From contig CANTFK010000818.1 of the NCBI GenBank assembly GCA_947646735.1, positions 1 to 64,000 of the forward strand: a stretch of 64,000 bases of DNA, given 5' to 3'. A model generated the notes under the pieces. It was not told where the DNA came from. It ran no database searches and saw only the letters and a list, made by a program, of their open reading frames with translations. Made by a program: the position numbers and the translations under genes. The stretch comes from Peronospora farinosa. Its lineage: Eukaryota > Oomycota > Peronosporomycetes > Peronosporales > Peronosporaceae. This document shows positions 1-64,000 of the stretch, in pieces. Position 1 is the stretch's first letter; each line of letters begins with the position of its first letter.

Positions 1-200
1 ATGAGTTTCAAGACTCGGACATTAAAGTGTCGGCTCGATTACGTGCGAGCCTCCATCGATATTCTATCGATCAAGGGATGTTGTACTATTGTACAGATGT
101 GGCGGATCCTCCGCGTATTGTGTTCCCTCATGAAGAGGACCTCAAATATCGTATCCTTTATGAGATACATGACACCGCCATCGGTCACGTGGCCCGTTAC
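1..200 (+). pseudogene. Ty3/gypsy pol fragment (RNase H-integrase junction)
   Basis: From about position 3 the frame reads through the motif DQGMLYY, then DPPRIVFPHEEDLKYRIL and YEIHDTAIGH. This is the segment just before and into the HHCC zinc-binding region of gypsy integrases (usual pattern: P-H-D-E-D-L-K ... I-L-x-E-x-H-D-x-x-x-x-G-H-x-G). Similarity stops after about position 197, before the rest of the HHCC motif, so only a piece is left. Its start lies outside the window. It is unlike the integrases of elements A-C, so it belongs to another family. Confidence 0.6.
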
Positions 201-616
201 TTAAACCATCTAGATTTACATATAGCCATCACGATTAGTACAGGAAAATTAAGTAGGCGACGTGTCTCACACCTTTTGGGGGACGGGTCAAACCAACAAA
301 GGAGCCTGTGACTTAAGCTCTTACTAGCAGTAGGAATCTTGGGGCTGGAGCCTGTTTTGTTTAAAGGGGAAGTGGGGTAGGTCTGTTTGCCCAGGTCCGC
401 CTTTTTACTATATATTACTCTCGTATGTTTGATACATATAAAAAACTGATAAACTATAATCTCTGTTAAGTTATGGATATTGTCGATCACGATACCCATA
501 GCTAAACGAAGGGAGATCTGGTCTACCACAATTGTGGTCCACATAAAGGTGAGATCGCGACGAAATCTATCAAAACAACTTAACGCGCCTCTAAAAGTTC
601 CCCCCACCCAGATAGT
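201..616. other. Intergenic stretch, no gene seen
   Basis: No convincing coding region, RNA gene or repeat is visible between the gypsy scrap and RPN3. The last 100 bases are presumably the RPN3 promoter and 5' UTR. A C-rich stretch (ccccccaccc) sits about 10 bases before the RPN3 start codon. Confidence 0.4.
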
Positions 617-2391
617 ATGAGTGCGCAGACAACATTCTCGCAGACACCTGCCTACCAGGGTCTATCTGCTCAGGAGGTGGCTGCTGAAGAAGCGCTTGTC
701 TACGAAGGTCAATTACGTTTCCTTTTAGTAGGATGAAACTAAATAGGTTTTCGCTGACTTGATTATATGCTATTTGTATGTAGAATTGAAGCGGACTATT
801 ACTTTGCTGGAAACGGTGGTGAAGACCAACGCGAAAGAGAAGATTCCGCGCATCCTCCGCACCACAAGCAAACTGCGCAAAACGCTGTCGGTGGGACAGC
901 TGCAGCGGGCCGTTGAGCAGCTGCTGCCAGCGCAGAATGCGTCTAAGCACGTTCTACTCACGCTCTTGGCCAAGATTGAGACTAAAGCTCAAGTTGATGC
1001 TGCTGCTAAGGCTCGTGCCACGAAAGACGAGGATGTGGAAATGATGGATGCGTCGCCAGAGGTGGGGGAGACTACAATTGCTACCCCTGCGCCTATTGTG
1101 CTGCCTGTGATGGATCTGATTGAAGTGGAGATTTATCTGTTTCTATATGTGCTGGCGGCGCTAGTTAAATATAAACTGGCACAGGAGGCTTTACAAACGG
1201 TAGACGAAGTAGTTTCTCGATGTCAACAGTTCAACCGTCGCACGCTGGACGTGTTCCAAGCCAAGGTCTTGACGTACTACTCCAATATCCATGAGCAATT
1301 CGGTCACGATCTGCCTGCTATCCGCACCACGCTACTGGAGGCCCATCGCACGTCGTGCTTACGCTACGACGAAGTTGGGCAGGCTACGACAATTAACCTT
1401 CTGCTGCGCAATTACCTACAGGATAATTTGTACGAACAGGCCTACAAGTTTGTGAGTAAGACGACATTCCCCGAAACGGTGTCGAACAACCAGTTTGTTC
1501 GCTACCTGTACTACGTGGGCAAGATGCAGGCGGTGCAGTTGGAGTACACCGAGTCGTATACGAAGCTGATGCAATCCATACGTAAAGCCCCGGCTAACAC
1601 GGCATTTGGCTTTCGACGCACAGTCTACAAGCTTGCAATTATCGTGCAGCTTCTTATGGGTGAGGTTCCCGAACGTAACGTATTCAACCAGGACAAACTC
1701 CGGAAGGCATTGGCGCCGTATCTACAACTTACCAATGTAAGAGTTTGAGATTATATTGATTTATTTATGGAGATTGACCATTGTGGCGACGATTTCAATA
1801 ATGTGACCAGGCTGTCCGCGTGGGTAACCTTGAGGAATTCAATGTGGTTTTGTCACAGCATGGAGCAGTCTTCAAGGCTGATAACACCTACACGCTAATT
1901 CTTCGGTAAGTAAGACGAGTAGTTGGCGATGCCAATCAAATGTGTTACTGGCTGACGTAAATCTGTGTGCTTTCCATAGCTTGCGCCACAACGTCATTAA
2001 GACAGGTCTGCGCAAAATAAGCACGTCGTATTCGCGGATTCTGTTCAAGGACATTTGCGAAAAGCTTGCACTGGAAAACGCGCAGACTGCTGAGTTTGTG
2101 TGTGCTAAGGCTATCCGGGACGGAGTGATTGACGCCGTAATTGACCACGAGAATGGCTGGCTGCAACTCAAGGAGACAGTAAACGTGTATACCACCGACA
2201 ATCCGCAGACCGCCTTCCAGAGGCGTATTACTTTTTGCCTAGACGTGCATAACGAAGCCGTCAAGGCCATGCGTTACCCGCCGGATGCCTACAAGAAGGA
2301 CTTGGAAAGTGCCGAGGAGCGCCTGGAGCGTGAGATGCAGGAAGAGGAGCTTGCCAAGGAAATTGAGGACGAGATGGACGACGGACTTTAA
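617..2391 (+). CDS. RPN3: 26S proteasome regulatory subunit RPN3 (PSMD3)
   Basis: This is a non-ATPase subunit of the 19S lid, with a PCI domain, in the complex that degrades ubiquitylated proteins. Four exons fit: 617-707, 784-1736, 1811-1905 and 1980-2391, all with GT/AG borders and matching phases. They give a protein of about 516 residues, close to the usual 500-535. Exon 2 carries the helical repeat region (motifs [47 protein letters not shown]). Exons 3 and 4 carry the end of the PCI domain ([14 protein letters not shown] and [14 protein letters not shown]), and the C-terminus is acidic. The ATG at 617 is chosen because exon 1 splices in phase onto LKRTITLLE and gives a typical N-terminus; the in-frame ATG at 759 lies inside intron 1. 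The gene runs convergent with the NADH dehydrogenase gene. Exon borders are inferred from splice consensus. Confidence 0.93.
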
Positions 2392-2649
2392 GTTGTCCAG
2401 ACGCTGCTTATTAGTAGTTATCTCGTCCTGCACTGCAATACAACGCCACTGCCACAACACGAGTTAATCTCACCGATAAGGTAATAAAACAAGGTCATGC
2501 CTTATTGCACACATTAAAACTCTCTGACTGCGATAAGTTTCATGGCATTAACTTCGCCAACTGAGTGACTGCATTTCAACATGCAACCATATTTTCTTCG
2601 GTCTTGTCAGAGTTCTGTCCCCTGGCTTATAGCCTCTTCCTCTCGTTCG
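2392..2649. other. Shared 3' region of two convergent genes
   Basis: This 258-bp spacer lies between the stop codons of RPN3 and the NDUFA13 homologue. It is AT-rich with AATAAA-like words (gtaataaaac near 2480). No gene is seen. Confidence 0.4.
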
Positions 2650-3039
2650 CTATTTCTTCTGAGCCCACAAAGGCGCCTGGTAGCGGTCTGAGTGATATGG
2701 CGATTGACCATTCACCCAACCAGGTACGTTTTTCATAACCTGGCGCTCCTTTTCCAAGATGTGCTTCTCCTGCTCCAGATACTCAACGTCTGCCTCAGCC
2801 TGCAGGAACGGCAAAATTGAAATGCGATTTTCACGCTCCTCCTTAGCCACTTCACGATGATGCTTGTTGTGCTGGCCGACCAGATAGTAACCAACAGATG
2901 TGACAAGGAAGGTGCCAAGGAAAAGCGACCAGCCCGGTGGTCCGCGCGTGGCGGGACCATTCTTAACAAACTTGACGGGGTTGAAGCCACCCGACGGCGG
3001 CATTTCCTGATTAGGCGTGTGGAAATTGGGCGTGGCCAT
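2650..3039 (-). CDS. NDUFA13: NADH dehydrogenase 1 alpha subcomplex subunit 13 (GRIM-19 family)
   Basis: An accessory subunit of mitochondrial complex I, anchored in the inner membrane. The 129-residue intact ORF begins MATPNFHTPNQEMPPSGGF. It has one hydrophobic segment at about residues 36-55 (GWSLFLGTFLVTSVGYYLVG), then a basic and acidic helix with the family signature RISILPFLQAEADVEYL, and ends with MKNVPGWVNGQSPYHSD, matching the family's MKDVPxWxVGxSxxHTxR ending. Length is normal (about 120-145). There is no intron. It is divergent from BRF1, with 171 bp between the two start codons. Confidence 0.93.
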   Translation of the reverse strand: MATPNFHTPNQEMPPSGGFNPVKFVKNGPATRGPPGWSLFLGTFLVTSVGYYLVGQHNKHHREVAKEERENRISILPFLQAEADVEYLEQEKHILEKERQVMKNVPGWVNGQSPYHSDRYQAPLWAQKK

Positions 3040-3210
3040 GGCTGCGTTCTGGCGAGGGGCGGCGTGTGACTGACATGGCCCCTACCGCGTCAAATCGGCT
3101 TGTACAGGTATTGGGTGGCTCACACCACTATTGTGTACGTTACGCACTTTAGTTTGACTGGTATTAATGTTACTAGAGTTAAGAGCCTTGGCTAATAAGC
3201 AGATAGCAAT
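3040..3210. promoter_or_regulatory. Short divergent promoter region (NDUFA13 / BRF1)
   Basis: Only 171 bp separate the start codons of two divergent genes, so both promoters and 5' UTRs must lie here or overlap the neighbouring gene. I cannot place a TATA box or a clear initiator motif with confidence. The assignment rests on gene arrangement alone. Confidence 0.5.
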
Positions 3211-5346
3211 ATGACTAGCAGCATCTGTCCCACGTGCTCCTGCACAGAAATCGATGTGGTAGATGTGAGCGGCGAGGCGGTTTGTGTAAGCTGTGGCACT
3301 ATTCTTGAGGAGAACAACATCGTGTCGTCTATCGAGTTTCAGGAGTCTGGCGGCGGCGCGCATTCTGTCGTAGGGCAGTTTGTGTCGGCTACAGCTTCTA
3401 AATCTTACGGTAATATTGGCACTAGCGGCCGCAACTACGGAGTTGAGTCTCGCGCTAATACGCTTGCTAATGGCAAGAAGAAGATTCGCCAGATTGCAGG
3501 CATGTTGAGACTCGGGGACCACTACGTGGACTCGTCCTTTCGTCTCTTCGCTCTGGCGCTTCAGCGCAACTTTACACACGGTCGCAAGACGCAGACGGTT
3601 ATTGCTGCTTGCCTTTATATCGTATGTCGCCGAGAGCGTTCGCCGCACTTGCTCATCGACTTTTCGGATAAGCTGCAGATTAACGTGTACGTGCTCGGCG
3701 GCGTCTTTCTTAAATTCTGCAAGCTGCTACAAATTCATCTTCCGCTCATTGACCCGTCGCTCTATATCCACCGCTTTGCATCGCAACTCAACTTTGCAGG
3801 AAAGACGCACAGCATTGCTACTACGGCACTTCGTCTTGTGGCTACTATGAAGCGCGACTGGATCGAGACAGGTCGTCGGCCCTCGGGTATCTGCGGTGCA
3901 GCGTTACTCATTGCGGCACGCTCGCAGTCGGTCATGTGCAGTCTGCACGACGTCATGGATGTCGTTAATATCGGAGAACGGACGCTTAAGCAGCGACTTT
4001 ATGAGTTCTCACTCACCCCGACAGCGCAATTGACGTACGACCAAGTAGGAAAGCTCGAGATGTCGCGCGTGGAGTGTGATCCACCCAGCTTTCAGCGTCA
4101 CCGAGAGAAGGAAGTAATGGAAATGATGCTTGTTGAATCGAAAAAAGTATTACTGGAGCAGAAATTAGGACACAAAAAGCGACTGACAAGGATTCGGAGA
4201 GGCTCGGACGACGACAGCGATGATGACGAAGTCAGAGACAGCGCCCTGTCCAAAGGCCTGTTGGACAAGAAAGCGCAGCGTATGAAGGATGAGGAGATGT
4301 CGCGCCTCTTGACAAGTGATGCGTACTACAAAAAGAGACAAGGAGAAGCACTTTTTGGTAGCAATTGCACGAATGTGGGAATTAAAGGTTCGGTGATCGG
4401 CAAAGGCAGAGCTGACAAAGAAGACGATGAAGAGATTGATTATGGGTTTGACAACGCGAATGACCAGATTGTTAATCGAGCAAGTCGTTTAGCAGCACAC
4501 GAAGTTTTGATTCGTGTGCGCAAGAAATCAGCTCGTTACATAATGAGGAAACGCGATGAGGCCACTTTCTACAAGACTATAGAACGCGATCTCACAATGG
4601 CACTGGAGGAGGACAACACATCAGCAATGGTTAGCCGAAGCGGAGAAAAAGAGTCACTTGGAGACGTTAATGGTGAAACCAAGCTTATCGATTATTTGTC
4701 ATCTTCGGCAGACGACGAAGTAGGATCTGCAGGAGTAAGGAGACGAAGTTTGCTTGACTTAGCTGAAAGAAGTAGTGATCACGAACAGCGGAGACAAAAT
4801 TTAGGTGGCCATGATCATGGGCACGAGCAAGCTGTGAGAAACATAGAGAAACAGGGCGTCACTGGGAAAGGACACGTTGAGGAGAATGCTGTAGATACTT
4901 TCTCAGACTTGGATGACGATGAAATTAACTCGTTACTGTTAACACGAGAAGAGGCGGAAAAGAAAAGGCTACTATGGGAGAAGATGAACAAGGATTTTAT
5001 TCAAGAGCAGGTACGTCCAATTATCGCAACGCCAGCTCATTAAACTTACTTACGATAGGTTCGTGATTTTTTGTTGCATTACAGGAGCAAAAGCGACTAC
5101 TTGGCTTGTCAGCACCTGATGCCCCAATGAAAAAGAGGAGAAAGAAATTTCCTGATATTGATGCGCCGCCCCCGGACACGGCGCAACACGCAATATATGT
5201 GAGCATGCGTCAAGCACCTCCGAGCTGATGTTCATACTCTTTATCTAACCTTTAACCTTTTAATAACACAGAAATTAAAGAGCCGAAGAATCAACTACGA
5301 AGTCATCGACGAACTTTTTGGAGAAGCTGCAAGCAACGGTTTCTAA
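3211..5346 (+). CDS. BRF1: Transcription factor IIIB subunit BRF1
   Basis: A TFIIB-related factor that binds TBP and recruits RNA polymerase III to tRNA and 5S genes. Three exons fit: 3211-5010, 5085-5198 and 5272-5346, each joining between whole codons, for about 662 residues. The N-terminus has a zinc ribbon (Cys6, Cys9, Cys25, Cys28). Two cyclin-like repeats follow at roughly 90-280 (GKKKIRQIAGMLRLGDHYVD, TVIAACLYIVCRRE, RPSGICGAALLIAARS). After a charged linker, the BRF-specific TBP-binding region is the probable segment around residues 440-470. The last exon encodes KSRRINYEVIDELFG, matching the family's C-terminal box, which supports the downstream introns. Without splicing the ORF ends at 5043. 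Acidic low-complexity stretches (DDDSDDDE) are normal for the family. Confidence 0.92.
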
Positions 5347-5622
5347 GGCACCCCTTTTCGAATTTGCAAAGTGGTACACGCTCGATTTTTGGTGCATTAA
5401 TGAAGGAGACCAAGAGCAACCGTAGCGATTGCCCGCCATTTATACTTTGTGCTGCGACTGTCAATCCCAATGATGCAAGCTAAAGATGTCACGTTTATGG
5501 GGTTTATTAATTGAATCATATTTTAGGTCTGACTAGCTGGCGCTCGAGAATTGGTTTATGTACAACTACCTACATACACAGGATCGAGTAAAGCTTACAG
5601 CAATCAGTTGTCATACTTACAC
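5347..5622. other. Spacer between convergent BRF1 and cyclin genes
   Basis: A 276-bp region between two stop codons. It is AT-rich and presumably holds both 3' UTRs and polyadenylation signals. No gene is seen. Confidence 0.4.
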
Positions 5623-7812
5623 TCAGAATAATAGCACTTCTAGATCATCCAGCAGCAAGCAAGCAACCTCGCCGAACTCGATACTACTGTACTTGGTCGC
5701 GGCGGCGGTCAACTCGGTCGGTTGAATCAAAATTGAAGACAGGTCCTGAGTGCAGGGGACAATCGCCTCAACTGCGTAGCCCGTGAGCTCTACAAGGCGG
5801 TAGTTCCACACAAGGTTTGGCGTCTGGTTCTCGATGTAGCAGTAGGCTGCGAGCAAGCAAGCACAAGCAACGATTGAGGGCTCATAGATAGCTCCAAGTT
5901 TGAAGTCGAGCAGTGAGCACTCCCCAAAATAATTAGCCAGCTGCCCAATAAGTTTGTCTTCCTCTTCAAAGTGCTCCAGGTAATACCCCAGAAAACTGCT
6001 GACGCTCGGTACAGCCAAATTAAACTTTAACACGTTAAGTAGATCTCTTTCACAATCAACCAAGTCCGTCTTCGAGTACGACCGCTCACAGATGTAAAGT
6101 AGATCATCCATATCACACGGATAAATCTCTTCAAACTTGGAAGCTATTAACAATGCTGCCACCCCCACAAGTTGAAAACGTTGAGAATTTACCGATATTT
6201 GTGCCAAATACCGGTCGACATAGTTAACAGTCAGGTACAGCGTTTGTGCCTCAAGCTCAAAACGCTGGTGCACTTCAACAAGCCAGTCCACAAGCACAGC
6301 ACGCATCTTCGGTCGAACACTTTGTTGCTTAGCGAAGATGTCTTCCGTAACGTGGTATCGGTGTTCCCGCGCTCGAAGACTTTCGTAGATGGAGCAACCG
6401 TACTCATCCATCGTGCCTGGGGAGTAAATTCCATGCGGCGAAATGCGCGACTGTACCAGCGAATGATAAGGTGATGCAGGAGCATTCACCTGCTGACAAA
6501 GCATATCGTCATCTGCCGGAAGCAGCGACTTTTTTTCCTCAATCATAAATTCTCGCTCCACTATGTCAACATCCTTAGACACTCCTTTCGACTCCGTATT
6601 AACTTCCTTCACAGCCTCCAGACCCTCCAGACCCTCCAATACTTCTTCGGAATCAACCGCAACCGATTGCTCTTCGAACACTTTATCTTTAGCATGCAGA
6701 TGCTGAGCAGCCTCTAATGCATGTTCATTCGTATAATTGTACAGCCGGGGTGACGTTCTTGTGTCAAGCTCTTCCAGTCCAAAAGATCGTTCCGGTACCT
6801 TTTCCTCGGTCAGACCGATTTCAAAAAATAATTCGACAGTAACCTCATCTTCGTCCTTATTTTCGACCTTCCAATCCTGCCCAACGCCACACCAGTTGGT
6901 TCGAACCTTGCTTTCAAGAATGTCAATCGATGCCTCATTGCTACACTGAGTAGATAAGCTATCTGAAGGAGATACACAGAGCCCATTACATTTAGGATGT
7001 GTCGTGAACTGGCTCTGCAACTTCTCCTCCTCGTCAAACGTATTGTAGCCATCGAACGCTGCGCTGTCACGTAGATATACCTCCTCATCCTCAGGTTCGG
7101 TCTCTACCAGTTCTGACGAGCTTGAAAATGACTTTGGTCCGATTGAAGGAGAGACTGCCAAGTACACCAAAGTCCTTGCACCAGTAGCCTCTTCTTGCTC
7201 CTTTGCTTCGGGCAACAACGCCTCCGATTCTTGCGTTAAAGTCGTTGCCTTCTTTATGCCTACAACTGTCCACTTGGCTGGAAGCTTGGCGTCACTTGCA
7301 TGCCCACCGCCGACTAGAACTGCTGGCATCAGCTCGTCGTCGTCTTCATCCACAGTACTGTAACCGCCAAATGAGTCGTTAAAATCACGCTGCTTCTGCT
7401 CCAGCTGAGCCTCCATCTCAAGTGCGAGCTTTTCGGAGAGTTGTGGCACAGCTTCTATAGCTCTTGCGACTGCCACCGTGGTCACATCTGCCACCACAGG
7501 CATTTCGTCGACAGATTTTAAATTTGGTCTCTGAAGAGACCTTGAATCGTTTGTCGTTTGTCGTCCCCCACTCGGCTCGTATATATAAAAACTAGCACTT
7601 TCATTTGCGACGGCAACATTTAGATGTGCTTCGGCGGCGCGTTGCGCCCGCCGCGCCTCACGGGCGGTTCTGCGTGCCGCTCTACGCTGCTGCTTTGAGA
7701 GTATCTTTGCTTGCCGTTGTTGCACACGACGGTCGTGTCTCTCGGCATCGAAAGTGCTGCGTAGTATCCTCCACTGCGTCTGGACCAGCGCCGAGATCTT
7801 GGTGAACACCAT
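5623..7812 (-). CDS. Mitotic cyclin (A/B type) with a long N-terminal extension
   Basis: Intact 729-residue ORF. The cyclin box N begins with the A/B-cyclin hallmark KMRAVLVDWLVEVHQRF at about residue 505, preceded by the typical YGCSIYESLRAREHRYH. It continues with LTVNYVDRYLA, VGVAALLIASKFEEIYPC and DLVDCERDLLNVLKFNL. A second cyclin fold follows (SVSSFLGYYLEHF, EPSIVACACLLAAYCYIEN). It should bind and activate a mitotic CDK. The N-terminal 500 residues are unusually long, rich in Glu/Asp/Ser and of low complexity, with a basic Arg/Gln-rich start. I did not recognise a sure destruction box. The ATG at 7812 is the furthest upstream, so an internal start remains possible. No intron is needed. 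The A versus B class cannot be settled by eye. Confidence 0.9.
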   Translation of the reverse strand: MVFTKISALVQTQWRILRSTFDAERHDRRVQQRQAKILSKQQRRAARRTAREARRAQRAAEAHLNVAVANESASFYIYEPSGGRQTTNDSRSLQRPNLKSVDEMPVVADVTTVAVARAIEAVPQLSEKLALEMEAQLEQKQRDFNDSFGGYSTVDEDDDELMPAVLVGGGHASDAKLPAKWTVVGIKKATTLTQESEALLPEAKEQEEATGARTLVYLAVSPSIGPKSFSSSSELVETEPEDEEVYLRDSAAFDGYNTFDEEEKLQSQFTTHPKCNGLCVSPSDSLSTQCSNEASIDILESKVRTNWCGVGQDWKVENKDEDEVTVELFFEIGLTEEKVPERSFGLEELDTRTSPRLYNYTNEHALEAAQHLHAKDKVFEEQSVAVDSEEVLEGLEGLEAVKEVNTESKGVSKDVDIVEREFMIEEKKSLLPADDDMLCQQVNAPASPYHSLVQSRISPHGIYSPGTMDEYGCSIYESLRAREHRYHVTEDIFAKQQSVRPKMRAVLVDWLVEVHQRFELEAQTLYLTVNYVDRYLAQISVNSQRFQLVGVAALLIASKFEEIYPCDMDDLLYICERSYSKTDLVDCERDLLNVLKFNLAVPSVSSFLGYYLEHFEEEDKLIGQLANYFGECSLLDFKLGAIYEPSIVACACLLAAYCYIENQTPNLVWNYRLVELTGYAVEAIVPCTQDLSSILIQPTELTAAATKYSSIEFGEVACLLLDDLEVLLF

Positions 7813-9112
7813 GACGGAGTCAGTTGGGCTCCTAATGGAATATGAAAAGTTTTCTTTAGACCTTGATCAAGGCAGACAAGAATTCCGTTACAGTTTTCTT
7901 AGTCCGCTTGGCCGAGGTAGTAGGAATTGACGCTGCAGTTTCTAAGCAAATGCTGCGATGCGCAAGAGTATTTTTATGCAGAAACAACTTATGGATCATC
8001 TCCAAGCAGGCGTACTATATAGTGTTCTTTTTTTGAAAGTTGTGGCTTCTGACAGATATATGGATACACTCTTCAACTTTACGGCTTTGTTTCATTATAA
8101 GCAATTAATGCTAAAGAAGAGGTTTTAAAAAACAAAATTTGACAAAGGTTATAAGTAATTACAAGTATTCAAGTGGGGACGAGCGAACCCACATATGAGA
8201 GACATGTGCCACATGGCTCCGACGAGCAAACGTCGAGCTCAGAGTGTGTTTGTCAAGTGAGCACTGCCGGTAAAGGGTTGTAGAGACACATTCGCGCAGC
8301 ATGACCCGAATAGCGAAAGAACAGCTTGTTTTATTGCTAAGAGGTGTAGACATTTGGCATTCTAATTAATCAGATTTGAGCAAATTTGGTTATTATCAAA
8401 GATGGGTGGTTGATAAATAATGCCTCCTTAAAATAAATAAAAACTATTAATTACTGTTGCAGCTGAACACAATGTTCTACTTACAATTATATCAAAGGCT
8501 ATACTTCAGACATTTGACTTTTTGTTTGTATGGACTACTACTATGTATTGCTCGAGACCAATTATCTATCCGTTATGGAAGTACTTGTAGGGGATCATTG
8601 TCAAATAAAAATTTAGCAGCTAAGTTAAGGTATCAGTTATGGTAGTAACATTTTAGGCAAGTTGCTTGTACCCTTTTTGTTCTCCCCATTCTAAAAGCGT
8701 CTTCCAGGAATGCGCCAACCACAAGCAAGACTCGTCTTTCGTTCCAAAGCCTTTTCTGACGTTTGAAAACGTTTTCGTCGAAGGCTCTCCAACTATCAGC
8801 CTTACTCGAACTGCAGAATGACATGCGTGTATTTGTAATTTATATTCTTCTATGCAGTGTCCGCGACACCGACGAACTGAAACAACCCTGCTTCGAGGCG
8901 CTTGACACGGCGCACCTGCCGAACTGAACCTGCTCGCCGCCTGCAAGAAACCAGATGATTCAATCTTCGTCAAGAGCGGGTAGCCGCAATGCGACGGCGG
9001 CGCTATAAATTCAGCGTGTGCTGACGCTGCACATCTCGACAGCATAGTCAAAGAGTTGCAGAAGGGGATCTTTTGTCAGCAAAAGGAATCATCTGCGTTG
9101 TCTTTATAGCAG
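7813..9112. other. Intergenic region upstream of the cyclin, no clear gene
   Basis: AT-rich DNA between the divergent cyclin and TIM16 genes. Open frames here are short and lack recognisable motifs. The GC-richer part after about 8650 may be the start of the decayed coding region annotated next. I see no RNA gene or repeat. Confidence 0.35.
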
Positions 9113-9312
9113 ATCTCAGCTCTTGCGTGAAGGTTGATCCGAGCGCCCTCGAAGGCAATTATGCTAATATTAAAAACAAAGAGCTTTTTAATGCCGTCAT
9201 ACGTAGAAAGATGAACTAGAAATCGAGAACGACCTAGACGGCAAGTCAGATGTAAGGAGTGGAAGAGCTACTTCATCCGCACGCAAGAGATTCGCTCGGC
9301 TTGAAGCTTAAG
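9113..9312 (+). pseudogene. Possible decayed protein-coding remnant, unknown family
   Basis: One frame reads DLSSCVKVDPSALEGNYANI then KNKELFNAVIRRK without interruption. After a shift of about one base near 9213 it continues as DELEIENDLDGKSDVRSG and SARKRFARLEA, ending at TAA. The composition (charged, helical, coding-like) stands out from the AT-rich flanks. Upstream, KPDDSIFVKSG near 8952 may belong to it. I do not recognise the family, and it could also be chance. Confidence 0.3.
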
Positions 9313-9597
9313 TAGCTCTACAATCGGACTAAGCTCGTAGTCTGACTGTCTCAGGTAAGTTCCGCGCAGATCGCTGTCCACGTTGAAAAAAGTGACTGTC
9401 ATCGTGTCGATTTGCATGCGCTATGATAGCAGCTATAGAGCACCGTGGATAGGTTGCATGGGCTTAAAGGTCAAAATGCAAAATGCAACCTCTTCATATA
9501 TAATTATAGGTTTATTCGCAAATAACGAGTTTGGGATGGTATTTCACTAAATTCGACTTATACTTTTTGTCGGAGCCAACGAGAGTTCGAACACAGC

Positions 9598-9945
9598 ATG
9601 TCGGGACCCTTAGGCAGAATCATCGCGCAGGTGGTAGTTATGGGCGCGGGAATCGTGTCCAAGGCATTTGTGCAGGCCTACCAGCAAGCTGTGCACAACG
9701 CACGTTCAGGAAACACCGGTGCAATGGCTGCCAAGACGGTGGTACGCAAGAATCAAATGTCCAAGCAGCAGGCGCTCGAGATCCTTAATTTCCCCACGAG
9801 CGGCGTGACTCCATCGCCTGAGGAGATCCAGAAGCAGTTCTCAAGGTACTTCGAGTCTAACGATCCGGCCAAGGGCGGATCCTTTTATCTGCAGTCCAAG
9901 ATTTACCGAGCTAAGGAGGCGTTGGAGCTCAAAGACTCGGATTAA
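9598..9945 (+). CDS. PAM16: Mitochondrial import motor subunit TIM16/PAM16
   Basis: A J-like protein of the presequence-translocase motor. It pairs with PAM18 at the matrix face of TIM23 and controls mtHsp70. The 115-residue ORF starts MSGPLGRIIAQVVVMGAGIV (hydrophobic N-terminal anchor). Its degenerate J domain runs over about residues 57-111 (MSKQQALEILNF, then GGSFYLQSKIYRAKEALE, a diagnostic PAM16 string). The HPD motif of true J proteins is absent, with NDP in its place, as expected for PAM16. Length fits the family (about 110-150). No intron is seen. Upstream lies 1.8 kb of gene-poor DNA, and IDI follows about 280 bp downstream on the same strand. Confidence 0.93.
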   Translation: MSGPLGRIIAQVVVMGAGIVSKAFVQAYQQAVHNARSGNTGAMAAKTVVRKNQMSKQQALEILNFPTSGVTPSPEEIQKQFSRYFESNDPAKGGSFYLQSKIYRAKEALELKDSD

Positions 9946-10221
9946 GAAGCGCCACCAAGTGACAAGGCAAACAGTAAGTAGGCAACTTTAAGTGTCAACT
10001 GTGACGAAGAAAGCACTGGCCTTTCAAGTCCCGCACCAGCGAGCGGCTGTGTGAGCTAGACTGATATAGGAAGTTTAGTTACCTTTAGAAAGCTGGGCCT
10101 TTTCTTCGTCGTTTGAACGTAAGGCAGACACATACATAACCTATTAGCCCCTAAATACCTATTGAGACGCCATCTTTGGTTGGTTGAAAATATTTTGTTG
10201 TATCCTCGGTACAAGAGTGAA

Positions 10222-11273
<1,052 letters not shown>

Positions 11274-11685
11274 ACTCGTCAAAAACATACGAGGATCCTT
11301 TTGACTTTTTATTTTTTTAATTGCTTTGGTGCTCAGAGCAAGTTTTGAAGACTAGCATAACGTTCGATAAGAAAAAATCGACCAAGAACTTAAGTATTTG
11401 AAACATGCGCAGAGATGCACTGCCAAGAATGTTACCATGTATCATTCCATCTCACGCAAATTGTAACATCGCACTGCAAGAGTTTATAGTAGATAAGCTG
11501 TTGGTTCAAGCATTAGTGCCATCATTAAAATCTACGGCCGAATTGATCGAGTGAGCAAAGTAACAGCTCTCTACAAATATTGCATTTGCTGTCTCCTCAA
11601 GCTTCGAGTATAGGTTATATAGTTACATATTGCCGGAGCATACCTCGTCCGAGCTTACACTTTAAACGACACCCCAAATGATTAC
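11274..11685. other. Intergenic, no gene seen
   Basis: AT-rich sequence between IDI and the copia-type LTR. Apart from the IDI 3' UTR nothing can be assigned. Confidence 0.4.
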
Positions 11686-11890
11686 TGTCACACTTATCAC
11701 TGCGCAGGTGAGTGTCGTTGGTTCTGTAATACAGTAATACAGAGTAGGGAATAGAGAACACGGAACACTTGCTTCCCACTGAGCAACTTTGGGATTGAGG
11801 AGGGAAAAACCTTGTAGGTGACAACCCCCTCTGTTAGACTAGTTGACAGTTGAGGTATACCTGTTGGTATCTACTGTAGTCTAGTCTAAC
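11686..11890 (-). repeat. 3' LTR of gag-only copia element
   Basis: 205 bp with inverted ends (TGTTAGACTAG at one end, CTAGTCTAACA just inside) and TG...CA termini on the minus strand. Positions 11686-11773 are repeated at 13169-13256. Within it, 11788-11826 is an inverted copy of about 39 bp just outside it at 11890-11932 (few mismatches), so the gag end and LTR can form a large hairpin. Confidence 0.7.
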
Positions 11891-11924
11891 ATTGGGGGTT
11901 GTCACCTACGAGGGTTTTCCCTCC

Positions 11925-13094
11925 TCAATCCCTCTGCTTTCTATTTTCCCAGCGTTTACGCTCCGGGAGTTGTGACTTGGACTCATCTATGGCGTACTTC
12001 GGTCGTGTGCAATCTTGCTGGGTATGGCCCTTTTCATGACAGTTCCAGCATTCACGATTGTCTCCATGATACTTCTTTACTGTTAAAGCCTTGCCACTAC
12101 CACCACCCGACTTCTGGTAATGGTTGCTGCCATGGGCCTTATATTGACTTCGACCTCGTCGCTTCTCTTTCCAGGGTTGCTGATAGTGTATTTGTAGCCG
12201 TTTGTTTGGCTCCTTCGTAGTTTGAGCAGCACAAATATTGGGTATTTGTGTTTCGTTACTTCGGGCATCCAACTCCGATTCTGCTCGAAGAGCATACATC
12301 ACTTGTGCCGACGACGGAGCCAAACGCTGAATCCCAGGGTCGTAATGCTTAGATAATTGCCTAACAACCTCACGATGTGTCTGTAACACATTGCTTAAAA
12401 TTATCTCGGCGAACTCTTCATCAGAGAGTACTTTTTGGTAATGTTGCAGCTCATTCCGCTGAAATTCCATCTCACGTAGCCAATCATTCATATTTCTGTC
12501 ATGCGTATACTTGTTTGCATACAGTAGTTGTCGTGCAAAGATGTAATTCGCATACTCTCTCTTGGTTTGCTTATCGACAAAGCGCGACCACATCGCGTGA
12601 GCGCTTGCCTCGTGACAGACAAGCTCAGCATCGGCTGTTAAAATACCATGCAGTATAGTACCACGAGCAACATTATCCATCAAAGCAAACTGTGTAATTG
12701 TTGTCGAAGCTCGTACAACCGACTCATTGTCAATTACACCCCACACATGAATGCGGCGTAAGAACGTTTCCAGCTCAACCGCATACAGATCAAAACTCCC
12801 ATGCATGATCGGCGGTTTGTTGTCTAGCTTCATGCCAAATCCACCGTCAGGTACTTGATTCACTTCAGGCATAGGGGCAAGTATCCCACCAGCTCCAGGT
12901 AAGGAACCACCCGCATTAGGCCTTCCCGCTGGAAATCCTGATCCAGGTAATGGGATAGCCGGTGGCGCGGTTGCGGTGGTAAAATCCCCACTCAATCCAC
13001 TAGGTGCAATACCAGACGTCACAGTACTCACAGCGGTCGCAACATTACTCACGCTCGTCAACACATCACTAGTGGCTGTATCATTGGACGACAT
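11925..13094 (-). CDS. Copia-type Gag (nucleocapsid) protein, stand-alone
   Basis: Intact 389-residue ORF. It begins MSSNDTATSDVLTSV with a Gly/Pro/Ala-rich leader. The capsid-like helical region (UBN2/DUF4219 type, about residues 90-270) includes FDLYAVELETFLRRIHVWG and FARQLLYANKYTHDRNMNDW. Near the C-terminus is a CCHC zinc knuckle, CWNCHEKGHTQQDC, flanked by basic stretches. It should bind element RNA and form particles. Unlike normal copia ORFs it stops after the knuckle instead of running into protease. The start is the first ATG, about 60 bases after the primer site. Confidence 0.8.
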   Translation of the reverse strand: MSSNDTATSDVLTSVSNVATAVSTVTSGIAPSGLSGDFTTATAPPAIPLPGSGFPAGRPNAGGSLPGAGGILAPMPEVNQVPDGGFGMKLDNKPPIMHGSFDLYAVELETFLRRIHVWGVIDNESVVRASTTITQFALMDNVARGTILHGILTADAELVCHEASAHAMWSRFVDKQTKREYANYIFARQLLYANKYTHDRNMNDWLREMEFQRNELQHYQKVLSDEEFAEIILSNVLQTHREVVRQLSKHYDPGIQRLAPSSAQVMYALRAESELDARSNETQIPNICAAQTTKEPNKRLQIHYQQPWKEKRRGRSQYKAHGSNHYQKSGGGSGKALTVKKYHGDNRECWNCHEKGHTQQDCTRPKYAIDESKSQLPERKRWENRKQRD

Positions 13095-13153
13095 CTCACT
13101 TACTCCAAACCCTGGGTCAATAGGTTACTTGTTACTTGGACAGTGCAAGAAGA

Positions 13154-13168
13154 CTTGGGCTCATAACC
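13154..13168 (-). promoter_or_regulatory. Primer binding site of gag-only copia element
   Basis: Directly after the LTR end the minus strand reads GGTTATGAGCCCAAG. The large copia element at 14501 has the same GGTTATGAGCCCAA directly after its LTR, which supports both as tRNA primer sites. Confidence 0.65.
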
Positions 13169-13256
13169 TGTCACACTTATCACTGCGCAGGTGAGTGTCG
13201 TTGGTTCTGTAATACAGTAATACAGAGTAGGGAATAGAGAACACGGAACACTTGCT
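13169..13256 (-). repeat. Truncated 5' LTR of gag-only copia element
   Basis: Identical by eye to 11686-11773 (the 3' end of the LTR in element orientation). The upstream part of this LTR is replaced by copia protease-region sequence from 13257 onward. Confidence 0.7.
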
Positions 13257-13482
13257 CATTGAATCGCAAATTCATCAGAATCTCCTTATTCGTGCATACA
13301 TGACAATCACTTGCTGAATCAAGGACCCATTCAATGGTCATATCACTTGTATCGTTCTTAACAGCATTGATCGTCTCATCCGCTTGACGCGACAGCATGG
13401 CAACTTCTCTTCTGTGCCCAAACTGGCCTTTAACGTTAACGATGCGTCCCAGCATCATACGACTAACTGTTCGATGTCCCAC
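13257..13482 (-). pseudogene. Copia pol scrap (protease region)
   Basis: The minus-strand frame reads GRIVNVKGQFGHRREVA and TIEWVLDSASDCHVCTNKEI. This is the copia aspartic protease motif WxLDSxxxxH. It is cut at 13257, where it runs straight into LTR sequence. It may come from a related full-length element in which recombination formed the junction. Confidence 0.6.
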
Positions 13483-14218
13483 CTAGAATCAGGGACACGA
13501 CATCTTGTACTTCGTCACAATTACAGTCATTTTCGACTGCTGTAAGTAAAAAATCCTGGTCGGGTTAAGTAACGCCCTCTTTGGAGGCTTGAGCTAGCAT
13601 AATGCTAGCTTAGGCCTTTGACGGATGCTTCCGCGGCATCCGTCAGTTTTTGACGGGCCTCTCCCTCTACACACCTCTCTCTTGCCGCTCTCACCCCCAG
13701 CCGCCAGCCAAGCCGCTACGATGTAAGCCGCCACGCCCAAAGTCCGCTATCATTATGTATGTCTGTATACAACCGTAATTACGCCTGTAGCTGGCGAGCT
13801 CACCGCACTACGAATCAGCAACTGTAATTGTAGCTGTCGACTGAGCAGGTGCTTGGTGCTTACCTATCTCTGTCGTGTATATTTATTACCAGCTTAGAAT
13901 GATATTGCATTGATGCAAACCCATTGAGGACATTTCTTACGGTGTCAGGTCATCAGTATTTAATCAGATACAAGCTTTACTCCATACCTATGTATGTAAG
14001 TAAACGCATTATGCAAGCCGTCTTGCCACCAAATTGGCTTAACTTCCGCATGCGTCGACTTATCTCTCTTCTCTACATTTCTCTCTACTCTCGCCAGGGT
14101 CCAATGAGCGGAGCGCGCTACAAGCGCCGCGCTGAAGGCCTTCCAAGCTGCACGGTCTTGCGCATACAGGCGAAGGAGGTGCAGGTACGCTTGATTTCAC
14201 AAGCGCGAGCCATGCTGT
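13483..14218. other. Region before the large copia insertion; weak exon candidate
   Basis: No firm gene. Two perfect hairpins lie at 13592-13610 (9-bp arms, 1-nt loop) and 13620-13644 (9-bp arms, 7-nt loop), a style like the gypsy LTRs nearby, so this may be an LTR scrap. From 14104 a short frame reads MSGARYKRRAEGLPSCTVLR and IQAKEVQ, followed by a GT donor-like site at 14185, 34 bases before the copia insertion. The matching side beyond the insertion (42936 on) has an AG acceptor-like site. An interrupted small gene is possible but unproven. Confidence 0.3.
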
Positions 14219-14500
14219 TGTTAGAAACGATCGTTTTTTGACAGGTTGCAAGGTGTTGAAGGCAAGGGCTATACCCTGTGCCCGGTAAGTTGCGACCGCA
14301 CCCGAATTGGCTAATGTTGTGACATCTTAACAGATGTGGCGAAGCGGGATAGACGAAGACTACAGACTAGACATGGCATAGTCGCAGTTGACTTTATCGT
14401 ACATGTTAAAGCACTAGCGAAGGAGAGTAGTTAATGCTAAATATATTTTACTTCTACCTCTACGTGCTCAAGTGCACCACTACTTCACTCCACTCTTACA
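14219..14500 (+). repeat. Left LTR of nested copia element
   Basis: 282 bp, TGTTAGAAACG to CACTCTTACA. Its partner is split at 34847-34992 and 42795-42930, and the two halves also sum to 282 bp. Confidence 0.9.
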
Positions 14501-14514
14501 GGTTATGAGCCCAA
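14501..14514 (+). promoter_or_regulatory. Primer binding site of nested copia element
   Basis: GGTTATGAGCCCAA directly follows the LTR end. The same word follows the LTR of the gag-only copia element on the minus strand. Confidence 0.65.
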
Positions 14515-14520
14515 CGGAAC

Positions 14521-14787
14521 GTGTTGTGGGCAAGCCCAAACAGGCTGGCAGTCGGCGACCCTAATTGGGTTAGCGACGACCACCTCGAAGAAAAGTCGGC
14601 AGTGCCTGATGCGGCGCTGGGCAAGGTGCTTGCCATGCTCGGAGATCTATCTGATCGGCTGAATCGGATGAAGGTCTCCCAGAAGGAACATGCCGGTGAC
14701 ACCGGAAGGACTCTGCGGGGTCAAGCGTCTTTGGTTCGGCTCTGGGAGCGGGTGGAGGGATGAACATCCAGGCTTTGGAACTTACCC
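14521..14787 (+). pseudogene. Copia gag, 5' piece
   Basis: A frame from 14521 encodes a short coiled-coil-like segment (VLAMLGDLSDRLNRMKVSQK). It is cut by gypsy A at 14787; the TACCC target copy joins it to 22967. The continuation is the gag body in the next copia piece. Confidence 0.55.
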
Positions 14788-15247
14788 TGTAACGGGGCGA
14801 GCCCGTTACATAATATTGACACTTATATGAAGTGTCAATAAAAATATTATTGTAACTAATAATATTTTGACAATATTACCTTCTCTTATAATATTGTTCC
14901 TAGATCTCCTTGAAGTTGGAGATGCCCTCTCATTGGTTGATATGGGCCATCATATCAACCAACGCGCTGACCAATGACCGATGGACGCGCGCAATGAGTG
15001 GAGGGCAAGTTGTCAACATACATAGTTGTAGTTTAATATAGTTAACATAGGTTATAACAGATTAGTTTATTAAGATAGTTAACTATATTAAATACAGTTT
15101 TCTTTTCCTCTACTTCTAAGCGTTTGTTTAAAAGTAAAGCTTCCTCTGCCTCTTGTGTAAGAGAGGTAATTGAGGCACCTGCTTTCACTGTAATCAGTGA
15201 AAGTAGACTATACTGTAATCAGTATAGTCGGAGGGTGCCCCATTACA
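14788..15247 (+). repeat. Gypsy A left LTR
   Basis: 460 bp, TG...CA. The first 23 bases form a hairpin (TGTAACGGG arm, CCCGTTACA arm). Near the 3' end two hairpins with TAAT loops stand in tandem (15182-15203 with 9-bp arms, 15206-15229 with 10-bp arms). Confidence 0.93.
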
Positions 15248-15249
15248 CC

Positions 15250-15260
15250 TGGTAGCACTT
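15250..15260 (+). promoter_or_regulatory. Gypsy A primer binding site
   Basis: TGGTAGCACTT starts 2 nt after the LTR. It is shared by B' (58776-58786) and D (51088-51098), and nearly so in B (33575-33584, minus strand) and C (42175-42184, minus strand). It would pair with the 3' end of a tRNA ending in AAGTGCTACCA. Confidence 0.75.
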
Positions 15261-16479
15261 GGTGGTCCGTTCAGCGACCACCGCACCACCCGCTATAGAA
15301 TCAGCGGGTGATGAACGTCATCACGCAACGCGTGATGATTTCCGCCATTTGAGTGACCTCGAATGGAATGCGGTTCAGCGTATGGCTGAAACCATCGGCA
15401 ACCCTGCCGTTGGTGCCATGTTGCTCTCTCTTAGCGGAGACGACCAACATGCAACCATCGCCAAGTTCATACAACATGAACTTGACGAAGTTGTAAAGAA
15501 ACTCACCTTGCTAGAGGAGCAAGGTTCTCAACAGGTTGAACTGTTGAGAGAACAAGGCGCTCAACAAGCTGACTTGTTGATGCAGCAGGGTGCTCAACAG
15601 TCTGAACTGTTGAGACAACAGCAGGCTAGTGCTGTTGCTGCCGGGTCGGCGTATGCGCGTCGACCCGAGTCCTTGAAGATTGATGTCTCCAAGTACAAGG
15701 CAGTCGAAAGCGACTCCTTGTTGAGATGGTTCGTCGAGCTCGACGATGCCATTGAGACTCGTCGCATCGATGACGATGCGATGAAGATCAAGTTCGCCAT
15801 GTCGAACTTGGCAGGACGTGCCAAAGCTTGGGCCTTAGGGCTCAAACTGCACGACCCATACGTTTTCCCAACGTATGACGTCTTCAAGGCGCGGCTCAAA
15901 CACACGTTTGAACCGCCTCGCGCCGAATTCAGGGCTCGGGCTGAGCTCCTGGATTTGAAACAGGGTAAGCGTGATATAGACGCTTACGCCCAACACGTAC
16001 GATACCTCGTTAGCTGTATCGTACTGAACCCAATCGATGAACACACGCAGGTTACTGTGTTCATCAAGGGTCTGACAGATGGTCCTGTCAAGACCCACCT
16101 GTTCCGCTTGGAGCTAGAATCGCTGGATCAAGCGATCTCTGCAGCGGAACAGGAGGACTTTAGCCTGCAACAGGCTCACGTCCACTCGGGGTCCTATCGT
16201 CCACCGAGACGACAGGAGGGCGGAGGTCCAGAACCAATGGACCTCTCCTATGTAGAGAGCGAGCGACCTCGCTCTCCAGGGTACAAGCGATTGCAAAAGT
16301 GCAATCGCTGTCAGAAGTTGGGCCACTACGCTTATGAGTGTAGTGCCCCACGCCCAGTGTCTCGAAACACTGGGAGTGACGATCGACCGTCTGCCAAGAA
16401 GGGCCAGAGACGTGGGTCCCACGTTGCTGCGAAATCGCAACAACGTGGTGGACCATCAAAAAACGGTCGGGGTCAGTAG
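15259..16479 (+). CDS. Gypsy A Gag polyprotein
   Basis: Frame open from the primer site for 406 codons. The first in-frame ATG is at 15382 (inside LEWNAVQRMAETIG), well into the region that aligns with family B Gag (B starts [10 protein letters not shown]), so A either lost its ATG or uses a non-AUG start. There is a Gln-rich coiled-coil stretch (repeats of EQGAQQ type, residues 85-125), the retrotransposon Gag core (SLLRWFVELDDAIETRRI, AKAWALGLKLHDP, EFRARAELLDLKQGKRDI) and one zinc knuckle, CNRCQKLGHYAYEC. It ends GPSKNGRGQ at TAG 16477, which lies inside the frameshift hairpin. Confidence 0.85.
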   Translation: MVVRSATTAPPAIESAGDERHHATRDDFRHLSDLEWNAVQRMAETIGNPAVGAMLLSLSGDDQHATIAKFIQHELDEVVKKLTLLEEQGSQQVELLREQGAQQADLLMQQGAQQSELLRQQQASAVAAGSAYARRPESLKIDVSKYKAVESDSLLRWFVELDDAIETRRIDDDAMKIKFAMSNLAGRAKAWALGLKLHDPYVFPTYDVFKARLKHTFEPPRAEFRARAELLDLKQGKRDIDAYAQHVRYLVSCIVLNPIDEHTQVTVFIKGLTDGPVKTHLFRLELESLDQAISAAEQEDFSLQQAHVHSGSYRPPRRQEGGGPEPMDLSYVESERPRSPGYKRLQKCNRCQKLGHYAYECSAPRPVSRNTGSDDRPSAKKGQRRGSHVAAKSQQRGGPSKNGRGQ

Positions 16480-16498
16480 GGGCGGAGCGCCCTACTGA
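16458..16498 (+). promoter_or_regulatory. Gypsy A -1 programmed frameshift signal
   Basis: The slippery heptamer A-AAA-AAC (16458-16464) lies in gag phase, followed by a 9-nt spacer and a hairpin with perfect 9-bp arms at 16473-16481 and 16490-16498. The gag stop TAG (16477-16479) lies in the 5' arm. The -1 frame is open from the heptamer into protease, which lacks its own ATG. The same layout is found in B, B' and C. Confidence 0.8.
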
Positions 16499-19466
16499 TC
16501 CAGCAACGTCAAGAGAGTTCGCGGGACTCTTGACGAAGGTTGCTCCCAACACACAGTCACTGTGTGTTGCCGCTCCCAGTGATGAGGTATCCCTCATCAC
16601 ATTGAAGATCGAAGTGAGAAAGAACATGTCACTTCGCGCCCTAGTTGATTGTGGGGCATTGAACAACTTTGTTCGACGCCAATCGCTAGATGATCGTAGG
16701 CTCAAATATGTTAAGCGCGAGACCCCTCCAACGAGGATGACGGTGCGCCTTGCAACTGGCGCATCCGTAACAGTAAAGAAACGTGTAGTGGGAATTCACT
16801 ACACGCTTGAAGGCAAAAAGTACGATGATGATTTCATCGTACTTGATCTGGATGACAAATTTGATGTCATCCTAGGATTACCATGGCTCAGAAGGTACGA
16901 GCCATGGGTCAGCTGGCAGCATCGAACCGTGAAGATGCCTGCCGCTTGTTCATCAGATGGCCATCTAATGAATGTCTTGGAGCGTTCACAAGCGTGTGAA
17001 TGTACTACGAGTGAGTGTGATGGCCTCACTTGTGGTTCGGTCGTTAGTACGACTGCACAAGAACTCAGCGTGACAGACAGTCACGCTGTGGAGCAAGCTG
17101 CCGGCGGATGTGCACAAGCACAGGCAGCGCCGAAGGTCCACCACTCGAATAAGTCGAGTGGACCGGGACATGAATGCTCGCCTAGAGGGCAGCATTCACC
17201 GAAGAGTAAACCGGTTGCCCAGAAGCGGCAACACGGTAATCCTAGATCAACTGGAGAGTTGATCGTAGAGGATCTCGCTGTGGTTGCGCCGCCACAGCTA
17301 GAGGAAGTCGATGGAACAAGTTCCATCGAGCCTGCGGAAATAAGTCCCCAGGAAATAATCACTGAGGGAATAAGTCCCCAGTGCCCTGAGGGAATAAGTC
17401 CCCAGGAGGTAACCGAGACGTTGAACGTCTTGGTTAATGACGGATCAAACATAGGCGCTTATACGCTTGATCTGATCGCGCCTCCGAAGTTAACTTTGGA
17501 GATAACTCAGTTGCCTACGCTAGAACCTAAAAGGTTCTTGCGTGATCTGCGTAGTGGCAAAGTCAAGCAGATCTGTGTGCTCGTCGCAGAGGACGAGTAC
17601 ATGACTGACATTCTGTCAGCAACAGTTTTTGCCGAGAACGAACGGGTTCTCAGCAGCTCATCAATGGACGAAAGTGTCCTTGATGAGAAGACTCGGATTG
17701 AACGATATACATCGCAATCCTGGGAGTCGCTGAAGTCAAATCCTTTGTATAAGGATTTGGTCGAATTCAAGGATGTATTCCCTGAATCCGTTCCGTGCGA
17801 GTTGCCTAAGGATAAAGGTACTCGACACGAGATCGACCTTGTTCCTGGCACAAAATATTGTGTCATGAAGCAGTGGCCACTGCCTCGGGAACAGGTCGAG
17901 GCGATCGACAAGTTCTTTGCCGATCGCCTAGCAGCGGGCCATGTGAGGGAGTCAACTTTACCTCACAGCTCTCCGACCTTCTGTGTGCGCAAGGCCACAG
18001 GAGGGTGGCGGATAGTGCACGCGTTCAATAAGTTGAACGCTGCAACGATACCGGCGCAAACGCCGATACCGAGAAAGGACGTAATCATAGATGGTATGTC
18101 TAAGAGTACCATCTTTTCGTCCATGGATCTGATGGATGGTTTCTATCAGATCCTAATGCGTGAACGGGACATCCCGTACACAGCAGTGAGCACTCCCAGT
18201 GGTATGCTCTGGGAATGGTTGGTGATGCCGCAAGGGCTTAGTAATGCACCAGCCACATTCAACAGATGTGTTTCATATCTATTGAGACCGGTGCGCGAAT
18301 TCGCACCGAGTTACTTCGATGATGTGTTCGTCCATAGTCGGGCTATGGACGGGAAAACAGACGTGGAAGTCCATAGACTCCACGTCCGTAAGGTTCTTAC
18401 ACTTATGCGAGAGCATAAGTTGTACGCCAACCTCAAGAAGTGTATATTCGCAGCTAGCGAAATACCACTTCTTGGGTGCATCGTCGGAAAGAACGGCGTA
18501 CGCCCTAATCCAGAAAAGATCAAGGCGATCACCGACTGGCCAGTGCCAGTCGATGTCAAGGGACTAAGGAAGTTCCTTAGGCTAGCGGCGTACTTGCACA
18601 AGTACTCGCGCAATTACGCCGAAATGACAGTACATCTTTCTTGTTTACTCAAGAAAAATGTAAAGTGGAACTGGAACGCTGATTGTCAGCGTTCCTTTGA
18701 ACGTATCAAGCAAAGCTTGATGCAATCGCCAGTGTTGGCGATTGCCGATCAAGACAGACCATTTCATGTGGTCTGTGACGCCAGTGATTTTGCAATCGGC
18801 TGCGCACTGATGCAATATGATACAGACGGCGCCGAGCGTGTCGTCTGTTATCAATCGCGTCAGCTGCAACCGGCTGAGCGCAATTACCCGGTGCATGACA
18901 AGGAACTCCTTGCCATGAAGTATGCACTGGCTAAGTTTCGCGTCTATCTCTTAGGAGATAGACCGTTCATTGTATATACAGACCATGCGTCACTACGCAC
19001 GGCTGTAAATAGTCCACACCTCTCGCAACGAATGGCGAGATGGTTGTCATTCTTCGCGGAGTACAACTTCTCCGTGGAGTATAAGCCGGGACGACTTAAC
19101 GTCGTCGCCGATGCCCTCTCACGTCGGCCTGACCTAGAGCCGACTGTGCAATCCGACAGTGATGTGAACACCACTATCGCCACGCTGAGTACCAGCGTCT
19201 TGTCGTCGAGTTTACTCGACGACATTAGAAGGGCATGCGCACAAGATAATGATCTTGTACGCCTGATGGAGTACCTCAAGGACCCATCCACGCAAGCTAA
19301 GAAGCGCTTGCCTGCCATGTATCGATCTTCTCTAGATCGATACACCCACAGCGGGACGGCTTACTGTACTACACAGCCGTCAACAACGACACGCCTCGTG
19401 TCGTTGTACCGCCACAACATGATCTCAGGTTACGGATCATGTTTGAATGTCACGATGCACCAATAA
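16465..19466 (+). pseudogene. Gypsy A protease-RT-RNase H
   Basis: The -1 frame continuing from gag. The protease active site reads LVDCGALNNFV (D-C-G-A in place of the usual D-S-G-A). A linker has ISPQ repeats at 17338-17406. RT blocks are [43 protein letters not shown] and YFDDVFVHS (the YxDD catalytic pair). RNase H shows VVCDASDFAIGCALMQ and YTDHASLRT, then VVADALSRRPD. The frame is lost near 19357: downstream integrase sequence continues one frame over, and the original frame ends at 19466. It would be intact but for that shift. Confidence 0.88.
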
Positions 19467-20122
19467 GTGGGCATCGCGGCCGTGAGAAAACTTACCTCAC
19501 GGTCAGTCGCTACCTTTACTGGCCACGCCAGTATAAGTTTGTGCGCAAGTACGTGCGTGCTTGCGAGGTGTGTCAACGAGTGAAGCCTAGTCCTTCACTC
19601 CGTGCACCATTGCAGCCCCTACCTGTTCCGGCAGAGTGCTGGGAGTCCGTATCAATGGACTTCGTCTTTGGGTTAACCAAAGACGCTCGCGGGAATAATG
19701 GTATTCTCGTGTTTGTGGGCAGGTTCAGAAAGATGGTACATCTTGTTGCTGTATCTGAGTCGATCACAGCAGAGGGCTGTGCTCGAGTGTTTATCGATAC
19801 AATCTTTCGATTGCACGGTTTACCCCGTGAACTTGTGTCCGATAGGGACCCCCGGTTCACGGCTGAGTTTTGGCGTTTCGTGTTCCAAACACTTGGAACA
19901 CGGCTCACAATGTCTACTTCTGACCATCCAGAAACTGATGGTCAGACTGAAGGCGCCAATCGCGTCCTCGAAGAGATTCTTCGAGGGTACGTCCACTCGT
20001 TTACGAGTTGGAGTGAGTTCTTGTCGATGGTCGAATTCGCCATCAACAACGCAGTGCATGCTTCCACGACGCATACACCGTTCTACGTGAATGGCCTTCG
20101 CTATGCACTTGTCCCACCTTAG
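19357..20122 (+). pseudogene. Gypsy A integrase catalytic part
   Basis: The zinc region is HDAPISGHRGREKTYL...CEVCQRVK (HHCC). The catalytic triad context is SMDFVFGL, VSDRDPRFTAEFW and PETDGQTEGANRVLEE. The motif usually reading FVDRFSKM is FVGRFRKM here. The frame ends at a stop after NGLRYALVPP (20122), where other copies continue, so a second frameshift is present near 20115. Confidence 0.85.
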
Positions 20123-20261
20123 TAGAGGGTGACTCTAATTTAAGGAAAGGAGAGACTCGCTCGAGCGAGAAACAATCTGGCTCTTGCTCATCACGCGACG
20201 ACGTTATGGTCGACGCGAAAGTAACCGAAGTCGTACCATTCGACTTCGGTGAAGAGGAAAA

Positions 20262-21380
20262 AGTAAGAGCGATGACGCTCTTACTGACAACGATGCTGAA
20301 GATATCAGCATCGTTCGAGGTATCACAAGTGAGAACAGTAATGTTCTCACTGAATTAGTAACCGATATCTCTGCAGTGCATTTACAATGCACTGCAGCCA
20401 AAAGCAACGAGTCAGCTGAGGATTTCCTGCTGACTCGTGAAGCGGTAGTCCGTTTCGTGCAAGATTCCATCGCGGAAGCGGTGGATAAGCAAAAACGAAA
20501 CGCAGACAATAATGGAAGGGCAAATGCTCAGACATTTATTGAAGGTGATTTAGTTTTACTGTCAACAGTAAACCTACCTAAACATGTAGTGACTAACGTG
20601 GGCAGCAATAAATTGTTGCCCAAGTACATCGGCCCGTTTCGTGTATTGCGCCGCCTAGGCAACGCATACACGATCGAGTTGCCACGCAGGATGCGTACGC
20701 ATCCTACGTTTTACGTGGGACGTCTTCGTCCGTACGTTCAGTACGCGGCTTCTTCGAACGACGAAGATAGCCATTACTCTCAAGAATCCCCTTCAGATTC
20801 TTGTTGTCACGAACCAGATTCGATATCTGGTCGTGTAGAGATGAGATCTTCCCATGATATTGGACGATCTCCTGACGAGCTGTCGCCAGCTCGTTACTCA
20901 GAGAATGAAGACGCCGTTCATTCTCCAATAGTGCGACAGCACTGTTTGCCCGAGACCTCTCATGGTCAAACCCAAGCTGTCGCACAATGTCCTCTAAGCG
21001 GCGACGCTTATCCCGTTCGTGATCAACATCACAACGGAGCTCACGAGTTACACGGGCAAACCCGTCTAACTCAGCAGCCAAGTCCGATGAAAGAATAGGA
21101 CAGGGTTTTCCCTCCACCACCGCATCCGCTGGTGGACTCCCATGGTGGGAAGCGCTTCCTCGTGGAACGCTTACTAAAGCACCGCGAGGTGAAGGGACGT
21201 CGGACGAGTTATCTCGTCCGGTGGCGTGGCTATCCGCCTTCGGCGGATAGCTGGGAACCTCGGGCCCAACTGATGGCCGACGTTCCCGGCCTTGTCGAAC
21301 AGTACGACAAGGGGCACCCGATGGTGAAGGACCATCGGAAAACGAGCGCCCAAAGCGTTCGTAAAGGGATTGCAAAGTAG
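20262..21380 (+). pseudogene. Gypsy A integrase C-terminus, linker and chromodomain
   Basis: Frame from about 20262: LLTREAVVRFVQDSIAEAVD, then the GPY/F-like module (LLPKYIGPFRVLRRLGNAYT, HPTFYVGRLRPY), a Ser/Asp-rich linker, an in-frame TAG at 21096-21098, and a chromodomain (GKRFLVERLLKHREVKGRRT, YLVRWRGYPPSADSWEP). Chromodomains on gypsy integrases guide insertion to marked chromatin. The linker and chromodomain lie opposite the 3' part of the antisense gene. Confidence 0.82.
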
Positions 21381-22412
21381 CAATCCCTTCACGCATCTCA
21401 GAAGAGATGCGAGCCCTCCATGAGGGCTCAGTAAGGAGGTACGCCTCCTTAGGCGCTCTTGATGAGGTGCTCAGGCACCCCGGGCATGGGTCGCCCCAAG
21501 AGAGGCATAACAGGCCTGCCTCTCTAGATAACCGGTGCAAACGATAGCATGCACCGGAAGTACTTCGTTTCTCAAACTTATTGCGGCTAGCATAAAGTCT
21601 TTGAAACCAAGCCTCTTTCCCAACGTTTAAAACGTTGGTGATAAACGCGTTCCAAGATTGGAGGAACGCGTCAGCCTCACGCTTCTTGTGTGGGCCATAC
21701 CATCGATGTTCAAGGAACACATCGATGTAATAATCGTTCTCAGTGCGAAAGTTCTTCGCACTGGCGTCAAGGCCATGAAGCTTTGACGCATCAAACAACG
21801 GTATGGGGAACCGTTCGTTGGTCTTTCCAGACCAACGATCAAGCAGATGCTTAGGTAGCATCCATGGCTTGCGATCAGGAGCAAGACGCAATACGTTGCG
21901 GTCTAAAGCCTCCTGCGTGGTGTCAACAGAAGTACCGACACCATGTCAACAGAAGTACCGACACTATGATTATTGATGTCAGTAGAAGCACTGACATCAC
22001 CCTTACGGTCCCCACCCGAGTCACTATCCTTCGACTCGATTGGCGAGTCGTCTGATTCATCAGACGACCCGAACATTTCACGGTACATTGATTCACTCAA
22101 TGTACCACGATCTCTCTTCGTAGCATTAGACGACGAGGTATCACCCCGGGGAGAGCCCGGGAGTGACACAGGTGGCTTTGAGTCGGATGCGTCATCCGAC
22201 TCACCAGAGTAGTCAACGATTAACTCTGGGTCAACATCTTCACGTGGCGAAGCACTACGTGAACCTGCAACAGGCGTTGCAGGCTGATGTTGACTTCCAG
22301 CAGACACATTAGTGTCTGCTGGCTGAGGCTGTAAAGCCTCAGTAGCGGCTGCACACAGGCGTGCAGCCGAGCACTTGGCTGCCTTAGCAGCGACGCGCAT
22401 TGACTTTGTCAT
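20704..22412 (-). CDS. Gypsy A antisense gene: acidic, coiled-coil protein of unknown function
   Basis: A long reading frame opposite gag-pol, starting 93 bp inside the 3' LTR. The first part (22412-21903) encodes a Ser/Asp-rich N-terminus with DPELIVDYSGESDD. The second (21891-20704) encodes a central domain (KPWMLPKHLLDRWSGK, NERFPIPLFDASKLHGLD, DVFLEHRWYGPHKKRE, AFLQSWNAFI) and a C-terminal coiled coil rich in Glu/Arg/Leu with a basic end. The two frames are separated only by a 23-bp tandem duplication (units at 21921 and 21944). Without it they form one frame of about 561 codons. Similar antisense genes occur in B and C. I do not recognise the family; an RNA- or DNA-binding or particle-associated accessory role is only a guess. 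Confidence 0.7.
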
Positions 22413-22493
22413 AGCGTAATCGTTGAATGAAAGAAATTGAACAAGTTCTCCTTTCCCATAGTCACTAAACAGTCACTAATGTGACTGTTGGTT

Positions 22494-22505
22494 GAGGGGG
22501 GGTGA
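22494..22505 (+). promoter_or_regulatory. Gypsy A polypurine tract
   Basis: GAGGGGGGGTGA directly before the right LTR, the expected plus-strand primer for gypsy elements. Confidence 0.7.
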
Positions 22506-22966
22506 TGTAACGGGGCGAGCCCGTTACATAATATTGACACTTATATGAAGTGTCAATAAAAATATTATTATAACTAATAATATTTTGACAATATTACCTT
22601 CTCTTATAATATTGTTCCTAGATCTCCTTGAAGTTGGAGATGCCCTCTCATTGGTTGATATGGGCCATCATATCAACCAACGCGCTGACCAATGACCGAT
22701 GGACGCGCGCAATGAGTGGAGGGCAAGTTGTCAACATACATAGTTGTAGTTTAATATAGTTAACATAGGTTATAACAGATTAGTTTTATTAAGATAGTTA
22801 ACTATATTAAATACAGTTTTCTTTTCCTCTACTTCTAAGCGTTTGTTTAGAAGTAAAGCTTCCTCTGCCTCTTGTGTAAGAGAGGTAATTGAGGCACCTG
22901 CTTTCACTGTAATCAGTGAAAGTAGACTATACTGTAATCAGTATAGTCGGAGGGTGCCCCATTACA
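22506..22966 (+). repeat. Gypsy A right LTR
   Basis: 461 bp, near-identical to 14788-15247. Preceded by a G-rich polypurine tract and followed by the TACCC duplication. Confidence 0.93.
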
Positions 22967-24107
22967 TACCCCTCTTGGAAGAGGTCACCGAACGACGTGT
23001 CGCCGGCTACGTAATTTGGAGCCAGGCGACACTACGAAGCTGATGATGCAAATCATCGAGCAGGCCATGTTGCAGCAGACCGCAACATGGAACAAGCACC
23101 GGAACCTGCACATTTTATGGCAGGGGTGCCAGGCTATTACCCGACGCGGGTATGCCGAACGTGATGCATGCCAACCCGGGACAATAGGTTGTGGGGATGC
23201 ACCCGGGACAATAGGTTGTGGGGATGCCAGATGCGTAACACCGGAAGCTTGCACTACAACCTTTTGATGGTAAGGAACTATACCATGGCCTTGGTAAAGG
23301 TTTCCCCGGATGGGGCAAGGAATTTGTCCGTCAAGTTAGTTTTGCCGAGCGTGCGTGTAAATTCACGTGGCCGGAAGACATCAAGGTGGATGTCTTAGGA
23401 CAACACCTGGCCGGTAAGGCACAGACGTACTATCGCCGTCAAGTGGAGACTTGGTGGTGTGAAAGTCAAATCCTGGAGCATGCTATGCAAAGGCTGCTTC
23501 AGACCTTCAGCTCCTAAATCACGCTTGCCCAAAGCATGAAATTGTTTACGGCGCCCAAGGCACCTCACAGAAGGTGGACGGACCATTCCTGTATCTGACC
23601 GCAGTCAGTGATGCTTGCGGAGGGTCGGATACCCTGGCGTTGGATAACATCGTCCATTACGCGGACCCGCATATGCGAATGACCATGATGTCCAGGCTGG
23701 ACATTCATCGGACCGACTGCTTGCGCCAAGCCGAGTAATTGGCACAGTTCGCCCAGTCAACGGAGATAGACAACCACGCGAAGCATCTCGGACGTGACGT
23801 GGTTAATGCTGTTGAACCGAGGAAGGAGCCAAGAGAAAAGGTCAAGCACAAGGTGCTGAAGGAATCGAATGACAATGACCAACGGACGTGCTACAGGTGC
23901 GGCGAGGTGGGACATATCAATTCGATGTGCCCCAAGAGACAGATGTCCAAGTTCCCAAGACCAAGTTTCACATTTGCGATCGACAATGGTGATCGTCTCC
24001 AAGACAATCACTGGATCCTCGACAGTGGGTCGAGCAGACACCTTGTCAACGACTTGTCTCTGCTCGTCAACCCGAGCGAATGTCGAAACGAATGCTTGAC
24101 AGCGCAA
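22967..24107 (+). pseudogene. Copia gag body, zinc knuckle and protease (broken)
   Basis: Continuation of the copia gag after gypsy A. Motifs: PFDGKELYHGLGKGFPGWGK and FTWPEDIKVDVLGQHLAGKA (copia capsid), then CYRCGEVGHINSMC (zinc knuckle near 23891) and DNHWILDSGSSRHLVND (aspartic protease near 24005). Several stops and shifts interrupt it, for example near 23517 and 23738. A 27-bp unit is duplicated at 23174-23227. Confidence 0.75.
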
Positions 24108-25402
24108 CGGATGGAGGTGTGCTCCGGATTACCAAGCAAGGGAGTATCAACATTGAAGTTGTTGCATTCGGGGATACTATCCGACTCCTCGATGTACAGT
24201 ACGCCGCGAACCTCGAGCGAAACATCATCTCGTATGGTAAGCTCGAGGCTAAGGGATGTGTACTTGAGTACCGAGGAGGGAGACGTATGTTAACCTCTGG
24301 GTTTGGAGGTGCACCGGTTATGGATGTGGATTGCAACAACAATGTGCTAGTTGTTGCAGTGACAGGACCATGCTACAAGACCTCACATTTACCACCAAGG
24401 GAGATGACGGCTGCGATCAATTCACCTGAATATAAATCCGATTCGGATGTTCAGAGTGGTACCTTGATGCAGATCCATTGTCGCTTGGGCCACATGTGTT
24501 ACGAAACGATCATCAAGATGGCCAAAGACCCGGCATCTGGTATCAGGCTGACTGACACGAGGCGCATGCATTGCTTGGCCTGTGCACAAGGCAAGCAAAT
24601 TAAGGCATCACAGTCAAGGAAAGACTCAGGCCAAAATTCTCCCATCGATGTGATGAATGGAGTAATTTGCTCCGACCTCAAGAGCCCGATGACTCCAAGG
24701 GATCGTCTGGGTAATCGTTACCTGGTCAATTTCATTGACCACAGGTCAAATTTTGCCGTGTAGATCCAAGGATGCTGCTGCCCTCAAGTTCAAGCACTTC
24801 CTGGTGAGCTTTGAACGAGAGTTCAATTGAAAGTTCCACGTACTACGCACGGAAGGAGGTGGTGAATAAAAGACCTTGGACGTGTTTTGTAAGGCGACTG
24901 GAGTCTCGCGTCAAGTCAGTGAAGCCAGAAATCAGGCAAGTAACGGCAAGGCTGAACGGATGCATCGGACAATTATGAACATGGTACGAAGCATGGTGTT
25001 TCTTTAAACCTGCCTTTGCACTTCTGGGGCGACGCTGCTGAGTATGCAACATACATAATTAACAGAAGCAGGACCAAGTCGAATCCAGGTGGGGTGTCTC
25101 CGATGGAATTTCTGACCACGAAGGTGCCAAACCTGAACGACATTGTGGTATTCGGCTCCATGTGCACGATGCACGTGGATGCAAGGAACAAATCACTTGG
25201 AGAGCGAGGGAAGGCGGCCATCATCATTGGAAAGAGTGATGAGACGAGGGGGGTACGAAGTGTACGTCCCCAAGGACAAAGTGGTCGTGGTAACGCAGCA
25301 CGTACGCAACATCGAAACATTGTCGGATGGGTGTAACGTTCAAGACGACTCGTACACCGAAAGGACTGAACATCAGGAGGAGATACCGAACTATGATCAA
25401 TG
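24080..25402 (+). pseudogene. Copia integrase region (broken)
   Basis: GAG-pre-integrase region with QIHCRLGHMCYETIIKMAKD and MHCLACAQGKQIKASQSR (HHCC zinc site), then core fragments in shifting frames (NRYLVNFIDHRSNF, ASNGKAERMHRTIMNMVRSM, LHFWGDAAEYATYIINRSRT, VVFGSMCTMHVDARNKS). Stop at 24762 and frameshifts near 24850, 24990 and 25240 inactivate it. Confidence 0.75.
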
Positions 25403-26281
25403 AAGGTTCAAGTATCTTCAAGTGTCAAGAAACGGGCGGCGAAAGCCCGAAGTGGCCGTAAATCCGGATGGACTAGGGAGCGACACGGCACAAGGTCAAC
25501 GAGCAGACGTGCTAAGGAAATTGTTGGTGAAGGCCCTGCTGAACGACAGGATGCCGTGAATGCAGTCATCAATCAAGATCCAAAGCATTATGGTGAAGCC
25601 ATCCGAAGTGGTAATCGCCAGAAATGGACCACGGCTATGACTGAAGAGCTGGATGCTCTGAAGTCAAACGGCGTGTGGACGGTTGTACTACCACCAAAAG
25701 GTGCACACGTCTTGCACAACAAGTAGGTCTATAAGACCATATGCAAATGGGAACGTGGAGAGGTACAAGGCTCGCTTGGTGGTCTGTGGGAACGAGCAAG
25801 TGTTTATACCCTCACGTTTCCTGCCGTCATGGATTTGGGAACGGTAAAGTTAATTTTGGTGCTCTCCAGGCGTTGGAACGTGCCTGCCCGACATGGTGAC
25901 GTGCCCAATGCCTACGTTAAGGCTGAAAAGGAGGAGCACCTTGGCATCTACATAAGAGTGCCCAAGGGCATGGTTTTGAGTGACCAAGAGCTTAAGTAGC
26001 ACGGGGGTGCGAACATCTAGTGAACTGTCCCTCCTGTTAAAGAAGTCAATGTACGGGCTCAAGCAGGCTGGAAGGCTCTGGAGTAAATAGCTTAATTTAA
26101 AGCTACGTCAAGATGGTTTCCAGCAATGCACCACGGATATGTGCCTGTAATACTAGTACAAGGGTGAGACGTGCACGGCGGTTGGCGTCTTCGTGGACGA
26201 CCTGTTGGTTACAGGGACTAAAAAAGGGGCCGTGAATGAATTTTTCATGGAAATGAGCTCGCTGTCCATCAAGGACCTAGG
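25403..26281 (+). pseudogene. Copia reverse transcriptase, first part (broken)
   Basis: Fragments QDPKHYGEAIRSGNRQKWTT and LDALKSNGVWTVV (RT start), AYVKAEKEEHLGIYI, KSMYGLKQAGRLW and GVFVDDLLVTGTKK (the VDD catalytic pair). It is cut by gypsy B after SIKDLG at 26281; the remaining part restarts at 33929. Confidence 0.78.
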
Positions 26282-26622
26282 TGTAACGGGGCTAGAACGT
26301 ACCGTCACTAGCTTACACGTGCGCTTGAGGAAGACTTAAGCCCGAGTATTAGGTATTAAGTAAGTTTAACTCTGATTTTTTGTTTGTTTTAATTCGTACT
26401 AATTACGAAGATTTTAGTCGTAATAAATACGACAGTGTTCCCGCCTTTCAGGAACCACACAATTTCAGGTTGATTTATCATTGGTCCATATTGGGGACTT
26501 TAGGCCCAATAATAAACCAATAATAAATTACCACGCTGTGCCCGCTATTCGGGCCCAGCACCTGCCTACATATGTAATTGTTTATTTGTGTTAATACTAT
26601 ATGTGTAATGTAGCCCATTACA
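26282..26622 (-). repeat. Gypsy B 3' LTR
   Basis: 341 bp, TG...CA. In element orientation it starts TGTAATGGGC and folds back on itself through ATTACA. Flanked inside by a polypurine tract. Confidence 0.92.
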
Positions 26623-26635
26623 CCACCCCCTTCTC
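26623..26635 (-). promoter_or_regulatory. Gypsy B polypurine tract
   Basis: The minus strand reads ATGAGAAGGGGGTGG up to the LTR edge. The antisense gene's ATG at 26636 directly adjoins it. Confidence 0.65.
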
Positions 26636-27952
26636 ATGACAGCACTCACCAACCGTGAGTGCTCAACTGTCGAAAACCCTTCGCCCACAAACGAACAAGC
26701 AATGTCCGGAGACCCAACACCCAATCCAGCAGAACGCCCAAGATACATCAGCGGGAATGCATCAACCAGTATCATGGCGCGGCAACTCATACCTTGGTCG
26801 CTGTACGACTTGTCCGGAGCTCACGCTCCGGACTCGCTGGACATGATGCGGGACTACTTCCGCCGATTTCGAAAACTGCGCGGGAAAGGTCTTGATGGAA
26901 TCGAGTATGAAGCTCTACAACGTTCTTGGTGCGCCTTCATCCAACGTTGGAATCGGATGCCAATCTTGTGACTCGACTCCACGCCCAACTCATGACGAAT
27001 GGCGACGACACATCGCTGAGTGTCCACTCAGTGATCGCGAACGAAGTTGGATTGCGAAGTATGAGCGAAGTCTGGGCGAACGAGAAGCGCAGTTATTCGT
27101 GGTGCGCCCTGCTGGCGGCACCACTCGCGACAGCGGAGTCGATCTCCGCGGGATCATCAGCGCAGGGCAGCGACACGTTCGCCTGCCCGTCCAGTTGCGT
27201 GATTCTCGCCTCGCAATCGTGATATGTATTCACCGCGACATTCTCGATCACGGCATCGATCTCGTTCGCGACATCGTTTGCGTTCGCGACATCGTTCTCG
27301 TTTTTGTCATCGTTCCCGTTTCCGACAACGTGAATCTCCTTACCGCTCTCGTTTGTCACGAGAGCGTTCGCGTGCTCGCCCGCCTTGGAATAGTCCGACT
27401 TCGTGGCTTCATACGACAGAACCACATCTGGAACGTCACGAAGGAGCGAGGAACGTGGTTCCCATGTATCCTGCTCGGGAGGGAATCCAAGCCAACGTAC
27501 TCGGTACCTACGCACGGATGGAGCCGCACGCTTCTCATGAGCCGACTGCAGTAATGGTTGTGGAGGGTCCTCTTGACCCACAATGCGGTCTACAATCCAG
27601 CGCACCTGTCCCTCCGCATCAACAAGCGGAGGAGGGCTCTCGCGGTGGTAGAGCTGGCGTCCTGGTTGCTCAGGACGATGTTGATCAGGCCGTGAATATA
27701 GCTGCCGATGCTCGGCTGGAGGCTGAGGCTGCCAGTGAACGTGCTGCCCAGGCGGAGAAGACTTCGAGTGAGACCCGGCAGTCGAACCGTGAACTGCTCG
27801 AGCGGATAAGGATTCTGGAGCGCCAGATGCTTGGTCAGGTTCAGACGGGATCGAGACCCCGCCCCATGTCATCGGCGCGTCGAGCACGACGGGAAGGCCG
27901 TTCGACTTACGAACCCCTGAAGCCGGCGTCGGAGCCAAACCGTGAAGCGTAG
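26636..27952 (+). pseudogene. Gypsy B antisense gene with Arg/Ser-rich and coiled-coil regions
   Basis: A reading frame opposite gag-pol, starting right after the polypurine tract. Part 1 (26636-26971) contains RQLIPWSLYDLSGAHAPDSL and ALQRSWCAFIQRWN; the latter resembles AFLQSWNAFI of gypsy A. The reading shifts one frame near 26965 (CDSTPRPTHDEWRRHIAECP, SDRERSWIAKYERSLGERE), then returns near 27220 to a frame open until 27952: an Arg/Ser/His-rich stretch (SRHRSRSRHRLRSRHRSRF), a linker, and a predicted coiled coil (SNRELLERIRILERQML). The last part lies opposite the pol linker and chromodomain. Function is unknown; two shifts suggest this copy is inactive. Confidence 0.55.
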
Positions 27953-28565
27953 CCGGACGATATTCCTTCAGCCGCCCGACATAGAATGTCGGGTGGAGTC
28001 GCAGTGAAGAGGGGACGTCGAGTGTATAAGCGTCGCCAATTGCCTTCAGAACCTTGAATGGACCGATGAAGCGTGGCGCGAGTTCACTCGCGCTCAGATT
28101 AGTGACCGCAGAATCCCTTAAACCTTCCGTCGATAATAATACACGGTCACCTTTCTCAAACTTGCTCATGTTCTTTCTTCCATGTTTGTCAGCGTTCTCC
28201 TTCTGTAGGTCTACAGCAGTTTGTAGTGCGTCGCGTACAAACCTGGTGATGGCTTGACGTTGGAGTATAAATTCCGACACGGCCATGTCATCAATTGGTC
28301 GCGCCGACTCAATCGGCGCGTAGTTGGCAGTAGGGGAACGCTTACCCGAAGACGGGTCAATTAATGTCTGCGCAGTCCATCGAGCTAATGGGGACGCCAC
28401 GTCTGATGGCGTCAAAATGGCCGTCTTTGCCTTGAATCGTGTTACTGCATTCGCGCTCAAAATACCGTGAGGCTCACTCGATCCTTGTTTATCACCTTTA
28501 TCCCCCCCCCAGAGTGGAGCCACTAGGTGTTGTGGGTCGCCCCACGGCCAGGACAGTAGGAACAC
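27093..28565 (-). pseudogene. Gypsy B integrase C-terminus, linker and chromodomain
   Basis: 490-codon frame: AVSEFILQRQAITRFVRDAL, APRFIGPFKVLKAIGDAYTL, HPTFYVGRLKEY, a Pro/His/Gln-rich linker, then the chromodomain (EGQVRWIVDRIVG, YRVRWLGFPPEQDTWEP) with an insertion of about 20 residues between its first strands. The C-terminal tail has Asn/Asp/Val repeats (NDVANANDVANEID) that lie opposite the Arg/Ser repeats of the antisense gene. It is separated from the upstream pol frame by a G-run length change near 28502-28510. Confidence 0.8.
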
Positions 28566-30624
28566 GAGGTTGACGAGCCGAATTCACAAAAAATGGCGTC
28601 AACCCTGTTGACGCGTGTACGGCGTTGTTAAGTGCGAACTCAACGAGTGGTAAAAATGCACTCCAACTTGTAAATGACGTAGCATAACTCCGAAGAACAT
28701 CTTCGAGGACTCGGTTCACGTGCTCGGTCTGTCCATCCGTTTCCGGATGGGCTGCCGTCGACATCAGCAGTTTTGTCCCGAGGAGCTCGAAAAGTGATGT
28801 CCAAAATGCGGACGTAAATCGCGGATCATGGTCCGAAACAATGTTTTCTGGAAGGCCATGATGACGGAACACCGCGTCGATGAAGTGCGCCGCGGTCTCT
28901 GCCGCGGTGACCTTAGCGTGAACAGGCACGAGATGTGTCATCTTGCTGAATCTGTCAACAAAGACCAAGATGCCCGTTCGAGCTTGGCTATCGGGCGCAA
29001 GCCCGAAGATAAAGTCCATCGAAACTGATCTCCAGGCCTCTGATGCAATTGGCAACGATCGCAAGGGAGCCTGTGACGATGGAGATGGCTTCACACGCTG
29101 GCATATTTCGCACGTTCGGATCCAGTTGCGTACCCACTTATACATGTGGGGCCAGAAGAAGTCTCGAGACACAGCCGCGAAAGTCTTTTCGCGGCCTAAA
29201 TGGCCGCCAGCAGGAGCATCGTGATACTCGTGAATGATTCTTGCACGCAAATCCATGTCGTTGGCAATCACCGTGCGAGGAGCATCGAATTGGTCGATGC
29301 TATACAGAAGCAAATCGCCATCTAAACTGTATCGATGAATATGGTCGCGCTTGGTACGGGATAATGCTCCCAGTGCAGCATCGCTGGGAGCACGCAGATA
29401 CTCGATAATGTCTGCATAATCTGAGTCACCCTTGTACGCTGCAACGATCTCATCAAATAAACACGGCTCGGGTGTAACCCGAGTTAAGTTCAGCGATACA
29501 CACATTGCACATCGGTCATCATCGTCCTCGTCATCAGTAGCCTGGCGACTCAGAGCAGTCCGAGGATCGTAGTCGGGACGTCGTGACAAGGCGTCAGCGA
29601 GAATATTGGTCTTGCCTGGCTTGTAATGCACGACGAAGTTGTACTCAGAGAAGAATGAGAGCCATCGTGCCATCCGTTGGGACAGGTGTGGGCTCTTCAT
29701 CGCTGTGCGCAGCGATGCATGATCGGTGTACAAAGCAAACGTACTTTCACCAAGGAGATGCACGCGAAACTTGATGAGTGCATAGCGCATCGCTAATAAC
29801 TCCTTGTCGTGAACCGGATAGTTCTTCTCAGCTGGCTTCATCTGTCGCGACTGATAACTCACGACTCGTTCACGGCCCTCATCATCAAATTGCATGAGGG
29901 CACAACCGATTGCAAAATCACTGGCGTCGCAAACCACGTGGAACGGCTTGGAATCGTCTGGTAGGACCAGGACTGGCGCTGACGCTAGGCTCTTCTTTAC
30001 TGCTTCGAAGGCTGCTTGGTGCTCGGGACGCCACAACCACGTGGCGTCTTTCTTCAAGAGTGACGACAAAGGCTGGATAGAACCAGCATAATCCTTCGTA
30101 TACTTGTGCAAATAATTAGCCAAGCCGAGCCACTGGCGCAACTCCGTAGGGTTCTTGGATGTGGGCCAAGAACAGATGGACGACACCTTCTCTGGATCAG
30201 CTCGAACTCCCGATTTACTCACATAGCAACCTAACACCGGAATCTCCGGTGCACAAAAGACACACTTCTTGAGATTCGCGTACAACTTGTTGTCCCGCAT
30301 AACTTGAAACACTTGCTTCAGGTGTTGAAGGTGAACTTGGACATCGTTGAGGTTGCCCTCGGCGCGACTATGGACGAAGATATCGTCAAAATAACTTGGG
30401 GCAAAGTTCCGAAGAGGTCTCAACACTTGAGACACCATGCGATTGAAAGTGGCCGGAGCGTTCTTCAACCCTTGTGGCATTACCAGCCACTCCCATAACA
30501 TGCCACTCGGGGTGCTCACCGCGGTGAGTGGGATATCGCTCGGGCGCATCAAAATCTGGTAAAAGCCATCGGTCAAGTCGATGGCACTGAAGATGACACT
30601 ACCTGACATGGAATTCAGCACCAT
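28498..30624 (-). pseudogene. Gypsy B RT (part), RNase H and integrase core
   Basis: 708-codon frame: IDLTDGFYQILM, PQGLKNAPATFNRM and YFDDIFVHS (RT), VVCDASDFAIGCALMQ and YTDHASLRT (RNase H), HDAPAGGHLGREKTF...CEICQRVK (zinc), SMDFIFGLAPDSQ and ETDGQTEHVNRVLED (integrase core). SDHDPRF replaces SDRDPRF of B'. It ends at a G-run (STLGGG then stop). Upstream it is out of frame with the RT N-terminus because of a one-base loss near 30646. Confidence 0.88.
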
Positions 30625-31364
30625 GTCCTTCCTGGGAATTGGCGTTGCGCAGGAATAGTGGCATCATTCAACTTATTGAACGCATGCACTATCCGCCAGC
30701 CTCCCGTAGCCTTCTTCACGCAGAAGGTTGGACTCGAATGTGGTGAGATACTCTCCCGCACGTGACCCGCTTTGCGGCGGCCTTCAAAGAATGCGTCAAT
30801 AGCTTCGACTTGATCTCGAGGCAACGGCCACTGCCGTGTCACACAATACTTCGACCCTGGCACGAGATCAATCTCGTGCCGAACACCGCGATCCGCAGGA
30901 AGTTCAGCCGGGATCTTGTCCGGGAACACGTCTGCATACTCACGAGCAATGTCGTAGACGGGGTTACCAGACTCTCGCAGGGCCTCCCATGACTGTGATG
31001 CAAACCTTTCTTCACGCGCAGACTTCGGCTCAGCGCTTTGAGGACGCGCCATATGCTCCTCGTTTGCCACGGTAACCACCTCGTTGGTGATTAGACGCAC
31101 TTGTTCCACAGTGCCTCCCTTAAGGTCACGTAGGAAATGCTTCCAGGAGAGCCCTGGAAGACTTGTAATGGAAGACGCATTACGAGGAGGACTCTCGACC
31201 TCGATATATTGGCGCCTTTGTGGACTCCCTTCCACGTACACGATAGCGTGGACACATTCCAACGCTAAATTCTCGGTGCTGTTGTCCCCATCGTGCTTCG
31301 AGTCACTACTCGAAGCTGGCGAACCGCAGTCAGGTGATAAACCATCACCCCCCCCTCTAGGCAC
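30615..31364 (-). pseudogene. Gypsy B pol linker and RT N-terminus
   Basis: Contains [20 protein letters not shown] and [19 protein letters not shown], then runs out of frame after DATIPAQ (a base is missing relative to gypsy A, whose sequence there encodes AQTPIPRKD). The same lesion is in B'. Upstream it is separated from protease by an 8-base G-run (9 would keep frame). Confidence 0.85.
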
Positions 31365-32538
31365 TGGATGTCGTCATCCAAGATGCCGGAAAAACTGGAC
31401 GGGAGTACCCCAAACTCGACCGTCGACACTTGATGCGGGAGCTCCTGCTCGGCCGCCGTAAACCCGCGTGGGAGCCCCTGCTCAACCACAGTATGCCCAT
31501 GTGGGAACCTCGGTTCGACCACAGTGGGTGATGATGGGAACCCCGGTTCGACCATCATGCTCTCGCGTGGGGACTCCTGTCCGTCCACGTTGTACTCGTG
31601 TGGGAGCCCCTGCTCGACCACAATATGCCCATGTGGGAACCTCGGTTCGATCACAGTGGGTGATGATGGGAACCCCGGTTCGACCATCATGCTCTCGCGT
31701 GAGGACTCCTGTCCGTCTACGTCACACTCGCTGGCGAGCTCTTGCTCGTCGCCACAATGCCCTTGTGGGAGCCCCTGCTCGACCACAATAGGTGCAGATG
31801 GGAACCCCGGTTCAACCACTGCATTCACGTGCGGGAACCCCTGTTCGACCGCGTCGTCCTCGTCGTCCTCTTCGCTCTGTAGCGAGGAGTCACTGTCACT
31901 TGTGTCCCGAAGAACAGCACAAGCAGTGCAGAGAGGGCCATCGCTTGCTCTGTGCACCGCCAACGTCGTGGAATCGCGATCCACGACTGTGACGTTTGGC
32001 CAGTCACTTGGAGATACCAAGAGATGGGTAAACACTTCACTGACATCGAACTTGCGTCGACGTCTCACTGATCTGGCTAACCAGTCGATCTGGGGCTTAT
32101 AACGTGCCAACCATGGCATGCCCAGTATGCAATCGAATGCATAATTCATCGCGATCACCAAGAAATCATCATTACTGCGAAAGCCATCAAACGTATACGG
32201 CAACGACACTTCGCGCCGCGATACGCGGTGTGGTTTCCCGTCAGCCAACTTGACGACGACTTGGCCAGGTCCCTCACGGACCTGAATGCTGGGAGGCAGC
32301 ATCGACAAACAAGATTCACGAAAGAAATTGTTTGTTGCTCCTGAGTCCAGGAGTGCTCGCAGAGGTCGCCGGACGCCGGCGACATGTAAACTGACAATAA
32401 TCAGACGTGAATCACCACTCGTAGTGGTGGCATTTAACCGTGCGCGTAGCGCAGGAGGACTGGAAGGTTGGGCTGCCACCGGGGGACCCGGACCTCCGTT
32501 CTAACCAGTAGGGCGCCCTGCACCTACTGGTCCCGACC
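31265..32538 (-). pseudogene. Gypsy B protease and Pro/Gly repeat linker
   Basis: Entered by -1 frameshift from gag; it has no ATG at the junction. The protease site is [12 protein letters not shown] with the later [17 protein letters not shown] long linker of [20 protein letters not shown] and VEQGLP-type repeats follows (31480-31860). The frame ends beyond the G-run at 31349-31356. Confidence 0.82.
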
Positions 32539-32545
32539 GTTTTTT
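32505..32545 (-). promoter_or_regulatory. Gypsy B -1 frameshift signal
   Basis: On the minus strand: A-AAA-AAC (32545-32539) in gag phase, then a hairpin with 8-bp arms CCAGTAGG (32530-32523) and CCTACTGG (32512-32505). The gag stop TAG is within the first arm. It matches gypsy A and B'. Confidence 0.8.
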
Positions 32546-33556
32546 GGACGTGCGGCCGGTACAGCACCCTCATGATGGGCGTCCACTACTTGCACCGATA
32601 ATGGGGCTGGCGCACGGCACTCTGCCGCGCGATGTCCTGGCTTGAGACAACGAAAGCAAACCATTGGACGCCCGGTGCGAGCGTCACCTTTATGATGAAA
32701 GACACGTCGCCGGTCACCCGACGACTCAATCACGTCGATCTCCATAGGTTCTGGACCAGAAGGCCGGGGAACGCTGACGACCGAGGGTTTGGCATATGCC
32801 TTTGTGACCCTAAAGTCTTCACGGAGTGCGATGGCGAATGCCTCCTCCAATGTGGCAGGCTCGGCGCGCTCCAGCGATAAGCGGGTCTGCCCCTCACGCA
32901 TACCATCCACAAAGACATTCACCTGTGTGTACATGTCCATGGGGTGCGTGATAATACACGACGCCAGATGCCTAGCCATCTGTACGTAGTCGCGCATCGC
33001 CATTTTACCCTGTCGCATCGACAGGAATCTTGATCGCACCAGTTTCTCCTCTTGTGGTGGCTCGAAGGCAAGACGGAGATCGTCCTGGATGGTATCCAAG
33101 GTGGGAAATGCGTGCTCGTCCACAACGAGTTTACCAAGGGCCCACTCCTTGGCCTTCCCGGTGAGGCGGGAAAGAAGAAAGTTGACCTTCGCCTGTGGAG
33201 CCTCAAGAAGTCTCGAGGCGATGGCGATATCAACTTCTCGGAACCACCGGTTCAGCGATAACCGGTCCTTACCTTCTCCAGAGTAGGAGGAGGTTTATCT
33301 TCACGGCCTCATTACGTGAAGGGCGCGAGGGAGTTAAGCCTCGCCGGTTGGATTCGGCGAGCTCGCGTGCCATAAACTCATGTATGGCGAGACGTTGCGC
33401 GTCAGGGGTCGCTGATCTCATCAGCGACGCGACGAATGCCTCTCCCGATATCGCCGCGAGGCGATTAAGGGCATCCCACTCAACACCAGTAAGATGGGGG
33501 AAGGTCGCGTGCTCCAGAAATAAATCTGGAGCGTCAAAGTACGACGATTCGCTCAT
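32524..33556 (-). pseudogene. Gypsy B Gag (frameshifted)
   Basis: Starts [19 protein letters not shown] at 33556 and shares the core [20 protein letters not shown] with B'. Compared with B', bases are missing near 33288, so the first frame ends at 33269. The rest (33123-32524 and upstream) continues in the other frame to a complete zinc knuckle [14 protein letters not shown]. This copy cannot make full Gag without the missing bases. Confidence 0.85.
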
Positions 33557-33587
33557 GGCATAGGAAGGACTACAAAGTGCTACCGGG

Positions 33588-33928
33588 TGTAACGGGGCTA
33601 GAACGTACCGTCACTAGCTTACACGCGCGCTCGAGGAAGACTCAAGCCCAAGTATTAGGTATTAAGTAAGTTTAACTCTGATTTTTTGTTTGTTTTAATT
33701 CGTACTAATTACGAAGATTTTAGTCGTAATAAATACGAGAGTGTTCCCGCCTTTCGGGAACCACACAATTTCAGGTTGATTTATCATTGGTCCATATTGG
33801 GGACTTTAGGCCCAATAATAAACCAATAATAAATTACCACGCTGTGCCCGCTATTCGGGCCCAGCACCTGCCTACATATGTAATTGTTTATTTGTGTTAA
33901 TGCTATATGTGTAATGTAGCCCATTACA
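33588..33928 (-). repeat. Gypsy B 5' LTR
   Basis: 341 bp, partner of 26282-26622. The primer site follows on the minus strand (GGTAGCACTT at 33584-33575). Confidence 0.92.
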
Positions 33929-34846
33929 CTAGGCGTCGTCAACAGGTTTCTTGGTTTACGAATCGAATTGAACGACGTGATAGGATACGCTCTGGACCAA
34001 GAAGTCATGATCGACCTCCTGTTGAAGGAGTTCGGACTGAATTCAGCTAATGGGGTGAGGACCCCAATCGGGGACGAGTGCAATGCAGAAGACGAGTACA
34101 CTGTGGAATGCCTTCCTGCGAAGAGTGCAAAGGGCTAGCCAAGTGTGAAGTTGTTCCAGTCGCTGGTTGGGAGCCTGTTGTGGATAGCAAGGCGCACGCG
34201 TCATGATATCTTCTTTGCTGTTCACAAGGAAACTAGGCAGACACACAAGCCTACGACAAAGGACTGGAAGATCGCAAAACGTATTGCAAGAAACTTGAAG
34301 ATGTCGAAGGGCTTGAAGTTGCACCTCAATGGTGTCGGAACTACATCCAATGATGTTCGGGTCGAATGCTGGAGCGATGCCGATTTCGCTGCCGACAAGT
34401 CTGATCGCAAGTCATTCTCTGGTTGTGTATTCACTATGGACGGAGCCGTCGTGATGTGGACGTGCAAAAAGCAGTCCGGGGTGTCGTTGAGCACGATGGA
34501 AGCGGAGTTCATCTCTGCGTCACAAGCGGGACGTGAATTGCTGGGTCTACGGGAACTACTCGGCGAATTGAAGCTGAAGATAAGCGAGCCCATGCCGATG
34601 TGGGTTGACAACCAAGCGGCAATCAAGCAACTCGAGTCCGAGAAGTGTACCTCAAGCGCGAAGCATGTGGACATCCGTTTCGAGTTCATACTCCACCTTG
34701 TGCGTGAAGGTGTCGTGCAACCAAGACTTATGAAGTCTGAGGACATGATGGCGGACATGTTGACCAAGGCGTTACCAACACCAAGAATATAAGACCTGCG
34801 AACGATGTTCAAGTTGAAGAATATCCAGGATGAAGTCGAGGAGGAG
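33929..34846 (+). pseudogene. Copia RT end and RNase H
   Basis: Continues the copia RT cut at 26281: NRFLGLRIELNDVIGYALDQ, then a stop at 34136, then an open frame (34145-34792) with KLFQSLVGSLLWIARRTRHD, VECWSDADFAADKSDRKS, VSLSTMEAEFISASQAGREL (RNase H acidic residues), KHVDIRFEFILH and DMLTKALPTPR. This is the normal C-terminus of copia pol. A purine tract GAGGAGGAG (34838-34846) precedes the right LTR. Confidence 0.88.
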
Positions 34847-34992
34847 TGTTAAAAACGATCGTTTTTTGACAGGTTGCAAGGTGTTGAAGGCAAGGGCTAT
34901 ACCCTGTGCCCGGTAAGTTGCGACCGCACCCGAATTGGCTAATGTTGTGACATCTTAACATATGTGGCGAAGCGGGATAGACGAAGACTACA
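34847..34992 (+). repeat. Right copia LTR, first part
   Basis: 146 bp matching 14219 onward with 2 differences. It is cut by gypsy C after CTACA and resumes at 42795. Confidence 0.9.
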
Positions 34993-35598
34993 GACTAGAC
35001 GGGCACTTCTATGAAGTTGCCTCGTACTACGAGCACACACCTTATGCACAAGCGAGGAAGCGGTTATACCGTCTTACCTTCGCGTGCGAGGGTGGTTGGG
35101 AGGTTGGTCGACTGCTTAAGCAGTCGTACCACCAGTTGCCTCTCGCTAAAGCAAGAGTGCAACGAACTTCTTAACACTTAGAACACCGACGTCACGCAGA
35201 AGTCTTTCAACTTCTCGTGCGTGGTGTTTCTGTTTAAGCAAATTCAAGACTGAGATATATTTAATTAATTATAACTAAATATATGTTTAACTACTGATTG
35301 GCTATATATATATATATATATAGATCGGATACGCGACTCTTTAGAAGCGTATCCTGTTGCATGATCTTAAATCTAGATTTAAGATCGCAACTGACGTCCT
35401 TCTGAGACGTCGTGATGCCTAGCTTCAACTAGCGTCATCCCTTCTCATGTGAATCCATCAATGGATATCACATTCACGAGGGTGGATCACATTTGTGTGT
35501 CGCACCCAAGTGACTGGTCAAAAGTAATCATGGATACTTTTAGACCAAACATTAAGTATATTACTTAATGTTTACGTGTAACTAGGTACCCTGTTACA
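34993..35598 (-). repeat. Gypsy C 3' LTR
   Basis: About 606 bp with a (TA)n microsatellite near 35306 and hairpins such as GGATACGC/GCGTATCC and the palindrome CTTAAATCTAGATTTAAG. A solo copy of the same LTR is at 49614. Confidence 0.9.
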
Positions 35599-35703
35599 CC
35601 ATTCCCGTTTTAGAACGATTTTTACATTTTATAAAACATCGCCTAAGAGACAGAGATACTGGCGAGCCGTTTATAAACGCGCCGCTTTAGTCTTTCAGTA
35701 CTC

Positions 35704-37148
35704 ATGCCACCGAAACGTGGTAAGGCTGATGGGTCGCCTGCAAAGGCACCCATGCAGTCCAGCACTAAGCGCACGCGCCGCGATTTATCGCAGCCGTCGC
35801 AAAGTGCGTCAGGCACTGGGGTGGATCTTCCATCTTACGATAATGTGGATGAAGATCCATCTCTCATTGTTGACTACAATGAGACCACACCACTGCCATC
35901 ACCCTAAAGTGGCGATGAGCATAGTGCATTGATGGGACATATGTCCCCATCATTTGAGGCACCCGTCCTTGAGGAAGCTTCTATGCTTCCTGCAAGTGAA
36001 GGTAAGGCCTCGTCGCCTGCGTCTACGAGCGCAGCGACTAAGACTGAGCGCGCTACTTCGAAAGGAGTAGTCGCGACTCAATCAGATGTGACTCCTCATG
36101 CTGATGTCTTGACAATCCATAATGGATAGTCAGACTCAGGTGAGTGTTGCTTAAAGCTCCACCAAGTACACCTTCGGCCTCACTAGCCCGCCGTCGCGAG
36201 GGCGGCTACGTGAGTGGTGGCTTGCAACCAATGCCACCTCCATCTGAGTGGATGCACCTAGATGGGTCTAGCGCATCGCTTTTGCAGCGTGCCACTATAG
36301 ACGCTCATAAATTCTATAGCGTCTTTCCTTTGTGGAAAAAGCAGGGCAAAGCACTTGGTCGTGCTTTCCCAATTCCAGTCGTGCTGCGTTCTAACGAAAC
36401 ATCCGACGACTATGAAGCTGAACTTCGGCGCCGTGTTACCTTGCATGAAGATGCAACGAAACAGCGGTCGCAGCGAATCAGCTTCGCCATGAAGCGTGCG
36501 CATGAAATTATGGGCGGTAAGCGACCCCCAATTAATTCTCGCCACGCTTCTTCTGCTAGTCCTTCCGGACCTAGCAGAAAGAAGACAGCTGGTGCTGCTT
36601 CACATAAGCAGCCACCAGCCCAGGCACGTCAACGCGCAAAGCGTCCACAGGCTCCCACGAGTCAAAGCTCGTTGGGTAACCCTTCCACTGGACAAGGATT
36701 TGGAGCTTTCGCTTTACAAACCGGTGGGCCAACAGCCTTCCAACAAGGAAGCGCGTGTTCCCTTCCGTGTCCATCAACACAGGTGGCGCCCGATAGGAGC
36801 GGCGATTAAGCCCACCTAATCGCGGCTGCCTACCCTGCTGCTGTTCAGTCGCAGGCTGAGTCTGCTGCGCTGAAGAGACAGGTGACAGATCTCGAGAGCC
36901 AAGTCTCGCGACTGACTTTGGATCTGCGCGATGTGAGGACGAGGGACCGTCAGAGGTATGACCGCCTGAAGATCCGTTTGGACATCTTAGAGCGACTGGT
37001 GATGAGAGACCCGCGTCAAGCGCGGAGTCCTCCTCGATCGCCGAGTCCTCTATCGCCTCGTTCGTATACGAGGAGCCTCTCGGCTTCCTCGTCGCCCGAT
37101 CGGTCGCGACGCTCGACTCACAGTCGGCGTCACCATCGGTCTCGTTAG
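35704..37148 (+). pseudogene. Gypsy C antisense gene with coiled-coil and Arg/Ser-rich tail
   Basis: Plus-strand frame starting about 105 bp inside the 3' LTR: MPPKRGKADGSPAKAP, then DPSLIVDYNETTP (compare DPELIVDYSGE in gypsy A). An in-frame TAA at 35905 is followed by the same frame to 36129. After a shift the reading continues at 36144 with ATIDAHKFYSVFPLWKKQGK, LGRAFPIPVVLRSNETSDDY and RRRVTLHEDATKQRSQR. After one in-frame TAA at 36807 come a coiled coil (LESQVSRLTLDLRDVR) and an SR-type tail (RSPPRSPSPLSPRSYTRS), ending at 37148. It overlaps the chromodomain frame on the other strand. Unknown function, damaged copy. Confidence 0.55.
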
Positions 37149-37263
37149 ACCGATGCGGATATGTGATCTCTTCTGGATCAACATACCGTTTCAGACGACC
37201 CACGTAAAATACGGGGTACGTCTTCATATACGGTGGGAGTGAGCCTATAATTGAGTTCTCCAC
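36571..37263 (-). pseudogene. Gypsy C linker and chromodomain
   Basis: Starts in the integrase end motif YPVFYVGRLKRYVDPEE, then a Ser/Asp-rich linker, then the chromodomain (GNTRFLVGRLLAHRFVKRKL, ILVQWKGYPTSFDSWEP). The integrase GPY/F module that should precede it is missing, so a deletion joins the core to this part. Confidence 0.8.
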
Positions 37264-38416
37264 CCTGTTTTATTGTTTTTGCGACCATGCTGTTATATCC
37301 CCCACCAGTGTCACTAGGGCAACCTTGGCCCTTTTTGGCATTCGCACCGAGCGAAGGTAGAGGCCCTCCCCCACTAAGACTCGGGCTGCGTACAAACGAT
37401 ACTGGCGTTCGAGGATGACGCATTCCGTTAATGTAAAACGGTGTTTCACCCGTACTGGCGTGAACACTATTATTTATAGCGAACTCCACAAGTGGCAATT
37501 GCTTGCTCCATCTTTTAGAAGCCGCTACTGTACGCAACACATCCGCCACGACTCGATTGGACCGTTCTGTTTGGCCATCAGTTTGGGGATGATTAGCAGT
37601 TGACATGTAAAGATTGCTTCCCAGCAACTCAAACACATGTCGCCAAAAACCCGACGTAAAACGCGGATCCCGGTCCGATACTATGTACTCGGGCATCCCG
37701 TGTAGTCGATACACGTGATCCAGAAAGAAGAGGGCAGCCTCTTTTCCTGAGATCTTGGTGCTACATGGTGCCAAATGCACCATCTTGCTCAGTCTGTCTA
37801 CAAAGACGACGAGCCCCGTCCTGCCTTTATGGTCAGGCGGTAAGCCAAAAATGAAGTCCAAACTGACCGACTTCCAACATTCAGTTGGAATCGGCAGTGG
37901 CTTCAGTGGCGCACTGTTTGAAGGTGCAGGCTTTATGCGCTGACACTCTTCACAAAAGCGAATGTAGTTGGCCACCCACCGATACAGGTGGGGCCACCAA
38001 AATTCCTCTGACACTCGTAAGAATGTCTTTTCACGGCCCAGATGCCCACTAGATGGCGCATCATGGCACTCGTGAAGTATCATCAGCTTGAGATCTGTGT
38101 CATGAGGGACATAGATTCTCAAGGGATCACAGGGTGACAGTTGATGCCATAACAGGCCATCACTGTAACTAAAGCGATTTAGTTTCGCTTTGAGGTGCGA
38201 CGGAAGGGTAACCTTTCGTCCACCAAAATGATCCAACAGCAGGCGACAATGTTCTTCCTGCCTGTAACACTCCTTGATATCGGAGGCCATTGAGCTCGTC
38301 ACATGGTAGGCCTTCATGGCTGCCAATGTTGACGACTCAACTTGTGCTTTCGCACGTGACACACTATCTTGGTGGCTTGTCTCGAAGTCTGGTCTGCGCG
38401 ATAACGCGTCAGCCAA
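37178..38416 (-). pseudogene. Gypsy C RNase H end and integrase core
   Basis: MADALSRRPDFETSHQ, zinc region HDAPSSGHLGREKTFL...CEECQRIK, catalytic contexts SLDFIFGLPPDHKGRTG, VSDRDPRFTSGFW and QTDGQTERSNRVVAD. After TPFYINGMRHPRTPVSF the frame becomes unrelated, with the GPY/F module absent. Confidence 0.85.
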
Positions 38417-38472
38417 GACATTCGACTTACCCGGCTTATATTCAACTTTGAAATTAAATTCAGAGAAGAATG

Positions 38473-39128
38473 TTAGCCATCTTTTGCCATTCTCGGCGAG
38501 AGGTGCGGTGAATTTATAGCGGTCCGCAGTGATGCGTGATCCGTATAAACCACAAAAAGTTCGGTGCCCAAGAGGTGCACACGAAACTTTACAAGGGCAT
38601 ACTTAATTGAAAGTATCTCCTTGTCATGCACAGGGTAATTCAGCTCGGCAGCTTTTAAAAGCCGAGACTGATACGAAATGACACGGTCAACGCCGTTGTT
38701 ATCCTTCTGCATGAGCGCGCTGCCGATTGCAAAATTTCTTGCATCGCAGACGACGCTAAAGGGCTATCCGCGTCTGGCAATGCGAAGACCGGTGCCTCTA
38801 CAAGAGATTGCTTCACTGAAGTGAACGCATCTACTTGCTCCTTTGACCAAGTCCATTCTGTATCCTTTTTAAAAGATCAGACAATGGCTTAGTCTGATCC
38901 GCATAATTCTTGCTGTACTTATGCAAGTAATTAGCGAGCCCAAGGAATTGGCGCAGATCCTTCACATGTACGTGGGACTGGCCATTCCTTTACAGCCTTT
39001 ACTTTTTCTGGGTCTGCTCGTACACCATGTGCACCTACGATGCAGCCCAGCACAGGTATCTCGGGGACCCCTATGACGCACTTTTGCAAGTTCACGTATA
39101 ATTGGGCGTCACCCAGAGTCTGCAACAC
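38473..39128 (-). pseudogene. Gypsy C RT end and RNase H pieces
   Basis: Two frames: 39128-38931 (LYVNLQKCVIGVPEIPVLGC) and 38712-38473 (NYPVHDKEILSIKYALVKFR, YTDHASLRTAINSPHLSPRM). Small deletions around 38765 and 38870 and a shift near 38485 break continuity. Confidence 0.8.
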
Positions 39129-39163
39129 AGCGTCTAAATGACGCTTGTGCGACTCTATCGCGC

Positions 39164-39562
39164 TCAGCCGTCCTCCACCCTACTATGCACAAATACATCG
39201 TCAAAGTAATGGGGCGCGTAGGCACAGTGCTGACGCATCACGTGAGCCACCACTCGGTTGAATGTTGCCGGATCATTTTTCAACCCTTGTGGCATCACAA
39301 GCCACTCCCACATCATACCGCTTGAGTGATTACTGGCGTTTTGACTGATCTGAAGGATGGCTACTATCAAGTTCTTATCAGTATTTCTCATGAGAACCTG
39401 ATCGTAGCCATCCTTCAGATCCAACGCGGAAAAGATAGTTGACTTTCCCATGGAATTCAACAAGACATCTTTCCGCGGGACCGGCGTTGGAGCCGGAATG
39501 GTGGCCGTGTTCAGCTTATCATAAGCATGAACTACGCACCATCCATTTGTTGCTTTACGCAC
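39164..39562 (-). pseudogene. Gypsy C RT core with fold-back insertion
   Basis: MRKATNGWCVVHAYDKLNTA, TIFSALDLKDGYDQVLM, then unrelated residues from an inverted copy (39347-39421) in place of the usual AVSTPSGM region, then MMWEWLVMPQGLKNDPATFN and YFDDVFVHS. See the finding on the inverted duplication. Confidence 0.8.
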
Positions 39563-41057
39563 ACAGAAGGTCGGGCTGCAATGAGGCGACTTGCTCTCAC
39601 GTACATGTCCCGCCTTAGTTTGCTTGTCGAAGACTCATCGATGTAATCGACTTGTTCCTTCGGCAACAGCCACTGCCTGGTCACACAATATTTGGTGTTA
39701 GGATACAGGTCAGTCTCGCGCCTGATGCCCCTATCGGCCGGTAGGCGGATCAGCACTTCTGCTGGAAACACATCACGGTGTTTCCACAGAACATCATAGA
39801 ACGGGCTGTCCTTCAAGGCATCCCAGCCTTGAGCAGCGAACCGTTTCTTTTTGTCGGTCTCCAAGACGCTCTCATCCATTGTGTACGACGAGCAACAGTC
39901 CACCACGTTCTCTTCTGGAACTGGTGCGACTATCTCGTGGATGTTTCCTTCCTTTAGTTCGGACAGGAACAGATCCCACGTCATCTCCGAGAGATTTACT
40001 ATCTCCTCGGCAGATGCCAAGACAAGTTGGAGCACCTCAACTGAGGATGCCTCCGGCATTTTGTCTTCGACGGCCTCGAACAACTCGTTCGTAGGTCCGT
40101 CCTCTTGGATCGAGACTGATCCAAGGTTCACTCGTTTCGACGTGCCCTTGATCGTCTTAATACGTCTGGTGCTCGTTCTTCGAGTCACCACGACCTTTGA
40201 CCTGGAGGAAGGTGTCGTTGCTATCTCAACTAACGCACTCCTTCCAACCGCACCAGGCTCTTGGCTCTGTGCCGGTTTTTGTGGCGCTTGACTTGCTGTC
40301 AGCCTACCATCAACTGCCACAGGCTCTCGGCTCTGTGCAGGACTATTGGACGCATGACTACCTGTCATCGCCCCATTCACTACACCAGTCTTTTCGACCT
40401 GGGTAGGAATATGTGTCACCTGGCTTTCCGCCAGTGCACTCACAACTACACCACTACTTTCGAGCTGGGTAGTTCCTGGTGTCGATTGACCTGCCGCCAT
40501 CGCACCCTCGACTGTGTTGGACATAGCATCAATCACATAAGCCTCTCGCAAGAGCACATCCTTTCCGGTGTCTTGCGTAGAGCTAGCGACTGTGCGTGTA
40601 CGCCAGTCTATCCATGGTTGGTGTTTAGCCAACCAAGGCATGCCTAGGATGAGGTCGTACGGACTCTCCATACCTAGCACTGTGAACTTCTCTTTACAAG
40701 AGAAGTCACTGAAACTGAAGGCGAGTTTGACTTGAACTCCCTCCGGTTTGACGAGCGCGCCGTTCGCTAAACGAACGATCGCCTCTTCTCGCTTGCCATC
40801 CTGGCAAAGCGACTCATAACTCGCCGGTCTCTTTTTTAGAGCCGCGAGTTTCACAAAGTTTTGTGATGCACCCGAATCCACGAGAAGGGTCATCACTTGG
40901 TCATAGCCTCGTACTCGAGCGCTATAGACCAAAAGGGTTGAGGTCCGACCTTTCGGAACCTCAGGGACTATGCTACCCATTTGTTCGATCACTCTGAACT
41001 TAGGGGTAGCTTCAGAGTCCGCGACAGTAGGGCATCCCGCCCCTACTGCGCTCCCGC
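39532..41057 (-). pseudogene. Gypsy C protease and linker
   Basis: -1 frame relative to gag. The protease site is LLVDSGASQNFVK, with [18 protein letters not shown]. The linker holds loose repeats (SQAPQKPAQSQEP, SHASNSPAQSREP). The RT N-terminus [20 protein letters not shown] follows. The frame is lost near 39560. Confidence 0.8.
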
Positions 41058-41064
41058 ATTTCCC
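41025..41064 (-). promoter_or_regulatory. Gypsy C -1 frameshift signal
   Basis: On the minus strand: G-GGA-AAT (41064-41058) in gag phase, 9-nt spacer, hairpin arms CAGTAGGG (41048-41041) and CCCTACTG (41032-41025). The gag stop TAG lies in the first arm. Different heptamer, same architecture as A and B. Confidence 0.72.
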
Positions 41065-42125
41065 GACCCATCTTGGGCAGGTGCTGAACCCGTTCGTCGT
41101 GTAAGCTTATACTTCGAACCACCCTTCGGGTAGGGAGACCTTTTGCTGGCTGCCTTAGCACCAGCAGCTACTTTGGCATAGCAGCGAGCCATCATATGGC
41201 CTCGCTTGTCGCACTTGTAGCAGATGACATCTGCATTGCCTAACTCCATAGGAGTGGCATCAGACCTCTCGGACGACGGCCTGTAATAGGCTGTCGCCGA
41301 GGCGCTGTTGTAGGATTGCTCCTTAACTAAGGCAATGTCAATTGCCTCTTCTATCGTCGCTGGCACCTTTCTGAAAAGGGCCTGACGCGATGGGCCATGC
41401 CTAAGTTCATTCATGAACGTGGCTACCTTGATACGCTCTAGTATCGGTTCCCCATTGATGGACGCCGACAGCGAACGCATCTCCTGCACAAACTCTTGCA
41501 GAGAGCGTTTCGCTTGTCGTGCTCAAAAGAAGCGCGCCATAAGCAACACTTCGTTGTTAGGCGGCTGATACATGGCGCGAATCTTTGACTTAAAGATCGC
41601 CCATGATGGAAATGCATCAGCATTAGCCATCAGCGCAGAGTATGCCCACTCTGACGCTTTGCCACGCAAGTTGGATATGGCATACGACACCATTCCGGTG
41701 TCGTCTTCGATGAGCTGCGCCACTCCACATTGCTCCACTGCTAATAGCCAGTTAACAATCGTGTGAGGGCTAGTTCCATCGAACTTCGGAGGGTCCATCC
41801 GAATGAGCCTCGGTTGAGCAGGCCGGGCAGAGAGCGTCTCAACAGTCCTGTTGAGCGCCTCATTACGTGCCTGCTCAAGCCTAAGCTCATCCTGAGTCTT
41901 AGTGATGGACTCAGCGGTGGCTTGGCTGTTTACCTCGGACGCGTTTCTACGCTGTCCGAGCACAAACGCCTCAAATTGTTCCAACTGAGCAACATGTTGC
42001 TCAGGAGGACGGTGCAAGAGGTTGACCAGGGCTTGTTCACCAAGTCCCTGCGCCATATGCTCTGCCAACTCCCTATGATGTTGGGAGAGGTGAGAGAATT
42101 CACTCCAGTCCATATTAAGGACCAT
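41043..42125 (-). pseudogene. Gypsy C Gag with one in-frame stop
   Basis: Probable start MVLNMDWSEFSHLSQHHREL at 42125. The core includes HTIVNWLLAVEQCGVAQLIE and SEWAYSALMANADAFPSW, then a TGA (41523-41525) inside MARFF*ARQAKRSLQEF. The same frame continues to a zinc knuckle CYKCDKRGHMMARC and ends NAGAQ at TAG in the frameshift hairpin. One nonsense change is the only visible break. Confidence 0.82.
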
Positions 42126-42186
42126 CTTAACCGCACGCACGCTCAGAGAGACGGGTCGTGGGGGAAGAACTACTAGTGCTACCAAG

Positions 42187-42789
42187 TGTAGACGGGCACT
42201 TCTATGAAGTTGCCTCGTACTACGAGCACACACCTTATGCACAAGCGAGGAAGCGGTTATACCGTCTTACCTTCGCGTGCGAGGGTGGTTGGGAGGTTGG
42301 TCGACTGCTTAAGCAGTCGTACCACCAGTTGCCTCTCGCTTAAGCAAGAGTGCAACGAACTTCTTAACACTTAGAACTCCGACGTCACGCAGAAGTCTTT
42401 CAACTTCTCGTGCGTGGTGTTTCTGTTTAAGCAAATTCAAGACTGAGATATATTTAATTAATTATAACTAAATATATGTTTAACTACTGATTGGCTATAT
42501 ATATATATATATAGATCGGATACGCGACTCTTTAGAAGCGTATCCTGTCGCATGATCTTAAATCTAGATTTAAGATCGCAACTGACGTCCTTCTGAGACG
42601 TCGTGATGCCTAGCTTCAACTAGCGTCATCCCTTCTCATGTGAATCCATCAATGGATATCACATTCACGAGGGTGGATCACATTTGTGTGTCGCACCCAA
42701 GTGACTGGTCAAAAGTAATCATGGATACTTTTAGACCAAACATTAAGTATATTACTTAATGTTTACGTGTAACTAGGTACCCTGTTACA
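42187..42789 (-). repeat. Gypsy C 5' LTR
   Basis: 603 bp. In element orientation it begins TGTAACAGGG and ends GTCTACA. The primer site TGGTAGCACT lies on the minus strand at 42184-42175. Confidence 0.9.
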
Positions 42790-42794
42790 CTACA

Positions 42795-42930
42795 GACTAG
42801 ACATGGTATAGTCGCAGTTGACTCTATCGTACATGTTAAAGCACTAGCGAAGGAGAGTAGTTAATGCTAAATATATTTTACTTCTACCTCTACGTGCTCA
42901 AGTACACCACTACTTCACTCCACTCTTACA
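42795..42930 (+). repeat. Right copia LTR, second part
   Basis: 136 bp ending CACTCTTACA, followed by the GCTGT duplication. Three differences from the left LTR. Confidence 0.9.
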
Positions 42931-44184
42931 GCTGTTCTGAAGGTCTATGCGGATTTACAGCACAAAAGTATCACGACGATTTTTGCATTTTCGACGAGCT
43001 TCTCCAAATAGCTTTGAATTCAACTTAATTTTGTGTTTTCAAAGTACAATGGCCGAAAAAGCAACTTCACTGGCGTTATCTTTTTGCTCATATATCCGTT
43101 CTGCCATAGAGTATACTGTTTCTTTTTGGCATTACACCTGACGTTTTGCAGACGTTGCGGCCCTGCATCATATGTATATGCATCTTGCATCAGTATCATT
43201 TCAGTTGAGTTTCCTTCTGTGGACACCGCATAACTTAATATGACACCGCCGAGCAAAGACCAATGTAGCACCGACCACCCTGCGACTCATATAATACTTT
43301 GTTTATCGTATTAAATTCAAAACATGATCTCCTCCTCTCACATCAAAATATTTTGTATCTTTTTCAGATCAGATCTAAGCAACAACACTAAATGATTGGA
43401 ACTATCCATCTCATGTAGAGCAAGCTAACTGCGGGGGTATCCTACATATTTCCAAATGACTGTGTCGAGGAGTTGCGAAAACTACAGCACTGTTATCGTA
43501 ATAAAAATTTTATAGACGACCCGCAAGGAGGAGATTAGGGTGCTTGCGTTGCGCAATATTGTGTGTGGCAGATAATGATGGATGAAGCGCTAGAACCCTA
43601 GCAAAATCACACTTTATAATCTGACGACCTGCGCGGTTCATACCATTCGCCTTTTGCTCGTGAACGCCGCCTCCTTTTTTTAGGTCAGCATGCCGAGACA
43701 CCTTCACAAATGATCCTTATCTTTTCTGTTCAACTCGGCCTGCATGCAAAAGCTACGTCCTTTCGTCCTTGCCACTCACGTGAAATGCTCGAGCCTCGCA
43801 TGAATCCGTTCACAAAAGCGCTCAACGGGAGTGCATAATCAATGGCATCTTGTAGCGCGGCCCACGCACTACGCGGGCCAAAGAAGAACGCATATTAAGG
43901 TTCGTCTTCATGGCAGCCATGGCCACAAATATCCTGTACTGGGGCAGTATTGGATAAATTGTCAATGTATTTTGACAACCTGCATACGCAAAGCAAATTT
44001 TGGCAGGCTAAGGCAGAACCAGCCAGGTCGACGGTACTTGTATCTATTTAATAATGGGTCAGTTTTCGTTACTTCAGCATACTACTTCAGAAGTTGTTGG
44101 TCTTCCCTTAAATGAAAACTCCCCATGATTTTCTACATTGTGTCATTCGCCATCCATCCGTCAACCTCACAGATCTTCTCAAGC
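42931..44184. other. Intergenic, no firm gene
   Basis: AT-rich DNA between the copia edge and the phosphate carrier. Open frames are short and without motifs. The last few hundred bases should hold the carrier's promoter. Confidence 0.4.
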
Positions 44185-45222
44185 ATGAGCACATTTTTTC
44201 CTGTCATCTCCACTCTCAACCCCGCCGCACCGTCGATTGCTGCCCCAAAGGCCACCTCAGCCTCGGTCCTGGCCACGTCGGCTGCCAAGTGGGATGCACG
44301 CCTCTCGCATGATCCCATTCACGACACCGCTTATTACGGCAAGTGTATGATTGGCGGTATTCTGTCGTGTGGCCTCACCCACACAGGCATCACCCCACTG
44401 GACGTAGTCAAGTGCAACATGCAGGTTAATCCGGCCAAGTACAACGGCCTGTTGCCTGGCCTCAAGACCATTGCCTCGGAGGAGGGTGCTGGCGCTCTAT
44501 TCAAAGGCTGGGCCCCTACTGCCATTGGATACTCGGCTCAGGGTATGTGTAAGTTTGGCTTTTACGAGTTCTTTAAGGACACGTACAGCACGATGGCTGG
44601 CGAGGAGAATGCGTACAAGTACCGTGGAGCCATTTATCTGGCAGGATCTGCTTCGGCTGAGTTCTTTGCAGACATGGCCCTCTGCCCCATGGAGATGGTC
44701 AAGGTGAAGGTGCAGACCTCGCCCGCCGGCACGTTTCCCGTCGAATTTGGTGCCGCTGTGGCTGCAATGAAGGCCAACTCAGCTGAAACTCGCTTCCCCT
44801 TCGGCTCTCTCGTGCCCCTGTGGTCGCGTCAGATCCCTTACACGATGGCCAAGTTCTTCTTCTTTGAGAAAGTGGTGGAGGCTTTTTACACATACGTGTT
44901 CACTGAGCCCAAGAGCTCGTACCCTAAGAGCACGCAGCTTGGCGTCACTTTCGCCTCGGGTTATCTTGCTGGTGTTATTTGCGCCATCGTGTCGCACCCC
45001 GCCGACTCGGTGGTGTCGCTTATGGGTAAGGCCGAGAATAAGGGTAAAGGCTTCGGCCAGATCGCCAGCGAAACTGGTCTGGTCAACCTGGCAACTAAAG
45101 GTCTGGGCACTCGTATCCTTATGATCGGTACGCTGACAGGTGCTCAGTGGTGGATTTACGACACTTTTAAGACGGTCATGGGTATGGGCACGAGCGGTGG
45201 TGCTGCTCCTAAGAAGAACTAA
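44185..45222 (+). CDS. Mitochondrial phosphate carrier (SLC25A3/PiC)
   Basis: Imports inorganic phosphate into the matrix for ATP synthesis, as an inner-membrane carrier with six helices. The 345-residue intact frame starts at the ATG of MSTFFPVISTLNPAAPS (44185), preferred over 44125 because the sequence before it is AT-rich and non-coding in style. Three Solcar repeats begin at about residues 50, 150 and 245 with signatures THTGITPLDVVKCNMQVNP, ALCPMEMVKVKVQTSP and VSHPADSVVSLMGKAEN. The first repeat and the strings KYNGLLPGLKTIASEEG and GMCKFGFYEFFKD are diagnostic of phosphate carriers. No intron. Confidence 0.94.
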   Translation: MSTFFPVISTLNPAAPSIAAPKATSASVLATSAAKWDARLSHDPIHDTAYYGKCMIGGILSCGLTHTGITPLDVVKCNMQVNPAKYNGLLPGLKTIASEEGAGALFKGWAPTAIGYSAQGMCKFGFYEFFKDTYSTMAGEENAYKYRGAIYLAGSASAEFFADMALCPMEMVKVKVQTSPAGTFPVEFGAAVAAMKANSAETRFPFGSLVPLWSRQIPYTMAKFFFFEKVVEAFYTYVFTEPKSSYPKSTQLGVTFASGYLAGVICAIVSHPADSVVSLMGKAENKGKGFGQIASETGLVNLATKGLGTRILMIGTLTGAQWWIYDTFKTVMGMGTSGGAAPKKN

Positions 45223-45649
45223 ATACTCTTCTTGGTAATTGAAGATTCGGAAGACTGGCTGATATCCTTCTTAGCACTATGATGGAAATAGGTGTCATTA
45301 CGCCCGCGACGGTGCTGAGAGAAGCCCGACGGTTGGAAGAGATGTCGCCCCCGAAGCGTTTTTACAATATGTTCGTGTGAGGTGATGGTTTCGAGGGTAG
45401 GCGAGAATTGTAGCTATCTGCAACAACGAGATTAGAACTTTACAAAACACGAATTTAAAGTATGTACGTCAGTCGTGTTTGCACAGGAAGTCTCAGCAAG
45501 ACTGCATTCATGTGACAATGACGCTTGCTGTTAGGGTCAAATGCTAAAATCGTATTCAACAACGCATTCTTGCTCGAAAACTAAACGTACTTGATCTACT
45601 ACTAAGTGAGCATTTCACGCCAGCATCTCACTAGCACAAGGGGCCAGAC
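45223..45649. other. 3' region, no gene seen
   Basis: Between the phosphate carrier stop and the KISH stop (convergent genes). No coding signal. Confidence 0.4.
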
Positions 45650-45973
45650 TTACGAGAAGAATAGCGTGTGCACAGCCATAACGACGAGAACGCTAGCCAC
45701 AAATTGGCTTTTGCGCTCCCCAATGCGCGAGGCTTTCCAGCAAAGACCACCGAGGCCCTCATGCTTTCCTGGCAGCTGACCTCGATCAAAAAGCGTAGGA
45801 AACTTCATCTTGATGTAGGTGCAGGTACAGATAAAAAGCAGGATGACTGTAAGCAGCCCCTGGAGATTAAATAGCGCCGACTGCAATGACAATTAGAACC
45901 ACGAACGTTAGGCTCTCATTATCTCTAGATTTATCTCATGCACATTCGCTAAATGATCGATTAGCCTTACCAT
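45650..45973 (-). CDS. KISH / TMEM167 family protein (secretory pathway)
   Basis: A small two-pass Golgi-associated membrane protein needed for constitutive secretion in animals. Exon 2 (45880-45650) encodes SALFNLQGLLTVILLFICTC...LCWKASRIGERKSQFVA...; the family's MSALFNFxSLLTVILL and ARIGERxSPYVA strings are clear. It has no ATG. Exon 1 is just the ATG at 45973-45971, followed by GTAAGG; the intron (45970-45881) ends in TTGCAG. The result is 77 residues, near the usual 72. Two hydrophobic segments lie at about residues 7-27 and 58-76. The exon assignment is inferred but fits the family start exactly. Confidence 0.88.
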
Positions 45974-46151
45974 TTTTTCGTGGGAAGGTTTAGCTGCAAA
46001 ACAGATCTCATTCAATCAAATTGGTGTACTTCACATAGGAGGGATGAACTATAACATATATACAAAACCCATTAGGATAGGGTGGGCGACGTGTATGTCG
46101 ATGAGCGGCTGGGGAGGCTCACAGACTAGCAACTTGAGTTTGCCGAACACA

Positions 46152-47134
46152 ATGATGAACCGCGCCAAGTTGTTGCAACGTGCTGCTAAGGTTCGTTGTT
46201 AATATTGGATACGCACCTATTATGCGTAATTACACTGGCTCCTCTGTACAATCTTGCAGCATAGTCAACATGCTGCTTCTGACTAAGGCTGGACCACTAA
46301 AATGATAGCGCAAGTTCTAACTACAACTCTGGTCTCTCCACTCTTTTTGTGCTGCCGTAGGTGGGCGCCGGAGCTCTATTGGGCGGATCGGTGCTTACTG
46401 GTGTCACAGCCTTCAGCAGCGATCAGATTGAGGCGCTGCATTACGGTTTTGATCACCAGGGCCCGCTGTCCTCGTTTGACTACGCCAGTGTACGTCGCGG
46501 CTACCAAGTGTACCGCGAGGTTTGCGCGTCATGCCACAGTTTGGACCGCATCTGTTTTCGTAACTTGGTGGGCGTGACTCACACGGAGGAGGAGCTAAAG
46601 GAGATTGCGGCCGATATAGATGTCACTGATGGACCTAACGACCAAGGTGAAATGTTTGACCGCCCCGGCAAACTTTCGGACCCGCTTCCCCGGCCGTACC
46701 CTAATGATGAGGCAGCCGCTGCTGCCAATAATGGTGCCATTCCGCCGGATCTTTCATTGATGGTCAAGGCTCGTCACGCTGGCGCCGACTATCTTTTCGC
46801 ATTGCTTACGGGTTATGTAGACCCGCCTGAAGGAATGGAGCTACTGGATGGCCTCTACTACAACCCATATTTTGGAGGTGGTGCTATCGCCATGGAGCGT
46901 CAGTTGCAGGACGGCCAGATCGAGTACGAAGACGGCACGCCGTCTACGACGTCGCAGATGGCGAAAGATGTGTCGGTTTTCCTTGCATGGGCCTCTGAGC
47001 CGGAGCACGACGTGCGAAAGAAACAGGGCATGCAGATAACTGTGGCCTTGGCGGCATTGTGTGCGCTGACGGGTTACTACAAGCGCCTCAAATGGGCGCC
47101 GCTGAAGACCCGTAAAATTACCTACACCAAGTAA
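46152..47134 (+). CDS. CYC1: Cytochrome c1, haem protein of complex III
   Basis: Transfers electrons from the Rieske protein to cytochrome c in the mitochondrial inner membrane. Exon 1 (46152-46190, MMNRAKLLQRAAK, basic targeting start) joins exon 2 (46361-47134) for 270 residues. The haem site CASCH lies in YREVCASCHSLDRICFRNLV. The axial Met region is YYNPYFGGGAIAM, and PPEGMELLDGLYY is conserved. The C-terminal membrane helix is near ITVALAALCALTGYY, followed by KRLKWAPLKTRKI. The targeting peptide looks short; an additional exon between 46259 and 46300 is conceivable, but I found no frame that splices cleanly. Confidence 0.92.
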
Positions 47135-47706
47135 GACTGAACGCTTTTAGCCAATGCACGTGACATGAGTGACTGGTTGAGCAGAAATGCGTTAAAGACT
47201 TTGTTGCTTTGGTTTGTTTCTCGCCCCGGACGAATGGAGCGTCGAAGCAGTCTCTCTTAATATCTTTTTTCTTAGCGAGAGAGAAAGCAAGCTCAGACAA
47301 GTAGCGGACACGATATTTGGATTGAATGGTCACCGAGAAAGCAAATAATGGAGGAGCGGCGCGTGGGTTCTTTTAGACCGAGGAGATAACGATTGGGCAG
47401 CATTTGGACGTAAAACTTGAAAAAAGAAGTAATAAACGAACAAACGCAAGAGAGTTGAGGTTTATAGCTGACACCAAGCACTTAAGTGTTCAACCTGTCA
47501 AATTATATATAGATAACATTAGCTGTATAATATTACAGAGGGTACTTACTTCGAATGGCTGGTCGCGGCTTGAGTCAATTGCTTCGTCTAATTGCTCCGT
47601 CAAATTGCTCCATTTAATTGCTCCGTCCAATCGCTCCCTTCTTTGCTCCATCTTCGTAGCCTAATTATCGCGCAGTAGTCAACAGCACGACCATACAAAA
47701 GACAGC
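47135..47706. other. Intergenic, no gene seen
   Basis: Between CYC1 and RPAC1. Near 47575-47655 imperfect repeats of attgctccgtc/aattgctcc occur (about 5 copies), a low-complexity tract. No gene. Confidence 0.4.
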
Positions 47707-48894
47707 ATGGGCAAGTCTTCGAAAATTATCCGCGTTGGCCATGACGCGCCGCACCAGGTGAGCGACCATTTTGTACCCTTCACGCTGATATTGTATCGAG
47801 GCTGATCCTTTTACTGCCTCCAAATAGCCTGATATGGAGAGCGAGAGCAGCTACAGCTTTGTGGAACTGTCCAAGCGCCAGATGAAGGTCAAAATTCAGA
47901 GCCTGACGGACGACGAGGTCTCGTTCGACCTCATAGGCGTGGATGCTGCCATAGCCAATGCGCTACGCCGAATCCTGCTGGCCGAGGTACCTACTATGGC
48001 TATTGAGCACGTATACATCTGGAACAACTCATCCATTATTCAGGATGAGGTGTTAGCCCACCGATTAGGCCTCGTGCCGCTCAACGTGGACCCGCGCGAG
48101 TTTCAGGCATTCCCAGATAATGAAGAGGCAGAAGCCACTGACGAGAACACTATCGTCTTCAAGCTCGATGTCACCTGCACGTTTGACCCTGATCACCCGA
48201 AGGACCCTACGAAAGCGATTCACTCTTCCGGTGCGTTCCCGTTAATTTGGGGCAGATTCAACTGCTAAAAACGTTAGATGATGGTGCTGACTGTTTCAAT
48301 TGCTCTATTTTTGTTAACGAAGCGTACTCGTGCGACCTTGAGTGGGTGCCGCAAGGAAACCAGGAGGAGCGTTTTGGCTCAATTCGCCCCGTGCACGAGG
48401 AAATTTTGATCGCAAAGCTGCGGCCAGGTCAAAGCATAGCATTAGAAGCTCACTGTCGCAAGGGCGTCGGCAAAGACCACGCCAAGTTTTCCCCCGTTGC
48501 TACAGCGTCGTATCGCTTGCTGCCCAAGGTAGAACTACTGGAAAAGGTGGAGGGCGCCGACGCGAAGCGCCTAGTCGCTGAGTGCCAGATGGGTATTTTC
48601 GATATTGAAGACATGTGTGGTGTTCCAACGGCCGTGGTGAAGGACGAACGTTCCTGTACGATGTGCCGAAACTGCGTCCGCGATCCTACCTGGAATGAGA
48701 AAATTCGCCTTGGACGCCAGAGTGACCACTTTATCTTTAGTATCGAGTCCGTTGGTATGATTAAGCCCGAGGAGCTGTTGCCGGAGGCTCTCAACGTGCT
48801 TGCAGAAAAGTGTAACATTGCATTAGAGTCATTCACGCAAGTGGACGAAGACGAAGAAATGGTCGAGGAGGAAGATGAGGAGAATGAGGCCTAG
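47707..48894 (+). CDS. RNA polymerase I/III subunit RPAC1 (AC40)
   Basis: The alpha-like assembly subunit shared by Pol I and Pol III, partner of AC19. Exons 47707-47757, 47828-48230 and 48323-48894 give about 341 residues, typical for the family. Exon 1 encodes MGKSSKIIRVGHDAPHQ. Exon 2 contains DLIGVDAAIANALRRILLAE and VPTMAIEHVYIWNNSSIIQDE (alpha motif). Exon 3 contains YSCDLEWVPQGNQEERF, GSIRPVHEEILIAKLRPGQ, HCRKGVGKDHAKFSPVATAS and a dicluster-type segment with Cys (CTMCRNCVRD). The acidic C-terminal tail is DEDEEMVEEEDEENEA. The second intron is required to link SS to AYSCDLEW. Confidence 0.92.
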
Positions 48895-49128
48895 ATTTAC
48901 TTTGATAGGAGAATGGTATAGTGTCGAGAGCGTCGACAATTGAATATATGCATGCACATCTCAACTTGAACGGGTGTCTCGTAACCTCAACTTACATTGT
49001 CATATTGGCAAAACTAAAGTTCTTATTCAATCGCAGGCAGCCACCGCTTCATGCTTGAGGTCACAGCAATGTTGTGAGAGCGAAAGGCATCCAGGTCTGC
49101 GGCTCTCATCGTTCTCTCGTCATTTCAC
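48895..49128. other. Spacer between RPAC1 and a small minus-strand gene
   Basis: No gene seen. It contains the RPAC1 3' UTR. Confidence 0.4.
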
Positions 49129-49266
49129 TCAATTCTCCTGGTTCAGAAAGATCGAGGCAGCGCGAATCCCCACGAACACAAGCACAATCTTTGAAAGGTC
49201 CCACGCCACAGCCTTCATCTGCTTAGTGCTGTCCACCTGCGGTTTCTTCTTCTTTAGCATAAACAT
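49129..49266 (-). CDS. Small single-span membrane protein, possibly TOM5-like
   Basis: A 45-residue frame, MFMLKKKKPQVDSTKQMKAV then WDLSKIVLVFVGIRAASIFL and a short polar tail. It has a basic start, a short amphipathic part and one C-terminal membrane helix: the layout of small mitochondrial outer-membrane Tom subunits. Spacing of the D, M and hydrophobic residues is reminiscent of TOM5 (D-x-x-x-x-M-K ... I-x-x-F-x-x-x-V-x-x-x-R). The similarity is faint and the start could be at 49260. An unrelated small membrane protein is equally possible. Confidence 0.4.
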   Translation of the reverse strand: MFMLKKKKPQVDSTKQMKAVAWDLSKIVLVFVGIRAASIFLNQEN

Positions 49267-49613
49267 CTTGTTACTGTAGACGCTTGACTCGGTAGCTGTT
49301 TTATTTGAGATGACAGGTAGACAGATCAAGCATCTGCCACACTAAACTTACACAAAATGTATTCTTAACTATTTATTTAAAAGCTGCACCCTGGTTCGCT
49401 TTTCTCGCCGTTTAAAAACATAATGCGTTGATACTGTTGACTAGAGAACAAACGCTTTGCATTCACGTTCTCACAACATTTGCCGTACAAACACAATTTC
49501 AGTCATCATAAGTATGCATTTCTGGTCTGACTGAAGGCTAGAAATATCAGAGCTTAATTTGTTTCTCGAACCTCGTGTACACACCTCAAGTCCGATAACG
49601 AGATTAGTAAAAA
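49267..49613. other. Intergenic, no gene seen
   Basis: AT-rich sequence up to the solo LTR. Nothing assignable. Confidence 0.4.
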
Positions 49614-50214
49614 TGTAGACGGGCACTTCTACGAATTTGCCTCGTGCTACTAGAACACAAGCGAGGAAGTGGTTACACCGTTTTACCTTCGCGTGCGAGG
49701 GTGGTTGTGTGGTTGGTCGACTGCTTAAGCAGTCGCACCACCAGTTGCCTCTCGCTTAAGCGAGAGTGCAACGGACTTCTAACCAAGAAGTCACCGACGT
49801 CACGTAGAAGCTTTTTCAGCTTCTCGTGCGTGGTGGTTATGTATAAGCCAATTCAAGACTGAGCTATATTTAATTAATTATAACTAAATATATGTTTAAC
49901 TACTGATTGGCATATATATATATATATATATATATATAGATCGGATACGCGACTCTTTAGAAGCGTATCCTGTCGCATGATCTTAAATCTAGATTTAAGT
50001 TTGTGAATTACTTCCTTCTGAGACGTCGCAATGTCTAGCTTCAACTAGCGTCATCCCTTCCCATGCGAATTCATAAATGGATATCACATTTACGAGGGTG
50101 GATCACATTTGTGTGTCGCACCCAAGTGACTGGTACAAAGTAATCATGGATACTTTTAGACCAAACATTAAGTATATTACTTAATGTTTGCGTGTAACTA
50201 GATGCCCTGTTACA
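49614..50214. repeat. Solo LTR of gypsy C family
   Basis: Begins TGTAGACGGGC and ends CCCTGTTACA, and aligns along its length with both C LTRs (34993, 42187), with more differences than those two have from each other and a longer (TA)n tract near 49913. It is flanked by A-rich sequence (AAAA on both sides, too simple to prove a target duplication). No internal element sequence adjoins either side. Confidence 0.88.
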
Positions 50215-50469
50215 AAAGAGGATATAAATGATGAAAACTCAGACCCAACGATGAAAGAGATGAAATTTTTGTCATCTTCATTGGCTGATCTTCTTTCATT
50301 CTCTAATACGAGGATAGACTTGGAGCGCTATACAGATTTTGTCACCTTCAATGCCACCAATTTTAGGGGGACCACTACAGCATGTAATTTGAGGTTGAGG
50401 TGCTGCAGCTTATGGCGCAGAACAATAATTATTTAGCCGAGAAACATTGTAAAGGGGTTACACGACGGT
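50215..50469 (+). other. Short open stretch between two LTRs, unknown
   Basis: A frame reads DINDENSDPTMKEMKFLSSS and LADLLSFSNTRIDLERYTDF with protein-like composition, bounded by the solo LTR on the left and the LTR of gypsy D on the right. It may be a scrap of a gene or element. No family recognised. Confidence 0.25.
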
Positions 50470-51085
50470 TGTAACATCATTCCGAAAGTTGACGGTTGAA
50501 GTTTCCTTTTATTGCATATAATGCATTATTTTACTTCTCTTTAGAGAGGTATTAGGTATATGCATTAAAGATACGGTATTCGGTAATGCCGTATGTTATC
50601 GATTAGGATTCGATAATCGATAACGCTGTACTAAGTACATCATACACAGATGCTTAGACGATACGTCGTCCAATAGCAAAGTCTGCATATAGTAATTACT
50701 ATTATAGTAATTAATCTAGTGTAGGGTACTTAGAGTAGGACAATTCATAAAATCTTAAAGCATAAATAAAATCAGTTCTCATTTTGAGTTTAAGATCGCA
50801 AGTCGTTCTGACTTTTTCTCTTGTGCACTTCGTGCGTTTATTCTCTGAACCTCTAAGCTTCTAGCTTGTTCTTGCACTCTGTGCGTTGGTTCTCTGAACC
50901 TTAGCTTACTGCTTGTTGACTAAAAGTTTCTTTCCTAGTTCCTTAAAACAGGGTGACTTTAAGTCGTTTAATTAGTTCCTTAGAACTAAGTAGCTTTTAG
51001 CCTTAACTCTATTTAGTTCTCTAAAACTAAAAGGATTTCAACCTAAAGTCTTCCTCTGGCATAAGAGCTGTGCAGCTCCGATACA
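50470..51085 (+). repeat. Gypsy D 5' LTR
   Basis: 616 bp, TG...CA, assigned from its ends and the directly following primer site. No second copy is in the window to confirm it. Confidence 0.6.
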
Positions 51086-51363
51086 CTTGGTAGCACTTGT
51101 AGTCAATCCTACACCTGAGTCTTTAAAGACTGAGCCTCTGTGAGGATGGAGAATCACAAAATCACCTCTCTGAGGCGCAACGACTCGCACTCCTTCGCTA
51201 TAGAACAGAAGTGCTATTGGCGCGAGCCATTAACTGAGTCAGTGAGTGTGAGTGTTTGAGTTGATAAACTCCAATGTCAATAATAATAGTGTTGAGCAGA
51301 GCTCAATGACACCTAGTGGAACGGCACGTACTCCGTTGAGTGATACTCATAGTAATATTGAGA

Positions 51364-51690
51364 CACTGGATGTCGGTGATGACATCGGCCCTAGTATAGA
51401 GTAAGTTAAGGTCGATGACCTTGTTAGTGATATTGGCTGTAAATGCGATCCACTGGATGTCGGTAATGACATCGACTCTCGTATAGAGTAAGTTAAGGTC
51501 GATGACCTTGTTAGTGATGTCACTGGTAATAGCGACTCACTGGATGTCGGTAATAACATCGGCTCTTGTATAGAGCAAGTTAAGGTCGATGAACTTGTTA
51601 GTGATGTCACTGGTACTAGTGACTCACTGGATGTCAATACTGACATCGGCTCTCGCATAGGGCAGGTTAAGGTCAAGGAATCTGTTGACC
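51364..51690 (+). repeat. 87-bp in-frame tandem repeat in gypsy D coding region
   Basis: Units start at 51364, 51451, 51538 and 51625 (period 87 bp, 29 codons). On the plus strand they encode SLDVGNDIDSRIE then [19 protein letters not shown] units. Two units carry a TAA where others have CAA (Gln), so the array was coding and has decayed. The frame continues to DELEDEM-like acidic text and ends at 51946. Confidence 0.75.
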
Positions 51691-52060
51691 TTGGGGATGA
51701 TGTTATCCCAATAACTTTACAAAGTACGGTCTCATCACTGATACTGCAGCGTCGCCAACAGCAGATGGCGACTGCGAGACGTAAAACGTCTGTTTTATCG
51801 CGTAGTAATGTCAGTGACCAGTTGTACACCCTAGTCAACGGAGTGACAGGTGATGTAGATGGTGAGGTTGACCTTGAGGTCCTCCCATCACTTAATGCTC
51901 TCTTAGAGCTAGATGAAATGTCTGTGGATGAAATTCATCAGGCCTGAAGGCAGGTGCTTTATCCGATATGGTAATCATTCGACCTAATCTCGAGCTGAAC
52001 TCATCCTCATTTGTCGATGAGACAGTCCTCGAAGATACAAAGGCGGCACTTAATGCACGT

Positions 52061-52880
52061 GTGGCGAAGCGAAGGAGTGAATTTGGCGAAGTGTGATCGC
52101 ATATTTCGGTTAAGTCCGAAATGGCCAATATTGATGAATCGCGATCTCGCAGAATAGTTTCGAGATGATGGCAAATGGGATGGAAAACAGTGAGCGGTGG
52201 AGTTTGCAGTTCTATGTGGGTTAAATATGGCCTAGAAACTACGCAATTGCGATCTCCGGTATCTTTCGATGGAGATCCGCGTGAACGCGATCGCTAAGAA
52301 GGAGGATTGGTACATCCACGTATGTGGAAGACGGTCTGGTGTGAATCACGTCGCTATGGAAGACTGGAATGACATGTCATATAGATGGACCATCTCACAT
52401 GACCCGAGAAACGGTGAAGATGATCCGGCGGACCGCAATCCGATATTAACTATTAGTACCACAATCCGATACTAATTTGTGGCGAAGTGAAGGAGTGAAT
52501 TTCGCAAAGTGTGATCACATATTTTCGGTTAAGTCCGAAATGGCCAATATTGATGAGTCGCGATCTCGCGGCCAATATTGATGAGTCGCGATCTCGCAGA
52601 AAGGTTTCGAGATGACGTCAAATGGGATGGAAAATAGTGAATGGTGGAGTTTGCAGTTCTAGGTGGGCTAAATATGGCCTAGAAACTACGCAATTGCGAT
52701 CTCCAGTATTTCCGATGGCAATCCGCGTGAACGCGATCGCTAAGAAGGAGGATGGGTACATCCAAGTATGTGGAAGACGGTCTGGTGTGGATCACGTCGC
52801 TATGGAAGACTGGAATGAGGTGGACATGAGATGGCCATCTCACATGACCTGAGAAACGGTGAAGAGGATAAGTCGTGATC
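52061..52880. repeat. Tandem duplication of about 415 bp
   Basis: The sequence from about 52061 (TGTGGCGAAGCG) is repeated from about 52479 (TGTGGCGAAGTG), both including the strings ggttaagtccgaaatggcc and ctatggaagactggaatga. A 27-bp word (gccaatattgatgagtcgc...) is doubled again near 52540-52596. The copies end in 2 and about 12 units of the minisatellite. They might be tandem LTRs of gypsy E, since each starts with TG. Confidence 0.7.
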
Positions 52881-52889
52881 CGGCGTATC

Positions 52890-53195
52890 GCGATCCGATG
52901 CTAATATTTAGTATCGCGATCCGATATTAATTTTTATACCGCGATCCGATATTAATTATTAGTACCGCGATCCGATATTAATTTTTAGTACCGCGATCCG
53001 ATATTAATTATTAGTACCGCGATCCGATATTAATTATTTAGTATCGCGTTCCGATATTAATTATTTAGTAACGCGATCCGGTACTAATTATAAGTACCGC
53101 GATCCGATATATTAATTATTAGTACCACGATCCGATACTAATTATTAGTAGCGCGATCCAAAATTAATTATTTAGTACCGCGATCCAATACTAAA
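52890..53195. repeat. 26-bp minisatellite (gcgatccgatattaattatt-type units)
   Basis: Eleven full units of 25-28 bp plus a partial one, consensus GCGATCCGATATTAATTATT then AGTACC. Units are contiguous with no spacers. Confidence 0.85.
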
Positions 53196-53897
53196 CTGGT
53201 ATTTGATCCAAGCGAGGTAGCGATCCAGATAGCGGCGATATTGGAGTGGACCACATTACAAGATCTGATTTCTCCGAAAGGGCGATACGTGGCAACAGAT
53301 CCTGAGCTACAGATAGTCAAGATCATAGGTTTTGGTATTTGATTGGTTAACATTAACAGCGATCAATTTGCTTCTAAGTACACGTGTCGACTTCTCTTCC
53401 GGGCTGGATTCTTTGGCCACCCGACGTCTCAAGGAAGTCTACATACTACGCAAGTCATATCCCTGGATTGTTTGGCCAGGGATTGCAAGAATTCTTAACA
53501 AAACAACTCAAGCTGCGATTGGACGCAGAGGACTAAGAAGTCCAGATACAAGATCGCGAGACGGCTCAAGTGGTCAGAAGGCAAGCGGATCAAGTATCAA
53601 CCAATTAGATAAGGCGATCTCAAGGGAGATCAGGGCGACTCAAATAGAGCACCCCAAGAACAACTGCGATCGTGTGAGGAATTCCACTCGATCGCCCCCC
53701 CACCTATCCCTAACACAATCAAGTTCAACATCGACTCAAGTCTGCCGAGAAGAGAGCAACCCGCCCTACCGACGGGTACACAAGGTGAGGAAGGCTATAC
53801 ACACGGAATCGGGGTACCCCCTCCGTTAGTCGGTCGTCCGGGCGCCAGTGGAGAGTTGGGATCGAATCAGCAATTTTGCGAATCCCACTCCACCACA
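53196..53897 (+). other. Leader region of GATC-rich gypsy E
   Basis: A tgg-starting word (TGGTATTTGATCC at 53197) may be a primer site. An open frame 53332-53829 encodes RLKEVYILRKSYPWIVWPG and Ser/Arg-rich text; whether it is translated is unclear. No better gene. Confidence 0.35.
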
Positions 53898-56188
53898 ATG
53901 GTGCGCGTGCCCGGATCTTCTGGTGACTCGGGATTTCACCGTGAGTCCCTGAGAGAAGATGTAAAGGTCAAAATTGAACCTGGGATTGAAGCGTCAGCGG
54001 CAAAGGGATCACCGCAGACGTGTGAAGAAAAAAGATCCCCGGATCATCAGCGTTTTGGGAGGGGCGCAGATGAGCAGAAAACAAAAGAGGAAGATCGATC
54101 ACTTGATCTGGAAGAAAAACCTCTACCCCCTCCCCAGGTCCCTTCGAGGACCCCTGCGGATCACGTTGCAAAACGCGATCCGCTGGATAAAAACCCTTCG
54201 GTCATAACCGAGGGAAGTTTATCCAAAACCACTTCGAATTCGAAGAAGAAGAAGAATTCGAAGTCATCTCGAGTGAAGATGAAGGCGCCTGAGTCGGATC
54301 ATGATGATGCCGACATGAAGCTGGCGCATGAGGAAGACAAGACGAAAGGATGGCAACTGGATCAGCTGGAATGGTGTTTTCATTGGAAGGCGCTTAAAGA
54401 TCTGTTGCCAAGCGATCCCGTTCTAAGGATTTTGAAGCCGAAGTTAATTGGATCGCTGCGAGGACCAATTTCAGCTCCCATTCCGACACCGAACCAGTTG
54501 GAAGCGATCCGTCGGCTTATGGAGCTGCTCCAAAATGCTGGATTCACCGCTGGAGCTTTTGACGCGCAGGTGCTGTTGGAATGCGATCATGATCGGGTGA
54601 TCCAAGCAGGGCGATCTCTCTTTTCGAAGCTAGTTCCTCTAATTGGAGAGCGCGATCCGGTGGATCAGACGATCCAGCCGATTGCCGATATACCAAAAGG
54701 ATATCATACGGGATCTTCGCAGTATATGTCAGCGGAATCCGAAGGGGAGTCGGACGACTCGATTAATATGCAGCGAATGTCACTTGGACCGGCTGGTGCA
54801 GCGCATATTCGCGAGCGACTGGCGCCGATTAAGGCCAGAGAACAATCAACGACGGCACTCACAGCTGAAGACATGAATGTGACTGGATCAGGTCAATTGC
54901 AATCCTATTTTGAAGCTGCTATGAGAAAGTACGAGCAGGATCAAGCTCGCATGATCGCCAGTCAATCCGCATTCCCCACAAACACCCCAAAAGTTTGCAT
55001 TTCGGATGTGGATATGGAATCGGCCGGATCGCGTCAATCGCGATCCAATAATTACGATCCAGACGATTTGGGTCTGGAGGATCTAAGACGGCCACAAGTC
55101 GCAAGTTCAGGCGCTGTACCTAATGGTGGACTTGTCACGCAGCGGATTCGAATGTCTGCGATCGCAGATCTAAAAGAATTTACAGGACGGGACAAGGATG
55201 AAGATCGAGCGAGAAGTTGGGTTGACAAGGCCAAGTCGGCGTTCTTACGCGGCCAAGCCCCGGATAGTGAAAAATGCCTAGTATTTGGTAATTTACTCAC
55301 GGGGCCGGCACGAAATTGGTATAGCCAGTTAAGTCGATCCACTCGGAACTCTTGGAAGTCGTTGTTGGAACCTTCACGATCCAGTATTGTGGATATGGTA
55401 TGTCTGTCGGGAGACAATACTATCATGCGAAGAAGCGATCCGATGAAACGCCATTGGAATATTTGTATCGGCTGAATGTAGCCGCGATCCGAGCAAAAAT
55501 TCCCATTCGGGAGGGATCGCCCTCAATTCGCCGAGAACATGTGGAAAATTTCATTGGTACGCTTGATGATCGCGATCTGGATAAGCAGTTGACGTTGTTA
55601 CGCTTTGGAGACGCCGACGATATGGAAGAGACTCTTCGAACATATCAACGCATGGAGGGAAGACCGTATCCGAGTGCAATGGGGTCAAGCAAATTTCGTC
55701 AGCGATCTGCGTCGGCATCCACTCCGGCACCCTCGAAACCAACTCGTGCTGTGAGAGCGATTCGTCTGGAAGGCAGTAGCAGTGAGTCAGACTCGGATAT
55801 TAGTGGATCAGACGCCGAAATAGATCGACGCAACCTATGTGTGGCCACAGTACCAGATCGCGTGAAGAAATTCAGCGATCAACGCGCGGGATCGGACCAT
55901 TTGGATCAAGATCGCGGTCCAGATCGCGTGGTGAATCAGAAGGCTTGTACCCATTGTGGGTCGAAGAAGCACGATGATCGTGGATGCTGGAAGAGACTAA
56001 CGTGTCAGAAGTGTGGTCGTAAGGGACATCCTTCAGACAAGTGTTTTTACACCTGTGCTGCCTGCGGAGATATCTATGAACATGGAAAATGTCGAATGGA
56101 AGAATTCTACAACATGATACGCAAGTGGTATGTCCCAACCAAGCATGCTGGAATGCTTCCGTCGAAGGCTGAAGAAATGTTAAACTAG
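53898..56188 (+). pseudogene. Gypsy E Gag (one frameshift)
   Basis: Starts MVRVPGSSGDSGFHRESLRE at 53898. It has a long charged N-terminus, then the Gag core (LKEFTGRDKDEDRARSWVDK, LVFGNLLTGPARNWYSQLSR). A one-base shift near 55370 moves the rest to the frame ending at 56188: YGMSVGRQYYHAKKRSDETP, LEYLYRLNVAAIRAKIP and a cysteine-rich end with CTHCGSKKHDDRGC, CQKCGRKGHPSDKC and CAACGDIYEHGKC. This triple zinc-knuckle Gag differs from the single-knuckle Gags of A-C. Confidence 0.75.
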
Positions 56189-56379
56189 GACACTCGCCAG
56201 GTTGGAATCTGGTACGAGCCGAGCGTTCTAGGCTCTGCATTTATGCATTTGTGGAAAGAAGATCGACAGATCAGGGCGTTAACACTCAGATCGACCCAAA
56301 TAATACATGTGAGATTCAAAATTTCTGCGTTCAATATCAAGCGTCGTAAGAGATGATGAATATGCCCGATCGCCTGCGA

Positions 56380-56924
56380 AAATGGAGCTCGACTTAGCAC
56401 CAGGTGAATCACGGGGATATTGGAAATATCATACCCCAGGAAAATGGTTCAAGCAAGCCAAGGCAACGGGCAAGATCAACAATGAAAACGCGATCATGTT
56501 ATTTGATTCTGGTGCCGAAGTCTCAATCGTCGACACCACCTTTGCTCGTAAGGTAGGATCTGTCATGACGAGAGTCGGAAGCAAGAATGTGCTGGGATTG
56601 GTGAGAACACATACATGACGGATGGTCGTACAAGAATCAAGATCACGCTGAATGGATCGCTAGTCTATTCTTTCGATGCTTGGGTAGGAGATCAAGTAGG
56701 TCAAGCAAGACGCGATCCTAGGAATAGATTTCATGGTCCCAGCTGGAATACGCCTGGATTTAGCAGATGGAACACTTTGTTTGCCTGATGAGGTCAGAAT
56801 CCTTCAGAATGGACGAAGACCTCCGTATCGGGCGACCATACAAGCGATCACAGTAGCAGATCAGCATGTGGTGATCCCAGTGGGTAAATCGACCGAAAGG
56901 AAAATCGGAGTTAGTCCTCCTTAG
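56380..56924 (+). pseudogene. Gypsy E protease (broken)
   Basis: NENAIMLFDSGAEVSIVDTT is the aspartic protease active site; later ILGIDFMVPAGIRLDLADGT is the second conserved strand. Frames change near 56610 and 56715. The usual ...GMDF/GIDF signature is present. Confidence 0.75.
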
Positions 56925-57126
56925 GATAAGAATTGGGTGAGGCGCGATCCGAAATGTGTGCCCACCGTGACTACGGGACCTGGTCAGATCAAGTATTTAC
57001 AGCTTACTGATATCAGCGACCAAGAGGTGATTTAAGTCATGGACCGCCATTAGGTTGGTGGATGGTCATGGATATGATACCTCGGTCTCCAGGATATGTC
57101 TCGGTGGGATCGCGTTGGAATAACGA

Positions 57127-58431
57127 ATGGCAGACATTGGCGTTCGAAACGACAACGGGTCGCGAAGAAGAACCACCGGAAGAATTTACCGGACCGCTAG
57201 TGGATCATTTTTCATACCCTACGCCGAAGAAGATTTTAATGCGTTCAAAGGAGGAAGCAGAAAAAGGAATACGGAAACGGTGAAACTCGCGTCACGATCC
57301 AATGATGAATGCAATGCGATAAGAGAATTCGGTGACAACAATATGGAAGATTCGGTGATCGAAGATGAAAGTAAACAATTAGCGCAATCACCATGGGTGA
57401 TCAATGCGATCAAAGGGACGTCAAATGTCGATCACGCGCAAGAGCCGTGGGGTGAAGAAAAGTACACTCACAATAACTACACACAGGAATGTATGGAGTG
57501 CGATCCGACAGTTAATGATCGTGATCTGGCTGATCTGGCAATCAATGAACCCGATCTGGTAATTAATGGCCGCGATCTGGCCGATTCGGTAATTAAGGAC
57601 CGTGATCTGGCCGATCTGGTAACTAATGACGACGATTTGGCTGGTCCGACAATCGGTGACCGCGATCTGGCCTATATGGTTCGTGATCTGCGAGAACAAG
57701 AGCAAGCCAATTATACTACGACTATCAACGACGAATTTATTCTAGCCGGAGGAAGTGTACAGATGAAGCCTGAAGACTCGATGTATTATCACGAGAGTGG
57801 TGAATTGTATGCCGAAGACGTGGATCAGCATATGGCTGTCTTGCCTGATATTGTGTCATCCACCGAAGAAGCTACGATTGATGATATCCAAGTGGGCGAT
57901 CCGGGAGTTCCTCTAAACAAGGACCAAGAAGGTCTACGGCAATTGATTTGGGCGAACCGACACTTACTCATCGGCAAAGGAAACGCGCTTCCTCCTGCAG
58001 CTCGAGGAGCAGTATGTGATATCGATGTTGGTGGAGCACACCCTATCGCACAACGAGTACGACCGGTCGCTCCCAAATTTCGCGAGAAGTTATCTGACTT
58101 AATCAAAGGATTACAATCAGCCAGGATTATTCAGCCGTCGACATCACCACGGGCTTCGCCGATTGTGGTAATTATAAAAAAGGATGGTGTCGACATCCGG
58201 TTATGTATTGACTATCGGCGGGTGAATCAACTCACGAGATTGATGGTGTATCCTATGCCTCTGATTAGCGAATTATTGCAAGATATGGATAAAGCTATGT
58301 GGTATTGTTCGTTGGATATGGCCAGTGGATTTTGGGTCGTGGAAATGACCGAGCGAGCAAGAATAATTTCTGCGTTTATCACGCCGTCAGGCTTGTTTGA
58401 GTGGTTACAGATGCCGTTTGGGCTAAAAGAT
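57127..58431 (+). pseudogene. Gypsy E linker and truncated reverse transcriptase
   Basis: Linker with repeats of DRDLADLVTN / DRDLADSVIK type (57519-57690). RT follows: GAVCDIDVGGAHPIAQRVRP, PSTSPRASPIVVIIKKDG, VDIRLCIDYRRVNQLT, CSLDMASGFWVVEM and FEWLQMPFGLKD. RT is cut there (58431) by the insertion of B', just before the catalytic YxDD region. Its other half would be beyond the window. Confidence 0.82.
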
Positions 58432-58773
58432 TGTAATGGGCTACATTACACATATAGCATTAACACAAATAAACAATTACATATGTAGGCAGGTGCTGGG
58501 CCCGAATAGCGGGCACAGCGTGGTAATTTATTATTGGTTTATTATTGGGCCTAAAGTCCCCAATATGGACCAATGATAAATCAACCTGAAATTGTGTGGT
58601 TCCCGAAAGGCGGGAACACTGTCGTATTTATTACGACTAAAATCTTCGTAATTAGTACGAATTAAAACCAAAATAAAAATCAGAGTTAAATTTACTTAAT
58701 ACCTAATACTCGGGCTTGAGTCTTCCTCAAGCGCACGTGTAAGCTAGTGACGGTACGTTCTAGCCCCGTTACA
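58432..58773 (+). repeat. Gypsy B' 5' LTR
   Basis: 342 bp, TGTAATGGGC to CCCCGTTACA, reverse complement of the B LTRs with few changes. Primer site TGGTAGCACTT follows at 58776. Confidence 0.92.
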
Positions 58774-58799
58774 CCTGGTAGCACTTAGTAATCCTTCCT

Positions 58800-59849
58800 A
58801 TGCCCGAGTTTGGGATGAGCGAATCGTCGTACTTTGACGCTCCAGATTTATTTCTAGAGCACGCGACCTTCCCCCATCTTACTGGTGTTGAGTGGGATGC
58901 CCTTAATCGCCTCGTGGCGATATCGGGAGAGGCATTCGTCGCGTCGTTGATGAGATCAGCGACCCCTGACGCGCAACGTCTCGCCATACATGAGTTTATG
59001 GCACGCGAGCTCGCCGAATCCAACCGGCGAGGCTTAACTCCCTCGCGCCCTTCACGTAATGAGGCCGTGAAGATGGAAACATCCTCCTACTCTGGAGAAG
59101 GTAAGAACCGGTTATCACTGAATCGGTGGTTCCGAGAAGTTGATATCGCCATCGCCTCGAGGCTTCTTGAGGCTCCACAGGCGAAGGTTAACTTTCTTCT
59201 TTCCCGCCTCACCGGGAAGGCCAAGGAGTGGGCCCTTGGTAAACTCGTTGTGGACGAGCACGCATTTCCCACCTTGGATACCATCCAGGACGATCTCCGT
59301 CTTGCCTTCGAGCCACCACAAGAGGAGAAACTGGTGCGATCAAGATTCCTGTCGATGCGACAGGGTAAAATGGCGATGCGCGACTACGTACAGATGGCTA
59401 GGCATCTGGCGTCGTGTATTATCACGCACCCCATGGACATGTACACACAGGTGAATGTCTTTGTGGATGGTATGCGTGAGGGGCAGACCCGCTTTTCGCT
59501 GGAGCGCGCCGAGCCTGCCACATTGGAGGAGGCATTTGCCATCGCACTCCGTGAAGACTTTAGGGTCACAAAGGCATATGCCAAACCCTCGGTCGTCAGC
59601 GTTCCCCGGCCTTCTGGTCCAAAACCTATGGAGATCGACGTTATTGAGTCGTCGGGTGACCGGCGACGTGTCTTTCATCATAAAGGTGACGCTCGCATCG
59701 GGCGTCCAATGGTTTTCTTTCGTTGTCGCAAGCCAGGACATCGCGCGGCAGAGTGCCGTGCGCCAGCCCCATTATCGGTGCAAGTAGTGGACGCCCATCA
59801 TGAGGGTGCTGTACCGGCCGCACGTCCAAAAAACGGTCGGGACCAGTAG
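58800..59849 (+). CDS. Gypsy B' Gag, intact frame, defective zinc knuckle
   Basis: 349 residues. The upstream ATG at 58800 (MPEFG) is 15 bases before the ATG at 58815 that corresponds to MSESSYF of B. The core is [34 protein letters not shown] and [20 protein letters not shown]. The zinc knuckle reads [14 protein letters not shown]: the first Cys (CFRC in B) is now Phe, so the CX2CX4HX4C site has lost one ligand. It ends NGRDQ at TAG 59847 inside the frameshift hairpin. Confidence 0.88.
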
Positions 59850-59868
59850 GTGCAGGGCGCCCTACTGG
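59828..59868 (+). promoter_or_regulatory. Gypsy B' -1 frameshift signal
   Basis: A-AAA-AAC at 59828-59834, then a hairpin with perfect 8-bp arms CCAGTAGG (59843-59850) and CCTACTGG (59861-59868). The gag stop is inside the first arm. The -1 frame is open into protease. Confidence 0.8.
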
Positions 59869-61063
59869 TTGGAACGGAGGTCCGGGTCCCCCGGTGGCAG
59901 CCCAACCTTCCAGTCCTCCTGCGCTACGCGCACGGTTAAATGCCACCACTACGAGTGGTGATTCACGTCTGATTATAGTCAGTTTACATGTCGCCGGCGT
60001 CCGGCGACCTCTGCGAGCACTCCTGGACTCAGGAGCAACAAACAATTTCTTTCGTGAATTTTGTTTGTCGATGCTGCCTCCCAGCATTCAGGTCCGTGAG
60101 GGACCTGGCCAAGTCGTCGTCAAGTTGGATGACGGGAAACCACACCGCGTATCGCGGCGCGAAGTGTCGTTGCCGTATACGTTTGATGGCTTTCGCAGTA
60201 ATGATGATTTCTTGGTGATCGCGATGAATTATGCATTCGATTGCATACTGGGCATGCCATGGTTGGCACGTTATAAGCCCCAGATCGACTGGTTAGCCAG
60301 ATCAGTGAGACGTCGACGCAAGTTCGATGTCAGTGAAGTGTTTACCCATCTCTTGGTATCTCCAAGTGACTGGCCAAACGTCACAGTCGTGGATCGCGAT
60401 TCCACGACGTTGGCGGTGCACAGAGCGAGCGATGGCCCTCTCTGCACTGCTTGTGCTGTTCTTCGGGACACAAGTGACAGTGACTCCTCGCTACAGAGCG
60501 AAGAGGACGACGAGGACGACGCGGTCGAACAGGGGTTCCCGCGCGTCATTAATGCGATTGAACAGGGGTTCCCGCACGTAAATGCAGTGGTTGAACCGGG
60601 GTTCCCATCTGCACCTATTGTGGTCGAGCAGGGGCTCCCACAAGGGCATTGTGGCGACGAGCAAGAGCTCGCCAGCGAGTGTGACGTAGACGGACAGGAG
60701 TCCCCACGCGAGAGCATGATGGTCGAACCGGGGTTCCCATCATCACCCACTGTGGTCGAACCGAGGTTCCCACATGGGCATATTGTGGTCGAGCAGGGGA
60801 TCCCACACGAGTACAACGTGGACGGACAGGAGTCCCCACGCGAGAGCATGATGGTCGAACCGGGGTTCCCATCATCACCCACTGTGGTCGAACCGAGGTT
60901 CTCACATGGGCATACTGTGGTTGAGCAGGGGCTCCCACACGGGTTTACGGCGGCCGAGCAGGAGCTCCCGCATCAAGTGTCGACGGTTGAGTTTGGGGTA
61001 CTCCCGTCCAGTGTTTCCGGCATCTTGGATGACGACATCCAGTGCCTAGAGGGGGGGGGGTGA
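59835..61063 (+). pseudogene. Gypsy B' protease and repeat linker
   Basis: -1 frame from gag; no ATG at the junction. [14 protein letters not shown] is the active site, with the [16 protein letters not shown] strand. The linker repeats ([29 protein letters not shown]) are one unit longer than in B. It ends at a TGA after a run of ten G (61051-61060); nine would keep the frame. Confidence 0.82.
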
Positions 61064-61145
61064 TGGTTTATCACCTGACTGCGGTTCGCCAGCTTCGAGT
61101 AGTGACTCGAAGCACGATGGGGACAACAGCACCGAGAATTTAGCG

Positions 61146-61796
61146 TTGGAATGTGTCCACGCTATCGTGTACGTGGAAGGGAGTCCACAAAGGCGCCAAT
61201 ATATCGAGGTCGAGAGTCCTCCTCGTAATGCGTCTTCCATTACAAGTCTTCCAGGGCTTTCGTGGAAGCATTTCCTACGTGACCTTAAGGGAGGCACTGT
61301 GGAACAAGTGTGTCTAATCACCAACGAGGTGGTTACCGTGGCAAACGAGGAGCATATGGCGCGTCCTCAAAGCGCTGAGCCGAAGTCTGCGCGTGAAGAA
61401 AGGTTTGCATCACAGTCATGGGAGGCCCTGCGAGAGTCTGGTAACCCCGTCTACGACATTGCTCGTGAGCATGCAGACGTGTTCCCGGACAAGATCCCGG
61501 CTGAACTTCCTGCGGACCGCGGTGTTCGGCACGAGATTGATCTGGCACGATCAATCTCGAAGTATTGTGTGACACGGCAGTGGCCGTTGCCTCGAGATCA
61601 AGTCGAAGCTATTGACGCATTCTTTGAAGGCCGCCGCAAAGCGGGTCACGTGCGGGAGAGTATCTCACCACATTCGAGTCCAACCTTCTGCGTGAAGAAG
61701 GCTACGGGAGGCTGGCGGATAGTGCATGCGTTCAATAAGTTGAATGATGCCACTATTCCTGCGCAACGCCAATTCCCAGGAAGGACATGGTGCTGA
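61146..61796 (+). pseudogene. Gypsy B' pol linker and RT N-terminus
   Basis: Contains [40 protein letters not shown] and [12 protein letters not shown], then loses frame through the same one-base loss as B (near 61765). In [11 protein letters not shown] the spacing differs slightly from VPGSKYCVT in B. Confidence 0.85.
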
Positions 61797-63955
61797 ATTC
61801 CATGTCAGGTAGTGTCATCTTCAGTGCCATCGACTTGACCGATGGCTTCTACCAGATTTTGATGCGCCCGAGCGATATCCCACTCACCGCGGTGAGCACC
61901 CCGAGTGGCATGTTATGGGAGTGGCTGATAATGCCACAAGGGTTGAAGAACGCTCCGGCCACTTTCAATCGCATGGTGTCTCAAGTGTTGAGACATCTTC
62001 GGAGCTTTGCCCCAAGTTATTTTGACGATATCTTCGTCCATAGTCGCGCCGAGGGCAACCTCAACGATGTCCAAGTTCACCTTCAACACCTGAAGCAAGT
62101 GTTTCAAGTTATGCGGGACAACAAGTTGTACGCGAATCTCAAGAAGTGTGTCTTTTGTGCACCGGAGATTCCGGTGTTAGGTTGCTATGTGAGTAAATCG
62201 GGAGTTCGAGCTGATCCAGAGAAGGTGTCGTCCATCTGTTCTTGGCCCACATCCAAGAACCCTACGGAGTTGCGCCAGTGGCTCGGCTTGGCTAATTATT
62301 TGCACAAGTATACGAAGGATTATGCTGGTTCTATCCAGCCTTTGTCGTCACTCTTGAAGAAAGACGCCACGTGGTTGTGGCGTCCCGAGCACCAAGCAGC
62401 CTTCGAAGCAGTAAAGAAGAGCCTAGCGTCAGCGCCAGTCCTGGTCCTACCAGACGATTCCAAGCCGTTCCACGTGGTTTGCGACGCCAGTGATTTTGCA
62501 ATCGGTTGTGCCCTCATGCAATTTGATGATGAGGGCCGTGAACGAGTCGTGAGTTATCAGTCGCGACAGATGAAGCCAGCTGAGAAGAACTATCCGGTTC
62601 ACGACAAGGAGTTATTAGCGATGCGCTATGCACTCATCAAGTTTCGCGTGCATCTCCTTGGTGAAAGTACGTTTGCTTTGTACACCGATCATGCATCGCT
62701 GCGCACAGCGATGAAGAGCCCACACCTGTCCCAACGGATGGCACGATGGCTCTCATTCTTCTCTGAGTACAACTTCGTCGTGCATTACAAGCCAGGCAAG
62801 ACCAATATTCTCGCTGACGCCTTGTCACGACGTCCCGACTACGATCCTCGGACTGCTCTGAGTCGCCAGGCTACTGATGACGAGGACGATGATGACCGAT
62901 GTGCAATGTGCGTATCGCTGAACTTAACTCGGGTTACACCCGAGCCGTGTTTATTCGATGAGATCGTCGCAGCGTACAAGGGTGACTCAGATTATGCAGA
63001 CATTATCGAGTATCTGCGTGCTCCTAGCGATGCTGCACTGGGAGCATTATCCCGTACCAAGCGCGACCATATTCATCGATACAGTTTAGATGGCGATTTG
63101 CTTCTGTATAGCATCGACCAATTCGATTCTCCTCGCACGGTGATTGCCAATGACATGAATTTGCGTGCAAGAATCATTCACGAGTATCACGATGCTCCTG
63201 CTGGCGGCCATTTAGGCCGCGAAAAGACTTTCGCGGTTGTGTCTCGAGACTTCTTCTGGCCCCACATGTATAAGTGGGTACGCAACTGGATCCGAACGTG
63301 CGAAATATGCCAGCGTGTGAAGCCATCTCCATCGTCACAGGCTCCCTTGCGATCGTTGCCAATTGCAGCAGAGGCCTGGAGATCAGTTTCGATGGACTTT
63401 ATCTTCGGGCTTGCGCCCGATAGCCAAGCTCGAACGGGCATCTTGATCTTTGTTGACAGATTCAGCAAGATGACACATCTCGTGCCTGTTCACGCTAAGG
63501 TCACCGCGGCAGAGACCGCGGCGCACTTCATCGACGCGGTGTTCCGTCATCATGGCCTTCCAGAAAACATTGTTTCGGACCGTGATCCGCGATTTACGTC
63601 CGCATTTTGGACATCACTTTTCGAGCTCCTCGGGACAAAACTGCTGATGTCGACGGCATCCCATCCGGAAACGGATGGACAGACCGAGCGCGTGAACCGA
63701 GTCCTCGAAGATGTTCTTCGGAGTTATGCTACGTCATTTACAAGTTGGAGTGCATTTTTACCACTCGCTGAGTTCGCACTCAACAACGCCGTACACGCGT
63801 CAACAGGGTTGACGCCATTTTTTGTGAATTCGGCTCGTCACCCTCGTGTTCCTACTGTCTTGGCCGTGGGGCGACCCACAACACCTAGTGGCTCCACTCT
63901 GGGGGGGGGGACAAAGGTGATAAACAAGGATCGAGTGCAGCTCACGGTATTTTGA
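61787..63955 (+). pseudogene. Gypsy B' RT (part), RNase H, integrase core
   Basis: 722 codons. RT: AIDLTDGFYQILM, YFDDIFVHS. RNase H: VVCDASDFAIGCALMQ, YTDHASLRT, ILADALSRRPDYD. Integrase: HDAPAGGHLGREKTF, CEICQRVK, SMDFIFGLAPDSQ, VSDRDPRFTSAFW, ETDGQTERVNRVLED. It passes a run of ten G at 63901-63910 and soon ends at 63955, so the C-terminal part is again in another frame. Confidence 0.88.
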
Positions 63956-64000
63956 GCGCGAATGCAGTAACCCGATTCAAGGCAAAGACGGCCATTTTGA
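63956..64000 (+). pseudogene. Start of gypsy B' integrase C-terminal frame, cut by window end
   Basis: Matches the region of B encoding SANAVTRFKAKTAIL in the 27093-28565 frame. The window ends here. Confidence 0.7.

Follow-up and report, generated by a model that had tools for sequence, protein, structure and literature searches.

A putative antisense protein-coding accessory gene at the 3' end of chromodomain gypsy elements in Peronosporaceae

We examined a window of 64,000 nt (the whole stretch of DNA which was analysed) from the forward strand of Peronospora farinosa contig CANTFK010000818.1 (GCA_947646735.1), in which three gypsy elements, A, B and C, are considered here. Elements B and C are both on the minus strand of the window. 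An initial annotation had described long frames running antisense to gag-pol in all three elements; we found that these frames do lie opposite the 3' end of pol, but that none of them is unbroken in the window. The features are as follows:

14788..15247, plus strand: 5' LTR of element A (TGTAAC...ATTACA), 99.3% identical to the A 3' LTR.
22506..22966, plus strand: 3' LTR of element A, with its inner edge just upstream of the antisense gene.
20704..22459, minus strand: antisense gene of element A, broken in the window and intact in copy L025 (588 codons).
21316..21903, minus strand: conserved helical core of the A product, from residues 190-385, mostly outside pol.
20704..21378: region in which, as in L025, the A antisense gene overlaps pol at the integrase-chromodomain linker and chromodomain.
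26280..26623, minus strand: 3' LTR of element B as matched, 98.0% identical over 344 nt to 33586-33929.
26636..27952, plus strand: antisense gene of element B, broken in the window and intact in copy L056 (487 codons).
26768..27088, plus strand: remnant of the conserved core of the B product.
27093..27952: region in which the B antisense gene overlaps pol at the integrase-chromodomain linker and chromodomain.
34996..35599, minus strand: 3' LTR of element C, 99.2% identical to 42189-42790.
35704..37148, plus strand: antisense gene of element C, broken in the window and intact in copy L070 (481 codons).
36150..36542, plus strand: conserved core of the C product, from residues 150-280, outside pol.
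36571..37148: region in which the C antisense gene overlaps pol at the linker and chromodomain.

Element A has TACCC on both flanks. The Chromo domain (PF00385) was detected in the window's elements B and C, and also in the A copy L025; the pol frame of the window's own A copy stops early, at 21098. In the window, the A antisense frame has a short frame-shifting deletion and is read in two open frames (22472-21903 and 21945-20704), the B frame has a 140-nt deletion, a further frame shift and internal stops, and the C frame has one frame shift as well as stops, with two frames needed to cover it. Elsewhere in the genome a single open frame of 466-657 codons was found in 12 of the 20 A copies fetched, 12 of the 20 C copies and 8 of the 26 B copies, 5 of the 8 open B copies coming from six which were fetched because they were already listed as open. 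The 140-nt deletion is common to a B subfamily, being present in the window copy and in 11 of the 11 short copies fetched, and takes approximately 47 of the 156 core residues, including conserved cysteines. This subfamily multiplied despite a deletion which destroys the core, and the antisense gene is therefore dispensable in cis.

The three frames had been said to share their position and phase, and their starts, ends and phase do agree. Naturally occurring intact copies have their in-frame ATG just internal to the 3' LTR, 48 nt from its edge in A (L025), 13 nt in B (L056) and 20 or 107 nt in C (L066). Each frame stops no more than 45 nt away from FYVGRL, the motif with which the integrase SH3-like domain ends, going 5 nt past this motif in A and falling short of it by 17 nt in B and by 44 nt in C. 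From the coordinates, codon position 1 lies opposite position 1 in A, B and C, and no base change observed in this overlap phase was silent in both frames. The overlap with pol comprises 190-284 codons, and the portion of the frame outside pol measures 604-1043 nt per family. A scan for a few promoter words near the starts gave nothing consistent.

Relatives of the products were found in Peronospora effusa, P. farinosa, P. matthiolae, P. destructor and six named Phytophthora species, with relatives of the B product found in these six. At E ≤ 1e-3 there were 189 protein relatives of the A product (120 of them listed), 15 of the C product and 18 of the B product, and one P. matthiolae cluster among the relatives had 1335 members. 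The relatives presumably also lie antisense within gypsy elements. Since they occur in other Peronospora and Phytophthora species, a real accessory gene is likely. The conserved core, which lies wholly outside pol in B and C and mostly outside it in A, has a mean identity of 56% in A (13 relatives), 60% in C (5 relatives) and 55% in B (16 relatives). It should be noted that the coiled-coil segment facing pol shows much the same conservation as the core in B (0.53 vs 0.55) and C (0.60 vs 0.60), an observation which weighs against an antisense gene. In a tree of the B core the three Peronospora products cluster, together with two further products, which fits an old residence without proving vertical descent.

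Several words had been reported as shared between the products, and the pairs DPELIVDYS (A)/DPSLIVDYN (C) and FLQSWNAFI (A)/LQRSWCAFI (B) were indeed present. Among the C rows, 7 of 9 retain DPxLxVDY; among the A rows, 5 of 16 do so and 14 of 16 have a looser L-x-V-x-Y. W-x-A-F-I-like words occur in 16 of 16 A rows and 16 of 19 B rows, and FPIPLF/FPIPVV is not retained in most A relatives. The similarity looked for by profile-profile comparison did not emerge: whole products gave probabilities of 14% (A-B), 27% (A-C) and 3% (B-C), with the best alignments falling in the pol-overlapping part. Core profiles from outside pol gave no significant similarity either, with A-B at 1.6% (2 of 60 shuffles as high) and with shuffles scoring as high in 22 of 60 cases for A-C and 59 of 60 for B-C. 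Smith-Waterman comparison gave z = 2.8 (full shuffles) and 1.4 (block shuffles) for A-B and z = 1.6 and 1.2 for B-C, and A-C scored below its own shuffles.

The three genes may be independent gains or captured host genes which converged on the same position and phase, a reading we consider possible but somewhat doubtful. The products show no significant profile similarity, although the longest RT, RNase H and integrase matches between the families are 48-60% identical, and coiled coils and basic stretches could converge easily. However, start, end and phase are the same in A, B and C. The core of the A product carries W-x-A-F-I and C-x6-C-x2-C motifs, and W-x-A-F-I followed 52-56 residues on (counting from where the matched word begins) by C-x6/7-C-x2-C was found in 15 of 16 A rows and 14 of 19 B rows, with a predicted helix order which is alike by eye in A and B relatives. 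A and C in turn have a common 13-column N-terminal motif, the score of which was reached by 0 of 60 shuffles. The collinear motifs and predicted helix order make A-B homology plausible, and we consider these two products to be probably distant homologues. A may be related to C through this one motif, no similarity supporting homology was found between B and C, and the C product may be a third version or a separate gain. As to the vertically inherited accessory gene of the initial annotation, the accessory gene itself is well supported by its cross-species relatives and conserved core, while the case for one gene common to A, B and C is only partial.

AlphaFold predicted a core and a coiled coil in one A relative and one B relative. 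A coiled coil had been attributed to all three products and is predicted for A and B; of the Arg/Ser-rich stretches attributed to B and C, that of B is clear. Basic clusters are present in the A and B products, and the C product of P. farinosa has no 12-residue stretch with 6 Arg+Lys, one being found in its relative P0134. No Pfam, PDB-sequence or significant fold match naming a function was found; hmmscan was applied to 5 products with a threshold of E ≤ 1 and, with one of E ≤ 10, to 31 relatives of A and 17 of B, the C relatives covered being P0003 and P0134. Of the 45 families with weak matches to A relatives, the first 25 are considered here, the rest being single-member matches with E > 0.12. 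RNA binding or complex formation, as first suggested, may be within the scope of these products, and the product is probably a nuclear nucleic-acid-binding regulator. The same basic stretches and coiled coil would suit binding to DNA, binding to RNA and assembly equally well, and the protein could instead be a cytoplasmic copy-number or packaging factor (a nucleic-acid chaperone, a Gag partner or an inhibitor of particles in trans). Gene loss in one spreading B subfamily would suit such a self-limiting factor, but the plant analogue GENE23 of Grande is said to be nuclear (PMC7264820), and we regard a cytoplasmic role as unlikely.

Older variants in the overlap avoid altering both proteins. Variants silent in neither frame made up 16 of 73 older variants vs 152 of 362 (p = 0.0014), and among sense-changing variants the ratio of antisense-silent to antisense-changing was 33:16 for older variants vs 111:152 (p = 0.0016). 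Outside pol, the pooled ratio of nonsynonymous to synonymous variants was 39:28 for variants in at least 3 copies vs 277:110 for singletons (one-sided p = 0.022). In copies with an open frame, pN/pS averaged 0.63-0.69 for the part outside pol and 0.55-0.67 for the overlap, with values of 0.72-0.85 outside pol in the fifth of pairs with the greatest divergence; a first count in nine A copies outside pol gave nonsynonymous/synonymous ratios of 0.89 of expectation for all variants and 0.43 for informative variants. It should also be noted that pN/pS values so little below 1 weigh against an antisense coding gene.

Alternatively, the antisense transcript could act as RNA, forming a duplex with the sense transcript and feeding or blocking silencing, with the protein being secondary. 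RNA roles of antisense LTR transcripts are discussed for plants and retroviruses (PMC7264820, PMC10186651), and the B subfamily with a dead protein frame still spreads. However, amino-acid patterns are conserved over approximately 500 codons and the antisense frame is under constraint, both of which favour a protein, and we find the RNA reading quite improbable.

The openness of the antisense frames is explained neither by chance nor by pol constraint. The part outside pol has 0 stops in the three reference copies, whereas shuffled sequences averaged 14.6 (A), 6.6 (B) and 10.9 (C), and 0, 1 and 0 of 2000 shuffles, respectively, were free of stops. Random synonymous recoding of the same sense peptide in the overlap gave zero antisense stops in 9 (A), 2 (B) and 62 (C) of 5000 trials, and elsewhere under pol this phase meets a stop at approximately 4-6% of codons (51/1028, 15/273, 7/149, 28/721, 9/209 and 21/474). 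It is barely credible that the open frames arise as a side effect of base composition and of the codons used in pol, with antisense stops rare and no protein made: part of each frame is opposite pol, where synonymous sense codons can avoid antisense stops, but same-peptide recodings are stop-free in only those few trials, stops do occur in this phase elsewhere under pol, and the portions outside pol are open with products conserved across species.

We consider it reasonably likely that chromodomain gypsy elements of Peronosporaceae carry a true antisense protein-coding accessory gene, the product of which would be a nuclear nucleic-acid-binding regulator acting in trans. The gene would run from just inside the 3' LTR through the 3' non-coding part into pol (chromodomain and linker), with its mRNA presumably starting within the 3' LTR. 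Its product would comprise a disordered N-terminus, a small helical core which contains cysteines in A and B, basic stretches and a C-terminal coiled coil; it would enter the nucleus, oligomerise through the coiled coil, bind the nucleic acid of the element and regulate the element in trans, most likely at the step of transcription or silencing. More tentatively, the doubly coding 3' end may predate the split of Peronospora and Phytophthora, with an oligomeric nucleic-acid-binding antisense regulator overprinted on the chromodomain and linker, having an origin separate from those of HBZ and gene23 and acting in trans, where it would be exploited by subfamilies without the gene. If true, this would extend the known antisense accessory genes to oomycetes, to a new protein family and to a lengthy overlap with the chromodomain of pol, and would provide a system for testing two coding strands against each other. 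Products of the A, B and C types are labelled as uncharacterised, unnamed or hypothetical proteins in sequence collections, so the gene would also account for orphan annotations in the genomes of downy mildews and Phytophthora.

Antisense accessory genes are already known from plant gypsy elements and retroviruses, and their function in plants is described as unknown, with a nuclear or DNA-binding role suspected (PMC7264820, PMC11963269). The plant antisense ORFs (aORF-3R) include Grande gene23, RIRE2 and those of the Retand lineage with TRP28 (PF04195) (PMC7264820, PMC11963269). Like these, the A, B and C genes lie in gypsy hosts between pol and the 3' LTR, and many copies keep them; unlike them, they occur in oomycetes and also run into pol. 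Retand is described as a non-chromovirus (PMC11963269), whereas the pol of A, B and C carries a chromodomain. Neither TRP28 nor any bZIP family was among the hmmscan matches listed for the 5 products and the 31 A and 17 B relatives. Chronos is an oomycete gypsy element which, like A, B and C, bears a chromodomain, and has an added plant-type RNase H (PMC5348765); in A and B RT-linked RNase H models alone matched, within scanned frames which cover part of each pol. The word 'antisense' has 0 occurrences in the text of the Chronos paper (PMC5348765). We regard the A, B and C genes as analogous to the Retand and Grande antisense ORFs and do not claim homology. They also resemble the genes of the retroviral antisense proteins HBZ and APH-2 in lying antisense on the 3' LTR side (PMC10186651). 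HBZ of HTLV-1 is described as carrying a bZIP segment at its C-terminus and as regulating the provirus (PMC10186651); a C-terminal coiled coil is predicted for A and B relatives. A regulator acting on its own element would parallel what has been proposed for the plant Retand antisense proteins and described for HBZ.

Three chromodomain gypsy LTR elements of different families (A, B and C), each with an antisense gene opposite the 3' end of pol, lie in the window:
14788-22966, + strand: element A, LTR pair 99.3% identical
about 26280-33929, - strand: element B, LTR pair 98.0% identical
34996-42790, - strand: element C, LTR pair 99.2% identical

By element, the scanned frames yielded RT, RNase H and an SH3-like domain in A; these three plus integrase domains and a chromodomain in B; and integrase domains and a chromodomain in C. 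A chromodomain was also present in L025, an intact copy of A elsewhere in the genome. The longest pol matches between families had 48-60% identity, the integrase frames of A and B sharing 60%. The long antisense frames described in the initial annotation exist as coding stretches in all three elements, but none is a single open frame in the window. Relative to intact natural copies, the A frame is broken by a small gap that shifts the frame and the C frame by a gap of this kind and by stops; B has lost 140 nt of the core (a conserved part of the product) and is additionally interrupted by stops and another frame shift. Element B also contains a 33-nt repeat array (31404-31865) inside its protease-region frame, and the frame at 59894-61063 bears such an array as judged by eye. 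A second B-like element, in the opposite orientation, runs from 58800 to 63955 and continues past the window end; its antisense frame, beyond the window (G000:C218:64875-65810, in contig coordinates), matches a Phytophthora capsici relative and has two stops.

The 46.85-Mb genome (274 contigs) was searched by DNA for further copies, with first-look places numbering 227 for A, 294 for B and 540 for C; copy numbers are lower bounds, because only 40 candidates were scored per family. We fetched the 20 top-listed copies of each family, excluding the window's own, and six additional B relatives picked because their frames had been listed as free of stops. With minimum lengths of 1650 nt for A, 1400 nt for C and 1350 nt for B, the antisense frame was uninterrupted in 12 of 20, 12 of 20 and 8 of 26 copies, respectively; the open B copies comprise 3 of the 9 long copies not picked for openness and 5 of the 6 picked ones. 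The pol frame was also open across the whole fetched stretch in 7 of the 12 open A copies and 8 of the 12 open C copies.

In intact copies the 3' LTR edge and the in-frame ATG are 48 nt apart in A, 13 nt in B and either 20 or 107 nt in C, and the end of the antisense frame is no more than 45 nt away from the FYVGRL motif. The coordinates bear out the earlier observation that all three families use the same relative phase, with antisense codon position 1 opposite sense position 1. Under the remaining pol this phase contains stops in 51/1028, 15/273 and 7/149 codons (A), 28/721 and 9/209 (B) and 21/474 (C). Within the overlaps there were 0/130 (A), 1/284 (B) and 1/190 (C) in the window and none in the 223, 284 and 190 codons of natural copies. 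When the same sense peptides were recoded using pol codon usage, zero antisense stops resulted in only 9, 2 and 62 of 5000 trials (A, B and C). Outside pol, one natural copy of each family had no stop over 1043 nt (A), 604 nt (B) and 869 nt (C); dinucleotide shuffles of this part had on average 14.6, 6.6 and 10.9 stops and were fully open in 0, 1 and 0 of 2000 cases, respectively.

Variants between copies were divided into those shared by at least three copies and singletons, with two-copy variants excluded; the former should mostly predate insertion of the copies and the latter postdate it. Outside pol, shared variants, which are not independent of one another, split 39:28 into nonsynonymous and synonymous, compared with 277:110 in singletons (one-sided Fisher p = 0.022). 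No overlap variant was silent in both frames. Shared overlap variants were silent in the antisense frame in 33 cases, in the sense frame in 24 and in neither in 16, versus 111, 99 and 152 among singletons, the silent-in-neither class being rarer among shared variants (p = 0.0014). Antisense silence was commoner among shared sense-changing variants (odds 2.8, p = 0.0016), as was sense silence among shared antisense-changing variants (odds 2.3, p = 0.016). Both strands therefore look constrained, the antisense strand no less than the sense strand. Plain pN/pS (0.63-0.69 outside pol in open copies; 0.72-0.85 in the most diverged pairs) counts against constraint and, taken alone, would be weak support.

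Between species, the A product (588 aa, from L025) had 189 protein matches at E ≤ 1e-3; among the 120 matches listed, identity was 80-93% in Peronospora effusa and 38-52% in Peronospora matthiolae, one P. matthiolae cluster having 1335 members. The C product had 15 matches at 45-94% identity, P. effusa and P. farinosa among them. The best P. effusa identity of the A and C products was 93-94%, which suggests a Peronospora as the host. The 18 matches of the B product include Phytophthora capsici, ramorum, rubi, fragariae, nicotianae and megakarya as well as P. matthiolae and P. destructor. Across the core, identity to 13 A relatives (after excluding two near copies) was 56%, to 16 B relatives 55% and to 5 C relatives (after excluding three rows) 60%, above that of the N-terminus (37%, 20% and 47%). 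The parts of A opposite pol were less conserved than its core (39-44%), and the coiled-coil part opposite pol was about equal to the core in B (53%) and C (60%). As the core lies outside pol wholly in B and C and mostly in A, pol is not the cause of its conservation. Tandem VGTSVDT-type repeats in the N-terminal region of the A product (L025, about 1400-1475) and a larger internal duplication in its P. effusa relative P0004 indicate that this N-terminus is repeat-prone. A FastTree phylogeny of the B core placed five products, three of them from Peronospora, in one group (support 0.97), adjoined by one P. capsici product (0.81); the tree fits old residence without proving the vertical inheritance initially proposed.

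That the three families carry one gene, as had also been suggested, was not upheld by profile-profile comparison, with probabilities of only 14% (A-B), 27% (A-C) and 3% (B-C). Core against core, the A-B match (1.6% probability) had the W-x-A-F-I words noticed initially at its centre, and 2 of 60 shuffles equalled its score; there was no core signal for A-C (22/60) or B-C (59/60). Smith-Waterman scores between thinned sets (8 A, 11 B and 7 C sequences) corresponded to z = 2.8 for A-B with 6/300 full shuffles as high, and z of only 1.4 with block shuffles (25/300). W-x-A-F-I is followed 52-56 residues on by C-x6/7-C-x2-C in 15 of 16 A rows and 14 of 19 B rows. AlphaFold models of one A and one B relative (mean pLDDT 61.5 and 60.7, pTM 0.37 and 0.35; core blocks 65-93), compared by eye, agree in predicted order: four main helices precede the cysteines, followed by two more main helices, a disordered region and finally a long coiled coil. 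Homology of the A and B products is likely but unproven. A and C have a word in common near the N-terminus, EDVDPELVVDYSG/VDEDPSLIVDYNE, whose score none of 60 shuffles attained; it may be a short binding motif of a widespread kind.

The 140-nt deletion of the window's B copy lies outside pol, removes a large part of the core and is common to 11 of the 20 first-fetched B copies, none of which (0/11) has an intact antisense frame. Its junction lies at about 26955-26960 in the window. The window copy and the 11 others (L045-L055) are 97-99% identical. This subfamily is a natural loss experiment: it multiplied without the core, so the antisense gene is not needed in cis. Supply in trans from intact copies would account for this spread, as would a self-limiting role of the product.

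Family and fold searches gave no match naming a function for the antisense products. In A, clusters of basic residues are located in the coiled coil and at the C-terminus; in B they extend through the central part, and in C they are weak. Among the open-licence papers searched, none was found to describe antisense genes in gypsy elements of oomycetes; the word "antisense" is absent from the available text of PMC5348765, on oomycete elements, and of PMC11540230, which describes recent gypsy expansion in P. effusa. Our preferred reading is a nuclear regulator expressed from the 3' LTR: antisense transcription would begin in this LTR and the product would act in the nucleus. If the LTR does hold an antisense promoter, the near-identical 5' LTR should drive outward transcription into flanking host DNA. 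The proposed role is drawn by analogy with plant antisense ORFs, which in the available text of PMC7264820 and PMC11963269 are suspected of DNA binding and of which GENE23 is nuclear, and with HBZ as a second analogue (available text of PMC10186651).
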